A stretch of DNA of 56,137 nt from an uncultured Opitutia bacterium (lineage in GTDB: Bacteria > Verrucomicrobiota > Verrucomicrobiia > Opitutales > Opitutaceae), in the NCBI GenBank assembly GCA_903896015.1, contig CAITWF010000075.1, positions 1 to 56,137 on the forward strand. The letters run 5' to 3'. Within the stretch, counting starts at the first letter, position 1. The number at the start of each line of letters is the position of its first letter. The notes beneath the pieces were generated by a model. That model made no database searches. It saw only the letters and a list, made by a program, of their open reading frames with translations, and was not told the origin of the DNA. Below, piece after piece: positions 1 to 56,137 of the stretch. A program made the translations under genes and the position numbers.

Positions 1-145
1 CCCCGCTCTCTGGCAGCCTGCACGCTAACGCAGATCTACTCGTAGTAATGGTGACCATTGCGATGTCGTAATGGTCACCATTGCGACATCGCAGTTCTGA
101 TGATCAATCCACGAGCGGGAGGAACCGGACCGGACGCTTACTTTG
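1..145. other. Left-edge non-coding stretch
   Basis: No credible gene is seen here. The stretch lies downstream of the minus-strand pseudopilin gene that ends at 146. Its one notable content is the palindromic tandem repeat at 45-92. A gene beyond the left edge cannot be judged. Confidence 0.6.
45..92. repeat. Tandem 23-base repeat forming a large palindrome
   Basis: Bases 45-67 and 68-90 are two adjacent 23-base copies that match at 20 of 23 positions. Bases 60-92 form an inverted repeat of two 16-base arms around a single central C at 76, with one T-G mismatch. Each copy also holds a 13-base palindrome, AATGGTGACCATT in the first and its reverse complement in the second. It lies 53 bases beyond the stop of the minus-strand pseudopilin operon. 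It could be a bidirectional transcription terminator without a U-tract, an operator for a gene to the left, or a REP-like element; the sequence alone does not decide. Confidence 0.75.
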
Positions 146-2917
146 CTACAGTCCCCAAGACGACTTATAGCTGTTGTATAAGCTCTGGGTGATGTCGTTG
201 AAGTTGACGCGGCGGTAGTCCATCACGATCGGGGTGAGGGGCGGAAAATGGCCGGTGGCGAAAAGATTGTTGAAGCCCCAGAGACGGACAGGGGCGTTCA
301 TGATGCGCCAGTTCCACGGTTCGGTGGCCGCGCGGCTTTCATACATCGCGACAATGGAGCCGCGAATCGCGACGGTGCGTTGAGCGAGGCCGAGGCTCTG
401 AGGATCGTTCGCCCATTCCTCCTCGAAACGGGGGTAGTTATTGGCGCTGCCACTATTCTGGAGGTTATTGTCTTTGTTGGAAATCACGATGCCAGCCATG
501 AAGGCGGCGGAGATTTCAATGTCGGCCGCTTCGAACTTGTAGGTGCGTGCTGCGCCAAAAGTGGGTGAAGTGATGTCGTAGGGTATACGTCGCGGTGACG
601 TCGACGTATTCGAGCCGTCGGCGGTGTTGGAGTTGGAGGGCGCGGTTGTGGCCCACGATGTGGTGTAAGTGCCAGTGCCGTAATAAAGGGCGCTGAGCGC
701 ATCGTTCCAGCCGTTGCGCTGAGTGATAGTGGTTCCGTTGTTGGTGTAGTAGGGTGTAGAGAGGATTGTGATAGCGTCGCAACAGATCGAGCACGGCTGT
801 TCGGCGGCATCATCTGGGAATCGTCCGCTGTTGGTAGTGTTGCCGACGGTGGTCGTGCTGTCGATCACCCCATCGGCGTTCCAGTGGCCAAGGATATAGC
901 AGGCGTCATTGGTGGCGATGGTGAGGCCCTTGGGGATGGTGGCATCGCTGCCGGAGTAGGTGGCGACGTGGCCACGGCCGTTGATGAGGCGAACGCCGGA
1001 GGGCTCGTTGGTGGGCGCAGTGCCGCCGGCTGGGTAGAGTAGGGTGGGCGCGCCGTTGCGATAGAGGGGATTGGCGGTAACAAAATCGGATTGAACGGCG
1101 GGCTGGTGGGCGTCGATGGACTCGATGTAGATGCCGCCGTTCCATGCGCCGCCGGCGAGGTTGGTGATTTGATTGGCGCCAGTGAGCGCAGTCGCCGTCG
1201 GAAGCACAGAGGCGCCGGTGCCGGTAGTGTTGTTGTAAATGAAGCCGGTCCACGCCGTGCTACCCGTGGATGTGCCATCCGCCGGGACGGTCGTGTAGTA
1301 GACGGAACTTGTGGTGAGGCCGTTGAGGGACTTGTCGATCGCCATCTTGAGGGCGGTCATGTCAACGTCGATCAGGGTGATTTGCTTCGGCGTGTAGGGG
1401 TTGGTGGCGCTGCGCGGGGGTGACTTGGCGGCATTACCGGAGATCGTGCGGTAGTTGTAGGTTGAACGACGGAGGTCGGTAATTTCATTTACGCGAACGG
1501 TGATGATCGTGTTCTTAGCGTCCCAACCCACGCTGATTGGAGAATTAGCGTTGGCGGCGACGTTGATCGTGGCATTGTTGGTGCCGTAGTCGGGCTGGCC
1601 GGGAAGCACGATTTCGTAAATGGAGTTGGCGGTGGTGTTGTGGGCGAAGGCGCGGTATTTGTGGGATGGTACGCTGATGAGCGTGCCGTCGGGCATGTGG
1701 CCGTTGCGCGTGGTGGAGGTGGGGTTGACGACGATGTAGATGCCGCACTGCGTGGCGTATTTCTGGGACTCGACGTCTGCGCTCGAATAGAGTGAATCGG
1801 CGTTGGGGGCAACGTTGGTCATCGCCGGTTCGATCATTTGGTGGGCGGCATTGACCGAGTTGTCCTGGCCGTTGGCCGGTGTGGCGTCCTCGACGTAGGT
1901 GCTGATGCCGGGCGGAACCTGTGCTTGCACGCCATGGAGGATGGTCTGGAGATTGCCGCCGTAGGTTTGTGAAGCCCAAGAGCGGAAGCTGGCGTCGGTC
2001 GTGGCGTTTTCGGTGGCGTTGCCCCATTTTTGGTCGCGCCAGATTGAAGTGGCACCGGTCGTAGGCGGGCCGTAGATGCCGGTGAGGCCACCGGCGGCAG
2101 TGGAGAAGTAAACGTTGTCGGTGTAGCCGCTGAGGTCGTCGGTGGTGCCGTTGACGTTGGTTAGGTATTGCTTGACGGTGGCGTAGAGGTTTTTCGCGAC
2201 GGTGACGGGGCCGACAAAATTGAGGCCGAGGCCGGTGCTGCTCTGCTTCTTAACATACATGTTTCCGTTGGTGTGGGTCGCCCCGAGGATGTTCATCGTG
2301 GGGCCGGGCGCGATCTCGAGGTCCATGTTGTAGAAGATGGCGCGGGAGAAGAGCGGGGAGGCACGCGCGGACAGCGTCTCGTTCATATAGCAAGTTTGAG
2401 GGGCGCCGGCGCCGCCGGTGGGCGGCACGACGGTTGCCTTGGCGATGACTTTGACGTCGAAGCGAAATGCATAACAGCCCTTGAGGGGATCGTTTGCGTT
2501 GTCGGGATCGGTAGCGCTGTAGTAGTAAAGCGAACTGGTGCTGCTTTGGGTGATTGGAACGACGGTGCCGATGATGAGTTCGGGGGCATTTGCGCCGCTT
2601 TGAGCCACGAGGCTGCCGTTGAAGAATCCAGTGGTGACGGGACTGACGACGGTGCCTTCCGTAGAAGTAAAGCGGGTGGGTGTCATATCGTAGCGGTGCT
2701 GCATGATGTCGTGCACCTGGGCCATCCCGTATTCCGCCATGGCCTCCGCAGCATTGCGCGCCTCGAGGCGCATGTTCTCGCGGTAGTTGAGCCGGCGTTC
2801 GCTGAGCGAGTAGCCGAGGACGCTGGCGATGATGACCATCAAGGCCATGGCGAGCATCATGGTGGTGACTAGGGCGCTGCCGCGCCGCGAATGAAGAGAG
2901 AGCGGGCGAGAGTTCAT
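146..2917 (-). CDS. Very large PilX/GspK-like pseudopilin-type membrane protein
   Basis: A 923-residue protein. The start at 2917 was chosen because the protein then opens with a short basic leader (MNSRPLSLHSRRG) and one hydrophobic helix at about residues 14-37, followed by a polar helix rich in Glu, Arg and Ala. This is the architecture of PilX or GspK minor pseudopilins. The presumed prepilin peptidase site is after Gly13, and the usual Glu at +5 is absent, as in GspK-type tip subunits. The rest is a long Thr/Asn/Gly/Ser-rich region typical of extracellular beta structure, with a few Cys including a CSICCD motif near residue 725. PilX and GspK are usually about 150-350 residues, so this is far longer. 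It starts 4 bases after the upstream PilW-like gene and is the last gene of that set. Its specific function is unknown. Confidence 0.75.
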   Translation of the reverse strand: MNSRPLSLHSRRGSALVTTMMLAMALMVIIASVLGYSLSERRLNYRENMRLEARNAAEAMAEYGMAQVHDIMQHRYDMTPTRFTSTEGTVVSPVTTGFFNGSLVAQSGANAPELIIGTVVPITQSSTSSLYYYSATDPDNANDPLKGCYAFRFDVKVIAKATVVPPTGGAGAPQTCYMNETLSARASPLFSRAIFYNMDLEIAPGPTMNILGATHTNGNMYVKKQSSTGLGLNFVGPVTVAKNLYATVKQYLTNVNGTTDDLSGYTDNVYFSTAAGGLTGIYGPPTTGATSIWRDQKWGNATENATTDASFRSWASQTYGGNLQTILHGVQAQVPPGISTYVEDATPANGQDNSVNAAHQMIEPAMTNVAPNADSLYSSADVESQKYATQCGIYIVVNPTSTTRNGHMPDGTLISVPSHKYRAFAHNTTANSIYEIVLPGQPDYGTNNATINVAANANSPISVGWDAKNTIITVRVNEITDLRRSTYNYRTISGNAAKSPPRSATNPYTPKQITLIDVDMTALKMAIDKSLNGLTTSSVYYTTVPADGTSTGSTAWTGFIYNNTTGTGASVLPTATALTGANQITNLAGGAWNGGIYIESIDAHQPAVQSDFVTANPLYRNGAPTLLYPAGGTAPTNEPSGVRLINGRGHVATYSGSDATIPKGLTIATNDACYILGHWNADGVIDSTTTVGNTTNSGRFPDDAAEQPCSICCDAITILSTPYYTNNGTTITQRNGWNDALSALYYGTGTYTTSWATTAPSNSNTADGSNTSTSPRRIPYDITSPTFGAARTYKFEAADIEISAAFMAGIVISNKDNNLQNSGSANNYPRFEEEWANDPQSLGLAQRTVAIRGSIVAMYESRAATEPWNWRIMNAPVRLWGFNNLFATGHFPPLTPIVMDYRRVNFNDITQSLYNSYKSSWGL

Positions 2918-2921
2918 GGGA

Positions 2922-3626
2922 TTAGCCGCGGGGAGAGACGGTGAAGTTGTAGGTGTTGGTAGCGTTGAAGTGAACGCTGTTGAGCGCACCGCCGCGCTGC
3001 ACGATCTGGCCGTTAATGATGATGGCGCGGTCTTGGAAATCATAGAAAAGGAGGCCGCTGCCGATGTCCTGGGAGAGTTCGACAACGACAGGATAAATCG
3101 TGGGATCGGGGATGTCGGGGATGAGTTGCCAGACCGGGAGGCTGGAACTCGGTGTGATTGGAAGGTCGAAGCGGCGGACGGGGCCGGGTTGCTGCACCCC
3201 GTTGACGGTAGGCCCGGGGTTGCGGAAGTAGCAAATGATGCGTGCGATCTTGGTGTCGTCGCTCGTGTCCTTGTAGACGAGCACAAGGCAGTCTCCGGTC
3301 TGGCCGTCGGCGATCGAGGAATCCGTCATCGCAGTGGTGTAGCCTTGATCGGGATCGGAGGGATTGACCAAGGTTGTGACCGAACGCGTCAGGTTCCCGT
3401 AGGCGGGAAAAATTTTAAAGTAATTCGAGTAAGTGGCATCCTCAGTCATTGAAGCGGTGAAGCGGCGGATGTCATGGTTGATGAGAATCTTCGCGGTGTC
3501 GTATTTGTAGGTGTTGAGCACCTCAATGAACGTCCGCAGGAGCACGGCCATGATCATGACCATGACGGACATCGCGACCATGATCTCGACGAGGGTGAAG
3601 GCGCGGCGTTGCGGGCGAATTTTCAT
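2922..3626 (-). CDS. PilW-like prepilin (minor pseudopilin)
   Basis: A 234-residue protein with a classic type IV prepilin N-terminus: a basic leader (MKIRPQRRA), then FTLVE and a hydrophobic helix at about residues 10-30. Cleavage would fall between Ala9 and Phe10, and Glu is at position +5. The body is soluble and mostly predicted beta, and position in the set between PilV-like and PilX-like genes suggests a PilW/GspJ-type tip subunit. The upstream gene ends 11 bases before it, and the next starts 4 bases after its stop, so the three are probably co-transcribed. Ala rather than Gly at the -1 position is common in PVC bacteria. Assignment to PilW rather than another minor pilin rests on gene order. 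Confidence 0.8.
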   Translation of the reverse strand: MKIRPQRRAFTLVEIMVAMSVMVMIMAVLLRTFIEVLNTYKYDTAKILINHDIRRFTASMTEDATYSNYFKIFPAYGNLTRSVTTLVNPSDPDQGYTTAMTDSSIADGQTGDCLVLVYKDTSDDTKIARIICYFRNPGPTVNGVQQPGPVRRFDLPITPSSSLPVWQLIPDIPDPTIYPVVVELSQDIGSGLLFYDFQDRAIIINGQIVQRGGALNSVHFNATNTYNFTVSPRG

Positions 3627-3637
3627 GGCGGAAAAAC

Positions 3638-4321
3638 TCAGTGAGTCGGGACGACCGAGCGAATTGTGCGGACAGAACCGCGGATGGTCTTGGAGCGGCC
3701 GCCGTCGAGGAAAGTGTAGGTGTAGATCATCGTGACGGACTTGGTGTCGGTGATGTGATTCGTGGGGTCACTCATGGCATTAATCCAGAGCCAGATGTTG
3801 AGGCTTAGGGTGTCGTTTGGATTCACCGCAGGGACTTTCAGCGGTATACTCTTGGCGTTGTCCACGGCGCCGGAAGGCGTGGTGCCGATCGCGGGCATCG
3901 ACGACGGGGGCGAGCCAGCCGAGAGATAAAGTTTGTCGGAGACGCCCGAACCGATTTCGGTCGCCACATAGACGGACGTGCCAACCACCGGCGGATTGGG
4001 CGCGGTCGCCGGCGATAGGGTGGCCGAATTGAAGTCGAGGGCCTTGATCTGCTCGATGTAGCCTTGGAGGATGGTGTTGGCGGAATTCTGGACGATACTG
4101 CCCTCGGTGAGCCGTCGCGATTGGATCATCGTCGTCAGAACGCCGCACATGATAATCGTCATCACCAGTGAAGCGATGAGCACTTCGATCAGGGTGAATC
4201 CGCGCTTGGGTCGGGGAGCGCGTGCCCCGGACATCGTCAGGAATTGGGAGGGTTGGTCGATCACGGCGTGTGGGGCTCGGCGAGGCGATGATTTGTTTAG
4301 CGATGGTGCGGCGAAGTTCAT
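3638..4321 (-). CDS. PilV-like prepilin (minor pseudopilin)
   Basis: A 227-residue protein with leader ...RPKRG and mature N-terminus FTLIEVLIASLVM, so cleavage is expected after Gly39 with Glu at +5. The N-terminal helix is followed by a soluble domain with QSRRLTEGS and long polar strands, like PilV/GspI-type minor pilins. The ATG at 4321 has a GAGGG about 11 bases upstream, but an internal ATG at 4234 would give a more usual 10-residue leader, so the start is uncertain. It is the first gene of the minus-strand pseudopilin trio and diverges from rpsT. Confidence 0.78.
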   Translation of the reverse strand: MNFAAPSLNKSSPRRAPHAVIDQPSQFLTMSGARAPRPKRGFTLIEVLIASLVMTIIMCGVLTTMIQSRRLTEGSIVQNSANTILQGYIEQIKALDFNSATLSPATAPNPPVVGTSVYVATEIGSGVSDKLYLSAGSPPSSMPAIGTTPSGAVDNAKSIPLKVPAVNPNDTLSLNIWLWINAMSDPTNHITDTKSVTMIYTYTFLDGGRSKTIRGSVRTIRSVVPTH

Positions 4322-4634
4322 TGCTGGGCGCGCCCTCGTTTGGATGGAACGGAGTATCGCCTGATTGGCCGGACGTGAAAGGAAAAAGGCGCTCCGGCGG
4401 GGTCTCTTACAGGATTTTATCCGCGGGCCTAGGGTCCAATTAGGGCCGATCGGCCCTTACGGAATCCTTGCGCCGCCGACTTTGGCGCACGAGGCGGGCG
4501 GCGGCTGAAAACTCCGATTCCGGTCCACCGACAACCACGATGGCGTTTGGACTGATCAACCGCCGAACCGACAATACCCTTGACTCGCCCGCGGGCGTTT
4601 GAGTGCTTGGCGGGCTAAAAACACCTTTTCGATC
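4322..4634. other. Divergent intergenic region between pseudopilin trio and rpsT
   Basis: No gene is supported in these 313 bases. They must carry promoters for both directions. A perfect 16-base palindrome (AGGGCCGATCGGCCCT) sits at 4442-4457. For rpsT, a weak sigma70-like pair is TTGGAC at 4547-4552 and GACAAT at 4570-4575 with 17 bases between; a better -35-like TTGACT at 4580-4585 has no matching -10. These promoter calls are speculative. Confidence 0.35.
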
Positions 4635-4895
4635 ATGGCCAACACCAAATCTGCCATTAAAGCCGCACGCAAAGCCGTCCGCCTCACTACGCGCAACCAA
4701 AGCGTCAAGACCCGTCTGAAGACGCTTCATAAGAAGCTCGACGCCGCTGTCGCTTCGAAGGATGCCGCGGCCGCCAAGTCTGCCGCCTCGCTCTACGCGT
4801 CCGCGATGGACAAGGCTGTGAAGTCTGGGGTCGTGCACCGCAACGCCGCCTCCCGCGCCAAGGCGCACGTCGCGAAGATCGTATTCGCGAAGTAA
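4635..4895 (+). CDS. rpsT: 30S ribosomal protein S20
   Basis: An 86-residue, very basic Lys/Ala-rich protein beginning MANTKSAIKAARK, the hallmark start of bacterial S20 (bS20), which binds 16S rRNA early in small-subunit assembly. The length matches the family (about 85-90). The ATG at 4635 is chosen because the S20 signature begins there; an in-frame upstream start at 4599 would add 12 unconserved residues. No Shine-Dalgarno sequence is evident. The gene is monocistronic, followed 36 bases later by a rho-independent terminator. Confidence 0.97.
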   Translation: MANTKSAIKAARKAVRLTTRNQSVKTRLKTLHKKLDAAVASKDAAAAKSAASLYASAMDKAVKSGVVHRNAASRAKAHVAKIVFAK

Positions 4896-4931
4896 GCCGG
4901 TCCCTGCTGCGGTTCCCTTCCAATTTTACTG

Positions 4932-4968
4932 CCCCGCGCATGAAAATGCCGCGGGGTTGTTCGTTTTT
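4932..4968 (+). terminator. Rho-independent terminator of rpsT
   Basis: The GC stem CCCCGCGCAT pairs with ATGCCGCGGGG (one bulged base) around a GAAA loop and is followed by TTGTTCGTTTTT. It lies 36 bases after the rpsT stop. Confidence 0.85.
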
Positions 4969-5044
4969 AGGCGCGAACGATCGGAGTTGAATACGCAGAT
5001 TAGTTTGAAGCCGCCGGGGTGATCTGGGTTGTTCGGGGCGCTCC

Positions 5045-7867
5045 GTGGATTCTCCTCCGCCCAACGTCCGCCGCCATTTGCTCTCTTGGGATCGCGCGCT
5101 GCTGCCGCAAGCGGCGGCGTGGCTCGCAGGCGACTGGCAGGGCGACGGCCCGCTCGATCTCGGGGGCGCGCTGGTCGTGGTGCCGACCCGGCAGTCTGGC
5201 CGCCGGTTGCGCGAGGCGCTGGCGGAATTTGCATTCGCGCGCGGGCAGGCGGTATTTGCGCCGCGCGTGATGTTACCGGAGGAACTTGTAGAGCTACGCG
5301 AGACAACTGTGCCCGTCGCGTCGCGGATCGAAACGCAGCTCGCATGGACCAGCGCGCTCCGCGAGCTCGCGCTCGCCGATTTTCGCGAGGTGTTTCCCGT
5401 CGATCCGCCTGCACAAAATTTTTCCTGGGCGGTGCGGCTCGCCAACCAGTTCTTGTTGTTGCAGCGGACGCTCGCGGAAAACGGCCTGCGTTTCAGCGAC
5501 GTCGTCGCGCGCGCGGGCGCGGACTTTCCCGAGGCCGCGCGTTGGGCCCAACTTGCCGAACTCGAGGCGCGTTACGACGCCGCGCTCGCATCTCGCGGCC
5601 TGCTCGATCCGCAAAAGGAAAAGATCTCCTCCGCGCAGATGCCCGCATTGCCCGCGGGGATCGTGCGGCTCGTCATGCTCGCCACGCCCGATCCGCTGCC
5701 GATCGCGATCGAGGCGCTGGCGCGGCTGGCGATGCGACTGCCGGTCGATATCGTCGTGTTTGGCGCGCATAGGGATGAGGCGGACTTTGACGGCTGGGGC
5801 CGGCCGCGCGACGAGGCCTGGGCGCAGCGGGCGCTGGTGGTGCACGATTTTGAGTCGCACGTGCACCTGTGTGCCGATCCCACGGAGCAGGCGGCGCGCG
5901 CCGTCGCGTGCGCGGAAAGCTACTCCAGCACCGATGGTCGGCTCGCCCTCGGGCTGGCCGACGCGGAGGTCGCGCCGGCGCTTGAGCACGGCTTGCGCGA
6001 GGCGGGCCTCGCGCCGTTCAACCCCGAAGGCCGGCCCCGGCGGTGCGACGGACTTTACGCGTTGCTCGCGGCGCTCGCGGCGCTCGTGCGAGAGCCGGAG
6101 TTTGCGGCGGTGGCGGCGGTGGCCCGTTGCCCGGACTTTTTGACGTGGCTCGCAAACCGGCCAGAGGCGGAGAATTTTTCCGCGGCGAATGCGCTCGCCG
6201 CGCTCGACGAACTGCACGCCCGGCACCTGCCGGCTACGCTCGCGGCCGCGCTGGCGCACGCCCACGCAGCGCGATTTGCGGCCGTGCGACCGTTGCTCGC
6301 GGGCGTGGGCGAGTTGCGAGCGGCGCTGACCGGCGGCGATTTTTCAACGAGCGTCATCGCTACACTCGGCAAGATTTTCCACGCCCGCGCGTTTGCGCGC
6401 GACGCCGAGATTGGCGGCGCGGCCGAGGCCTGGATGGAAATCCTCCAGGCCATCGCGCGCGCCACTGAGAAATTTCCCGTGCTGACGAACGCCGAGTGGT
6501 GGGAACTGGCGCTGGAACTTTTTGCCGAGGAAAAGCACACCGATGATCGGCCCGCGGGGGCGATCGAATTGCTGGGCTGGCTTGAGTTGCTGTGGGAGGA
6601 TGCTCCGCATCTCGTAGTCGCTGGATTCAACGACGGTCGCGTGCCGGAGGCGGTGGTGGGCGACGCATTTCTGCCGGAAACGCTTCGCGCACGCCTTGGT
6701 CTGAAGACGAATGCGTCGCGCCTCGCGCGCGACGCGTATCTGCTCGCCGCGCTCGTCGCGAGCCGGACCGGAAACACCGCGCTCGGCCGGCTCGATCTTT
6801 TGTTTGGCAAAGTTTCGGCCGCGGGCGATCCGCTGCGGCCGTCGCGACTGCTGCTCCGCTGCGCTGATGCGGAATTGCCGCGCCGCGTGGAATTTTTATT
6901 TCGTGACGCCGAGATCGCGCGCCCCGGCCCGGCGTGGCAGCGGGCGTGGCGACTCACGCCGCGCACCGAGGCGAAGATCGCTGCGCTGAGCGTCACGTCG
7001 TTTGCCGACTATCTGACGTGTCCTTTCCGTTTTTATCTGCGCCACGGCCTCGGCATGGAGCCGGTCGATCCGGAAAAGACCGAACTCGATGCGATGGATT
7101 TTGGCACGCTCGTGCACGCTGCGCTCGAGCAACTCGGCAACGAAATTACGCTACGCGACTGCGCGGAGCCCGAAACGCTGCGAAAATTCCTGCTCGCCGA
7201 ATTCAATCGCGTGGCGCGCGCGCGATTTGGGGCGGAGCTTACGTTGCCACTCGTGATTCAGTTTGAGTCGGCGCGGCAACGGCTCGCGCGGGCGGCGGAC
7301 GTTCTCGCGGAGCAGCGCGCGGCGGGCTGGGTGGTCGAGCGCGTCGAGTGGAAATTTCCCGAGGCCCATCTTGTCGGCGGCCTCGCGCTCCGCGGCAAAA
7401 TTGATCGCATCGAGCGGCATGCGACCACCGCGCAGGTGCGCGTGCTTGATTTCAAAACTTCGGATCGGCCGGTGCGTCCGCGCGATGCGCACTGCCGCCG
7501 CGTGCGGACCGGCGAAACCGCGCCGGAGTTCGCCCGTTTCACGATCGACGGCGAGGGGCTCGTGTGGACCGATCTGCAACTACCGCTCTATCTCGACGCG
7601 GTCGCGGCCGAGTTCGGCGCGGCTGTGTCCTGCGGCTATTTCAATCTGCCGAAAGCTGTCGGCGAAACCGCGGTGAGTGAATGGGTGGATTTTTCCACGG
7701 AGTGGCGCGAGGCGGCGCGGCGCTGCGCGGAAGGCGTGGCTGCGGCGGTGGCAGCGCGGATTTTCTGGCCGCCTGCCGAAATCGATCCGCGGCGCGAGGA
7801 CGAGCGGCTCGCGGGGCTCTTTCACCAAGGCACGGCGGCGAGTGTCGATTGGAGGGCGACGCGATGA
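5045..7867 (+). CDS. addB: AddB-like PD-(D/E)XK nuclease subunit of a RecBCD/AddAB-type enzyme
   Basis: A 940-residue protein, expected to pair with the helicase-nuclease encoded by the next gene in double-strand-break end processing. The C-terminal PD-(D/E)XK nuclease is clear: CPFRFYLRHGLG near residue 659, FGTLVHAALEQL near 685 with the early His, GKIDRIE near 785, and the catalytic VLDFKTS near 800. The N-terminal two thirds resembles an inactive helicase fold (GALVVVPTRQSG near residue 43); no Walker A motif is seen. AddB of Bacillus holds a 4Fe-4S cluster using one Cys before the nuclease core and three near the C-terminus; here the first Cys (CPFRF) is present but no CX2CX5C trio follows, so a cluster is unlikely. 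GTG start at 5045. The stop overlaps the next start by 4 bases (ATGA), implying translational coupling. Confidence 0.85.
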   Translation: MDSPPPNVRRHLLSWDRALLPQAAAWLAGDWQGDGPLDLGGALVVVPTRQSGRRLREALAEFAFARGQAVFAPRVMLPEELVELRETTVPVASRIETQLAWTSALRELALADFREVFPVDPPAQNFSWAVRLANQFLLLQRTLAENGLRFSDVVARAGADFPEAARWAQLAELEARYDAALASRGLLDPQKEKISSAQMPALPAGIVRLVMLATPDPLPIAIEALARLAMRLPVDIVVFGAHRDEADFDGWGRPRDEAWAQRALVVHDFESHVHLCADPTEQAARAVACAESYSSTDGRLALGLADAEVAPALEHGLREAGLAPFNPEGRPRRCDGLYALLAALAALVREPEFAAVAAVARCPDFLTWLANRPEAENFSAANALAALDELHARHLPATLAAALAHAHAARFAAVRPLLAGVGELRAALTGGDFSTSVIATLGKIFHARAFARDAEIGGAAEAWMEILQAIARATEKFPVLTNAEWWELALELFAEEKHTDDRPAGAIELLGWLELLWEDAPHLVVAGFNDGRVPEAVVGDAFLPETLRARLGLKTNASRLARDAYLLAALVASRTGNTALGRLDLLFGKVSAAGDPLRPSRLLLRCADAELPRRVEFLFRDAEIARPGPAWQRAWRLTPRTEAKIAALSVTSFADYLTCPFRFYLRHGLGMEPVDPEKTELDAMDFGTLVHAALEQLGNEITLRDCAEPETLRKFLLAEFNRVARARFGAELTLPLVIQFESARQRLARAADVLAEQRAAGWVVERVEWKFPEAHLVGGLALRGKIDRIERHATTAQVRVLDFKTSDRPVRPRDAHCRRVRTGETAPEFARFTIDGEGLVWTDLQLPLYLDAVAAEFGAAVSCGYFNLPKAVGETAVSEWVDFSTEWREAARRCAEGVAAAVAARIFWPPAEIDPRREDERLAGLFHQGTAASVDWRATR

Positions 7868-10800
7868 AGTTGAGCCACAGCATGATTCTGGCTTCGGCTG
7901 GCTCGGGAAAAACCTTCGCGCTCACCGATCGGTTTGTTGCGCTGCTCGCGCACGGCGCTGCGCCGGATCGGATCGCGGCGTTGACGTTTACACGCAAGGC
8001 CGCGGGCGAATTTTTCGACGAGATTCTGCGCAAGCTGGCGCACGCGGCGGCGGACGAGGCGGTGGCGAAAAAACTCGCCGCGCGCATCGGGCTGCCCGCG
8101 CTGGGCTGCGCGGAATTTTTGGCGATGCTGCGGGCCGTCGTCGAGGCGATGCCGCGGCTGAGCCTCGGCACGCTCGACAGTTTTTTTTCACGCGTGGTGC
8201 GCGCTTTCCCGCTCGAGCTGGGGCTCGGCGGCGATTTCGAAATTTTGCAGGAGCACGCGGCGCGGCTGGAGCGCCGCCGGGTTTTGCGCCGGATGTTTGC
8301 GCACGCGGGTCGGGACGACGCCGCGCAGCAGGACTTTGTCGAGGCCTTCAAGCGCGCGACGTTCGGCCGCGAGGAAAAACGCCTCGGGGAAACGCTCGAC
8401 CGATTTTTGGATGAGCACGCGGAGACGTTTCTCGCCGCCCCGGATCCGACGCGGTGGGGTCGGGTCGATAAAATCTGGCCGCAGGGTGCGCTGTGGTTCG
8501 CGCACGCCACCGCGCGCGAACGCGACGCCGCAGCGCGCGCGCTGCACGCCGCATTGGCGTGGGACGAACTTAACGACAAGCAGCGCGCGCGGCTGGATAA
8601 TTTTTTCGCGGAGCTGCCCGCGTGGTCGCCCGGTGCGGAGTTGCCCGACGCGGTGGGCTATATGCTGAAAAACGCACTGGAGGAGTGGCCGGCGCTGGCT
8701 GAGGTGCGGATCGAACGGAAAAAGGTTCCGCTGTCGCGCGCAGCGGGCGATGCGCTGCGCAAACTCGCCGGAGGGATTGTCGGCGCGGAGCTGGTGCGAC
8801 ACCTCGAGATGACGCGCGGCGTGTGCGCTGTCCTGCAAGGCTACGAGGCGATTTATGACGACGCGGTGCGGCGGGGCGGCCGGCTGACGTTTGCGGATGT
8901 GCAGCGCCTGTTGCAGCCCGCGGCACTCACGCGCGACGCCGACCTCGATCGGCGGCTCTTCATCGACTGGCGGCTCGACGCGCAAATCGACCACTGGCTG
9001 CTCGACGAGTTTCAGGACACGAGCTTCGGCCAGTGGAGCGTGTTGAAAAACTTGATCGACGAGGCGGTGCAGGACGCGGAGGGCGCACGGACATTTTTCT
9101 GCGTCGGTGATGTGAAGCAGGCGATCTACACGTGGCGCGAAGGAGACGCGCGGTTGTTCCGTGAAGTGCTCGATCACTATAACCAAATCGCGCCCGGCAC
9201 GATCGAAGTCAGGCCGCTCAACGATTCGTGGCGGTCCGGCCCGCCGATCGTGGCGATGGTCAACCGCGTGTTTGGCGATGCGCAGGCGTTGCGGGCGCTG
9301 TTTCCCGCCGACGCCGCGCAGCGCTGGTCGGCGGAGTGGGGCGCGCATACGAGCGCGCGGCCGGAGCTCGGTGGTTTTTCGGAGCTGCGCCATGCCGCCG
9401 ACGAAGCGGGGCGTTTTGCGGAAACATTGCGGGTGATTCAGGAGGTGCAGCCGCTCGCGCGCGGCCTGTCGGTCGCGGTGCTCGTGCAGAAAAACGACAC
9501 GGCGGCGGAGCTGGCGGACTATTTGCGGCGCGAAGGTAAGCTGCCCGCGATCGCCGAGTCGGATCTGCACGTGGGCACCGACAATCCGCTCGCGTGCGCG
9601 CTGCTCGCGCTCGTGCGCGCCGCCGCGCATCCCGGCGATCGGGCGGCGTGGGAGCACGTGGGCATGACGCCGCTAGCGCACGTACTCCATGCGGAAAAAT
9701 GTTTCGATGCCGACGGTCTCACCGCTCGGCTGCTGGGCGAGATTCACGCGCGCGGGTTCGAGCGCACGATCGAGGCGTGGTTGCAAAAATTGGAGCCAGC
9801 GCTCGCGCCCAATGATCGGTTTTCGCGCGAGCGCGGGCGGCAGTTGGTCGAGGCGGCGCGGTTGTTCGACGAGACCGGGTCGCGCGACGTGGCGGAGTTT
9901 GGGCAGTTCATCGCGCGGCACACGGTGCGCGAGTCGGACGCCGCGGCCGTCGTGCGCGTAATGACGGTCCACAAGGCGAAAGGCCTCGGCTTCGACCTTG
10001 TGATTCTGCCCGACCTCGAGGGGAAATCGATCGCGGCGAGGCGGCGCGGGCTAGCGGTGAAAAAAGCCGCTGATCGATCGGTGGAGTGGGTGCTGGATTT
10101 GCCGAGCGAGGAATTTTTTGCGCGCGACGAAACGCTGTCGGCCTTCGCGACCGCGGCGGAGGCGGACGCCTGCTACGAAAAGCTCTGTCTGCTCTACGTG
10201 GCGATGACGCGGGCGAAGCGCGCGATGTATATTATCACGCATCCGGTCGGAAATTCGTCGTCAAAAAATTTTCCGCGGCTGCTGCGTGACACGCTGGGCG
10301 AGGAGTGGAGCGAGGGTGATGCGCGCTGGTTCGAAAAAATCTCGCGCGCGGTTACGGCGGAAAAACCCGCCGAGGCGCTGCCCACGATCGATGAGACGCG
10401 CGCGCCGCGCGCCCCACGTCGTCCGTCGCAGACCCCCTCGGGCCTGCAATCGGGTGTGATCGAGAGTGGGGGGCTTTTTTCGCTCGCGACGGGCGACGCG
10501 GGGGCGGCGTTCGGTCGCGGCGTACATGCGTTGCTCGCTGAGATTTCGTGGCTCGCGCCGGGCGACGGGGAAGAATTTGCGTCGAGGTGGACCGAGCGCG
10601 GCGTCGAGCCAGAGGTGCGCGCGGAGGCACTCGCGTGCTTGGTTGCGGAGGCGCTGGCGGATGTTTGGAAAGAAAATCTCGGTGCCGAGCTGTGGCGCGA
10701 GCGGGCGTTCGAGATCGTGCTGGACGGCGCGTGGGTGACGGGCGTGTTCGATCGCGTGGTGATCGAGCGCGATCCGCAGGGGCGCGCGGTGCGTGCGACG

Positions 10801-10998
10801 GTGTTTGATTTCAAAACCGACCGCGTGGCGGGTGGAGACAACGCAACGGCGGTGGCGCGGCACGCGGCGCAGATTGGTATTTATTGCCGTGCCGCGGCAC
10901 GCCTCGCCGGGCTCCCGGAAAGCGCGGTGGTGGGGGAGGTGGTGTGGACGCGGCTGCGGCGTCGGATACCGGTGTCGGTGACAAGCCGGAAATTCTAG
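7864..10998 (+). CDS. addA: AddA-like UvrD-family helicase-nuclease
   Basis: A 1044-residue SF1A helicase with a C-terminal nuclease, the motor subunit of an AddAB-type recombination complex. Motifs are in order: Walker A ASAGSGKT (10-17), motif Ia [11 protein letters not shown] (about 40), motif [10 protein letters not shown] (about 379), motif [14 protein letters not shown] (about 415), motif [12 protein letters not shown] (about 700), motif [15 protein letters not shown] (about 776). The nuclease core has GVHALL near residue 890 and FDFKTDR near 981. The ATG at 7864 is chosen because it overlaps the addB stop by 4 bases and places the Walker A near the N-terminus as in the family; an in-frame upstream extension reads as Arg/Gly-rich shadow sequence of addB. 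Length is slightly below that of Bacillus AddA (about 1230). Confidence 0.93.
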
Positions 10999-11053
10999 CT
11001 GGACAGCGCGCCGGGCGCGTCGCACGGTGCGCGTTCACCAACACGCAATCCTC

Positions 11054-11155
11054 ATGGGTAACCTGAAAAAGAAACGTCGTCTGAAGATGAACAAGCACAA
11101 GCGCCGAAAGCGCTTGAAGGCGAATCGCCACAAAAAGCGCACGTGGCAGAAGTGA
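11054..11155 (+). CDS. bS22-like mini ribosomal protein (AURKAIP1/COX24 domain)
   Basis: A 33-residue, extremely basic protein ([15 protein letters not shown]...; about 20 Lys or Arg, ending RTWQK). The pattern [19 protein letters not shown] matches the short AURKAIP1/COX24 family, related to mitochondrial mS38 and to the bS22 protein seen in mycobacterial ribosomes, where it sits in the 30S decoding-side rRNA. It follows addA by 55 bases and is followed by a rho-independent terminator 53 bases after its stop. Codon choice is ordinary for the region. Identification is by recall of the family pattern, but the size, charge and pattern leave few alternatives. Confidence 0.85.
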
Positions 11156-11208
11156 GCGGCGCGGGTTTCGCGTCGTTCTTCACCCACTTGGGCCTTCACC
11201 TCTTCAAG

Positions 11209-11235
11209 CCCGCCGCTCCTCCGCGGCGGGTTTTT
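11209..11235 (+). terminator. Rho-independent terminator after the bS22-like gene
   Basis: A perfect 8-base stem, CCCGCCGC with GCGGCGGG, around a TCCTCC loop, followed by TTTTT. Confidence 0.9.
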
Positions 11236-11560
11236 CGTCGCACGATTGGGGTGACGACGCCCGCACGGATGCGAGGACGCCAATGATCGGTGAACAACCG
11301 GTGAGTCGTGCGGGGATAAGCCCGGCTGCGGCGGCCGTTTCCTGACGGCGTAAGTGTTTTTCCGTCTTGCGATCAAGAAAAGGTAAATGGCGGTTGGAGC
11401 GAGGGTAAGGCCTGTGTTTAATCTTGTCTTGCCGGAGGCCTTTTGGGAACTTTCGCGCTCAATTTGCGCCAGCCGGCTACGGGGGGGCGTTTTTTTACAA
11501 AAAACACCCTAGACGTTTGCACCCGCACCTCAGACTTACCGCACCGAGATAGCCGACTAC
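11236..11560. other. Intergenic region upstream of the pilM operon
   Basis: No gene is supported. The 325 bases presumably hold the pilM operon promoter. A run of seven G (11481-11487) leads into a T/A-rich hairpin (11485-11509): GGGCGTTTTTT pairs with AAAAAACACCC with one mismatch. This ends 52 bases before the pilM ATG and could be a weak attenuator. No confident -35/-10 pair was found. Confidence 0.35.
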
Positions 11561-12628
11561 ATGTTTCTTTCCCAGAAAACCAAAGGGTTCTTCGTCGAGA
11601 TGAACGACCAGGCGATTATGCTGGCGCGCACCTCGGCACCCACGCTGCCGTTCACGATTGAGGAGCTGCGGGAGTGTCCGCCGAATGATGCGGTGGCGTT
11701 GGCGGATGCGCTGGCCCAGATTCAGCCGAAGAAGAGTCCGACCGGTTATCTGCATGCGGTGGTGGGAGTTTATCCGGCCAAGCGGCTCGTGCGGCGGCAT
11801 GCGCTGGAACTGAAAAGGCTGAAGGAGGCCGGTTATTTCACCGAGGTGTTTTCGCAGCAGTTTCGCGTCGAGCAGGACAAGTTCGCGATCGCGATTATCA
11901 ATTCCACCGACGGCTCTGACTACGATCTCGGCAAGGCGGCGAACAAGGAGGTGCTATTCTGCGGGCTGCCGAACGACGATATTCTCGCGCTGCAGACTTC
12001 ACTGCTGGAATCGTCAATCTATCCCGAGCGGCTTGAACTCGGCACTGTGGCGATGCTGGGCGGTGTAGTGGACAGCCTTTCGTTCACGAAGTCGAAGACG
12101 CCGACGCTCGTGCTCGAGATCGGGGCGGACTTCACGCACTCGTTCATCGTGTCGGCCAGCGGCGTAGAAGCCTCGCGGCCGATCCCGCAGGGGCTCGATG
12201 CGATGGTGCCGATCGTGCAGAAGGAGCTCGGGTTGAAGGACGAGGAGTCGGCCAAGCGGCTGTTTTATTCCAACACCTTCGATTTCACCGGCATGGGCCC
12301 ACTGCTCACGAAGAAGCTGCTCAAGGAACTGCAGTCCTCGATCGGATTCTACGAAGTGCAGACGGGCCAGTCGGTCGGCCAGGTGCTCACCACCCAACTC
12401 TCGCCCAAGCTCGCCTGGCTCGACGTCGCGATCGCCAACGCCCTCGGCATCAGCAGCCTCAAGCTCGATCCCGTGGCTTGGCTGCAATCGCGGCAGGTCA
12501 CCGTGCCGGATAACCTCGTCAAACAAGCCCAGGACATCCGTTGGTTCGGACTGCTCAGCCTGATGGCCCACTACCACTCCGCTTCATCCGCCGCCAATGG
12601 CACTCCCGTTCCTGAAGAAAAAAAGTGA
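11561..12628 (+). CDS. pilM: PilM-like actin-fold ATPase of type IV pilus or type II secretion assembly
   Basis: A 355-residue cytosolic protein. PilM is an actin-like ATP-binding protein that docks on the cytoplasmic tail of PilN and links inner-membrane assembly proteins to the motor. Sequence support includes TPTLVLEIGADFTHSFI near residue 183 (the phosphate-2-like segment of actin-fold proteins), length close to the 350-residue norm, and strict gene order with PilN-, PilO- and secretin-type genes downstream. The N-terminal FLSQKTKGFFVEM replaces the usual VGLDIG start, so it is a divergent member. It overlaps pilN by 32 bases. No pilB, pilC or pilT is in the window. Confidence 0.8.
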   Translation: MFLSQKTKGFFVEMNDQAIMLARTSAPTLPFTIEELRECPPNDAVALADALAQIQPKKSPTGYLHAVVGVYPAKRLVRRHALELKRLKEAGYFTEVFSQQFRVEQDKFAIAIINSTDGSDYDLGKAANKEVLFCGLPNDDILALQTSLLESSIYPERLELGTVAMLGGVVDSLSFTKSKTPTLVLEIGADFTHSFIVSASGVEASRPIPQGLDAMVPIVQKELGLKDEESAKRLFYSNTFDFTGMGPLLTKKLLKELQSSIGFYEVQTGQSVGQVLTTQLSPKLAWLDVAIANALGISSLKLDPVAWLQSRQVTVPDNLVKQAQDIRWFGLLSLMAHYHSASSAANGTPVPEEKK

Positions 12629-13244
12629 GGCGGCCGCCGTGCCCCTCGTGCCCGCGTGGCACCCGAATTTCCGCAACTTTGAAAAGCTGCCGGACATCAA
12701 GGTCGTGCGCACGGCGTTCTTCGTCAACGCCGCCGCGATCACCCTCGTCCTTGCACTGCTTACGTATTTCGGCTTCGGGGAGTGGCAGCTTCGCAGTCTC
12801 AAATCCCAAATCGCGGACTGGGATCGCCAGATCGCCCGCGACAAGCCCGGCAGCGATCGCGCCGTCGCGCTCTTCAAGAAATTCGAAACCCAGGAGGCAA
12901 AGTTTGCCGAAGTGGAGGCTTTCCTGAAGGCCAAGCCTCCCGTTTCTGATTTGCTGGTTCGTCTAGCGCAGACGCTCCCGCCCAACATCGCGGTCGACAG
13001 TCTCGATCTCCGCGAAAACGGCCTCGCTCTTCGGCTCACCGTGCGTGGCACGCCCGATGCCGCGAGCGGCTACGCCAACTCCTATCTCGAGCAACTCCGC
13101 ACCGACAAACGCTTCGCCCGCTTCGATCAGAGCGGCCAGAACGGCTTCGCGATTACCAGCGTCCAGCGCAACACGGGCACCGGCCGCCTCAGCGTCGAGT
13201 TCTTCCTCAGCCTCGCCAAACCCGGAAAGGACGCGAAGAAATGA
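12597..13244 (+). CDS. pilN: PilN-like inner-membrane assembly protein
   Basis: A 215-residue bitopic protein: a cytosolic tail of about 39 residues, one membrane helix (about 40-60, AFFVNAAAITLVLALLTYF), a coiled segment with LKSQIADWDRQIA, then a periplasmic alpha/beta domain. This is the PilN/GspL-C layout; PilN pairs with PilO in the periplasm and with PilM in the cytosol. The start overlaps the end of pilM by 32 bases and the stop overlaps pilO by 4 bases, as expected for obligate partners. The assignment rests on topology, size and gene order more than on primary sequence. Confidence 0.78.
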   Translation: MALPFLKKKSEAAAVPLVPAWHPNFRNFEKLPDIKVVRTAFFVNAAAITLVLALLTYFGFGEWQLRSLKSQIADWDRQIARDKPGSDRAVALFKKFETQEAKFAEVEAFLKAKPPVSDLLVRLAQTLPPNIAVDSLDLRENGLALRLTVRGTPDAASGYANSYLEQLRTDKRFARFDQSGQNGFAITSVQRNTGTGRLSVEFFLSLAKPGKDAKK

Positions 13245-13804
13245 TGACGAACGAAGAGCTGTTGGCGCTGCTCAAGAAAAACCCGATTGGGGTCATCTGC
13301 GGGGTCCTTAGCCTCGCGCTCGGCGCGGGGATTTATTTTCGCTCCGACGAAGTGCCCGCCGCCGAGGCCGAACTCGCGCAAAAATCCGAGGAGGGCGCCC
13401 GCCTTGCGGCGAATCTCCAGAACGCCGCCCAGTTGAAGGAGCAAAACGATGCCCTGACGATCGCGGAAAAGGAGCTTGAGTCGCGCCTCATGCATGCGTC
13501 GCAGACGCTCACCAACCTCCAGTTCTTCTACAAACTTGAGTCCGACACCGGCGTGAAAATGACCGTGAACTCTCAGGGCTCGCTCGCAGCCGCGCCGAAG
13601 AGCGCGGGCAAGACCATCTACTCAATCGTACCTTTCACCATCACCGTGCAGGGCTCTATCGCGCAGTTGGTCGACTACCTGCATCGCCTCGAAAGCAACG
13701 CCCGTTACTGCCGGGTCGTGAGCGTCACCTGCAGCGCCCCCACCTCCGAGCGCGGCGCTCCGATTACCCTTGCCCTTAACCTCGAACTCCTCGGCGTCCC
13801 GTGA
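13241..13804 (+). CDS. pilO: PilO-like inner-membrane assembly protein
   Basis: A 187-residue bitopic protein with a short cytosolic tail, a membrane helix at about residues 15-30 (PIGVICGVLSLALGAGIYF), a long coiled coil rich in Glu, Ala and Gln (about 40-90), and a C-terminal ferredoxin-like domain that includes YSIVPFTITVQGSIAQLVDYLHRLE. This last segment matches the conserved PilO core. It forms the PilN-PilO heterodimer that aligns the inner-membrane platform. Two Met codons (13241, 13244) are possible starts. The stop region overlaps the next gene by 4 bases (GTGA). Confidence 0.82.
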   Translation: MMTNEELLALLKKNPIGVICGVLSLALGAGIYFRSDEVPAAEAELAQKSEEGARLAANLQNAAQLKEQNDALTIAEKELESRLMHASQTLTNLQFFYKLESDTGVKMTVNSQGSLAAAPKSAGKTIYSIVPFTITVQGSIAQLVDYLHRLESNARYCRVVSVTCSAPTSERGAPITLALNLELLGVP

Positions 13805-14385
13805 ATCATTTCCGCCTCCTGTTCGCCACGGGCCTCGCGCTCGTCTCCTTGCTCCCGCCGCTGGTCGGCAAGACGCTTTCCGATCTCGTCTCGCCCGATA
13901 AACGCCGCACGGCCGTCGAGCTTGCGCAGCGCCTGACCCATGCCCCCGAGGTGGCTCCCGCGCCCACCGATCTCCCGAGCCCCTTTAACCCTCCAGGCTT
14001 CGATCAACCCGATCCCGAAGAGGCGCGCGCTGCTGCCGCCGCTTACGCCAAAGGCGTAGGTCCTGCCCCGGCGGTCGGGGCCGGGCCGGCGAGCACCGCT
14101 GCCACCGCCGGCGGCAGTGGCAGCGCGGGCCAGCCCGCCCATCCGCCAGGCGAGCGCGAGATTCTCGAAACCCTCGCCGGCAAACTCCCCGCCACCGGTA
14201 CGTTCGTGTTCAACGGTGAACCGCTCCTCGTAGTCGGCCGCAATCGCGTGAAAGTCGGCGACAAGTTCACCGTCGCCTACAACGGTCAGGACTACGAACT
14301 CGAGCTCATCACGATCGATCGCACAACCTTCACGCTCCGCTACCACGGCGAAGAAATTACCCGGCCCATCAAAACAGGAAAGTAA
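13801..14385 (+). CDS. PilP-like exported protein
   Basis: A 194-residue protein from a GTG start that overlaps pilO by 4 bases. It has a signal peptide or anchor (MNHFRLLFATGLALVSLLPP), a Pro/Ala/Gly-rich middle, and a small C-terminal beta domain (about 135-190) with VFNGEPLLVVGRNRVKVGD and FTLRYHGEEITRPI. The position between PilO and the secretin is where PilP (or GspC) lies; PilP connects PilNO to the secretin PilQ. No lipobox Cys is seen, unlike proteobacterial PilP lipoproteins. The function is inferred from position and topology. Confidence 0.6.
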   Translation: MNHFRLLFATGLALVSLLPPLVGKTLSDLVSPDKRRTAVELAQRLTHAPEVAPAPTDLPSPFNPPGFDQPDPEEARAAAAAYAKGVGPAPAVGAGPASTAATAGGSGSAGQPAHPPGEREILETLAGKLPATGTFVFNGEPLLVVGRNRVKVGDKFTVAYNGQDYELELITIDRTTFTLRYHGEEITRPIKTGK

Positions 14386-14390
14386 GTCCC

Positions 14391-16316
14391 ATGAGAACCA
14401 GCCACCTTCTCTTTCTCACTGCCGCGGCCCTATCCGCGACAGCACCCGCCTTCGCCGCCGCGCAACCCACCGAGCCCGCGCCCGCCACGCCGCCGCCCAC
14501 CGCGCCCGCCGCCGCCGGCGATAAGCCCGCCTCGGCCACCGGTAACCCGGCCAACGCCTCCTCGATCCCGGCCGACGTCGCCAAGCTCGCCGACAAACCC
14601 GCCGCCGCCGAAGTCGCCGTCAAAACCTCCGACGATTCGACAAAGGGCGCCGCCACGGCCGCCGCCGCTGCTGCCGCCGTCGCGAAAGGCGCGAAAGACT
14701 CCGCCGGCCACGAAACCCTCTCCGTCGATTTCCCTGACGAGGATGTCCGCAACATCCTCCGCAACGTCGCCGATCTCTTCGAGCTCAACATTATCATGCC
14801 CGAGACCCTGCAGGGCAAAACCACGATCAAGCTCCGAGACGTTACCTGGCGCCAAATTTTCCAAAACGTCCTCGATCCCGTCAACTACACCTACGTCGAG
14901 GACGGTAACATCATCAAAATTGTTACCAAAGACTCTCTCAACGACGAGGCGGTCACGACCGAGATTTTCCTGATCAACTACGCCAAGGCCACCGACATCC
15001 TTCCTACTGTCAGCTCGCTCGTCGACACTGCTAAGGGGAAGATCGTCGTCGATGCGCGCAGCAATAGCCTCGTCATCACCGAGCGCCCCACGCGCATGAG
15101 CCGTATCCGCCCCATCATCGAGCAGCTCGATCGGGCCACCGATCAGGTCATGATCGAATCGAAATTCGTCGAGGTCACCAACAGCGACATCAAGAATATC
15201 GGCGTCAACTGGTCCTCGTTGAGTAACTATCAGATCAGCGCCGGCAATCTTCAGAGCACGCTCAGCCGCAATCGCGGTCAGAACGCGAGCGACGGCGTCA
15301 ACGGCAGCAGTGGCACCTCGGGCACCACCACCAACGGCACCAACGGCAGCACGACCAACACCACGAACGCCCAGCAGAACAACGGGTCCAACACGACGAG
15401 CAGCGTCACCTCGACCAACGGCACGCCCACCCAGACCTCCACCACCGGCACCAATGGCGCGCTCACCAACGGCACCACCAGCGGCACCACCACTGGCACC
15501 ACCAACACCGTCTCCGACACGCTTTCCAACACGCTCAACCTCGTCAATTCGCTCACCAACACCGGTGACACCGCGCGCGCTGCCACCGCGCTCTTCAGCG
15601 CCTCGCAGTTCAACTTGGTCCTCAGCGCGCTCCAGACGCTCAGCGACGTGAAGATCGTTTCCAATCCCACCATCGTCACCCTCAACAACAACGAGGCCAC
15701 GATCAATATTGGCGAATCCGATCCGCTGCCGAACTACACCTTCAATCCTCAGACTGGCACGCAGGAAGTCTCCGGCTTCACCTACAAGGACATTGGCATC
15801 ATACTGAAGGTAAAACCGCAGGTAAATGCCCGCGGCACTATCCTCCTCACCCTCAATCCCGAAGTCTCGCAGAAAAACGGCACGCTCACGTTCGGCGCCG
15901 CGCAGCTCCCTATCATCGCCACCCGCAAGGCCAGCACCATCGTCTCGCTCAAAGACGGATTCACCATGGGCATCGGCGGCCTCCTCAGCACGCAGACTAC
16001 CAAGAGCGGCTCGAAAGTCCCGATCCTCGGTTCGATCCCTGGCCTCGGTCGTCTCTTCCGGTCCGACACCACCGACAAGCAGGGCACCAACTTGATCATC
16101 TTTATCACCGCCAAAACGCTCAGCGCCGACGGCGCTCCCACCGAGCAGGTCTTCGAGTCCGAACGCGTCCGCGAACTCCAGATGCGCCGCGAAGAGCTGC
16201 CCGGCCACCGCGATGGCTCGGATCCGTTCCTGCCTTCCCCGTCGTTAAATTCTAGCGAAAAAACGCCCGCCAAGAAATCGCTCTTCCCGTTCCTCAATTC
16301 GGACGAGAAGAAATGA
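14391..16316 (+). CDS. pilQ: Type IV pilus/type II secretion secretin (PilQ/GspD family)
   Basis: A 641-residue outer-membrane channel subunit. It begins with a signal peptide ([22 protein letters not shown]), then an Ala/Pro-rich linker to about residue 105, an STN/N0-like domain ([19 protein letters not shown], about 116), an N1-type domain ([16 protein letters not shown], about 195; RPIIEQLD, about 240), and the secretin beta-barrel domain at about 400-575 with [17 protein letters not shown] and [15 protein letters not shown] 95-residue Asn/Gly/Thr/Ser-rich low-complexity insert lies at about 290-385. An AGGAAA lies upstream of the ATG. The gene starts 5 bases after the PilP-like stop, so it is the fifth gene of the operon. 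Confidence 0.93.
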
Positions 16317-16363
16317 ACACCCTGAGCACGTTCTCCCCCCATATTGATTCACGAGGTGCAATC

Positions 16364-19300
16364 ATGAAACTTTGGCTCAGATTTTTCCTCGCGGGCGCAC
16401 TGGCGCTGCTCGCGACCGCGGCGGCCCACGCGGCGCCGATCCTCACACCGAGCGGCATCAGCGTTTCGCCGGGCTCGGCCAAGCCGGGCGATCCGATCAC
16501 CTTCTCGATCTCGGTCACCAATAGCGCGCCTGCGACGACTAGCCCGACCAATCAGAACGATTTCCCGGCGGGCGGGACGGCGAATTTTTCGGTTACGCTC
16601 ACGAACATAGGCAGCGGTTACTCGTTCACGGTTTCGGGCACGGGCACCGCCACCTCGACGGCGCCCGAGGGCGGCGGCTCAGGCACGTTTTCGATGACCT
16701 CGACGGTTCTGGTGCAATATACGGAAGCCGGCTCGTACAGCGCGAGTGTTTCGATGAGCAGTGCCTATGGTGCTTTCTCAGCGGCGACCGCGACGGCCAC
16801 GCGTGACCTGACGAACGGATCGGTAAGTGCGTTGAACGTTCAGACGGGCGGAACGGGTTATACGTCCCCTTCAGTCGCCATCACGGGTGGCGGTGGCTCG
16901 GGCGCAACCGCTACCGCGACCGCCAGCGGCGGTGTTATTACCAGCGTTACGATAACGGCCGGTGGTTCAGGCTATACATCCACTCCCACGGTTACGATTA
17001 CTGACGGTGCCGGCCCCGGCACGGGTGCGACCGCACAAGCGACTATTGGTTACCCGGTGTTTGCGTTCGCAATCGGGAATGGCGGCGGAGCAAACTACGT
17101 AAGCGCGCCGGTCGTTTCAATCACCGGAGGCGGCGGTTCGAACGCAACTGCGACTGCGGCTTTGACCGGTGGTAAAGTCACGAGCATTACGCTGAAGGCC
17201 GGAGGTTCGGGCTACACGACCAATCCCACGGTCACACTGATTGGTGGCGGACCTGGCGTGGCCAGCGGCACCTACTCGTCCTCGACCGGCATCCTCACCG
17301 TTGTCGGCAAGCCCAACCTGATCATCACCAACGTGAGTTATCCCGCGGGATCGTCTTACGTCGGCGGCACGATCATTCCGATGTCGGTCACCTACAAGAA
17401 CACGCAGGCCACCAACGGCACGCAGAACGTCCCGATCAACCAGGGCACGAACGGATTTCCTTCCTACTTCCGCATCAAGCTCGTCCTTTCCACCAACGCC
17501 ACCTTCGGCGATGCCGACGATTTCCAGCTCACGTTTTTCGACGACGGCACGAAGATGATCGCCGACGATACCACGCGCACCTACTCGTGGAATCAGGTGC
17601 TGCCGGGTAATTTCGCCGGCTCCTACTACATCCTCGCGAAAATCGACGCGCTCGATGCGGTTGACGAAAACGACAACCCCACGCTTACGGTCAACGGCGA
17701 CAACATTTGGGGCACCAACTCGCTTACCCCGACCGCCACGCTGATCAACATTCTCCCGTCGAATTTCCCTTCGACCTCGCTCGTCACGCACGCGACCGGC
17801 GCCAACACCAGCGCCAACGCCTACAGCGACAACCCGTCGATGAGTTCCGACGGCCGCTACATCGCCTACGCGTCCGACGCCAGCAACCTCGTCGCCAACG
17901 ACACCAACGGCGTGCGCGACATCTTCCTCTTCGATGCGCAGACCAACGTCTCCCGCCGCCTCAATCTCTCCCAGCAGGGCGCGCAGGCCAACGCCGCCTC
18001 GAACAATCCCGTCATCAGCGCCAACGGCCGCTACGTCGCCTTTGCCTCCGATGCGAACAACCTGATTCTCGGCGACACGAACGGCTTCAGCGACATCTTC
18101 GCGGTCGATACCATCACCGGCCTCATCTCGCGCATCAGTGTGACCACCGCCGGCGGGCAGGCGAACAACCCGAGTTTCCGGCCCGCCATCAGCTCCACGG
18201 GCCGTTACGTGGTTTTCGAGTCCACCGCCACTAACTTGGATGCCAACTACGCGCTCAGTTCGTCCGGCGGTGTCAGCCACATCTACCTCCACGACCGCGA
18301 CGTGAGTAATAGCGGCACGTTCGACACTGCGGGCAACACCTCAACCAAGCTCGTCGACGTTGATGCTGGCACCCCCGCCTCGATCGCCGGCAACGCCAGC
18401 GCCATCCAAGCCGCGATCAGCTCCGACGGCACGATGATCGGCTTCGCCTCGCGCGGTAACAATCTCCTCTCGCCCGCCACCAGCGGCGGTCGGCAGCACG
18501 TCTACATTCGCGCCGCGGCCAACGTCGGCACCGCCACAAGCGGTCTCAAGGCCGTCGACGTCGTCAACGGCAGCGCCGCCGAAGGCAACAACGACGGCCA
18601 GACGCCCTCGCTCAGTTCGGACGGCCACTACGTCGCGTTCGCCTCGCTCGCGACCAACCTGGTCGTGGGCGACACGAACGGCGTCTCCGACATTTTCGTC
18701 TACGATACCACGCAGCCTGTCGGCACGCCGATCGTCCGCCGCATGAGCGTGAGCAGCGCCGGCGCCCAGGGCCTCGATCCGACGAGCCCCACCACGCAGC
18801 AACTTGGCAGCATCAACCCGACGATCAGCTCGACCGGCCGCTACGTCGCTTTTGCTTCACTCGACAGCAATCTCGCAGCGGGCGATTCCAGCGGCCAGTT
18901 CCATAACGGCGCTTACGCCACCGGTGCCGCTACCTTCGCTGGTGGCGCCGTCACCGCGATCGCCGTGACCAATGGCGGCTCGGGTTATACCACAGCGCCT
19001 GTCGTGCGCATCACCGGCGGCGGCGGCTCCGGCGCGACCGCGACCGCGACGCTCACGGGCACGGTCGTCACCGCGATTACGGTCGTCACCGGCGGCTCCG
19101 GCTACACCTCCACGCCCACCGTCACGATCTTCGCGGATTCGGGCGATTCCAACGTGGCACTCGACGTCTTCGTGCGCGACCGCGATGCCACGGCGACCGG
19201 CACTTTCGATACGGCTAACAACACCACGACTCAGCTCGTGAGCGTAAGCACCTTTGGTTATCAGACGACCGGCCTGCTGGGCACTCCGAGCACTGCTTCC

Positions 19301-22300
19301 AATAACATTTACCCGGTGATGAGCGCCGACGGCCGTTTCGTCGCTCTGCCCTCGGATGCGGAAAGTAGCGGGGGTCTCGCCTTCGGTGCGACCAATCTGC
19401 TGGCGCTCGACAGCAACAGCGCGCGCGACATCTTCCTCTTCGATCGCCGCATCAACACGCTGCCCAATTCCAGCGCGGTCCCCACCGTCACCATCACGAG
19501 CCCCGGAAACAACGGCACCGCGCTCGTCAACAGCCCCATCAGCATCACTGCCAGCGCGACGACCACGATTGGTGTCGTCGCCAGCGTCCAGTTCTATGTC
19601 AACGGCACCAGCGTCGGGACGAGCACGGTGTTCCCGTATTCGGCGACGTGGACGCCCACCGCCGTCGGCACCTACACGCTCAGCGCGCTCGTCACCGATA
19701 GCTTCGGCAATCTCGGCGTGTCCACCAACGTGACTGTCACGATCAACGCCGCGCCCTCGGTCGGCATCACGCTGCCGTCGGCCAACAGCACGCTCACGTT
19801 TGGCGCGCCGGCCACGTTGACCGTTTCGGCCGTGGCCTCGGCCTCCAACCCCGGCGCAACGATCACCAGTGTGGCGTTCTCCGCCACGGGACCGATCACG
19901 AGTGGATCGACGTCGGCGGTGCAGAGCCTTGGCGCCGGCACGGCCGTGGGCTCGACCTACAGTGTATCGTGGACACCGCCTTCCACGGGTAACTTTACCC
20001 TCACCGCGGTCGCAACCGACAGCGTGGGTACGCCGCAAACCGCGACGAGCTCCGTCTCAGTTGTGGCCGCCAGCAGTGGCGGTGGCGGTGGTGGTGGTGG
20101 TGGTGGTGGCGGCAGCAGCAGCGCCGCGCCGACGGTTAGCCTCAGCCCGAATCCGCCGTCGGGTGTGGCCGTTAACACCCGTGTCACGCTCACAGCAACC
20201 GCGACCGCGGCGGCGGGCTTTACGCTCGCCAATGTTCAGTATTTTGCCAACGGCGTCTCGATCGGCTCTTCGGCAGCGTTTCCCTATACGGTCGCTTGGA
20301 CGCCCACCGCGCTCGGTAGCTATTCGATCACGGCTGTCGCGACCGACAATGCCGGTAGCACGGCCACTTCCGCCGCTGCCACCGTCACGGTCAGCACCGG
20401 CACGGCGCCGTCCATCGCGCTCGTCTCGCCGAATACCGGCACCTCCTACGCCGTCGGCAGCCCCATCTCGCTTTCGGCGACGACCACGCTCGGCGCCGGC
20501 TTGATCGCGAGCGTCGACTTCTTCGCGAACAACGTCGCCATCGGCTCCAAGAGCGCTGGTGCGAGCGGGCAGGGCTCAGCACCGTTCTTTAACCTCACGT
20601 GGACGCCGGCCGCAGCGGGAACCTACGTCTTCACCGCGGTCGTCACCGACACTTCGGGCAACCGCACAACATCGACCTCTTCGACTGTCACCGTCACCGC
20701 CGTCGCCGCGCCCGTCGTCACAATCACCAGCCCGACCTCCGGCACCGGAATCACGGTGAACAAAACGATCGCCATCTCCGCTGCGGCCACCGCCGGCACC
20801 GGTGCGTCGATCGCCTCCGTGGCGTTTACCGCGGGGAATCAGACCCTTGGCACAAGCACGACGTTTCCCTTCTCCACCTCGTGGACTCCGACCGCGCCCG
20901 GCACCTACGTGCTGCGCGCTGTCGCGACCGACAGTTTCGGCACGCAGACGACCTCCAGCACCGTGAGCGTCGTGGTCGGTGCCGGAAGCTCCAGCCTGCC
21001 GTACGTCTACCTTACCTCGGTTCCCACCGGCACCAACGTCGCCGCAAATACCCCCGTTTACGTCGCTGCCAACGCCGGCGATCCCGATGGCGTCGTGACC
21101 AACGTCGAGTTTTACGCCAACGGCGCGCTCATTGGCTCCAAGGCCGCCGCGCCCTATGCCATTACGTGGGTTCCCACCGCTGCCACGACCTATTCGATCA
21201 CGGCCATCGTTACCGACGATGCGGGCAACCGCGTCACGTCCACTGCCTCCACGATCACCGCGACCGTGCAAGTCGGCGTTGTGCCGGTCGCCGGGATCGC
21301 TTTCAATAATCCCACCGTCGATGCGTCCGCCTCGTCCACGCCGCTCGCGCTCTTCACGCCCGTCAAGGTCAACTTCGGCTCGCAACTCATCTTCTCCGTT
21401 GGCGCCGTTGATCAGGACGGCTCGATCGCCAACGTGCAGTTCTTTGCCAACGGCACACCCATCGCGACCATTGGCGCCGCTCCTTACTACACCACTTACA
21501 CGCTCAATACCCTGAGTGATGTCACCTTCACCGCTCTCGTCACCGACAACTCTGGCAATGCGATCTACACCACGCCGATTCTGGTCAGCACGCAGCCCGC
21601 TGATCCCACCGGCAATCTGGTGACCCTCGTCAGCCCGCTTAACGGTTCCACCTACACCGTGGGCGGTCAGATCATCTTCAGTGCGACGCATAATTTCGGC
21701 ACCGCTAATCCCCCCAAGATCGATTTCTACGTCAACGGCAGCCAGCTCACCACGGTATCGGCACCCGCGTCGGGCAGCGCTTCGGCCCCCTACCAGTATA
21801 TCATCGGTCTCACGCGTGCCGGCACCTACGACATTCACGCCGTGCTCCGCGTCGGCAACACCACTATCGTTTCCACGCCCGCGCGCATCACTGTCACGTC
21901 GAACGCCGCCCCGACGGTCAGCATCACGAGCCCAACCAATGGCGGCTCCTACGTCGTCGGCACCTCCCTCTCGATCGCTGCGGCGGCCACGTCCACCACC
22001 AGTACGATCCAGAACGTGCAGTTCTACGTGAACGGCAACTCCCTCTCCACGGTCACCACCGCGCCCTACGTCGCGGCGTGGAACCCTGGTTCCCCTGGCA
22101 TCTACACCCTGACCGCTTCCGTCACCGATGCCGCCGGCAACCAGACGCTCTCGACTCCCGTCACCGTTACCTACACCGGCAATGTGCCGCCGAGTGTCGC
22201 GCTCTCGACCCCGTCCGTCGGGGCGCGGCTCGTTGCCGGCTCCGCCGTCTCGCTCGTGGCCTCGGCCTCCGATATCGACGGCAACGTCACGAACGTCCGT

Positions 22301-24451
22301 TTCCTCGCCAACGGCGTCGTCGTCGGCACCGGCGCCACCGCGCCGTACACTTCGACGTGGACGCCCACGGCGGCGGGCATCTATTCCGTGATCGCCCAGG
22401 CGACGGACAACTCTGGCAACGTCAGCTCCTCCACCGTTGTCGCCGTCACCGTCACCGCCTCCCGTCCGCCCGCCGTCAGTCTCAGCGCCCCGACGAATGG
22501 CACTGTGTTCAGCGCCGGCGCGAGCACCGGTCTCGTCGCCACTGCGACTGTCACTGACAGCCCGATCGCTAAGGTGCAATTCCTCGCGAATGGCAACGTC
22601 GTCGGCTCCGCCACCGCGCAGCCCTACGCCTCGACGTGGACACCCACTTCTCCCGGCACCTACACCGTCTCCGCGCAGGTGATCGACAACCTCGGCAACG
22701 TCGCCAACTCCGGCTCCGTCACTGTCACCGTTCTCGCCAACCAGCCGCCGATCGTCGCGATCACGTCGCCCGCCAACGGCTCTGTCGTTCGCGCCGGCTC
22801 GTCGACAACCCTTAGCGCCACCGCCTCCGATCCGGACGGATCGATCGCCAGCGTGCAGTTCTTCGCCAACGGCGTCGCGCTCGGCTCGCCGATCACCACC
22901 CTCACGACCAACGGCTACCGTACGCAATGGACCCCCGCCGCCGAGGGCATCTACACGATCGCCGCCACCGCGATTGATAATTCGGGGGCCGCGACCACGA
23001 TCACTTCCACGGTGCTTGCCGTCAGCGCGCAAAGCGGCGGTGACACCGTTTACACCGGCACGTTCTTCGGCCTGGGTGAAAACGGCAAATTCTCGGTCAT
23101 CAACAGCGGCAACAAGACCGCCGCGTTTATCGGCTATTCCACGGTCGGCGCCGGCAAAGTCTACTTCTACCCCGGCCTCACGGTCGATGCGTCGCACGGC
23201 TTCACGCTCACCGATGCCACAGGCAAGGTCCTGCTCGCCGGCGCGGTCAACGACACCGCCGCCACGATCACCACGCTCGACGGCGCGCCCGTCACGCTGA
23301 TCGGTATCCTCTCGTTCCCGTCCGGTGTGAGCGTCGCGACTGGTTACTACACCGGCAGCCTCGGCGGACGCGCTTCAAGCCAGCTTGCCGCAATCGTCGG
23401 CCCGGACGGTTCGATCATCATCGTCGCGATCGACGGGACCACCCGCACGGCCGGTGCCGGCACGGTCGATAGCACCGGCACCTTCCGCAATCTCGCCGCG
23501 CTCGGCGGCGGTGTGTTCAACGGCAAGGCCGATCCGCTCACCAACTTCCTCTCCGGCACGCTCACGGGCCCGCTCGCGGGCAGCCTCATGGGCGCGGTCG
23601 AGTCGGGCGTCTCATTTAGCGACGGCTTCCTGCGCAACCTCTCTTCGCGCGGTGCGGTCGGCACGGGCAACAACGTCCTCGTCGCCGGCTTTGTCGTCGG
23701 CGGCACCACGACGAAACAGGTCCTCGTCCGCGCGATCGGCCCGTCGCTCACGCAGTTTGGCATCACCGGCGCGCTCGCCGATCCGCAGTTGAAACTCTTC
23801 GGCGGCGCCAATGGCACCGCGCAGATCGCCTCGAACGACAACTGGGGCGGCGACGTCGCGATCTACAACGCCTCGAACCTTGTTGGTGCCTTCCCGCTCT
23901 CGCCGACGAGCCTTGATGCCGTCATCCTCGCGAAGCTCGCCCCCGGCAACTACACCGCGCAGGTCAGCGGCGTGAACAGCGGCACCGGCCTTGCCCTCGT
24001 CGAACTTTACGATGTCGACAACCCTACGCCCTATTCGTCGCAAAAGGTGCTGAACATCTCCACACGCGCCGTCGTCGGCACCGGCCAGAGCCGCCTCCTT
24101 GCGGGCTTCGTGGTCAGCGGCACCACCGCGAAAAAAGTCCTCATTCGCGCCGTCGGCCCCACGCTTGGCACGCCGCCGTTCAACATCCCCGGCGTCCTCT
24201 CCGATCCATATCTCCGCCTCATTCGCAACTCCGACCAGCTCGTCATTCGCGAAAACGACAACTGGGAGGTGGGCAACGACGCCTCCCTTGTGAGCGCCGC
24301 CACGATAGGTGCCGGCGCCTTCCCGCTGGCCGCCGGCGGCAAGGATTCCGCGATCCTGATTGCGCTGCCGCCCGGCAGCTACAGCGCGGAAGTCAGCGGC
24401 ACCGGCACCGCGACGGGCATCGCGCTCGTCGAAGTCTACGAAGTGCCCTGA
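16364..24451 (+). CDS. Giant exported protein with beta-propeller, twelve Ig-like repeats and duplicated C-terminal module
   Basis: 2695 residues. The start at 16364 has a good Shine-Dalgarno (GAGGTG, 5 bases away) and gives a signal peptide ending AAAHA; an alternative ATG at 16313 overlaps the pilQ stop. Segments in order: N-terminal beta domain (about 28-150); GGSGYT(S/T)xP repeats (about 155-305); a CARDB-like domain (about 316-455); a TolB/WD-type propeller with repeated [16 protein letters not shown] and DIFxFD (about 480-1032), interrupted near 860-925 by two more GGSGYT units; twelve Ig-like repeats of about 95 residues (about 1040-2220) marked by xVQFFANGxxxGxxxxxPY and TWTPxxxGxY; a beta domain (about 2226-2425); and two copies of a module (about 2425-2555 and 2562-2695) with VGTG...LLAGFVV, KxVLxRAxGP and ENDNW. 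A poly-Gly linker is encoded at 20078-20113. It ends at a terminator, so it is probably the last gene of the pil operon and may be an adhesin or secreted substrate; that role is inferred. Confidence 0.85.
20078..20113 (+). repeat. GGN trinucleotide microsatellite encoding twelve Gly
   Basis: Twelve consecutive Gly codons, seven of them consecutive GGT (20087-20107), form an in-frame simple repeat between the second and third Ig-like domains of the giant protein. Length change would be in multiples of three and would alter linker length without shifting frame. Confidence 0.95.
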
Positions 24452-24478
24452 GTTTGGCGCTCAGCCTCGAAACAAAGA

Positions 24479-24507
24479 CGCCGCGCGGATTTTCGCGCGG
24501 CGTTTTT
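24479..24507 (+). terminator. Rho-independent terminator of the pil/giant-protein operon
   Basis: The perfect 9-base stem CGCCGCGCG with CGCGCGGCG, loop GATTTT, is followed by TTTTT; it lies 28 bases after the stop of the giant gene. Confidence 0.93.
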
Positions 24508-24599
24508 CATTAGTCGCTGCGATGACGGGGGCGCACCGCTTAATGGTGCGACTATTGATTGGTCATTTCCAATTTCGCGCCTAGTTTTTTCACTCGACC

Positions 24600-25637
24600 A
24601 TGAGCAGCGCGCCCAGCCCCGCCTCCACCGTTCCGGCGACGAAGCCGCACGCCTTCGCCGGCGTCTTCACGCTGCTCACGCCGCACCTCGCCGAGCTTGA
24701 TCGGTTTTTGCACGGCCAGCTCGCGTCGTTTGAGCCCGAGATTCGTGCGATGGCCGATTACTGCATTGATACGTCCGGCAAACGCATCCGCCCTGCGCTC
24801 GTGTTTCTTAGTGGCTGGCGCGGCCCCGGTATCGTCGAGCCCGACCTCGTGCGTGTGGCCGCCGTCGTCGAACTCGTTCACCTCGCTACGCTCGTGCACG
24901 ACGACATTATGGACGAGGCTGATGTCCGCCGAAGCCGCCGCACCGCCGCCCGCGAATATGGCCCAACCGCCGCCGTCCTGCTCGGCGACGCGCTGTTCGC
25001 GCACGCGCTCCACCTCGCCACGCAGTTTCCCACGACCGAGATTTGCGCCGCCGTCTCCGATTCCACGCGCAAGGTCTGCGCGGGAGAAATCGTGCAGACA
25101 CTCCGCCGCGGCTCGACCAACGTCACCCGCGCCGACTACCAACGCATCGTCGATCTCAAGACCGCCGAACTTTTCCGCGTCTCGTGTTTTCTTGGCGCGC
25201 GTCTCGCGGGCTTCGAAGCCGGCTACGTCGATGCCGCCAGCCGGTTCGGCCGCCACCTCGGCATCGCCTACCAAATCTACGACGACCTCGTGGATTTTTT
25301 CGGTGACGAGACGCGCATCGGCAAAACGCTCGGCACCGATCTCGCGAGCGGAAAGCTCACGCTCCCGCTCCTCGCGCTCCTCGACCGCCTGCCCCCCGGC
25401 GATCGCGCCGGCCTGACGGCCGAGATCAAGGGCGAGCGCCCGGCGCAACTCGCCCTGCGCCTGCGGCAGATGCGCGAACTTGGCGTCTTCGCTCTCGTGG
25501 CCGACGCCGTGCAGGCCGAGATCGCCGCGGCGACGGCCGCCTTGCAGGAGTGGCCGACGCATTCTCCGACGCCGCTGTTGCTCGGCCTTTGCGACGTCCT
25601 CCGCACCCAAGTCGCCGGCCTGCGCCCGCGCGACTGA
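24600..25637 (+). CDS. Polyprenyl (all-trans, long-chain) diphosphate synthase
   Basis: A 345-residue trans-isoprenyl diphosphate synthase that condenses isopentenyl diphosphate onto an allylic starter, most likely to make the side chain of menaquinone. Both Asp-rich motifs are intact: DDIMD at 101-105 and DDLVD at 228-232, plus GKRIRP at 60-65 and the EIVQ and KTA segments. The residue five before the first motif is Ala96 (small), which in this family goes with long products (C30 or more), so heptaprenyl to solanesyl diphosphate is expected. A low-conservation extension of about 25 residues opens the protein. It begins a new transcript after the terminator at 24479-24507 and precedes the sigma factor by 65 bases. 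Confidence 0.92.
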   Translation: MSSAPSPASTVPATKPHAFAGVFTLLTPHLAELDRFLHGQLASFEPEIRAMADYCIDTSGKRIRPALVFLSGWRGPGIVEPDLVRVAAVVELVHLATLVHDDIMDEADVRRSRRTAAREYGPTAAVLLGDALFAHALHLATQFPTTEICAAVSDSTRKVCAGEIVQTLRRGSTNVTRADYQRIVDLKTAELFRVSCFLGARLAGFEAGYVDAASRFGRHLGIAYQIYDDLVDFFGDETRIGKTLGTDLASGKLTLPLLALLDRLPPGDRAGLTAEIKGERPAQLALRLRQMRELGVFALVADAVQAEIAAATAALQEWPTHSPTPLLLGLCDVLRTQVAGLRPRD

Positions 25638-25702
25638 ATTCACGCCGCGTTCGCAAAATTCCGTTTGCGCCCACCTTTCATTTAGCGTTTCCTCCCTTCG
25701 TC

Positions 25703-26338
25703 ATGGATGCGATCAAGGCAATTGGCAAAACCCTCGTGGCCTCTCCGGAGCGCCGCCAGGAAGCCGATTCCGACATGGAGATTGTCCGCCGCGTGCAAGC
25801 TGGCGATGTCGCCGCCTTCGACCAGCTCATCCTGAAATATCGTGAGCGCGTCTTCGGGATCGTCTACAACATGACTTCGAACCGCGAAGACGCCGCTGAT
25901 CTTACGCAGGATGCGTTTATAAAGGCCTTTCAGTCGATCCAGCGCTTCGGCGCCCAATCGTCGTTCTTCACCTGGCTCTACCGCATCGCGATCAATTCTA
26001 CGCTCAGTCACTTGCGCAAGGCTCGGCTGCGGTCGTTTTTCAGCCTTGAGCGGGTGAACGCCGATGAGCCGGTTTCGAAGGAAATCATTGATGCCCTCAC
26101 GGACAAGACCGGCGTGGACCGCAATACCTTCGTTCGCGAGCTCCAAGAAAAATTGAACGATGCGATGCAAAAGTTGTCTACCAAACATCGCACTGTGGTT
26201 ACTTTATTCGAAATCGACGGGCTGAGCCACCAAGAGATCGCCGAGGTCATGAACTGCTCGGTGGGCACCGTGCGTTCGCGTCTGCACTACGCGAAACAGC
26301 TCCTTCAATCGGAGCTACAGCCCTATATGCGTCGATGA
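25703..26338 (+). CDS. ECF-type RNA polymerase sigma factor (RpoE-like)
   Basis: A 211-residue extracytoplasmic-function sigma factor. Region 2 is clear (about 30-100: FDQLILKYRERVFGIVYNM, DLTQDAFIKAF, FTWLYRIAIN) and region 4 carries the helix-turn-helix (about 160-205: LSTKHRTVVTLFEIDGLSH, NCSVGTVRSRLHYAK). The ATG at 25703 was chosen because conserved sequence begins shortly after it; upstream in-frame codons are shadow sequence of the synthase gene. The next gene overlaps by 4 bases (ATGA) and encodes a membrane-anchored protein, the classic arrangement of a sigma factor with its regulator. Confidence 0.93.
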   Translation: MDAIKAIGKTLVASPERRQEADSDMEIVRRVQAGDVAAFDQLILKYRERVFGIVYNMTSNREDAADLTQDAFIKAFQSIQRFGAQSSFFTWLYRIAINSTLSHLRKARLRSFFSLERVNADEPVSKEIIDALTDKTGVDRNTFVRELQEKLNDAMQKLSTKHRTVVTLFEIDGLSHQEIAEVMNCSVGTVRSRLHYAKQLLQSELQPYMRR

Positions 26339-27180
26339 TCAATCCCGAGCCCAAACGCCCCGTCACCCTCGAGGATCTTCTCCGCCTGAAGCGGGCCGAG
26401 CGTCCGCCCGCCGAATTCTGGTCCCAATTTGATCGCGAGCTACGGGCGAAACAACTTGCCGCGCTCGTCGAAAAACGCCCGTGGTGGCGGACAGTGCCCG
26501 ATTTGTTTGGCAGCCTCTCGCGTTATCACATTCCGCTCGGCGCGACGGCGATTCTTGCCCTTACGGTGGTCACGGTTCGCGAGTATCGCACGACTCCGAT
26601 GGCGGTGATCGCAGAGAACTTGACGAACGTTAAGATTCCCGCATCCGTGCCGGCCATGCAGGTTGCTGCTATCTCCGTGGCTGCTCCGATTCAAGATGAG
26701 CGCACTTTGGCATTAGCAGAAAACGTCACCCCGGGCGACGTCACGACGCTTTCCGTGGCCACCGCCCAAATGGGCGCGGCCAACCATCTCACCCAGTTGC
26801 TTCCGGCTCTCGGAGTGACGCCTGCCGTCGACGACGAACAACCGCTCACGCCGACGGCTCGCTTTGTCGCGGAGAACCTGGCTCTGGCCAAGGCCGTGGA
26901 GCCTGCGGTCGCTCAAAATCTCCTCGGTGCGTCGCACGGTTTCGAGTCGCGCGCGCTGTCTGCGCGCACGCCGGTTATTGAGCCGCTGGCGCAAATGGCG
27001 TCGCCCTCGGATGTGCGTCGCTCACGGCTGCTCAGCGCGACCGCCCTGTCGGCCTCACTTAACTCTTCTGCGCCCGCTCGCACGACTGAATCGCACTCCC
27101 GCCGTCTTTCCGACGATCAGCTCTACGATACGATCAGCCGTTTCGGCGCCCGCGGCAATAGCGTGCTCGTGAAATTCTGA
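26335..27180 (+). CDS. Putative membrane-anchored anti-sigma or sigma-regulator protein
   Basis: A 281-residue protein beginning in the last bases of the ECF sigma gene. The N-terminus (about 1-45, VTLEDLLRLKRAERPPAEFW then a charged helix) is predicted cytosolic, followed by one membrane helix at about 69-84 (IPLGATAILALTVVTV) and a long Ala/Val/Thr-rich extracytoplasmic part. Topology and translational coupling suggest it holds the sigma factor inactive, but no HXXXCXXC zinc anti-sigma motif is present, so this is a position-based call. A terminator follows. Confidence 0.6.
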   Translation: MINPEPKRPVTLEDLLRLKRAERPPAEFWSQFDRELRAKQLAALVEKRPWWRTVPDLFGSLSRYHIPLGATAILALTVVTVREYRTTPMAVIAENLTNVKIPASVPAMQVAAISVAAPIQDERTLALAENVTPGDVTTLSVATAQMGAANHLTQLLPALGVTPAVDDEQPLTPTARFVAENLALAKAVEPAVAQNLLGASHGFESRALSARTPVIEPLAQMASPSDVRRSRLLSATALSASLNSSAPARTTESHSRRLSDDQLYDTISRFGARGNSVLVKF

Positions 27181-27210
27181 TCACATCGCCCGAGTCGAGC
27201 ATGCCTTTGG

Positions 27211-27239
27211 CCCCGCGTTTCGCGGGGCGTTTTGTTTTT
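27211..27239 (+). terminator. Rho-independent terminator after sigma/regulator pair
   Basis: CCCCGCG pairs with CGCGGGG around TTT and is followed by CGTTTTGTTTTT, 30 bases after the stop. Confidence 0.9.
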
Positions 27240-27271
27240 GGCGTGGCGCGAAAAGCCGGTTGTCTGGCGCC

Positions 27272-27691
27272 ATGCCCGTTTACCAAGCCACGCTGCCGGT
27301 CCGCCCCCGCGGCCCCGGCCTCCACGAGATCTCGGAGCCGGTCGCGCGCATCTTGGCCGAAAGCAAACTTTCGCGCGGCGTCGCCACAGTGTTCTGCCAG
27401 CACACGAGTTGCTCGCTCGTGCTGATGGAAAACGCCGATCCTTCCGCGCGGTGCGATCTGGAAGCGTGGCTCGATCGGCTGGTGCGCGCCGACGATCCCC
27501 ATTTCACGCACACGCTCGAAGGCGCGGACGACATGCCGAGTCACATCAAGATGGCCCTCACCCGTACGAGCGAGTCCATCCCGTTTGCCGATGGCCGTCT
27601 GCTCCTTGGCCCTTGGCAGGGAATTTTCCTGTGGGAGCACCGCCGCTCGCCGCACCCGCGCAGTGTGATCGTGACGGTGTTGGGGGAGTAG
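27272..27691 (+). CDS. YjbQ family protein (secondary thiamine-phosphate synthase-like)
   Basis: A 139-residue member of the YjbQ/UPF0047 family, trimeric proteins some of which show weak thiamine-phosphate synthase activity; the true role is unknown. Family marks are QHTSCSLVLMENADP (about 43-57), EGADDMPSHIKMAL (about 83-96) and LGPWQGIFLWEHR (about 112-124). Length matches the family (about 135-140). The ATG at 27272 is used; a TTG 12 bases upstream is also possible. It is convergent with the fumarase gene, whose stop lies 5 bases on. Confidence 0.9.
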   Translation: MPVYQATLPVRPRGPGLHEISEPVARILAESKLSRGVATVFCQHTSCSLVLMENADPSARCDLEAWLDRLVRADDPHFTHTLEGADDMPSHIKMALTRTSESIPFADGRLLLGPWQGIFLWEHRRSPHPRSVIVTVLGE

Positions 27692-27696
27692 GGTGT

Positions 27697-29340
27697 TCAG
27701 TTCTTCGCCGGCAGGCAGGCGCCGCAGCCATTGGCGAAAAAATCGTTCCCCTTGTCGTCGACGAGGATGAACGCGGGGAAATCTTCCACCTCGATCTTCC
27801 ACACGGCCTCCATGCCGAGTTCGGGATACTCCAGCACCTCGACCTTCTTGATGTTTTCCTTCGCGAGAATCGCCGCCGGCCCGCCGATGCTGCCGAGATA
27901 AAACCCGTGATGCTTCTTGCACGCAGCCGTGACCTGCGGACTGCGATTGCCCTTCGCTAGCATGATCATGGATCCGCCGAGCGCTTGAAACGGGTCGACA
28001 TAACTGTCCATGCGTCCAGCCGTCGTCGGCCCGAACGATCCCGAGGCATAGCCCTTGGGCGTCTTCGCCGGCCCCGCATAATAAATCGGATGGTCCTTAA
28101 AATACTGAGGGAGACCCTGGCCCGCGTCCACGCGCTCCTTCAATTTCGCGTGCGCCGAATCGCGCGCGACGATTAGCGAGCCGGTCAGGGAGACGCGCGT
28201 CGTGACGGGATGCTTCGAGAGATCTGCGAGGATGTCCTTCATCGGCCGATTGAGATCGATCCGCACGATCTTATCGTCCTTCCAGAGTCGCGCGGCGGCG
28301 GGGATGAAGCGACCCGGATTCGTCTCCATCTTCTCAAGGAAAATGCCGTCCTTCGTGATCTTTGCCTTGATATTGCGATCGGCGCTGCAGGAGACGCCCA
28401 TGCCGACCGGGCAGCTCGCGCCGTGACGCGCCAGTCGCACCACCCGGACATCCAGCGCAAAATATTTCCCGCCGAACTGCGCGCCGATGCCCGTCGCTCG
28501 CGCGATCTCCATGACCTTCGCCTCCATCGCGAGGTCGCGAAAAGCACGACCGTGCTCGTTGCCGGTCGTTGGCAGCGCGTCGAGGTATTTGGTCGAAGCG
28601 AGCTTGAGCGTCTTCATGCACGCCTCGGCGCTCGTGCCACCGACCACGAACACGAGATGATACGGCGGGCACGCCGCGGTCCCGAGCAGCGGCAGCTTGT
28701 CGGCGACAAATTTCTCAAAGCTCTTCGGATTTAGCACCGCTTTCGTTTCTTGAAACAGGAAAAGCTTGTTGGCCGAGCCGCCGCCCTTCGCGACAAAGAG
28801 AAATTCAAACTTCGCGCCCTCGGTTGCGAACACATCGATCTGCGCGGGCAGGTTGGTCCCGGTGTTCACTTCCTTCCACATGTCGAGCGGCGCCGTCTGC
28901 GAGTAGCGGAGGTTTTCCTTGGTGAAACAGTCGTAGACGCCCTTCGAAATCCACTCGGCATCATTCGCGCCCGTCCACACCTGCTGGCCCTTTTTCGCAA
29001 AGATCGCACACGTCCCCGTATCCTGGCACATCGGCAAGATTCCCTCGGCGGCGATTTCGGCGTTCTTCAGGAGCGTAAGCGCGACATAGCGATCATTGTC
29101 CGAGGCCTCCGGGTCTTCAAGGATCGCGGCGACTTGCTGGAGATGTTTCGTCCGCAGCATGAACGACGTGTCGTGAAACGCCTGCTGCGTGAGAAACGCA
29201 ATCGCTTCGGGCTCCACTTTTAGAATCTCCCGGCCCTCGAAGGTCGTTGTGCTGACGCCTTCCTTTGAGAGCAGGCGATAGTCGGTCGTGTCTTCGCCGA
29301 GCGGGAGTGGATCTTGGTAAACGAAGGGCGGGGTGGGCAT
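27697..29340 (-). CDS. Class I (4Fe-4S) fumarate hydratase
   Basis: A 547-residue oxygen-sensitive iron-sulfur fumarase of the FumA/FumB type, interconverting fumarate and malate in the TCA cycle. The cluster ligands seen in Escherichia coli FumA fall at the same positions here: Cys105 (PMCQDTGTC), Cys224 (TAACPPYH) and Cys318 (VGMGVSCSA). The N-terminal alpha domain and C-terminal beta domain (with [12 protein letters not shown] and ANGCGACLP) are fused as in FumA. The ATG at 29340 (MPTPPF) is preferred over an in-frame ATG 33 bases upstream because it gives the FumA-like length and numbering. It lies 98 bases downstream of the Gfo/Idh gene on the same strand, so co-transcription is possible. 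Confidence 0.96.
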
Positions 29341-29438
29341 GATGAGGGGAAAGTTGGCCGAACTTGGCGGCAAGTAAAGCGACGCCTAGGTCTCACGCGG
29401 CAACGAGAAGTTTCGCTCCCCGGCGCCTTGGCTCGTGC

Positions 29439-30689
29439 TTAACGCTTCGCCATTGTCCGCACCACGTCGTAAAATTTGCCGAGATCGGCGGGCGTGGCCA
29501 CTTCGCCGGGTTCGCGTTCCCAGCCGTTGGCGCCGGGCCAGGCTCCGCGCACGAGAAAATTTTCGTGTGCGGCTGTAAGGCCCGCGGTGTTGAGATAATC
29601 CTTCTGTTCCTTCTCGTCCCGCACACCGCTGACGAGCGCCGCCGGAATCTTCGCGATTCGGGCGCTCGACACATGGGCCAGATCGTTGAGGGCGACAAAC
29701 GCGCGCGAATCGGCGAGCGTCGTTGCCGGGCGGGTCGTTTCGCCGCGGAGATAGCGATAGTAGTCGAGGTGGTTTTCCGCGAGTGGATCGAAGGGCTCGG
29801 CCGCGATTTTTTCCACGCGCCCGTCGTTCCAACGGATCTCGATTTGACGGCCGACGACATAGCGCAGCGCGGCTTTGTCGCAGAGCACCACCTCCAGATG
29901 TGAACTCGGGCCGGCGCAGGCGTGTGAGAGGGCAAAGCGGAGGTTGACGCCTGCCGTCGTGTCGGTCTCGACAAAAAACGTGTCCGCCCCCTCGATCGCG
30001 TGCGCGCGATACAGTTCGGCGCGCACCGCGGCCGGTTGTCCCCAGCTGAAAAGCTCCGGGCCGCCCGCCCAAAAAAGGAGGTTGTGGACGAAGTGCGCCA
30101 TCGCGTTGCCGAAACAGGAATCGAGCACGATGCGTCCGTCGATCATCAGGCGGCCGGCCCAGTTATTGCGCGCAAAATAACTCGCGGGCCGCGGCCAGAG
30201 GGCGCTGAGCGTCGCGCCGCGCACCGCGCCAAACTCGCCCGCGAGAATTCGCTCCTTCAGCGCAAGGCGCGGCTTTTCGATGATGAAGTTAAACCCAACG
30301 AGCGACGATTTCCGGGCCCGCGCATCCGCGGTGATCATCTGCTCAAGCTCGGCGTGATCGAGGGTAGGGGGCTTTTCAAGATAGACGGGCAGCCCAAGCG
30401 CTGTAGCCGCCGCGTGCATCTCCGCGTGCAAGTTGATTGGCGTCGGCACGACGAGAAGATCCAAGCCTCGGTGGCAGGCATCGAGTAGCGTGCGATAGTC
30501 GGGATAGACGTGCACGCCGCGCTCGGAAAAACGCCACGTTTGCTGCTCCATCGCGAAGGCTTCCGGCCGCGGGTCGCACGTCGCAATGAGCTTGGCGTGG
30601 CCCTGCTCCTCCAGTCGCGCCACTGTCGCGTGGTGGATCCCCGCGAAGCCGCCCATGCCAATGATTCCGATTCGGATGGGCGCCTTCAC
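29439..30689 (-). CDS. Gfo/Idh/MocA family NAD(P)-dependent oxidoreductase
   Basis: A 416-residue protein with an N-terminal Rossmann fold (IGIIGMGGFAGIHHA at 8-22, then the acidic CDPRPEAF) and the catalytic EKPP motif near residue 102 (PVYLEKPPT) containing the Lys typical of the family, followed by the alpha/beta domain. Substrates of such enzymes are sugars, inositols or sugar-nucleotide derivatives; the true one cannot be read from sequence. Its start overlaps the kdsD stop by 4 bases, so it is probably translated with kdsD, hinting at cell-surface sugar metabolism. Confidence 0.88.
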   Translation of the reverse strand: MKAPIRIGIIGMGGFAGIHHATVARLEEQGHAKLIATCDPRPEAFAMEQQTWRFSERGVHVYPDYRTLLDACHRGLDLLVVPTPINLHAEMHAAATALGLPVYLEKPPTLDHAELEQMITADARARKSSLVGFNFIIEKPRLALKERILAGEFGAVRGATLSALWPRPASYFARNNWAGRLMIDGRIVLDSCFGNAMAHFVHNLLFWAGGPELFSWGQPAAVRAELYRAHAIEGADTFFVETDTTAGVNLRFALSHACAGPSSHLEVVLCDKAALRYVVGRQIEIRWNDGRVEKIAAEPFDPLAENHLDYYRYLRGETTRPATTLADSRAFVALNDLAHVSSARIAKIPAALVSGVRDEKEQKDYLNTAGLTAAHENFLVRGAWPGANGWEREPGEVATPADLGKFYDVVRTMAKR

Positions 30690-31675
30690 ACGATTTTAAG
30701 TTTGGGCAAATCCTGCCCGTCGATCAGTCCGACGGGGCGGCCGCGCGCATCAATCACGATGAGATCGTCGATCTTGTGTGCCTCGAACAGTCGCAGGGCC
30801 TCAACCCCGAGTGCGTTGTCGCGGATCGTTTTGGGTGAACGGGTCATGAAGGTCGCGACGGGCTGCGTTAAAAAATTGGCACCGGTCAGCGCGCTGCGGC
30901 GAAAATCGCCGTCGGTGAGGATGCCGGTGAGCCGGCCCGATTTTTTGGCGACGAGCGCGATGCTGCCACTCTTCGCCTTCGTCATGGCGAGGATCGCATC
31001 CTGGGTGGATACGGTGTCGGGCGCGATCGGGAGGCGGTTGCCAGTGCGCATGATGTCACTCACGCGAAGCAGGAGTACGCGGCCGAGATTGCCGGCCGGG
31101 TGATATTTCGCGAAGTCGTCGCGCGTAAGGCCGCGCGCTTCGAGCAAGACCATCGCGAGCGCATCGCCGAGCGCGAGCGCAGCGGTGGTGCTGGCCGTGG
31201 GGGCGAGCTCAAGCGGACATGCCTCCCGGCGCACGCGGTAGAGCAGGCGATAGTCGGCGCTGCGCGCGAGATCGGAGTCGGCGTGGCCGGTGAACGCGAC
31301 GACGTTTGTGCCAAAGCGTTTCAAGATCGGCACGAGTCGAAGGATCTCGTCCGACTGACCGCTGTTGCTGAGCAGAAAGGCAAGATCGCCCTCGGCGCAG
31401 AGCCCAAGATCACCGTGGAGCGCCTGCGTGGCGTCGAGAAAACACGAGGCGACGCCGGTGCTGTTAAACGTTGCCGCGATCTTCTGCGCGATGTGCGCCG
31501 ACTTGCCGACGCCGCTGAAGAGCAGCTTGCCGCCGGTGGCGTGCACCGCCTCGACGGCGCGGGCGGTGGCGACGAACTCCGCGCCGAGACTCCGGGCTGT
31601 TTCCGTGAGCGCCGCCGTCTCGATGCGGATGCAGGCACGCGCGCGAGCGAGGGCGGGTTTCGGTTGGAGGGCCAT
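30686..31675 (-). CDS. kdsD: Arabinose-5-phosphate isomerase (KpsF/GutQ family)
   Basis: A 329-residue isomerase converting ribulose 5-phosphate to arabinose 5-phosphate, the entry step to Kdo for lipopolysaccharide. An SIS domain covers about 35-175 with SGVGKS (54-59), HGDLG (87-91) and SNSGQSDE (103-110); two CBS domains follow (about 207-262, DIMRTGNRLPI; about 274-329, TFMTRSPKTI). Length and layout match KdsD (about 325). It diverges from the LysM protein gene with a 75-base shared promoter gap and overlaps the downstream oxidoreductase gene by 4 bases. Confidence 0.94.
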   Translation of the reverse strand: MALQPKPALARARACIRIETAALTETARSLGAEFVATARAVEAVHATGGKLLFSGVGKSAHIAQKIAATFNSTGVASCFLDATQALHGDLGLCAEGDLAFLLSNSGQSDEILRLVPILKRFGTNVVAFTGHADSDLARSADYRLLYRVRREACPLELAPTASTTAALALGDALAMVLLEARGLTRDDFAKYHPAGNLGRVLLLRVSDIMRTGNRLPIAPDTVSTQDAILAMTKAKSGSIALVAKKSGRLTGILTDGDFRRSALTGANFLTQPVATFMTRSPKTIRDNALGVEALRLFEAHKIDDLIVIDARGRPVGLIDGQDLPKLKIV

Positions 31676-31750
31676 TTAGGGTTTGAGTCGCAGTGCGAGG
31701 TTGCGGAATTTACGGTGAACTACTGTTCGTTCAATCCCTTTCACCGCGAG

Positions 31751-32626
31751 ATGACTGTCCGTCTAAAAACCGCCCTTGTGTTGGCCGCCTTCGCGCTCAT
31801 GTGCGGCGCGGGCTGCGGCGGCGGGGGAGGGGTGACGCTGACCGCCGAGACGGACGAAGCGTATTATCAGGAAGGCCAGCGACTGCTGCGGCAGGGACGC
31901 GAGGCCGAGGCGCTCTCGGCTTTTTTGAAAGTGATTGAGAAGCGCGGCGAGCAGGCGTCGGCCGAATCGCACCTCAACGCTGGCACGATCTGCCTCTACC
32001 ACATCAAAGATCCGATCGAGGCGATCCACCATTTTCGGAAATACCTCGAACTCCAGCCCAACTCGTCGCTGGCGCCCAAGGTCCGCGGACTCGTCGATAC
32101 GGCGAAGCGCGAATTTTGGCGCGCGATGCCCGCGCACCCGCTCGAAAGCCAGGTCGCCGGGCTCGATCAGTCGGAGCAGCTCCGGCAACTGCAGCGTGAG
32201 AACGACGAACTGCGCAGCGAGCTCACGGCGATGCGTGCGGGACAATCGGCGCAATTTCTGCGCTCCACCCGCGCGCCGGTAGAGGTGAGCGATGGCGCAG
32301 TATCGGTCTCGGCCCGCGTGCCCGTGATAACGCCCGCGCCGATGTCTGCGCCGCCCGCGAGCGAGGAGCCGGCCTTCACGCTCGCGCCGTCCCGGTCGCC
32401 GTCAACCAGCCCAGTGACGCCAGCGCCCAAAGTGGGGCGCCCCGCCCCGCCTCCGGCCGCCAACGCGCGCAAGCACACCATTGCCCCCGGTGACACGCTC
32501 TACAAAATCTCCGCGAAATATTTCGGCAACGGCTCGAAGGTCGACGCGATCTTCGAGGCCAACCGCGCCGTCATGCAGAATAAGAACTCGCTGCCCCGCG
32601 TCGGCACCGAATTGAAGATTCCCTGA
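31751..32626 (+). CDS. Exported TPR-like protein with C-terminal LysM domain
   Basis: A 291-residue protein. The start at 31751 gives a signal sequence (MTVRLKTALVLAAFALMCGAGC) followed by Gly-rich sequence; a Cys after GAG suggests a lipoprotein, though the lipobox is not classical. Residues about 30-110 form two TPR-like helical hairpins (AYYQEGQRLLRQGREAEALSAF; YHIKDPIEAIHHF). A short coiled coil follows (about 138-165), then a Pro/Ala/Ser-rich linker and a LysM domain (about 241-291, HTIAPGDTLYKISAKYFG...VGTELKIP) that binds peptidoglycan. It is probably a cell-wall-bound envelope factor. The next gene starts 3 bases after its stop. Confidence 0.85.
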   Translation: MTVRLKTALVLAAFALMCGAGCGGGGGVTLTAETDEAYYQEGQRLLRQGREAEALSAFLKVIEKRGEQASAESHLNAGTICLYHIKDPIEAIHHFRKYLELQPNSSLAPKVRGLVDTAKREFWRAMPAHPLESQVAGLDQSEQLRQLQRENDELRSELTAMRAGQSAQFLRSTRAPVEVSDGAVSVSARVPVITPAPMSAPPASEEPAFTLAPSRSPSTSPVTPAPKVGRPAPPPAANARKHTIAPGDTLYKISAKYFGNGSKVDAIFEANRAVMQNKNSLPRVGTELKIP

Positions 32627-32629
32627 GCC

Positions 32630-33781
32630 ATGCCTCGCACTTCGCAGCGCACGTCCATTTTTTCCGAGTCGGTGATCCGCGCGATGTCGCGCGTCGCCAC
32701 GCAGCACAATGCGATCAACCTCGCGCAGGGATTTCCCGACTGGGATCCGCCGGCCGCGCTCGTGCAGGCGGGGCGCGCTGCGATGGATGCTGGTCGCCAC
32801 CAATACGCCGTCACATGGGGTTCGCCGGAGTTGCGCGCTGCACTCGGCGCGAAGCTCCAGCGTTTCATGGGCATGCCGATCGATGCGGAGCGTGAGCTCG
32901 TCGTCACCTGCGGCGCGACCGAGGCGATGATGGTCGCGATGATGACCGTCTGCGATCCGGGCGACAAAGTCGGGCTCTTCTCGCCGTTTTACGAAAACTA
33001 CTCCGCCGATGCGATTCTCTCGGGTGCGACGCCGGTCCTGGTGCCACTGCACCCGCCGCACTACAAATTTGATCCGGCGGAGCTGCGCGCGGCGTTCGCG
33101 AGCGGGCTGAAGGCCTTCGTGCTTTGCAATCCGTCGAATCCGTGCGGTCGCGTATTTACTCGCGAGGAGTTGCTGCAGATCGCCGCGCTCGCCGAGGAGT
33201 TTGATGTGTGGGTGCTGACCGACGAAGTTTACGAGCACATCGTGTTCGCGCCGCACCGGCATGTTTACTTCGCGTCGCTGCCCGGCATGGCGAAGCGCAC
33301 GCTGAGCTGCTCGTCGCTCTCAAAAACCTTTTCGATCACGGGCTGGCGCATCGGTCATGTGCACGCCCCGCCCGAAGTGATTGCGCAGGCGCGCAAGGTG
33401 CATGACTTCCTCACCGTCGGCGCCGCCGCGCCGCTGCAGCACGCTGTCGTGACCGCACTGAATTTTCCGCAAAGCTACTATGTTGAACTCGCCGCCGAAT
33501 ACGGGCGCTCGCGCGAGATACTCCTCGGTTACCTCGATCAAACCGGCCTCAGGTACACCCGACCCGAGGGCGCATACTTCGTCATGGTGGATATCTCACC
33601 TTTCGGCTACGCGAGCGACGCGGAGTTTGCCCTTTGGATGACGCGCGAGATCGGCGTCGCGCCCGTGCCGGGCTCAAGCTTTTTTGCGCACAAGGAAAAC
33701 CGTTACATCCGGCTCAACTTTGCGAAAAAGCCGGCGACGCTCCACGCGGCGGGCGAGCGGCTATTGAAGCTGAAACGATGA
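32630..33781 (+). CDS. Class I/II PLP-dependent aminotransferase (kynurenine/methionine aminotransferase-like)
   Basis: A 383-residue fold-type I aminotransferase. The N-terminal NLAQGFPDWDPP resembles the kynurenine-oxoglutarate/methionine aminotransferase subgroup (YbdL, CCBL). PLP residues are visible: CNPSNPCGR (about 166-174), D198 and Y201 in TDEVYEH, and the Schiff-base Lys232 in SSLSKTFSITGWRIG; the C-terminal Arg is in YIRLNFA. It removes the amino group from an amino acid to a 2-oxo acid; the substrate may be Met, Gln or aromatic amino acids. It is coupled closely to the upstream LysM gene without obvious functional link. Confidence 0.9.
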   Translation: MPRTSQRTSIFSESVIRAMSRVATQHNAINLAQGFPDWDPPAALVQAGRAAMDAGRHQYAVTWGSPELRAALGAKLQRFMGMPIDAERELVVTCGATEAMMVAMMTVCDPGDKVGLFSPFYENYSADAILSGATPVLVPLHPPHYKFDPAELRAAFASGLKAFVLCNPSNPCGRVFTREELLQIAALAEEFDVWVLTDEVYEHIVFAPHRHVYFASLPGMAKRTLSCSSLSKTFSITGWRIGHVHAPPEVIAQARKVHDFLTVGAAAPLQHAVVTALNFPQSYYVELAAEYGRSREILLGYLDQTGLRYTRPEGAYFVMVDISPFGYASDAEFALWMTREIGVAPVPGSSFFAHKENRYIRLNFAKKPATLHAAGERLLKLKR

Positions 33782-33832
33782 ACGGCGTCGGGTGTGCGGA
33801 CTTGCGCGCTTAATAGTTATCAGCACCGTGGG

Positions 33833-34771
33833 ATGATGAAATCGGCCCTATGGTTTGGCTGCATCGTCCCGCTGGCCCTCGCGGGCGCGGCGTTCTCGCA
33901 AACCGCCGCCACGGCCAAGGTGCCCGCGGCGCAGCGTCCGCCGGAAACAACGCCGGTCGCCTTTCCCGGCGCCGAAACCTTCGTCTTTCGCGAGCTGACA
34001 CCCGACCCGCTGCGCGTGCACGTGTTCAAGCCAAAGAACTGGCAAGCCGGTGAGAAGCGGCCCGGCTTTGTGTGGTTCTTCGGTGGTGGCTGGTCGCACG
34101 GCACACCGGCCAACGCGGTCGGTTTTGCGAAATGGGCCGCCGATCTCGGCTTTGTCGGGGTTGCGCCCGACTACCGCACCCACGATCGGTTCGGCGGCAC
34201 ATCGCCGCTCGCGTCTGTCGCCGACGCCCGCGCCGCGTTGCATTGGGTAGAGGAGCGCGCCGCCGAACTCGGCATCGATCCGCAGCGCATTGTCGTCGGC
34301 GGGAACTCCGCCGGCGGTCACGTCGCGCTCTGGACGGCAATCGCGCACACGCCGCCGGGCTCTGACGAAAGGGAAGCGCCGAAGTTCAAGCCCGTCGCCC
34401 TCGTGCTCACGAGCGCCGTGTCCGATACGACGGTGGAAAAAGGCTACACCCCGAAACGCTTCGGCGAAAACGCGACCGCTCTTTCCCCGATCGATCAGCT
34501 CGATGCGAAGATGCCGCCGATGCTCGTGTTTCACGGCGACGCCGACACGACGGTGCCGCAGCGTCAGTCGCTCGCCCTGCGCGACAAACTGATCGCGACC
34601 GGGAACGTCAGCGAATTCGTCAACGTCCCCGGTGGCTCGCACAATTTCTCCGGCGATCTGCCGGAATGGCGCGAAAAAACGCGGACAATCATCCTGGATT
34701 TCCTCGCGCGGCAGAACCTGTTGCCTGAAAAAAGAAATAACGCCGGTCGGCGGCCGGCGTTAGGTTCGTAG
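33833..34771 (+). CDS. Exported alpha/beta hydrolase (acetylesterase-like)
   Basis: A 312-residue protein with a signal peptide (MMKSALWFGCIVPLALAGAAFSQ). It shows the alpha/beta hydrolase set: an oxyanion loop FFGGGWSHG (82-90), nucleophile Ser159 in GGNSAGGH, Asp236 or Asp238 in FHGDADTTVP, and His270 in GGSHNF. It resembles BD-FAE/acetyl-xylan esterase-type lipases found with polysaccharide utilisation. The ATG at 33833 was chosen since the signal peptide starts there. The last codons (NNAGRRPALGS) are supplied by a palindromic element at 34738-34762, which probably lengthened the C-terminus. Confidence 0.85.
   Translation: MMKSALWFGCIVPLALAGAAFSQTAATAKVPAAQRPPETTPVAFPGAETFVFRELTPDPLRVHVFKPKNWQAGEKRPGFVWFFGGGWSHGTPANAVGFAKWAADLGFVGVAPDYRTHDRFGGTSPLASVADARAALHWVEERAAELGIDPQRIVVGGNSAGGHVALWTAIAHTPPGSDEREAPKFKPVALVLTSAVSDTTVEKGYTPKRFGENATALSPIDQLDAKMPPMLVFHGDADTTVPQRQSLALRDKLIATGNVSEFVNVPGGSHNFSGDLPEWREKTRTIILDFLARQNLLPEKRNNAGRRPALGS
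34738..34762. repeat. REP-like palindrome overlapping the hydrolase 3' end
   Basis: A perfect 9-base inverted repeat (TAACGCCGG and CCGGCGTTA) flanks a TCGGCGG loop. It lies inside the last codons of the esterase gene and 29 bases before the stop of the convergent aminotransferase. No U-tract follows, so it is more like a REP element than a terminator. It translates to NAGRRPAL on the forward strand. Confidence 0.7.
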
Positions 34772-34790
34772 CGACCGATTGGTTGGACGC

Positions 34791-36131
34791 TTATAGCGCC
34801 CCGATCGCTTCGTCGAGGACGGCGAGCAAGAAGTCGGCGTCGGCTTGCGTGATGTTCATCGGCGGGGCGAAGCGGATTGTCTGACCCCAGAGGCCGCCTT
34901 TGCCTAGGAGCAGGCCGAGTTCGCGAGCATTCTCGACGGCCTGTGCGCACTCTTCCTTTCCGGGCGTCTTTGTCGCGCGATCCTTCACGAATTCGATCCC
35001 GAGCATCAGGCCCTTGCCGCGCACGTCACCGATGACTTTATGTTTTTCCTTCAGCTTGTTCAGGCCGGCGAGGATGTAGTTGCCGAGCTTGAGGCAGTTT
35101 TCCTGGGTCTTTTCCCTTTCGATCACCTCGAGCACGGCGGTGCCGATCGCGCTTACGACGGGGTTGCCGCCGAAGGTGTTGAAGTGAACTTTCTGCGCCA
35201 TGACCGCAGCGATCTTCGGCGTGGTGACGACGGCGGCGAGGGGCGCGCCGTTGCCGATACCTTTGGCCATCGTGACGATGTCGGGGATAACGCCCTGCGT
35301 CTCGAAGCCCCAGAAGTGCGTGCCGGTGCGGCCGAAGCCGGTCTGCACTTCGTCGGCGATGCACACGCCGCCGGCGGCGCGGACGTGTTCGTAGGCGTGC
35401 TTGAGGTAGCCCTGCGGAAACTCTACGAAGCCGCCCACCCCCTGGATCGACTCGGCGATGAACGCGGCGACTTTGCCGGGGGTGGCGTAATTGATGAGAT
35501 CCTTGACGTCGTCGGCGTATTTGCGGCCTGCGTCGGGATCGTCGTAGCCGTATTGGCCGCGGTAGGGATAGGGCGCGATCGCGTGATGGACGCCGAAGGA
35601 GTGAGGCACGTTGAATTTCCACGTGCTGTGCGCGGTCAGGCCCATCGAGGCGGGGCTGCCGCCATGGTAGGCGTTCCGGAGCGCGATGGCGTCGTAGTTG
35701 CCGGTGTAGAGCCGCGCCATGAGCATCGCGAGATCGTTGGCTTCGGAGCCGGAGTTGACGAAGTAGCAGACCTTGAGATCGCCGGGCATCTTTGAGGCGA
35801 GTTTCTCGGCGAACTCGGCGATGTTCGGCTGAAGATAGATCGTGGTCGAGTGCTGGAGCGTTTGATTCTGCTTGTTTGCTGCGGCGACGACGTGCGGGTG
35901 GCAGTGGCCCACGCTAATCGTCACGATGCCGCCAAGTCCGTCGAGGTAGCGTTTGCCGGTGTCGTCCCAGACATACTGCATGCTGCCCTCCACGATCATA
36001 ATCGGCTTCTTGTAGTAGAGAAAGAGACCGGGGTTGAGGTATTGCTTGCGCGTCGCGAGCACATGCTCGGCGGAGGGGCCGGAGTATTTCGCGGGCTGGT
36101 GCGCGGTAGGCGGGAGGGGGATTGATTTCAT
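34791..36131 (-). CDS. Class III aminotransferase, probable beta-alanine/3-aminoisobutyrate:pyruvate transaminase (AGXT2-like)
   Basis: A 446-residue class III PLP enzyme. Family marks: NSGSEAND (126-133), AYHGGSPAS (154-162), [12 protein letters not shown] (259-270), the PLP Lys290 in TMAKGIGNG, and FGGNPV further on. The protein is like AGXT2 and beta-alanine:pyruvate transaminases. It is the last of five minus-strand genes with preA, mmsA, hydA and an NCS1 permease, so it likely converts beta-alanine to malonate semialdehyde (or 3-aminoisobutyrate to methylmalonate semialdehyde), supplying the substrate of MmsA. The substrate is inferred from context; glyoxylate is a possible acceptor. It starts 51 bases after the permease gene. 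Confidence 0.88.
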
Positions 36132-36182
36132 GGAGGTTTTAACTTGGACGGAATTTATTTGGACGGCGAGTCCGCTGGCGAC

Positions 36183-37691
36183 CTAGGATATGGGCGTGAG
36201 CTTGCGAAGAACGAGGTAGGCAGTGAACGCCGCACCGAATCCGACGAACCACGCGTAGTTGTACAGCCCGAGGAGAAGCGGCGGCATGTGCGCGCCGTCG
36301 ATGACTTTCACGGTGACCAGAAAACCCGGGAGGCTGGGCAGGATTCCGGCGAGCAGCGCCACGATCGCCGCGATGCTGAAGCCGTGCCGGTAGGAATACT
36401 CGCCGCCCGGATTGTAGAGCCCCAGGACGTTGAGCCAGCGGCCGCGCACGACGAAATAGTCCGCGATCATGATGCCGCCGATCGGACCGAGCAGACCGCT
36501 GTAACCGACGAGCCACGTGAAGATATAGCCCGTGGGATCGGCGACGAGTTTCCACGGCATCATCAAGATACCGATAAACCCCGTGATGTAGCCGCCGACA
36601 CGGAACGAGATTTTCCTTGGTGCGAGGTGGGCAAAGTCGTTGGCGGGCGAGACGACGTTGGCGGCAATGTTGGTCGCGAGCGTAGCGATGCAGAGCGCGA
36701 CCATCGCGATTACAAGCAGACCTGGATTTTTGAACTTCGTCAGCACGTCTACGGGGTCCCAGATCGTCTGGCCGTAGATGATCGTGGTGGCCGACGTGAC
36801 GGCGACACCAATGAATGCATAAAGCGCCATGGTCAGCGGCAGCCCGAGCATCTGGCCGACGACCTGGTCGCGCTGGGTTTTCGCGTATCGGGAGAAGTCG
36901 GGGATGTTGAGCGAGAGCGTCGCCCAAAATCCGATCATGCCGGTGAGCGCGGGAAAGAAGAAAGCCCAGAATTGTCCCGCCTTCGGTTGGCCGGGATCGA
37001 AGGCGGACGGTTGCGAGAGGATCGGGCCGAAGCCGCCGGCGGAGCGATACGCCCAGAAGAGCAGCAGCAGGCCGAGCGCGATCAGGAGCGGAGCCTTGAT
37101 GTTGAGGAGCACGCGGATCGTCTCGATGCCGCGATAGATGACCCACATGTTGATGCCCCAAAAAAAGAGGAAGCAAAGAAACTGGGCACCGGTGATGCCG
37201 AGGAAATTATCCGTCGAGCCAGTCGTGAGCGCCGGCCAGAACACGCCGAGGATTTTGTAAATCGCATTGCCGCCGATCCACGCCTGGATGCCGAACCAAC
37301 CGCACGCGACGAACGCGCGGAGCAGTGCGGGAATGTTTGCACCGCGCGTGCCGAACGAGGCGCGGCACAAGACGGGAAACGGAATGCCGTATTTCGTGCC
37401 GGCGTGGGCGTTGAGGATCATTGGCACGACCACGATCAAGTTGCCGAGGAAGATTGTGAAAATCGCTTCCCACCAATTCATGCCACCGCCGATGAGTGAG
37501 GAGGCGAGCATGTAGGTCGGGATGCACGCCGACATCGAGACCCAGAGCGCGGCGAAACTAAGCAGGCCCCACTTGCGTCCGCTCGCCGGCACCGGCGCGA
37601 GGTCGGCGTTGTAGAGGTGCGAATGCTCGATGATCGAAAGATCGAGTTCGACGTCGGGGGCGTTGTCGCGGAGTCCGGGATCAGTGGGCAT
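36183..37691 (-). CDS. NCS1-family nucleobase:cation symporter
   Basis: A 502-residue inner-membrane transporter with about twelve hydrophobic helices and the NCS1 opening motif NADLAPVPASGRKWG (about 29-43), then FAALWVSMSACIPTYMLAS and the substrate-site segment ACGWFGIQAWIGGNA (about 130-145). NCS1 carriers such as Mhp1, uracil and allantoin permeases take up hydantoins, pyrimidines or purine derivatives with Na+ or H+. The location within the reductive pyrimidine series points to uracil, thymine or dihydropyrimidine uptake. It is separated from hydA by a 90-base spacer that holds an inverted repeat. Confidence 0.92.
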   Translation of the reverse strand: MPTDPGLRDNAPDVELDLSIIEHSHLYNADLAPVPASGRKWGLLSFAALWVSMSACIPTYMLASSLIGGGMNWWEAIFTIFLGNLIVVVPMILNAHAGTKYGIPFPVLCRASFGTRGANIPALLRAFVACGWFGIQAWIGGNAIYKILGVFWPALTTGSTDNFLGITGAQFLCFLFFWGINMWVIYRGIETIRVLLNIKAPLLIALGLLLLFWAYRSAGGFGPILSQPSAFDPGQPKAGQFWAFFFPALTGMIGFWATLSLNIPDFSRYAKTQRDQVVGQMLGLPLTMALYAFIGVAVTSATTIIYGQTIWDPVDVLTKFKNPGLLVIAMVALCIATLATNIAANVVSPANDFAHLAPRKISFRVGGYITGFIGILMMPWKLVADPTGYIFTWLVGYSGLLGPIGGIMIADYFVVRGRWLNVLGLYNPGGEYSYRHGFSIAAIVALLAGILPSLPGFLVTVKVIDGAHMPPLLLGLYNYAWFVGFGAAFTAYLVLRKLTPIS

Positions 37692-37702
37692 AAAAATTTA
37701 TC

Positions 37703-37770
37703 CGCGAATCACGCGGATAGACACGAACGTCTGAGACCGATATTATTCGCGTTCATTCGCGTGATTCGCG
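37703..37770. repeat. Intergenic inverted-repeat element, copy 1
   Basis: The left arm (37703-37729) and right arm (37746-37770) are imperfect inverse copies. The 25-base right arm is identical to bases 39222-39246 in the spacer one gene upstream. The arms contain CGCGAATCACGCG and its inverse. It lies between hydA and the NCS1 gene and would form a long hairpin in the operon transcript. Confidence 0.88.
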
Positions 37771-37781
37771 CGCAGGTTTGG

Positions 37782-39164
37782 TCAAAAATGGCTTGGGTTC
37801 CTTTTGAGGAATTGGCCGCGGCCGAGTTTGCCGGTGAATTTGCCGTCGCGCGCGGCGACCTGGCCGCGGACGGTTACAACGCTCGCACGCCCCTCGAGCG
37901 GCCAGCCCTCGAACGCGCTGTAGTCGACCGCCATGTGCTGGGTCTTCACCGAAATTTTTCCGCGATACTTCGAATCGAAGACAACGAGGTCGGCATCGGC
38001 GCCCGGCTGAATCGCGCCTTTCTTTGGGAAAAGATCGAACTGCTTCGCGACGGCGGTGCTCGCGACGTTCACCATCGTATGGAGATCGATTTTTCCGCGC
38101 TTCACGCCGTAGGTGTAGAGCAGATTGATTCGCTCCTCGAGCGAAGGGATGCCGTTGGGGATCTTCGTGAAATCCGTTTTACCCATCGGCTTTTGCTTTT
38201 TGAAATCGAACGGCGCGTGGTCGGTGGCGACGGTGTTGACGAGTCCGTCGCGTAGACCGTTCCAGAGCACGGACTGGTTGCGGGCGTCGCGCAGCGGCGG
38301 CGACATCACATATTTCGCGCCTTCAAACTTCGGCTTCTCGGCGTAGGTTTTGTCGAGCGTAAGGTATTGGATGAGTGTCTCGATGCCGACGCGCACACCG
38401 CGTTGCCGCGCGGCGATCGCTTGGTCGAGGGCTTCTTTGCACGAGAGGTGGACGATGTAGGTCGCGGCGCCGGTGAGTTCCGCGAACGTCATCAAGTGGT
38501 GCACGCCCTCGGCCTCGACGGACGGCGGGCGGCTCTCGTGATGCTGGCCCGGATCGGTTTTGCCGGCGGCGAGGAGTTCCTTGCAGCGCTCAGCTACGAG
38601 CGTCTCGTTTTCGCAGTGCGCGGTGACGACTACGCCGAGTTCCTTCGCAAGCTTGAGCGTCCGGTAGAGTTCGGTGTCGTCGATCCCAAACGCGCCCTTG
38701 TAGGCGAGGAAGATTTTAAACGACGCGATTCCGCGCTTCACGATTTCGCGGAGTTGGACTTCAGATTTTTCGTCGAACTTCGTGACGCCCATGTGAAACG
38801 AGAAATCACACGCGCTCTTGCCGACGGCCTGGCTCATCCAGAGTTCAAAGGATTTCAGCGCGTCGTCTTGGCGCGCGGGGCAGCACATCTCGATCAGGGT
38901 CGTCGTGCCGCCAACGAGGGCGGCCTGTGAGCCGGTCTCGTACGTGTCCTTCGAAAAGGTGCCCATGAAAGGCAGGTAGATGTGGACGTGCGGATCGATG
39001 AAGCCGGGGAAGACGTATTTGCCTTTCGCGTCGATCACCTCGGTGCCAGCGGGCGCGGAGAGGTTGCGATCGATCTTGGTGATCGTTTCGTTCTCGCAAT
39101 AGATGTCGGCGACGTAGCGTGAATCGGCGGTGATGATTTCACCGTTTTTGATGAGGAGGGGCAT
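37782..39164 (-). CDS. hydA: Dihydropyrimidinase (D-hydantoinase family)
   Basis: A 460-residue zinc amidohydrolase that opens 5,6-dihydrouracil or dihydrothymine to N-carbamoyl-beta-amino acids. All metal ligands are at the canonical positions: His59 and His61 (DPHVHIY), the carboxylated Lys150 (ASFKIFLAYKG), His183 (TAHCEN), His239 (IVHLS) and Asp315 (ATDHAP). The ATG at 39164 (MPLLIKNGEI) was chosen because it gives this numbering and the usual length; an in-frame ATG 27 bases upstream adds unconserved residues. It follows mmsA by 93 bases and precedes the permease by 90. With PreA upstream, the dihydropyrimidinase role is more likely than a hydantoinase role. Confidence 0.95.
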   Translation of the reverse strand: MPLLIKNGEIITADSRYVADIYCENETITKIDRNLSAPAGTEVIDAKGKYVFPGFIDPHVHIYLPFMGTFSKDTYETGSQAALVGGTTTLIEMCCPARQDDALKSFELWMSQAVGKSACDFSFHMGVTKFDEKSEVQLREIVKRGIASFKIFLAYKGAFGIDDTELYRTLKLAKELGVVVTAHCENETLVAERCKELLAAGKTDPGQHHESRPPSVEAEGVHHLMTFAELTGAATYIVHLSCKEALDQAIAARQRGVRVGIETLIQYLTLDKTYAEKPKFEGAKYVMSPPLRDARNQSVLWNGLRDGLVNTVATDHAPFDFKKQKPMGKTDFTKIPNGIPSLEERINLLYTYGVKRGKIDLHTMVNVASTAVAKQFDLFPKKGAIQPGADADLVVFDSKYRGKISVKTQHMAVDYSAFEGWPLEGRASVVTVRGQVAARDGKFTGKLGRGQFLKRNPSHF

Positions 39165-39181
39165 GGCTGAAGAATTTGGCC

Positions 39182-39246
39182 CGCGATTCACGCAAGTGGG
39201 CGCGAATGTGAGAAGAATCTGTTCGCGTTCATTCGCGTGATTCGCG
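39182..39246. repeat. Intergenic inverted-repeat element, copy 2
   Basis: It has the same plan as 37703-37770: a decayed left arm (39182-39208) and a right arm (39222-39246) that is base-for-base identical over 25 bases to 37746-37770. In both copies AGGTTT follows within a few bases. It lies between mmsA and hydA. Confidence 0.88.
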
Positions 39247-39257
39247 GGAGGTTTGTC

Positions 39258-40748
39258 TTATTTCTTCCACACGTCGCCGACGTCGCCGCCGAACCAGCGC
39301 GAACTGACGACTTTTTGCTGCGTGTAGAACTGGATGCTTTCCTTCCCCTGGATGTGGAGGTCGCCGTAGAACGAGTCGTCCCACCCGGTGAAGGGGAACA
39401 TGGCCATCGTGGCGGGCACGCCGACGTTGACGCCGACCATGCCGGCTTTGACGCGCATCGAAAACTCGCGCGCGGCGCGGCCATTGTTGGTGAAGATCGC
39501 GGCGCCGTTGCCGAATGCGGACTTGTTCGCCTGCTCGATCGCGGCGTCGAGGTCATCCATGCGCATAACGTTGAGCACCGGCCCAAACACTTCCTCACGG
39601 GCGAGCGTCATATTGTGCTGCACGCCATCGACGATGGTGGCGCCTAGATAAAAGCCTTTCGGTGCATCGGAAATTTTCACGTCGCGACCGTCGGCGATCA
39701 GTTTGGCGCCTTCTTTCTCGCCGGTGGCGAGAAGGCTTAAGACGCGATCGCGATGGGCAGCGGTGATGACCGGACCCATGTCGGGCTGCGCGGCGCGATC
39801 GGTCGGGCCGACTTTGATCGCTTGCGCGGCCTTCACGAGATCGGGCAGCACGCGCTCGGCGGCGGCGCCGACGGTGATCGCAGTGGAGCCGGCCATGCAG
39901 CGCTCGCCGGCGCAGCCGAAGGCGGCAGTCGTGAGGTTTTCGACGGTCTTGCCGACGTCGGCGTCCGGCATGACGACGATGCAGTTCTTCGCGCCGCCAT
40001 TGGCCTGGACGCGTTTACCGTGTTTTGTGCCGGTGTCGTAAATGTATTTCGCGATCGGCGTGGAGCCGACGAACGAGATGGCCTTCACCTTCGGGTGCGT
40101 CAGCAGGCCGTCGACGACCGCACGCCCGCCGTGGACGATGTTAAACACGCCTTTTGGCAGGCCGGCCTGTTCAAGCAACTGGCCGAGGAGAATCGCGGTG
40201 AGCGGGACTTTCTCGCTCGGCTTGAGAACGAATGTGTTACCGCACGCGATCGCGGAAGGATACATCCAGAGCGGCACCATCGCGGGAAAGTTGAACGGCG
40301 TGATGCCGACGCAGACGCCGAGCGGCATGTTGATCGTTTCGCAATCGACGCCGCGCGCGATATTCTTGAGGGAGTCGCCGAAGAGCAGGGTAGGGATGCC
40401 GCACGCGTATTCGACGTTTTCGAGTCCGCGGAAAATTGAGCCGCGAGCCTCGGCGTGCGTCTTGCCGTGCTCGCGCGAGACCGTGCGGCAGAGGAGATCG
40501 AAATTTTGTTCAATGAGTTGGCGGTATTTGAAGAACACGCGGGCACGCTCGACGGGCGGCGTATCGCGCCACGCAGGAAACGCCGTCTGCGCGGCTTCGA
40601 CGGCGGCACTAACCTCAGCGAGACTGCCGGCGGGACACTCGGCGATGATGTCGCCGGTCGAGGGATTGAAAACGGGCGTGGTGGCGCCCGAGGGCGTCTG
40701 CCATTCGCCGCCGATGAAATTGGGGCAGGGGGTGAGCGTTTGATTCAT
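39258..40748 (-). CDS. mmsA: Methylmalonate-semialdehyde dehydrogenase (CoA-acylating)
   Basis: A 496-residue aldehyde dehydrogenase that turns malonate semialdehyde to acetyl-CoA, or methylmalonate semialdehyde to propionyl-CoA, with NAD and CoA and loss of CO2. It opens with the MMSDH-type NFIGGEW; the catalytic Cys284 is in GCAGERCMAGS. At the place where ordinary aldehyde dehydrogenases keep the general-base Glu, this protein has Asn250 (QANGGAKN), a diagnostic MMSDH feature. NITPFNFP-like PFNFPAMVPLWM is near 151-162. Its position between preA and hydA fits the last step of reductive pyrimidine degradation. Confidence 0.95.
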   Translation of the reverse strand: MNQTLTPCPNFIGGEWQTPSGATTPVFNPSTGDIIAECPAGSLAEVSAAVEAAQTAFPAWRDTPPVERARVFFKYRQLIEQNFDLLCRTVSREHGKTHAEARGSIFRGLENVEYACGIPTLLFGDSLKNIARGVDCETINMPLGVCVGITPFNFPAMVPLWMYPSAIACGNTFVLKPSEKVPLTAILLGQLLEQAGLPKGVFNIVHGGRAVVDGLLTHPKVKAISFVGSTPIAKYIYDTGTKHGKRVQANGGAKNCIVVMPDADVGKTVENLTTAAFGCAGERCMAGSTAITVGAAAERVLPDLVKAAQAIKVGPTDRAAQPDMGPVITAAHRDRVLSLLATGEKEGAKLIADGRDVKISDAPKGFYLGATIVDGVQHNMTLAREEVFGPVLNVMRMDDLDAAIEQANKSAFGNGAAIFTNNGRAAREFSMRVKAGMVGVNVGVPATMAMFPFTGWDDSFYGDLHIQGKESIQFYTQQKVVSSRWFGGDVGDVWKK

Positions 40749-40821
40749 AGGGATGTGTTGTCCTCTGCGGCTCGCTTGTAGAAGTGAGCGCGGAGTTCGG
40801 ACCAGGAGCGCGGTGACCGGC

Positions 40822-41955
40822 TTAGCCTTTCGACAGCGCGTCGGATTGCTTCACGAACTCGTCGCCGGTCCATTCGCCGTCACTCTTTACGACCTTAGAT
40901 GCAGTCGCGATGGCGGCGGCTTTCTGCGCGGCTTTGCGGGCGGTTTGTTTCGCGACGAGATCGGCGTGCGTAGTGAAGTAGGGCAGGCTCTTGCCTTTGA
41001 AATCGGCGAGCGTCTCGAATTTGTGCTTCGCCATAAAGGCGAGGAGTTGGTCCTGCATTGGCTTCACGCATTCGTAGCCGAACTTCATTACGCCGGTGCA
41101 GACTTGCACGGTGTCGGAGCCGAGGAGGATGAATTGCGCGGCGTCTTCGCCGGTCTCCACACCGCCGAGTCCCGAAAGCGAGCGACCGGGGAATTCCTTT
41201 TGGATCATGGTCGCAAGTTCCATCACCATGCGGAGGGCGATCGGTTTGACGGCTTTCGACGAGTAGCCGCCGGGCGTGGTGTAGCCCTCGACACATGGAT
41301 CGGGTCGGAGCGTGTCGAGGTTGATGCTCGTGACGCTGCGGATCGTGTTGATCGCGCTGAGGCCGGTGGCACCGCCGCGGAGCGCGGCGCGGCCGGGTTC
41401 CTCGATGTGCGTGATATTGGGCGTCATTTTTGCCCAGACGGGGAGCTTGGTGGCGGACTTCACCCAGCCGCAGACCTCCTCGAGAATGTCGGGGTCCTGG
41501 CCCATCGCGGCACCCATCTTGCGTTCGGGCAGACCGTGCGGACACGAGAAGTTGAGTTCGAACGAATCGACGCCGGCGGCTTCGCAGCGCTGCACGAGTT
41601 CGATCCAGCGGTCCTTGTTATATTCCTCCATGATGGAGGCGATGAGCGCGCCGGCGGGCTGACCGTCCTTGCATTTTTTGAATTCGTCCTCCCACAAGTG
41701 AAACGGCCGATCGCTGATCAGTTCGATGTTTTCCCAGCCGATGACTTCGCCGCTGAGCGCGTGGAGCTTGGCGTAGCGCGGGGTGACGTTGACGACCTTT
41801 GACGCGTCGAGGCTGACGGTCTTGGCGATGACGGCGCCCCAGCCTTCTTTGAACGCGCGGTTAATGACGCTCAGGTTGGTGCCCGGAGGGCCGGAGCCGA
41901 TGACAAACGGGTTGGGGAGCTTGAGGCCGTCGACGGTCGTGACGAGTGTAGGCAT
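40822..41955 (-). CDS. preA: Dihydropyrimidine dehydrogenase catalytic subunit PreA, lacking the ferredoxin domain
   Basis: A 377-residue FMN-binding TIM-barrel protein that reduces uracil or thymine at the 5,6 double bond. The barrel runs from about residue 3 to 305, with the catalytic-loop Cys138 in ELNFSCPHG, GQDPDILEEVCGWV (152-165) and the FMN-phosphate segment SGLGGVETGEDA (261-272), all as in mammalian DPD. Usual PreA is about 411 residues and ends in a domain with two 4Fe-4S clusters; here residues 340-377 are an Ala/Lys/Asp-rich tail without any CXXCXXC motif. No PreT flavoprotein gene lies in the window. It is the first gene of the minus-strand pyrimidine series and diverges from the amidohydrolase gene. 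Confidence 0.93.
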   Translation of the reverse strand: MPTLVTTVDGLKLPNPFVIGSGPPGTNLSVINRAFKEGWGAVIAKTVSLDASKVVNVTPRYAKLHALSGEVIGWENIELISDRPFHLWEDEFKKCKDGQPAGALIASIMEEYNKDRWIELVQRCEAAGVDSFELNFSCPHGLPERKMGAAMGQDPDILEEVCGWVKSATKLPVWAKMTPNITHIEEPGRAALRGGATGLSAINTIRSVTSINLDTLRPDPCVEGYTTPGGYSSKAVKPIALRMVMELATMIQKEFPGRSLSGLGGVETGEDAAQFILLGSDTVQVCTGVMKFGYECVKPMQDQLLAFMAKHKFETLADFKGKSLPYFTTHADLVAKQTARKAAQKAAAIATASKVVKSDGEWTGDEFVKQSDALSKG

Positions 41956-41965
41956 AATCGAGTGG

Positions 41966-41983
41966 GTTAACTGCGTTAACTGA
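41966..41983. promoter_or_regulatory. Tandem GTTAACTG half-sites upstream of preA
   Basis: Two adjacent 9-base units, GTTAACTGC and GTTAACTGA, start 10 bases upstream of the preA ATG. Each contains the palindrome GTTAAC. A second partly symmetric site, GTAGTAACTGCTAC, lies near 42067-42080 in the same 185-base divergent gap. These could bind a regulator of both transcripts, or be chance; no regulator gene is present nearby. Confidence 0.35.
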
Positions 41984-42140
41984 TCGGTGCGATCGAGCGC
42001 CGTGGTGCCTCTGGGCGCAGGCTTCCGCCAACCATTCGCGTGAAGAACTGCGTAGAAACGGCGCTAGTAGTAACTGCTACGAATGAAAATGTGGTGGATG
42101 CAGAGGGACTTTCCAATCACAAACCTGCGTCAGCTCCCAC

Positions 42141-43400
42141 ATGACCTTGCTGCTTGAGCCGCGGCGCACGATCGCCGATTTGATGGAATTACGCGCCCTC
42201 ACCGGTAACGAAAACGGTGCGCAGCGCGTGGCGTTTACGCCCGTCTGGGTGGCGACTCGCGCATGGCTCCGTAAAAAACTCGAAGCGATTCCGGGCTTGG
42301 AAATGCACACGGACGCGGCGGGCAATTTCTGGGCGACGCTGCGCGGCGAGTGCGGGGAGGCGCTGTTGATCGGTGGGCACATGGACTCGGTGCCGAATGG
42401 CGGCTGGCTCGATGGCTGCCTTAACGTGCTGGCTGGCGTGGAGATCTTGCGGCGTCTTCACGCGCAGTATGCCGGCCGGCCACCCGTGACGGTCCGACTC
42501 GTCGATTGGGCGGACGAGGAAGGCGCGCGGTTTGGGAAAAGTTTGTTCGGCTCCTCCGCGTGCGCGGGCTCGCTCGCCATGGACGAAGCGCGCGGGCTGA
42601 AGGACAAGGGAGGCATCACGCTCCCCGACGCGCTGGCGAACGTAGGCGTGCAGTTTCAACGGGTGAAGGACAGCGGCGTGGAACTAAAAAACGCTGCGGC
42701 CTACCTCGAACTGCACATCGAGCAGGGCCCGGTGCTGCTCGATCTCGATTTGCCCCTCGGCGCGGTGCTGGGAACCTTCGGCGTTGAGCGCCACGCGATC
42801 ACCTTTCACGGGCAGGCTGCGCATTCAGGCAGCACGCCGATGAACCGCCGCAAGGACGCGTTGCTCGCCGCCGCGAAGATGAGCGAGGAGATTTACCGGA
42901 TCGCCGCGCGCAGCGGCAACGGCGTCTGCACGATCGGTTCGTGCACGACAAAGCCGGGGATTGTGACGAGCGTCGTCGAGGAATGCCGCATCACCCTCGA
43001 CCAACGCCATCTCGATTCAGCGTCGCTCGCGGCGATGTTGCGCGAGGCGAGGGAAGCGAGCGAGCGCTTCGCACGCGAGGGTAACGTGCGCGTCGCGTGG
43101 GAACGCCTTTGGCAGATTGATCCACGGCCGTTTCATCCGGAATTGATCGCGCTGTGCGACGAGGCGATCATGGAAACCTGCGGCGTGTCGCACCGATTGC
43201 CGTCGGGCCCGCTGCACGATGCGGCGGAAGTCTGCGGCGCGGGCGTGCCGACGGTGATGATGTTTGTGCAGAGCCTCCACGGAATTTCCCACAACAAGAT
43301 CGAGGACACGAAGGAGGCGCACCTCGAAGCGTGCGTCATGGCCTTCGACCGGCTCGCCGACAAGGCGATCGCGTGGATCCACAATCCGCTTCGCCGATGA
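42141..43400 (+). CDS. M20-type amidohydrolase, probable beta-ureidopropionase
   Basis: A 419-residue metal-dependent hydrolase of the N-carbamoyl-L-amino acid hydrolase/allantoate amidohydrolase/beta-ureidopropionase family. Metal-site motifs: GGHMDSVPNGGWLDG (His80, Asp91), DWADEEGARFG (Glu126/Glu127), LELHIEQGP (His192) and SHNKIEDT (His near 384). The small dimerisation domain lies between about 212 and 328. Divergent from preA and next to a dihydropyrimidinase series, it most likely cleaves N-carbamoyl-beta-alanine to beta-alanine, CO2 and ammonia. Allantoate or carbamoyl-amino acid hydrolysis cannot be excluded by sequence. Its stop overlaps the next start by 4 bases (ATGA). Confidence 0.92.
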   Translation: MTLLLEPRRTIADLMELRALTGNENGAQRVAFTPVWVATRAWLRKKLEAIPGLEMHTDAAGNFWATLRGECGEALLIGGHMDSVPNGGWLDGCLNVLAGVEILRRLHAQYAGRPPVTVRLVDWADEEGARFGKSLFGSSACAGSLAMDEARGLKDKGGITLPDALANVGVQFQRVKDSGVELKNAAAYLELHIEQGPVLLDLDLPLGAVLGTFGVERHAITFHGQAAHSGSTPMNRRKDALLAAAKMSEEIYRIAARSGNGVCTIGSCTTKPGIVTSVVEECRITLDQRHLDSASLAAMLREAREASERFAREGNVRVAWERLWQIDPRPFHPELIALCDEAIMETCGVSHRLPSGPLHDAAEVCGAGVPTVMMFVQSLHGISHNKIEDTKEAHLEACVMAFDRLADKAIAWIHNPLRR

Positions 43401-43705
43401 TCGCGCTCGCCGTCCAACCGATGTTTCATGCGCTTGCGCCCGTCCGGGTCCCGCTGGCGCAGATGGCGACGCATGTCTTCGATCAGGCCGGCATTTGCGC
43501 GGCGATTATGCTGACGATCACGGGCATGGGCTTGCACTGGCATCTGCCGCGGCACCGGATGTCGATGGAGGAGCGGATGAAGGACGGCAAGATGACGGAG
43601 GACGAGGCGCGCCGGCAGATCGCGTTTTACGCGTGGTGCGCGCCGATCGCGACCATCCTGGGCGTCATCGTGCTGTTCGCCGTGCTGTTCGACATCACGA
43701 GTTGA
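43397..43705 (+). CDS. Small two-helix membrane protein of unknown function
   Basis: A 102-residue protein whose ATG overlaps the amidohydrolase stop by 4 bases and whose stop directly abuts the transporter's GTG. Two membrane helices are likely (about 31-48, AGICAAIMLTITGMGLHW; about 76-98, FYAWCAPIATILGVIVLFAV), joined by a charged loop with RMSMEERMKDGKMTEDEARR. I do not recognise a family. Tight spacing on both sides argues that it is real and is made with the two neighbours, perhaps as an accessory to the transporter. Confidence 0.72.
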   Translation: MIALAVQPMFHALAPVRVPLAQMATHVFDQAGICAAIMLTITGMGLHWHLPRHRMSMEERMKDGKMTEDEARRQIAFYAWCAPIATILGVIVLFAVLFDITS

Positions 43706-45088
43706 GTGGCCGGCGCGATCGTTCTGGCATCGCGCGGGCGGCGTGGATTTGGTGAACCGGTGGTCAACGGTCCGACATTTCGCGAGGCGCTGCGCTTCTG
43801 GCTGAAGCTCGGGTTGATCAGCTTCGGCGGGCCGACCGGCCAGATCGCGATCATGCACGCGGAGCTGGTCGAAAAAAAGAGATGGATCGGCGAGCAGCGG
43901 TTTCTCCACGCGCTGAATTTCTGCATGCTGCTGCCGGGGCCGGAGGCGACGCAGCTCGCGACGTATTGCGGCTGGTTGTTGCATCGCACATGGGGCGGCA
44001 TCGCGGCCGGTGTTCTGTTCGTGCTGCCGTCGGCGGTGCTGCTATGGACGCTGAGTTTTGTCTACGCGCGCTTCGGTGCCGTGCCGTGGATCGCGGCGAT
44101 TTTCTACGGACTCAAACCGGCGGTGACGGCGATCGTGGCTGTGGCGGTGATTCGGATCGGACAACGCGCACTAAAGAACGGCGTCATGTGGGGCGTCGCG
44201 GCGGTGGCGTTCGCGGCGCTTTTTTTTCTGACGGTGCCGTTTCCGATCATCGTGGCGGGCGCGGCGATCGTGGGAGCGCTCGGCTCGAAGTGGCGCGCGT
44301 TGCCCTCGAGGCGCTTGGAGGACCCGGGGAGAGAAAGTGCGTTGGGGGCAACGCGCTCAACCTCGGAAGCAGTGATCGATGACGCGCACGCGTCACCGTT
44401 GCACACACAGCCGTCATGGACGCGCGCGGCAAAAGTCGCCGCCGTGTGCTTGGTGTTGTGGTGGGCGCCGGTGTTCGTGGCGGCGGCTTGGCAGGGGTGG
44501 GGTGGCGTGCTGGCGCGCGAGGGGGTGTTTTTCAGCAAGGCGGCGATGGTGACGTTTGGCGGGGCTTACGCAGTGCTGCCGTATGCCGGCCAGCAGGCGG
44601 TGGAAAATTTTCACTGGCTGACCGCTCCGCAGATGCTCGACGGACTCGGGCTCGCGGAGACGACGCCAGGGCCGCTCATCATGGTGGTGCAGTTCGTCGG
44701 ATTTCTCGGCGGGTGGAACCAGCCCGGCACGCTGAGCCCGCTGGCGATGGCGACGCTCGGTGCGGCGATCACGACGTGGACGACGTTCGTGCCGTGCTTT
44801 CTGTGGATTTTTCTCGGGGCGCCGCACGTCGAGCAGCTGCGTGGGAACGCGCGGGTGGGCAGCGCACTGGCAACGGTCACGGCGGCGGTCGTCGGCGTGG
44901 TGCTGAATCTCGCGGTGTGGTTCGGGCTGCACGTGTTTTTCCCGCGCGGCGCGTCGGCGGGCGTGATCGATTGGTTTGCGGTCGCGGTAAGTGCGGTGGC
45001 GTTTGCGGCGATGCAGTTTTTCCGCGTTGGCATCATTCCGATCGTGGTGGCGAGCGGGGCGGTCGGACTCGCGTGGAGTTTAGTATAG
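43706..45088 (+). CDS. chrA: Chromate-type (CHR family) ion transporter
   Basis: A 460-residue long-chain CHR protein made of two homologous membrane domains (about 22-195 and 238-460). The N-terminal domain shows the signature ISFGGPTGQIAIMHAELVEKKRWI split by a short gap and LPGPEATQLA; the second has VTFGGAYAVLPY and ETTPGPLIMVVQFVGF. Known members export chromate, though many have unknown anions. The GTG at 43706 lies immediately after the preceding stop; a second GTG at 43760 is possible. It forms an apparent operon with the amidohydrolase and small membrane protein, so the substrate could be an anion from pyrimidine breakdown rather than chromate. Confidence 0.9.
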   Translation: MAGAIVLASRGRRGFGEPVVNGPTFREALRFWLKLGLISFGGPTGQIAIMHAELVEKKRWIGEQRFLHALNFCMLLPGPEATQLATYCGWLLHRTWGGIAAGVLFVLPSAVLLWTLSFVYARFGAVPWIAAIFYGLKPAVTAIVAVAVIRIGQRALKNGVMWGVAAVAFAALFFLTVPFPIIVAGAAIVGALGSKWRALPSRRLEDPGRESALGATRSTSEAVIDDAHASPLHTQPSWTRAAKVAAVCLVLWWAPVFVAAAWQGWGGVLAREGVFFSKAAMVTFGGAYAVLPYAGQQAVENFHWLTAPQMLDGLGLAETTPGPLIMVVQFVGFLGGWNQPGTLSPLAMATLGAAITTWTTFVPCFLWIFLGAPHVEQLRGNARVGSALATVTAAVVGVVLNLAVWFGLHVFFPRGASAGVIDWFAVAVSAVAFAAMQFFRVGIIPIVVASGAVGLAWSLV

Positions 45089-45137
45089 GGGCGCGGCTCG
45101 TCCGCGCCCATCGCATACGGGCGCGCACGAGGCGCGC
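45089..45137. terminator. Two hairpins between convergent genes
   Basis: The first is GGGCGCGG CTCGT CCGCGCCC (45089-45109), a perfect 8-base stem that starts right at the transporter stop. The second is GCGCGC ACGAG GCGCGC (45121-45137). Neither has a U-tract. They sit between two convergent genes and may act as bidirectional terminators or transcript-end stabilisers. Confidence 0.5.
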
Positions 45138-45139
45138 AA

Positions 45140-46702
45140 CTATGGCTGCAGTCGCACCGGGCCGCCGGGCCGCGCGTCGGTGAGCTTCGCGTCGCGAATC
45201 ACAGGCACGCCGTTGACGATCACATCGCCGAACCCGACGGCGTAGTGGTGCGGGTCGTCGAAGGTCGACGGATCGGTGACGGTCGCGGGATCGAAGATGA
45301 CGAGGTCGGCGAGGTAGGAGGGTTTGAGTTCACCGCGCTGCCCGAGTTTGAAGGTCTTCGCGGGGAGTGACGTCATCTTGCGGACGGCGTCTTCGAGGCT
45401 GAGCACCTTGAGTTCGCGCACATAGCGACCGAGCACGCGGGCGTTGTTGCCGTAGCCGCGCGGGTGGGGAACGGCGTTGCCGAATTCGCGGATGCCGGAA
45501 TCGGACGCGATCATCGTCAGCGGCTGCGCCATGAATTTCTGGAGGTCCTGTTCGTTGATGCCGTGAAACACGCCTTGCGCTCCGCCGCGAGCCTCGATGT
45601 CGAGGATGGTCTCGATTTGATCGTCGAGGGAGTCTGAGCCGCGGAGGAGTTTCGCGGCTTGCGGGATCGTTTTGCCGTTGATGCGCGGGTCCGCTTTGAA
45701 GCTGGCGATGACGGCGTAGGTGTAGTCGCCGCGTTTGCCGCGTTCGATGAACGATTTCATGTCGGCGAGCATGCGCGCCTTTTGCGCGGGGTCGGCGAGG
45801 CGTTCGCGGTAGCGCGCCCGGCCACCCTCAAGAAACTGTGCATCGATGAGATTGTCGCCGATGCCGGTGCTTGACGCGGTGTAGGCGTAGACGTCCTCGG
45901 TGATTGCAAGGCCGCTAGCGCGGGCTCGGTCGAGGTAGGCGATGATTTCATCGGCGCGGCCCCACGCGGTCGGGCCGGAAAGTTTGAGGTGCGAAACTTC
46001 CGCAGGAAGATGCGCTTCGCGAGCTACGGTGACAACTTCGTCGAGGGCCTCAATGATGCGCGAATCTTCGTGACGCATGTGGCTGGTGTAGATGCCACCG
46101 TGCGCGGCGACGACCTTGGCAAGTTCGACGATCTCGGGCGTCTTCGTGAACGTGCCGGGAAGATAAATCAGGCCGGTGCTCATCCCGACCGCGCCGTCAC
46201 GCATCGCGCGATCTACGAGGTCGCGCATCTTGGACATTTCCTGGGCGGTCGGCGGGCGGGCGAAGCTGCCGCCCATCACCTGAAAGCGCACCGAACCCTG
46301 GCCGATGAGGGTCGCGAAGTTGATCGCGATCTTCTTGCGCTCGATCGCGGCGAAGAATTCGCCGACATCGACCCGCGACGACCCGCAGTTTCCGGCGACG
46401 ATCAGGGTGACGCCCATCCGGAGAAAATTTTCCGCGACGGGGAGTTCAAGGATTTCCTCCGAGTGCGTGTGCACGTCAATGAACCCGGGCGCGAGGACGC
46501 GCCCGGCGGCGTCGATCTCGGTGCGGCCTTTGCCTTCAAATTTGCCGATGGCGGCGATGCGATCGCCGCGGACGGCGAGGTCGCCGTCAATGGCGGGTGC
46601 GCCGGTGCCGTCAATGATGCGGGCGTGACGGATAACGAGGTCAAAGTCCTGCGCGCTAAGCATGACGGTGGTGAGAAGGAAGAGTGGGAGAAGGCAGCGC
46701 AT
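45140..46702 (-). CDS. Exported D-aminoacylase-like amidohydrolase
   Basis: A 520-residue protein of the N-acyl-D-amino-acid deacylase family. The ATG at 46702 yields a signal peptide (MRCLLPLFLLTTVMLSAQ). Metal-site marks: GFIDVHTHSEE (His78, His80), GNCGSS (Cys106, the family's bridging Cys), SHMRHED, EVSHLKLSG and IASDSGIREFG (Asp). Members remove acyl groups from N-acyl-D-amino acids or act as dihydroorotase-like hydrolases. Nearness to the pyrimidine region might be incidental, since it is convergent with that operon. Upstream in-frame codons to 46807 do not look like protein. Confidence 0.9.
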   Translation of the reverse strand: MRCLLPLFLLTTVMLSAQDFDLVIRHARIIDGTGAPAIDGDLAVRGDRIAAIGKFEGKGRTEIDAAGRVLAPGFIDVHTHSEEILELPVAENFLRMGVTLIVAGNCGSSRVDVGEFFAAIERKKIAINFATLIGQGSVRFQVMGGSFARPPTAQEMSKMRDLVDRAMRDGAVGMSTGLIYLPGTFTKTPEIVELAKVVAAHGGIYTSHMRHEDSRIIEALDEVVTVAREAHLPAEVSHLKLSGPTAWGRADEIIAYLDRARASGLAITEDVYAYTASSTGIGDNLIDAQFLEGGRARYRERLADPAQKARMLADMKSFIERGKRGDYTYAVIASFKADPRINGKTIPQAAKLLRGSDSLDDQIETILDIEARGGAQGVFHGINEQDLQKFMAQPLTMIASDSGIREFGNAVPHPRGYGNNARVLGRYVRELKVLSLEDAVRKMTSLPAKTFKLGQRGELKPSYLADLVIFDPATVTDPSTFDDPHHYAVGFGDVIVNGVPVIRDAKLTDARPGGPVRLQP

Positions 46703-47036
46703 GGCGGCGTAGCGTGGGCGATGTTGAACTTGGATGAAAGAAAAAGCAGGATGAGAGGGCCGCTCGATGGAGCGTGAAGGATGGGGGTGATAAAATACGG
46801 AAGTCACCTCAACCCCTTGCGCGCGAAGGTGGTGCCGGCTGGGCGGCCCGAGGAGCTGAAATCGTGCGAATGCTGAACGGCACCTCGCCTGAAGGATTCT
46901 TTCTCGTCGGTCGCGAAATGCTGAAATTATCCGCCAAAAAACCGGTAATCAGAGTAGTGCTAAACGCCATGCTTCCCTTTCTTGGGCCGCTCTCCGTCTT
47001 TGGACGGCGGGTGGACCGCGATTCTCAAGCCGACCT
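46703..47036. other. Divergent gap between the amidohydrolase and a prepilin
   Basis: A stretch of 334 bases without a supported gene. An open frame (46774-47040) ends in an ATGA overlap with the prepilin start, but its sequence resembles no protein family. No clear promoter, operator or terminator was seen. Confidence 0.45.
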
Positions 47037-47525
47037 ATGAACGCCGTAGCCGAGGAAAGAATGGGTTTGGCGGCTCGCCGTGAGCCGCGGCGTGGCGGCG
47101 CGTTTACGCTCGTCGAAATCATGATCGTGGTGGTGATCATCGGTCTTTTGGCTGCGATGGCGATCGCCGCCTTTGGTCGGATTAAGGAGCGCTCCTTAGC
47201 CAGCCGGATGATCAATGATCTTCGGCAAATCGAAGCCGGATTTCAGCGTTATACTCTTGAGAACGGGGGTTGGCCCCCGCCCGGTGCGCCGGGCGTCCAA
47301 CCCGCCGGGATGGATGGATATCTTCCTGCCTGCTACACACGGGTCACGGCCGTGGGGGGGAATTTCTCGTGGTCCGGTGCCCCGAACAACCGAATTTACC
47401 TCATCAGCACTCCGGCCGCGGCGCAATCGATCCTCCAGCGCGTCGACGACATCATTGACGACGGCAATCTAGCGACCGGAAATTTCCGCACGCAGGGCAG
47501 CGGCTACATGCTGCAAATTTATTGA
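47037..47525 (+). CDS. Stand-alone type IV prepilin-like protein
   Basis: A 162-residue protein with a class III signal: a 22-residue basic leader ending RRGGA, then FTLVEIMIVVVIIGLLAAMAI with Glu at +5. After the helix comes RIKERSLASRMINDLRQIEAGFQRY and a small globular domain with one Cys (YLPACYT). This is the PulG/GspG-like pseudopilin layout common in Verrucomicrobia, where many stand-alone copies exist. The ATG at 47037 is used; Met9 is an alternative start. Its stop lies 15 bases before the stop of the convergent gene. It is not linked to the pil operon or the pseudopilin trio, so it may build a separate filament or be secreted by the same machinery. Confidence 0.85.
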   Translation: MNAVAEERMGLAARREPRRGGAFTLVEIMIVVVIIGLLAAMAIAAFGRIKERSLASRMINDLRQIEAGFQRYTLENGGWPPPGAPGVQPAGMDGYLPACYTRVTAVGGNFSWSGAPNNRIYLISTPAAAQSILQRVDDIIDDGNLATGNFRTQGSGYMLQIY

Positions 47526-47540
47526 ACCCCGGGCGGCGGC

Positions 47541-49385
47541 TCAGCGGTCCGTGACAAGTGTACCGCCGAGGTCGCGGCCGTTGACGACGAGAATGCCGGA
47601 TTGCTGCGCGGGGTCGGCACCGTCGGTCGCGAGGCGCTTTTCGTGCGCGAGATCGACGGAGAGGTGAAGCGGAGCGCTGGTCCCGGCAACGGTGAGGTCG
47701 AGGGTGTCGGCACGGAGGGAGATTTTGGTGCTCTCGGTGGCGCGGAGGAAGTCGGCACGAAACTTCGCGAAGGCTGCGTCGCTGGTGATATCGTTGACGG
47801 CTCTCACCCAGACAGCGGCGAGTACGCGGTCGCGCGGCGCGCCCGGGGCGAGCGTTGCGGTGAAGCGGGCGGCGCCGACTTTTCCGCCGTCCCGCACAAC
47901 GGCGAGCGAGGCGGGTTGGCCGGTGTCATCGCGCGTAACGACAAACGCGATCGCGGCGGCGGTCGTTTGAAAACGCAGGTAGAGGGGCGAATCCGCCGCG
48001 AGAGAAACGGTCTCACCGGACGCGAGCGGACCGTTGGCGTCCCACAATTCGGCTGCCGCGGGCAGGATGAAGTTGGCGTTGACGGACTCGTAGGCGATCG
48101 GGGCTTTGCCGCCAATCGGATTGCGCGCGGTGGCGGGATTGTAGGCGGCGATGAGGAGCGCTTCGGGGCCGCGTTGCACCGAGGAGATGAAGGGGAGCAG
48201 GTGCGTGAGCTTCGAGTGGCCATCGGCAGTGGCGAGTTGCTGCTGACCGTAGGGATCGCGGTGGTAATCGAGCGCGAAATTCACGAGTGGCAGCTTCGGG
48301 CCACCTGCGAGGGTGAGCGTGAGCACTTTGTCCTGCGCGCCGTAGCCAGCGCCCGACGAGCCGAGGGAAAAATTCTTACCGACGTAGTGCGTGGCGCGTT
48401 CCCACGGCTGTGTGCCGAAGCGTTGGGTGACGACACGCGGCGCGGCGGGAATCGCGGCACGGATTTCGGCGGGCGGATTCCAAAAAGTGACGTCGTCGAT
48501 CGCGGGATGGGATTCGCCGCTGGTGTTTTTCAGCCAGCCGGCGCGCATGAGTTGTTGATCGAGGTAGCCGTGGCCGGTGAGGAAGCCGTAGTCGCGGCTG
48601 TGGGCGCCGGCGATGCCTTCGTAGGGCGTGAACCAGTTGGCGGCGATGTCCGTCCACAGCAGGCGCAGGGCGGCCGCGGCTTGCGCGCGCACCGCGGGCG
48701 TCTGGGCGTAGTTGGCGAGCGCGCCGAGGTCGGTGAGGTCGGTGCCGTAGTAGGTGGGACTGGAGAATTCGTGGACGCCGTTGGCGCGGGTGTAGGCAAA
48801 CCACTCGTCGAACCATTTTCGGCCTTGGGCGACGAGCTCGGGGCGGCCAGTGGTCTCGCCGATGAGAATGCTGTTGGCGATCCGCATGAGAAAGATGTTC
48901 GTATAGCTGACATCTACCTTATGGCGCACGAGTCCCTCGGCGCTGAGCGCGAACGCGTCGGCGAGTGCGCGACGCACGTCTTCGGGCATCCGATCGCGAT
49001 ACGCAGCCCACGCGAGGCTCGCGCACTGCATGGAAAATTCGAGGGCGTTGCGATCGTTGGGCTTGGGCTCACGCCAATACCAGCGGTAGTTGCCATACGT
49101 CGGACTCACCGGATCGCGGTCGTGCAACTCCTCGACGAGCGTGACGATCGCCGCCCATTTTTCCGGACGCCAGTTGTGTGCGACCACGGTCAGAAAGAAG
49201 CCGTAGATATCACGTGCGCCGGCGTTGGGCTCACGTTTTTGATAACGCTCCCAGGTGCGGTCGTAACCGGCGATGGCTTTGGCGTCCAGCGGCGGGTAGG
49301 ACGGAGGAGCGACTTGGCCTGAGGCTGACGGTCGGGCGGAGACGAGGCTGAAGGCAACGAGAAGCGAGCGGAGGATGAGGCGCAT
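47541..49385 (-). CDS. Exported protein of unknown function, possible alpha/alpha-toroid fold
   Basis: A 614-residue protein with signal peptide MRLILRSLLVAFSLVSARPSAS. I do not recognise the family. The first half (about 45-300) is helical with many Trp/Tyr and a tandem helical-hairpin pattern (YGNYRWYWREPKPNDRNALE, SYTNIFLMRIANSILIGE, GLTGHGYLDQQ-like FLTGHGYLDQQ), resembling alpha/alpha-toroid lyases or glycosidases; the second half is beta-rich, like the C-terminal domains of polysaccharide lyases. That enzyme idea is inference. The ATG at 49385 directly abuts the T-tract of a terminator hairpin belonging to the upstream gene; a slightly longer ATG at 49397 would lie within the hairpin. 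Confidence 0.7.
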   Translation of the reverse strand: MRLILRSLLVAFSLVSARPSASGQVAPPSYPPLDAKAIAGYDRTWERYQKREPNAGARDIYGFFLTVVAHNWRPEKWAAIVTLVEELHDRDPVSPTYGNYRWYWREPKPNDRNALEFSMQCASLAWAAYRDRMPEDVRRALADAFALSAEGLVRHKVDVSYTNIFLMRIANSILIGETTGRPELVAQGRKWFDEWFAYTRANGVHEFSSPTYYGTDLTDLGALANYAQTPAVRAQAAAALRLLWTDIAANWFTPYEGIAGAHSRDYGFLTGHGYLDQQLMRAGWLKNTSGESHPAIDDVTFWNPPAEIRAAIPAAPRVVTQRFGTQPWERATHYVGKNFSLGSSGAGYGAQDKVLTLTLAGGPKLPLVNFALDYHRDPYGQQQLATADGHSKLTHLLPFISSVQRGPEALLIAAYNPATARNPIGGKAPIAYESVNANFILPAAAELWDANGPLASGETVSLAADSPLYLRFQTTAAAIAFVVTRDDTGQPASLAVVRDGGKVGAARFTATLAPGAPRDRVLAAVWVRAVNDITSDAAFAKFRADFLRATESTKISLRADTLDLTVAGTSAPLHLSVDLAHEKRLATDGADPAQQSGILVVNGRDLGGTLVTDR

Positions 49386-49412
49386 AAAAAAGGGCACGGT
49401 CGAGCCGTGCCC
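49386..49412 (-). terminator. Rho-independent terminator of the 2-oxoacid oxidoreductase gene
   Basis: On the minus strand a perfect 8-base stem, GGGCACGG with CCGTGCCC around CTCGA, runs into TTTTTT. It begins 28 bases after the oxidoreductase stop. The six T end exactly at the ATG of the next gene. Confidence 0.9.
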
Positions 49413-49439
49413 TGAGAGACGAAGCAGATGGCCGATCGA

Positions 49440-52400
49440 TTACTTCACCGCGGCAAGTTCCGCGACGATGAGTTCCTTTACGCGCGACTTCGCGTCAGCA
49501 AGCGGGAGTTCGCCCTTGTCGAGTTTGGCGAGGAAACCCTTTTGCGCGACGTAGTCCTTGTTCGCGACGCCGGCCTTGCTCTGGAGCATCCGCCACGCTT
49601 TGCGGCGCTCGACGGCGAAGAGGACCATCTGGCGCGACACGGCGTAGTATTTCACTTTCCCGTGCTCCTCGGCCTTGATGTAGCAGCCGAAGTTCGTGAC
49701 GAACGAGCGATGCTTCGGATCGAAGACGCGGCGGTGGATCACGTCATCCTGCGTGATGAAGTGTAGTTGGTCGTCGAGGAGCGTGAGCTTGACGGTTTCC
49801 TCCTCTTTGATCGATTTCACGTGCTTGCGGAAGCGGCCTTCGGTGAGCGCCCAGTGGGCGACGGTGAAATTATACTCGGTGCCGTCGGTCGCGTATTTGG
49901 TGCGCCACCAGTCGCGATCGAGCGTCGGGTTGCCCTTGAGATCGAAGGCCTCCTGAGCGGTCTCGCCCTTGCGCGGGTTGAAGACGAATTCCGGCATGCC
50001 GCGCGCATCGCGCACGAGCTTCGCTTGATCGGCGCTCATGTTGTCGGCGACGGCATGCTCGGGCTGGCAGGTCGTGTAACTCTGGAAGAACGCGGTGCCG
50101 CGATATTCGAGTCCGTCGAGCAGCGCTTTGTAGAGCTTGGCCGCATTCGCCATCGAGACCTGCGCGACGAACGGCGAGCCATGGCCGCCGGTCAGGATTT
50201 CCGAGACGTTTTTCTTTTCGATCAGCTTGCCCTGCGAGGCGACGCCGAACTGGTTCATGTCGTAGCCGCCGAGCATCGTGGACGAATCGGAGTTCTGGCC
50301 GCCGGTGTTGGAGTAGACCTGCGTGTCGAGCATGAGCATCTTCACGTTCGGGCGGTTTTGCAGGACGACCTTTGAGACGTTCTGGAAGCCGATGTCGCCG
50401 AGCGCACCGTCGCCGCCGATGACCCAGACTTTCGGCAGCTCGCGGATTTCCTGGTCGGTCATGAGCGCGTCGTCGAGATGCGTGAGGGTGAAATACTCGG
50501 ACTCACTCGCGATATTGTCTGATCGATCGAGCAGCGCGTCGGCCATGCGCTCGGGTCCGACGGAGCGGCGTGCGTGGTTGACGATGATTGACTCAGCCAT
50601 GAGCCAGGAAATCGTCGAGCCGTCCTGAAAGAGCGAGTTCATCCACGGATAGGGATGCGGGTTCGACGGCGGCGTGGAGCCGTAGACGGTGTTGCAACCC
50701 GTGCTGGCGCCCATCATCATCACGGACATGCCGTTTGCGCGGCGGCCGTCGATGGTCTGGAGTTCCTTGTGGTTGAAGGCGTCTTGCTCAAGCACGGCGG
50801 CAAGTCCGCTCACGAGCTGCTGGTCGTCGATGGTGCCGTGCGTTGCCTCGTAGTCGGCAATGCGCTTGGCGGTGTCGGCATCGTTTTCGCCGCCAAGGTT
50901 CACAACGAGATGCGCAAACGTCTTCTTGAAGAGTGCGTATTGCTGTGGGCTGCGGGCCTTGAGCGCGGCGATCTTTTCGGCGCCCTCTTTTGCGAGGCGC
51001 GTGGCTTTGGCGCGGAGACGGTCCGCTTTCTTGTGATAGATCGGCCGCATGTAGGCCTCGGTCACACTGGCGACGGAGCGGAGGATACTTTTCTCCCCGC
51101 AGCCGGCGCACGCGCCGTCGCCGGAGACGAGCGCCTCGTAATTGCGGCGGACCATGAGGTGGTTGCGCAGCGCAGCTTCGCGGGAATTGGCGGCCTCGCC
51201 GTCGTTATAGAGGCCGAGGAATTTCTGCGGCGTATCGGGCAGCAGCCGTGAGAACACCTGGGCGGTGGTGAGCTCGGCGTTGAGCTCCTCGGTCTCACGC
51301 GTCATGCGCAACGCGTCGTGATCGCCGCAGACCTGCACGCACTCGCCGCAGCCCTTGCAGAGATCGGAGACGAAGATGGAGAACAGCCCGCCGGCGCCCG
51401 CTGTCTTCGCCTCGAGCGAGCGGAAGATCGCGGGGACGTTGGAGTAGGAGAGCGGGAGTTTGCTGATGATGTTGAAGAACTCGACGCGGCCTTTTTCAGA
51501 AACGCTCGTGAGCGCGGTGACTTCATCGCTGACGATCTGCTTGAAAGGGAGGTTGGTCTTCGCTTTTACGGACTCGTTCATCCGGGCGCGGGCGCGCTGC
51601 TCGAGGCCGGCGATCTCGGCGCCGAAGGCCTGACGGTCGGCGAGACTCGTGACATAATTGTTCACCGCGGTTTTCAGCACGACGGCTACTTCCTGTGCGG
51701 TGTTCGGCAGGGCGGTGTCGGGGCACGCGGTGATGCACTCCATGCACTGCGTGCAATTTTCCGCGATGTAGACGGGCGTCTCGCGGCGGGCCACGTATTT
51801 GGACTGTGTAGCGCCCGTGCCAGCGGCCATCACGCCGACGGAGGCAAACGCACCCGCGGGCTGGTGGTATCCGAGACCCGCGCGGAATTCACTGTCGAAC
51901 TTGGTGAGCGACTGCACGGGCGCGCGCAGCGGCTGCGCGGGGGGCGCGGGGATCGAGCCGCAGCCGGAGTCGGCGCAGCCGGCCGTCGGGATGATGTGAT
52001 GTTCGCCGATCGGCTTGAGTAGCGGGTTGCGCATCGAGGAGCGGTCGGGCTCGTCGTTGCGACCGATCTTGATTTCTACGACGCGCGAGAAGCCCTGCTC
52101 CATCACTTCCATGTTCGACTTCACGACGGCTTCGCCGAAGCGGCCGAATTTTTTCTCGTATTGCTTGCGGACGACTTTTGAAAACTGCTCCTCGGAAATT
52201 CCGAACGTCTTCAAAAACGGCGAAACGCGGAAGAACGCGCCGAGAAAAGAATTTCCCTGCATGCGCAGCTGGAGTTCGGCCTGCGTGGTGGCGTTGCGCG
52301 CGATCTCAAAGCCGGGAAGAATGAAGACGCGGATGTTGTTTTCCTGAACGAACTGGCGGTATTTCGCAGGGATGCGCTGCCACGCGACCTCGGGTGAATC

Positions 52401-54197
52401 GCTCGACTCCCAGACGAGCGCGCCGCCTTTCTTCAGACCGTCGAGCGGATTCGTGTGCGTGAACGCCTTCGGATCGCAGCAGAGCACGACATCGACGTGG
52501 TTCAACTCGCAGTTCACCTTGATGCGCTCGGGCGCGACCGTGAGGTAATAATTTGTTGGCGCGCCCTTTTTCTCGGAGCCGTATTTCGGGTTGGCCATCA
52601 CGTTTATCTTTTCAACGAGTTCGCCGTCGGCGTCGTAGGTGGGATTTGATTCAGAGATAAATTTGCCGAAGTCACCGATGATCGAGCCGAGATTTTTTCC
52701 CGTCGTGATCATGCCCCAACCACCAATCGAGTGAAAGCGCACGGCGATGGCTTTGTCGGGGAGGAGTGAGGGGGTGTCCTTGCTGATGACGGCGTAAGGA
52801 TGATCGACGCCAAGGACGAAGAACCCCTCGCCGTCCGCTGCGCGCTTGCCGTCCTTGCGGGCACTCGCGCCGGTGGCGAACTCATATGCGCCGAGCGTGT
52901 GCTCGGGGCGAAAATCGCGCGAGCCGATGCCATAGGCGCCGCGGAAGAGCCGTGGCGTCTCGGCCGGCGTGAGGGCGGGGAGCACGCCGCCGAATTTAGC
53001 GACCTCATTCGCCTTGCCGAGCGCGACGCGGATGTCGCGCGCGAGGGGATTATCGCCGGCGAGACCCTCATCTGTGCGCTCAAGGATGATGACGTTTTTC
53101 TTGCCGCGCAGTGCGTTGATGACGGCGGCCTCAGGGAACGGACGGATGACGTTGACGTGGATCGAGCCGACCTTTGCGTTGCGCTGCTCGCGCAGGTAGT
53201 CGCACGCGGCCTCGATGTTGTCGGCGGCGCAGCCGAGCGAGACGAATACCGTGTCGGCATCCTCCGTTTTGTATTCCTGAATAAAACCGTAGTGCCGGCC
53301 GGTGAGCTTGCCGAACTCCGCGTAGGCTTCGGCGAGCATCGGCAGGATGAACTCGTTAAAATTATTCCGGCGCGCGACGACGCCGTTCATGTGGTGCTCC
53401 TGATTCTGCACCGGCCCGAGGAGGATCGGGTTTTTGAGATCCATCATCTGCGGGACGCGGCGGCGCTTCGGGCCGAAGAGCTCGCGCTGCGCGGGGGTGG
53501 GGCAGTCGATCTGATCGTCGCAGGCACCGAGAAACTCGCGGAGCAGCTCGGCCTCGGGCGCGAGATACATGCGCTCGGAATGCGTGGTGAGCATGCCGTC
53601 CTGGATGTTCATGCCGGGATTGAGCGAGAGCTCGTTCACCTTGCGCAGAATGATCGCCTGATCGGCGGCTTGCTGGGCGTCTTTCGACATGAGCATCGTC
53701 CAGCCGACGTCGAGTGCGGCGTAGAAATCGTCGTGGCCGCAATGGACATTGAGTGCGTGCTTGGTCAGCGCGCGCGCGCCGATTTCGAGGACCATCGTCG
53801 AAAGCTTTCCGGGCGCATGATAGTATTGCTCCATCGCGTAGACGATGCCCTGGCCCGAGGTAAAGTTGACGGTGCGGCGGCCCTGCACGGCGTAGGACGT
53901 GGCGCCGCCTTGCGCGGCGTGTTCGCCCTCGGTCTCGACGGCGACTTTTTGCTGGCCCCAGACGTTGAGCTCACCGGCCGCGTAGGAGCCCTGATAAATT
54001 TCGCCGCCCTCGGTGCTCGGCGTGATCGGGTAAAATACACCGCCTTCGGTGATGCGCGTCTCGACGTATTGCGTGACGAGATAGTTGCCGTTACACGTGA
54101 CGCGGAGGCCAGGATAACGCGGCTTGGTGTGCGGTGGGACGGAAGTCCCGGGCGGATTGGACGCGGAAACCTTTTCACCAGTGGCGGAGTTGCTCAT
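49440..54197 (-). CDS. nifJ: Long pyruvate:ferredoxin (flavodoxin) oxidoreductase
   Basis: A 1585-residue 2-oxoacid:acceptor oxidoreductase with all PFOR domains fused: the pyrimidine-binding domain (FYPITPSTEGGEIYQ, about 56), a transketolase-C-like domain, the gamma domain (IGGWGMITTGKNLG, about 493), a first 4Fe-4S site (CTQCMECITACPDTALP, about 816), a second (CKGCGECVQVCG, about 948), and the TPP domain with CAGCGEKS (about 1030), VIGGDGALGDIGF (about 1262) and the distal Cys in TTCQPEHA. Ordinary PFORs are about 1170-1230 residues. The extra length is mostly a spacer between the two ferredoxin-type sites and a charged insert after CAGCGEKS (about 1050-1160). It likely makes acetyl-CoA and reduced ferredoxin from pyruvate. 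A terminator follows. Confidence 0.93.
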   Translation of the reverse strand: MSNSATGEKVSASNPPGTSVPPHTKPRYPGLRVTCNGNYLVTQYVETRITEGGVFYPITPSTEGGEIYQGSYAAGELNVWGQQKVAVETEGEHAAQGGATSYAVQGRRTVNFTSGQGIVYAMEQYYHAPGKLSTMVLEIGARALTKHALNVHCGHDDFYAALDVGWTMLMSKDAQQAADQAIILRKVNELSLNPGMNIQDGMLTTHSERMYLAPEAELLREFLGACDDQIDCPTPAQRELFGPKRRRVPQMMDLKNPILLGPVQNQEHHMNGVVARRNNFNEFILPMLAEAYAEFGKLTGRHYGFIQEYKTEDADTVFVSLGCAADNIEAACDYLREQRNAKVGSIHVNVIRPFPEAAVINALRGKKNVIILERTDEGLAGDNPLARDIRVALGKANEVAKFGGVLPALTPAETPRLFRGAYGIGSRDFRPEHTLGAYEFATGASARKDGKRAADGEGFFVLGVDHPYAVISKDTPSLLPDKAIAVRFHSIGGWGMITTGKNLGSIIGDFGKFISESNPTYDADGELVEKINVMANPKYGSEKKGAPTNYYLTVAPERIKVNCELNHVDVVLCCDPKAFTHTNPLDGLKKGGALVWESSDSPEVAWQRIPAKYRQFVQENNIRVFILPGFEIARNATTQAELQLRMQGNSFLGAFFRVSPFLKTFGISEEQFSKVVRKQYEKKFGRFGEAVVKSNMEVMEQGFSRVVEIKIGRNDEPDRSSMRNPLLKPIGEHHIIPTAGCADSGCGSIPAPPAQPLRAPVQSLTKFDSEFRAGLGYHQPAGAFASVGVMAAGTGATQSKYVARRETPVYIAENCTQCMECITACPDTALPNTAQEVAVVLKTAVNNYVTSLADRQAFGAEIAGLEQRARARMNESVKAKTNLPFKQIVSDEVTALTSVSEKGRVEFFNIISKLPLSYSNVPAIFRSLEAKTAGAGGLFSIFVSDLCKGCGECVQVCGDHDALRMTRETEELNAELTTAQVFSRLLPDTPQKFLGLYNDGEAANSREAALRNHLMVRRNYEALVSGDGACAGCGEKSILRSVASVTEAYMRPIYHKKADRLRAKATRLAKEGAEKIAALKARSPQQYALFKKTFAHLVVNLGGENDADTAKRIADYEATHGTIDDQQLVSGLAAVLEQDAFNHKELQTIDGRRANGMSVMMMGASTGCNTVYGSTPPSNPHPYPWMNSLFQDGSTISWLMAESIIVNHARRSVGPERMADALLDRSDNIASESEYFTLTHLDDALMTDQEIRELPKVWVIGGDGALGDIGFQNVSKVVLQNRPNVKMLMLDTQVYSNTGGQNSDSSTMLGGYDMNQFGVASQGKLIEKKNVSEILTGGHGSPFVAQVSMANAAKLYKALLDGLEYRGTAFFQSYTTCQPEHAVADNMSADQAKLVRDARGMPEFVFNPRKGETAQEAFDLKGNPTLDRDWWRTKYATDGTEYNFTVAHWALTEGRFRKHVKSIKEEETVKLTLLDDQLHFITQDDVIHRRVFDPKHRSFVTNFGCYIKAEEHGKVKYYAVSRQMVLFAVERRKAWRMLQSKAGVANKDYVAQKGFLAKLDKGELPLADAKSRVKELIVAELAAVK

Positions 54198-54512
54198 GTG
54201 GGGGCGGGAGGGAGACGCAGGTTGAACTAAGGCGGAGGACGGTCGAAAAAACCGGAGGGGAGTCCGCGGGAACGCGTCACACTCATGCGGGCTTTGCGCG
54301 GAGTTACAAAGGCAAAAGTGACTCTTTCGTTGTGGGAACGCGCCGGCGGGTTGCGATGGTGGTGCGCAGTGAAATGATTTTGTTCATCGGGTAATGAGTA
54401 TCGCCTCGCGCACCCCTCCGATCTGTCCTCGACACGTGGCGGATGAGCGAGCATCTCATCCTCACTCCCGCCCGTGTTGTCCCCTCCTTCGCAAAACGAC
54501 TTGGTCTCTGCG
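54198..54512. other. Divergent gap between the oxidoreductase and a response regulator
   Basis: No gene is supported in these 315 bases; they must carry two promoters. I saw no clear -35/-10 pair or operator. Confidence 0.45.
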
Positions 54513-55232
54513 ATGACTCCGCCAAAGCCGGGGCCGGTTGTCGTTCTGGTGGTGGATGACGACCCGCTTTCGCGCTTGGTGACGGGGCAGGCCTTGGTCG
54601 CGCAGAATTTTTCCACGTTGGAGGTGGGCGGCGGTGAGGAGGCGATGCGGCAACTGGCCGCCGGCGGCGTCGACCTCGTGGCGCTGGATTTGCAGATGCC
54701 GGGGTTGAGCGGATTCGACGTTATTCGCCGCATGCGCGCCGGCGGCCTGACTCAGCCGGTGATCGTGATTACGACGTCGGATGACACGGCGAGTTTGGAA
54801 CGCGCGTTCGAGTTGGGCGCGGACGACTGGGTGACGAAGCCGGTGGAGCCGCGCCGGCTCGTCGCGCGCGTGAAGGCGCTATTGCGGCGGCGAGCGCAGC
54901 CCGGCGCAAACCAGATTCTGCAGTTGGGCGAGACTCGGATCGATTTTGCGGCGAAGACGGCGGAGCGGGCAGGCGCCCCAGTGAATCTCACCCGCACCGA
55001 GCTCGCGCTCTTGAAATTGCTCGCCGAAAACTCCGGTCGCGTGGTCTCGCGCGATGAGTTGCTAAAGTCGGTCTGGGGTTTCTCCGATTCAGTGGAGACG
55101 CGCACCCTTGAGACGACAATCTGGCGATTGCGGAAAAAAATCGGCGACGATGGCGCCGCGCCGTGCTGGATTATCAACCGGTCCGGAATCGGCTACGAGT
55201 TGCGGGCGGACGGGGCGGGCAGTCCGGAATGA
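54513..55232 (+). CDS. OmpR/PhoB-type response regulator
   Basis: A 239-residue two-component regulator. The receiver domain (about 10-125) holds the acidic pair Asp15/Asp16, phospho-acceptor Asp59 (VALDLQMPG), the Thr/Ser in VITTSDD and the Lys in WVTKP. The C-terminal winged helix (about 140-235) has NLTRTELALLKLLAENSG, RDELLKSVWG and ETTIWRLRKKIG. The ATG at 54513 is preferred; an upstream in-frame GTG at 54474 adds 13 unconserved residues. No histidine kinase is adjacent in the window. It is convergent with the chemotaxis-receptor fragment, with the two stops directly abutting. Confidence 0.93.
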   Translation: MTPPKPGPVVVLVVDDDPLSRLVTGQALVAQNFSTLEVGGGEEAMRQLAAGGVDLVALDLQMPGLSGFDVIRRMRAGGLTQPVIVITTSDDTASLERAFELGADDWVTKPVEPRRLVARVKALLRRRAQPGANQILQLGETRIDFAAKTAERAGAPVNLTRTELALLKLLAENSGRVVSRDELLKSVWGFSDSVETRTLETTIWRLRKKIGDDGAAPCWIINRSGIGYELRADGAGSPE

Positions 55233-56069
55233 TCAGCGGATGGCAAGAGCCGGGGCTTCCGCCGCTACCGCGCGGCGTTTTTTCTGGCCGGCAGCGTTGG
55301 CGGCAGCGGCGCCTGGTGCCCAAGCCGGCAGGCGCGCACCATGGCGCCGCTCAATCACGTCGACGAGGGCGAGCGCTGCGGCGTCAAGTTGTAAGGCGCG
55401 GGTATTAAGTTCTTCGGCGGAGGCGGCGGCCTCCTCGGAGGTGGCGGCGTTCTTTTGCGTGGTCCGATCGAGTTCGCTGACGGCGTTGTTCACTTGGGCG
55501 AGGCCGGCGCTTTGTTCCGCGGTCGCAGTGGTGATTTGCGTAATCAGCGTGTTGACCTCCTGAGCCTTGCTCGTGATGTCGGCGAAGCCGATGGTGACTT
55601 TTTGGGTGATCGCCGCCCCGTCGCGGCTCTTGGTGATGCACGCATCAATTCGCTCGGCGGTTTCACGCGCCGCGCCGGTGGCACGTTGGGCCAGCGAGCG
55701 GACTTCCTCGGCGACGACGGCGAACCCGGCTCCGGCTTCGCCTGCGCGCGCGGCTTCGACCGCGGCGTTGAGTGCGAGAATGTTGGTCTGAAACGCGATC
55801 TCGTCGATCGCTTTGATGATTTTGGCGATGTTGTCGGAGGCGGCCTGTATTTCGCCCATGGCCTGGCTCATCGCGGCGATGTCGCGCGAGCCGGAGTCGG
55901 CGGAGCCCCGCATCGCGTCGGCGAGATCCTTGGTGCGGACGACACCGTCGGCCGTGGTCTTCGCCATGCTGGTGATCTCCTCGATCGTGGAACTGATCCT
56001 AAAGACGGCGGTTGAGCGGGACAAGAAATGCCGGATGTGATTGGCTGCCGGGCCGATGAATGAGAACAT
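55233..56069 (-). CDS. Methyl-accepting chemotaxis protein signalling domain, apparently 5' truncated
   Basis: A 278-residue frame. Residues about 27-245 form the antiparallel coiled-coil signalling domain, with the hairpin tip [21 protein letters not shown] (split here at 91-111) and [16 protein letters not shown] that bind CheA and CheW. The domain starts abruptly at [14 protein letters not shown]; preceding residues ([18 protein letters not shown]) do not continue the helix, and no membrane or sensor domain is present. An in-frame stop (56085-56087) lies five codons before the ATG at 56069. The other two frames to the window edge are not receptor-like. It could be a decayed or fused receptor or a compact cytosolic one; the window ends here. 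Confidence 0.65.
55260..55283 (+). terminator. Terminator of the response regulator, inside the antisense receptor gene
   Basis: On the plus strand, CGCCGC pairs with GCGGCG around TACCGC and is followed by TTTTTT, 27 bases after the regulator stop. The same bases encode part of the receptor's basic C-terminal tail on the minus strand. Confidence 0.65.
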
Positions 56070-56137
56070 CGGCCGAGAAAGCGGTCACCCCGTGGGTGAG
56101 CCTGAAACGGCGCTGGTGCCCGTCGCCGGCGAAGAGG

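Follow-up and report, generated by a model that had tools for sequence, protein, structure and literature searches.

A short PreA without a ferredoxin domain is a conserved variant of dihydropyrimidine dehydrogenase in Verrucomicrobiota

In the pyrimidine-degradation (pyd) operon of an uncultured Opitutaceae bacterium (GenBank assembly GCA_903896015.1), PreA, the FMN-barrel subunit of dihydropyrimidine dehydrogenase (DPD), is encoded without its two-cluster ferredoxin domain and without its partner PreT. Comparison with related loci and genomes shows that this short PreA is a genuine form of the enzyme, conserved across many loci, and many soil and water bacteria of the Verrucomicrobiota carry the stripped-down form. 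Its active-site residues and its place in the operon suggest a working uracil reductase that takes electrons from a general donor, a reading to which we give a probability of about 0.72. With neither an iron–sulfur domain nor a partner protein to bring electrons, short PreA is probably powered more simply than the better-studied enzymes of its kind, among them the human one that degrades a common cancer drug. The gene lies in a stretch of 56,137 nucleotides, here called the window (contig CAITWF010000075.1, positions 1 to 56,137), on which an earlier note had commented from the sequence alone.

Results

The FMN barrel and active site of PreA are retained

Short PreA (40822–41955, minus strand; 377 aa) matched the NCBIfam PreA model NF006183 at 386 bits (cut-off 335), although the match spans profile positions 3–338 of 422 only. 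A Pfam scan found a DHO_dh barrel, a weak Dus match (PF01207, 21.7 bits, cut-off 20.4) and no Fer4 domain in the protein. The closest solved structure by sequence was pig DPD (E 6e-66). Residues K45, N76, E78, N135, S137, C138, H140, K176, N203 and T204 are identical in pig DPD, where they align with K574, N609, E611, N668, S670, C671, H673, K709, N736 and T737, respectively; we take these ten positions to be active-site or FMN contacts. All ten uracil/FMN-site residues are invariant in 75 of 75 aligned sequences. The earlier note had called the FMN barrel and the catalytic Cys138 intact, and this holds: short PreA has the barrel with the PreA/DPD active-site residues, and Cys138 (codon 41542–41544, minus strand) aligns with pig DPD Cys671, the proposed active-site acid. 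Other cysteines conserved among the short forms (C95 in 68/81, C124 in 74/81, C162 in 71/81 and C296 in 47/80) were considered as a new cluster site and rejected, as their conservation is too variable.

An AlphaFold2 model built on 75 sequences had a mean pLDDT of 81.6 and a pTM of 0.83, with values of 56–73 in the last blocks of the C-terminal tail. Structure searches, including Foldseek, returned pig DPD as the best fold match (Z 36–39 over 335–345 residues), followed by dihydroorotate dehydrogenases (DHODs; Z 32–33, barrel only). The last helix of the model (pLDDT 56–73) overlies DPD residues up to 997, and the Fe-S domain of pig DPD comprises residues 848–1025 (PMC8097209). This predicted placement inside the Fe-S span may echo structures on which the predictor was trained, and we give it little weight.

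A conserved tail replaces the iron–sulfur domain

Profile comparison with hhalign showed homology to ordinary PreA up to residue 333 and none beyond. The remaining 44 residues (334–377; 40825–40956, minus strand) stand in place of the ferredoxin domain and consist of an Ala/Lys-rich helix followed by a conserved terminal module (residues 354–377; 40825–40896, minus strand), in which D359, W362, Q370, S371 and L374 are invariant in 75 sequences. The 24-residue consensus of this end has a single match in the window's genome, short PreA itself. The earlier note had described a 38-residue Ala/Lys-rich tail in place of the 4Fe-4S domain. The replacement is confirmed, but the tail is 44 residues long, and only its first half is rich in Ala and Lys, the last ~24 residues being the conserved module. 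Whether the tail is left over from the C-terminal part of the Fe-S domain was tested by profile comparison, with a negative outcome.

To survey the variant, we used 81 loci, comprising the window and the best 80 of 436 relatives (479 stretches checked). The full tail was present in 79 of them; one locus (L108) reaches the end of its contig within the tail and another (L063) breaks earlier. No CxxCxxC motif was found in any of the 81 short-form loci. All 34 ordinary PreAs that were read have two such motifs; 28 of them belong to Verrucomicrobiota, and the other six come from plasmid records spread over three further phyla. The eight short forms read alongside have none. Short PreA therefore lacks the C-terminal domain with two [4Fe-4S] motifs, and the frameshift or sequencing error that the earlier note had allowed for as hiding this domain is contradicted by the recurrence of the same end. 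An entire clade shares the tail as a conserved module. It might shield or mould the face of the barrel against which the ferredoxin domain would otherwise sit.

Short PreA forms a separate clade

Two named strains are represented among the 81 loci: Roseibacillus persicicus KCTC 12988 (short PreA at L131:10001–11125) and Luteolibacter marinus NBU1238 (L124:7898–9037), whose genus is now Neoluteolibacter in taxonomy. A match at E ≤ 1e-60 was present in 26 of 150 genomes from the same family, 14 with the short and 12 with the ordinary form, and none of the 26 had both; in one (G108) the short gene is split across two contigs. Across the phylum, 35 of 387 genomes matched: 11 were short (8 of them new) and 24 were others at 35–46% identity, and both Fe-S motifs were present in 19/19 of the latter that were read. 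The counts below refer to 22 short-PreA genomes. A plasmid search yielded matches below 60% identity only (63 records).

In a tree of 63 barrels, all 27 short forms grouped in one clade (UFBoot 100, stem 0.78), apart from the ordinary PreA proteins of the same family, which themselves form a single clade. Rooted with a pair of distant DHOD-like proteins (stem 3.97), the tree places the short clade near the root of the PreA/DPD group, with weak support (72) for its sister relation. One locus titled Magnetospirillum (L059, JANQAI010000005.1) contains an Opitutaceae-like pyd operon with a short PreA at 89%, which reflects either a mislabelled genome or a transfer. The window's genome also encodes two DHOD-like barrels (L002 at C55:56252 and L003 at C55:25232) that are about 23–26% identical to PreA; they share their contig with a PFOR frame (C55:53277) and with a gene of the GltD-like kind.

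PreT is absent from short-PreA genomes

We searched 34 genomes with a PreT query from the ordinary operon of G092. Orthologs at 75–82% identity were found in 12 of 12 ordinary-PreA genomes, the query's own among them (in G027, PreT is split over two contigs), and in none of the 22 short-PreA genomes, where the best match reached 254 bits and 40% identity. This agrees with the earlier note, which had reported PreA without PreT and proposed a genome search for preT-like genes: none was found in the window's genome. At the level of loci, PreT was absent from all 80 named short-form loci, some of which are short or cut, and present in 5/5 ordinary loci fetched first and 6/7 fetched later; one ordinary locus (L167) ends at PreA, its PreT lying on another contig (G067). 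Two GltD-like proteins in the window's genome are 36% and 32% identical to PreT. The one on contig C55 was rejected as a hidden PreT, as its 36% identity compares with 75–82% among PreTs of the family and it passes the cut-off of TIGR01318, a GltD-type model. The other adjoins a 1554-residue frame taken for GltB.

Short PreA and PreT–PreA occupy the same operon slot

Downstream of short PreA, on the minus strand, lie genes for a CoA-acylating (methyl)malonate-semialdehyde dehydrogenase (39258–40748; TIGR01722, 637 bits, cut-off 448.5), dihydropyrimidinase (PydB), which catalyses the step after PreA (37782–39191; TIGR02033, 533 bits, cut-off 393), an NCS1 nucleobase:cation symporter (36183–37691; TIGR00800, 399.5 bits, cut-off 353) and a class III aminotransferase (34791–36131; PF00202), probably a beta-alanine aminotransferase given its conserved operon position. 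A divergent gene on the plus strand (42141–43400; TIGR01879, 279.5 bits, cut-off 204) encodes an M20-family carbamoylase, probably beta-ureidopropionase (PydC), whose position beside PreA is conserved across loci. Short PreA is thus adjoined by the genes of a Pyd operon. The order in ordinary operons is divergent carbamoylase, PreT, PreA, semialdehyde dehydrogenase, dihydropyrimidinase, NCS1 transporter and aminotransferase; short-form operons have the identical order minus PreT, with local gaps and losses in some.

The two forms were intermixed in a tree built on three proteins that flank PreA, taken from 30 loci, and a single clade for the ordinary operons was rejected (AU p 5e-73). Parsimony gave five changes of form, a soft figure, as some nodes are weak (support 28, 36 and 45), and recombination inside the operon may contribute to it. 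These trees indicate that, repeatedly and in the same place, either the PreT–PreA pair took over from the single gene or the single gene from the pair; the outgroup loci, all retrieved by a short-form query, favour neither form as the ancestral one. Because the two modules were exchanged in one slot, which is the strongest evidence for equal function, the single short gene very probably does the job of PreT plus PreA.

Some neighbourhoods depart from this layout. In some genomes, small ORFs lie between PreA and the dehydrogenase gene; they were judged by eye to be of GNAT-acetyltransferase, PIN-like and four-helix-bundle types, which are not redox types, and were dismissed as redox partners. 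The Roseibacillus neighbours include a nitrilase-type hydrolase (L131:7755–8624 in R. persicicus) and an NCS2-type permease, both below model cut-offs, which would fit pyrimidine breakdown; the M20 carbamoylase there is only weakly matched (29%) and farther off. In three loci (L096, L097 and L098, the last cut just downstream of PreA), short PreA lies amid unrelated genes with no other tested pyd gene within the locus, and for L096 and L097 its function is less certain.

No candidate electron donor is associated with short PreA

The earlier note had stated that no flavoprotein or ferredoxin gene is in the window. When 33 selected ORFs (of 134 listed) were scanned against Pfam, PreA was the sole flavin or stand-alone ferredoxin electron-transfer gene among them, so that the statement stands except for a 1585-aa PFOR-type protein with Fer4 motifs (49440–54197, minus strand). 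No recurring redox neighbour was seen in the 13 of 81 loci whose neighbours were read by eye, and frames with ferredoxin motifs occurred in 4/81 short-form loci, one of them being the window's PFOR. Loss of the C-terminal clusters cuts the known path, because in pig DPD these clusters feed the FMN across the dimer (PMC8097209). With no clusters of its own, no PreT in the genome and no recurring redox partner adjoining it, short PreA does need another route for its electrons, as the earlier note had argued.

That note had also pointed to PFOR as a tempting donor, which the genome searches do not bear out. PFOR_II had no match in 5 of the 22 short-PreA genomes (G061, G070, which is a single contig, G125, G041 and G108) and only sub-cut-off matches in four (G054, G211, G310 and G430), and we rejected PFOR as a required donor. 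Among the 12 ordinary-PreA genomes it was absent from one (G049), and three have a PFOR frame on the pyd contig (G025 C110, G021 C10 and G023 C57). As the family also matched in 14/14 control genomes, some of its matches are proteins other than PFOR.

For flavodoxin (PF00258), 10 of the 22 short-PreA genomes, that of the window among them, gave no match and an eleventh (G147) only a sub-cut-off one, which makes flavodoxin unlikely as a general donor. Of its 30 matches, 19 were in frames of at least 453 residues, typical of reductases, and about ten in short frames; some short-PreA genomes thus appear to encode a flavodoxin-sized protein.

For ferredoxins, the dicluster and plant-type families Fer4_7 and Fer2 matched in 12 of 12 short-PreA genomes searched, in frames of at least 152 residues, and four frames that we opened were NuoI-like by eye. 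An argument from these families that small ferredoxins are missing was dropped when the single-cluster family Fer4_13 (PF13370) gave a small ferredoxin in 11 of the 12. Altogether Fer4_13 was found in 20/22 short-PreA genomes (11/12 and 9/10), in 11/12 ordinary-PreA genomes and in 13/14 genomes without a PreA match; G340 and G125 (97% and 91% complete) had none. The ferredoxin search proposed in the earlier note therefore yields a protein that is available but not associated with short PreA. As no redox neighbour recurs and the candidate donors are not associated with the gene, the donor is most likely a general cellular one.

Discussion

Short PreA shares its FMN barrel, uracil-site residues, operon position and neighbours with the NAD(P)H-dependent PreTA (PydA1–PydA2) system, from which it differs by the missing two-cluster ferredoxin domain, the missing PreT with its FAD and NAD(P)H sites, and a conserved tail of its own. 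Clostridial PydAc likewise has no FAD/NAD(P)H part and no PreT-like partner and lies within a Pyd cluster, but it keeps ferredoxin domains (two in the protein, or one plus a separate ORF), of which short PreA has none (PMC7332683). Of the features that define NAD-dependent PreA, short PreA lacks two, and of those that define PydAc it lacks one, so we file it under neither. UacX of uric-acid breakdown has been likened to PydAc (PMC12507026).

Class 1A DHODs share the FMN-only barrel with a catalytic Cys, but identity in structural alignments is 21–24%, and the substrate site and operon of short PreA are of the DPD type. Short PreA is not class 1A: it is closest to PreA/DPD, with UFBoot 100 against two DHOD-like outgroups in the 63-barrel tree, which was built without class 1A and fungal sequences. 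Fungal dihydrouracil oxidase shares the dihydropyrimidine chemistry and gives no sign of Fe-S clusters; unlike short PreA, it runs in the opposite direction with O2 as acceptor and belongs to the class 1A lineage (PMC9585004). Dihydrouridine synthase (Dus) is an FMN enzyme likened to DHOD and DPD (PMC9176250), but it acts on tRNA, and short PreA has only the weak Dus match.

Current annotation hides the variant: 75 of 75 scanned members match NF006183, named 'NAD-dependent PreA', at E ≤ 1e-99. A published PydA survey demanded a ferredoxin domain, a criterion by which short PreA would be left out (PMC7332683). Among the titles and abstract openings of the open-licence literature matches listed, we found no description of an Fe-S-free PreA; the nearest case is the fungal dihydrouracil oxidase (PMC9585004).

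How electrons reach the FMN can be framed as a choice among general donors, of which we rank NAD(P)H as likeliest and ferredoxin as its main rival. By analogy with Dus, in which NADPH reduces the FMN directly and the FMN then reduces a uracil ring (PMC9176250), a general donor, most likely NAD(P)H, would reduce the FMN of short PreA in the first half of a two-step ping-pong cycle. The reduced FMN would then hand a hydride to uracil, with Cys138 protonating C5 as proposed for Cys671, the proton donor of pig DPD (PMC8097209), and the dihydrouracil would go to the neighbouring dihydropyrimidinase. That NAD(P)H acts directly on the FMN is close to an even bet. The fuller picture, of a single-gene, single-cofactor NAD(P)H:uracil reductase without an iron–sulfur cluster or a second flavin, is tentative. 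No NAD(P)H-binding site was identified in short PreA, although two arginines that are clade-specific in the alignment, R206 and R217, are suggestive of NAD(P)H use and only that. We know of no DHOD-family enzyme whose FMN takes electrons from NAD(P)H unaided by another subunit.

A housekeeping single-[4Fe-4S] ferredoxin of the Fer4_13 family, re-reduced by a ferredoxin–NADP reductase or an oxoacid oxidoreductase, might instead dock on the basic tail and reduce the FMN directly. We regard this as possible but somewhat doubtful. The protein is present in 20 of the 22 genomes, the Lys-rich tail could equally dock a ferredoxin, and uracil reduction in Clostridium PydAc is ferredoxin-dependent (PMC7332683); PydAc, however, retains the Fe-S domains that short PreA is missing, and Fer4_13 is as common with ordinary PreA (11/12) or without PreA (13/14) and has no match in G340 and G125, at 97% and 91% completeness. 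A dedicated electron-transfer partner, unrecognised, encoded elsewhere in the genome and bound by the tail, would explain why the tail end is as strongly conserved as a binding peptide, and a reading of neighbourhoods would miss a partner outside the operon. Such a partner nevertheless seems unlikely: dependence on a distant protein would hinder the exchange with PreT–PreA, and the loci gave PreT in 0/80, ferredoxin-motif frames in 4/81 and no recurring redox neighbour in the 13 read.

The exchange with PreT–PreA also argues against a DHOD-like enzyme with another partner substrate, be it a dihydrouracil oxidase or a class-1A type using an organic acid. Fungal dihydrouracil oxidases do belong to the DHOD family and show no sign of Fe-S clusters (PMC9585004), but they relate to class 1A DHODs and short PreA to PreA/DPD, and an oxidase would run against an operon that needs dihydrouracil; we consider this reading improbable. 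Hardly credible is an assembly error or a decaying gene that lost its Fe-S domain by frameshift or truncation, as the same tail ends 79 of 81 loci, those of R. persicicus KCTC 12988 and L. marinus NBU1238 included, the clade has full UFBoot support on a long stem and the active-site residues are invariant. Our main reading thus stays that of a functional uracil reductase served by a general donor.

Described dihydropyrimidine dehydrogenases feed their FMN through Fe-S clusters, and a review lists several possible reasons for the long Fe-S chain with none settled (PMC8097209). If short PreA is indeed a single-gene, single-cofactor NAD(P)H:uracil reductase, the FAD–4×[4Fe-4S]–FMN chain of DPD would be dispensable for the chemistry. 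Lying near the PreA/DPD root, the short form might then keep an architecture that predates fusion to the ferredoxin and GltD-like modules. An Fe-S-free clade that exchanges its slot with the normal pair amounts to a natural experiment, making the question of the chain approachable with one small protein. An Fe-S-free uracil reductase could also serve as a simple tool enzyme for 5-fluorouracil chemistry.

Elsewhere in the window, a protein of 2712 aa that carries nine Big_7 Ig-like repeats (16313–24451, plus strand) adjoins a secretin (14391–16316) and four short ORFs without Pfam matches.
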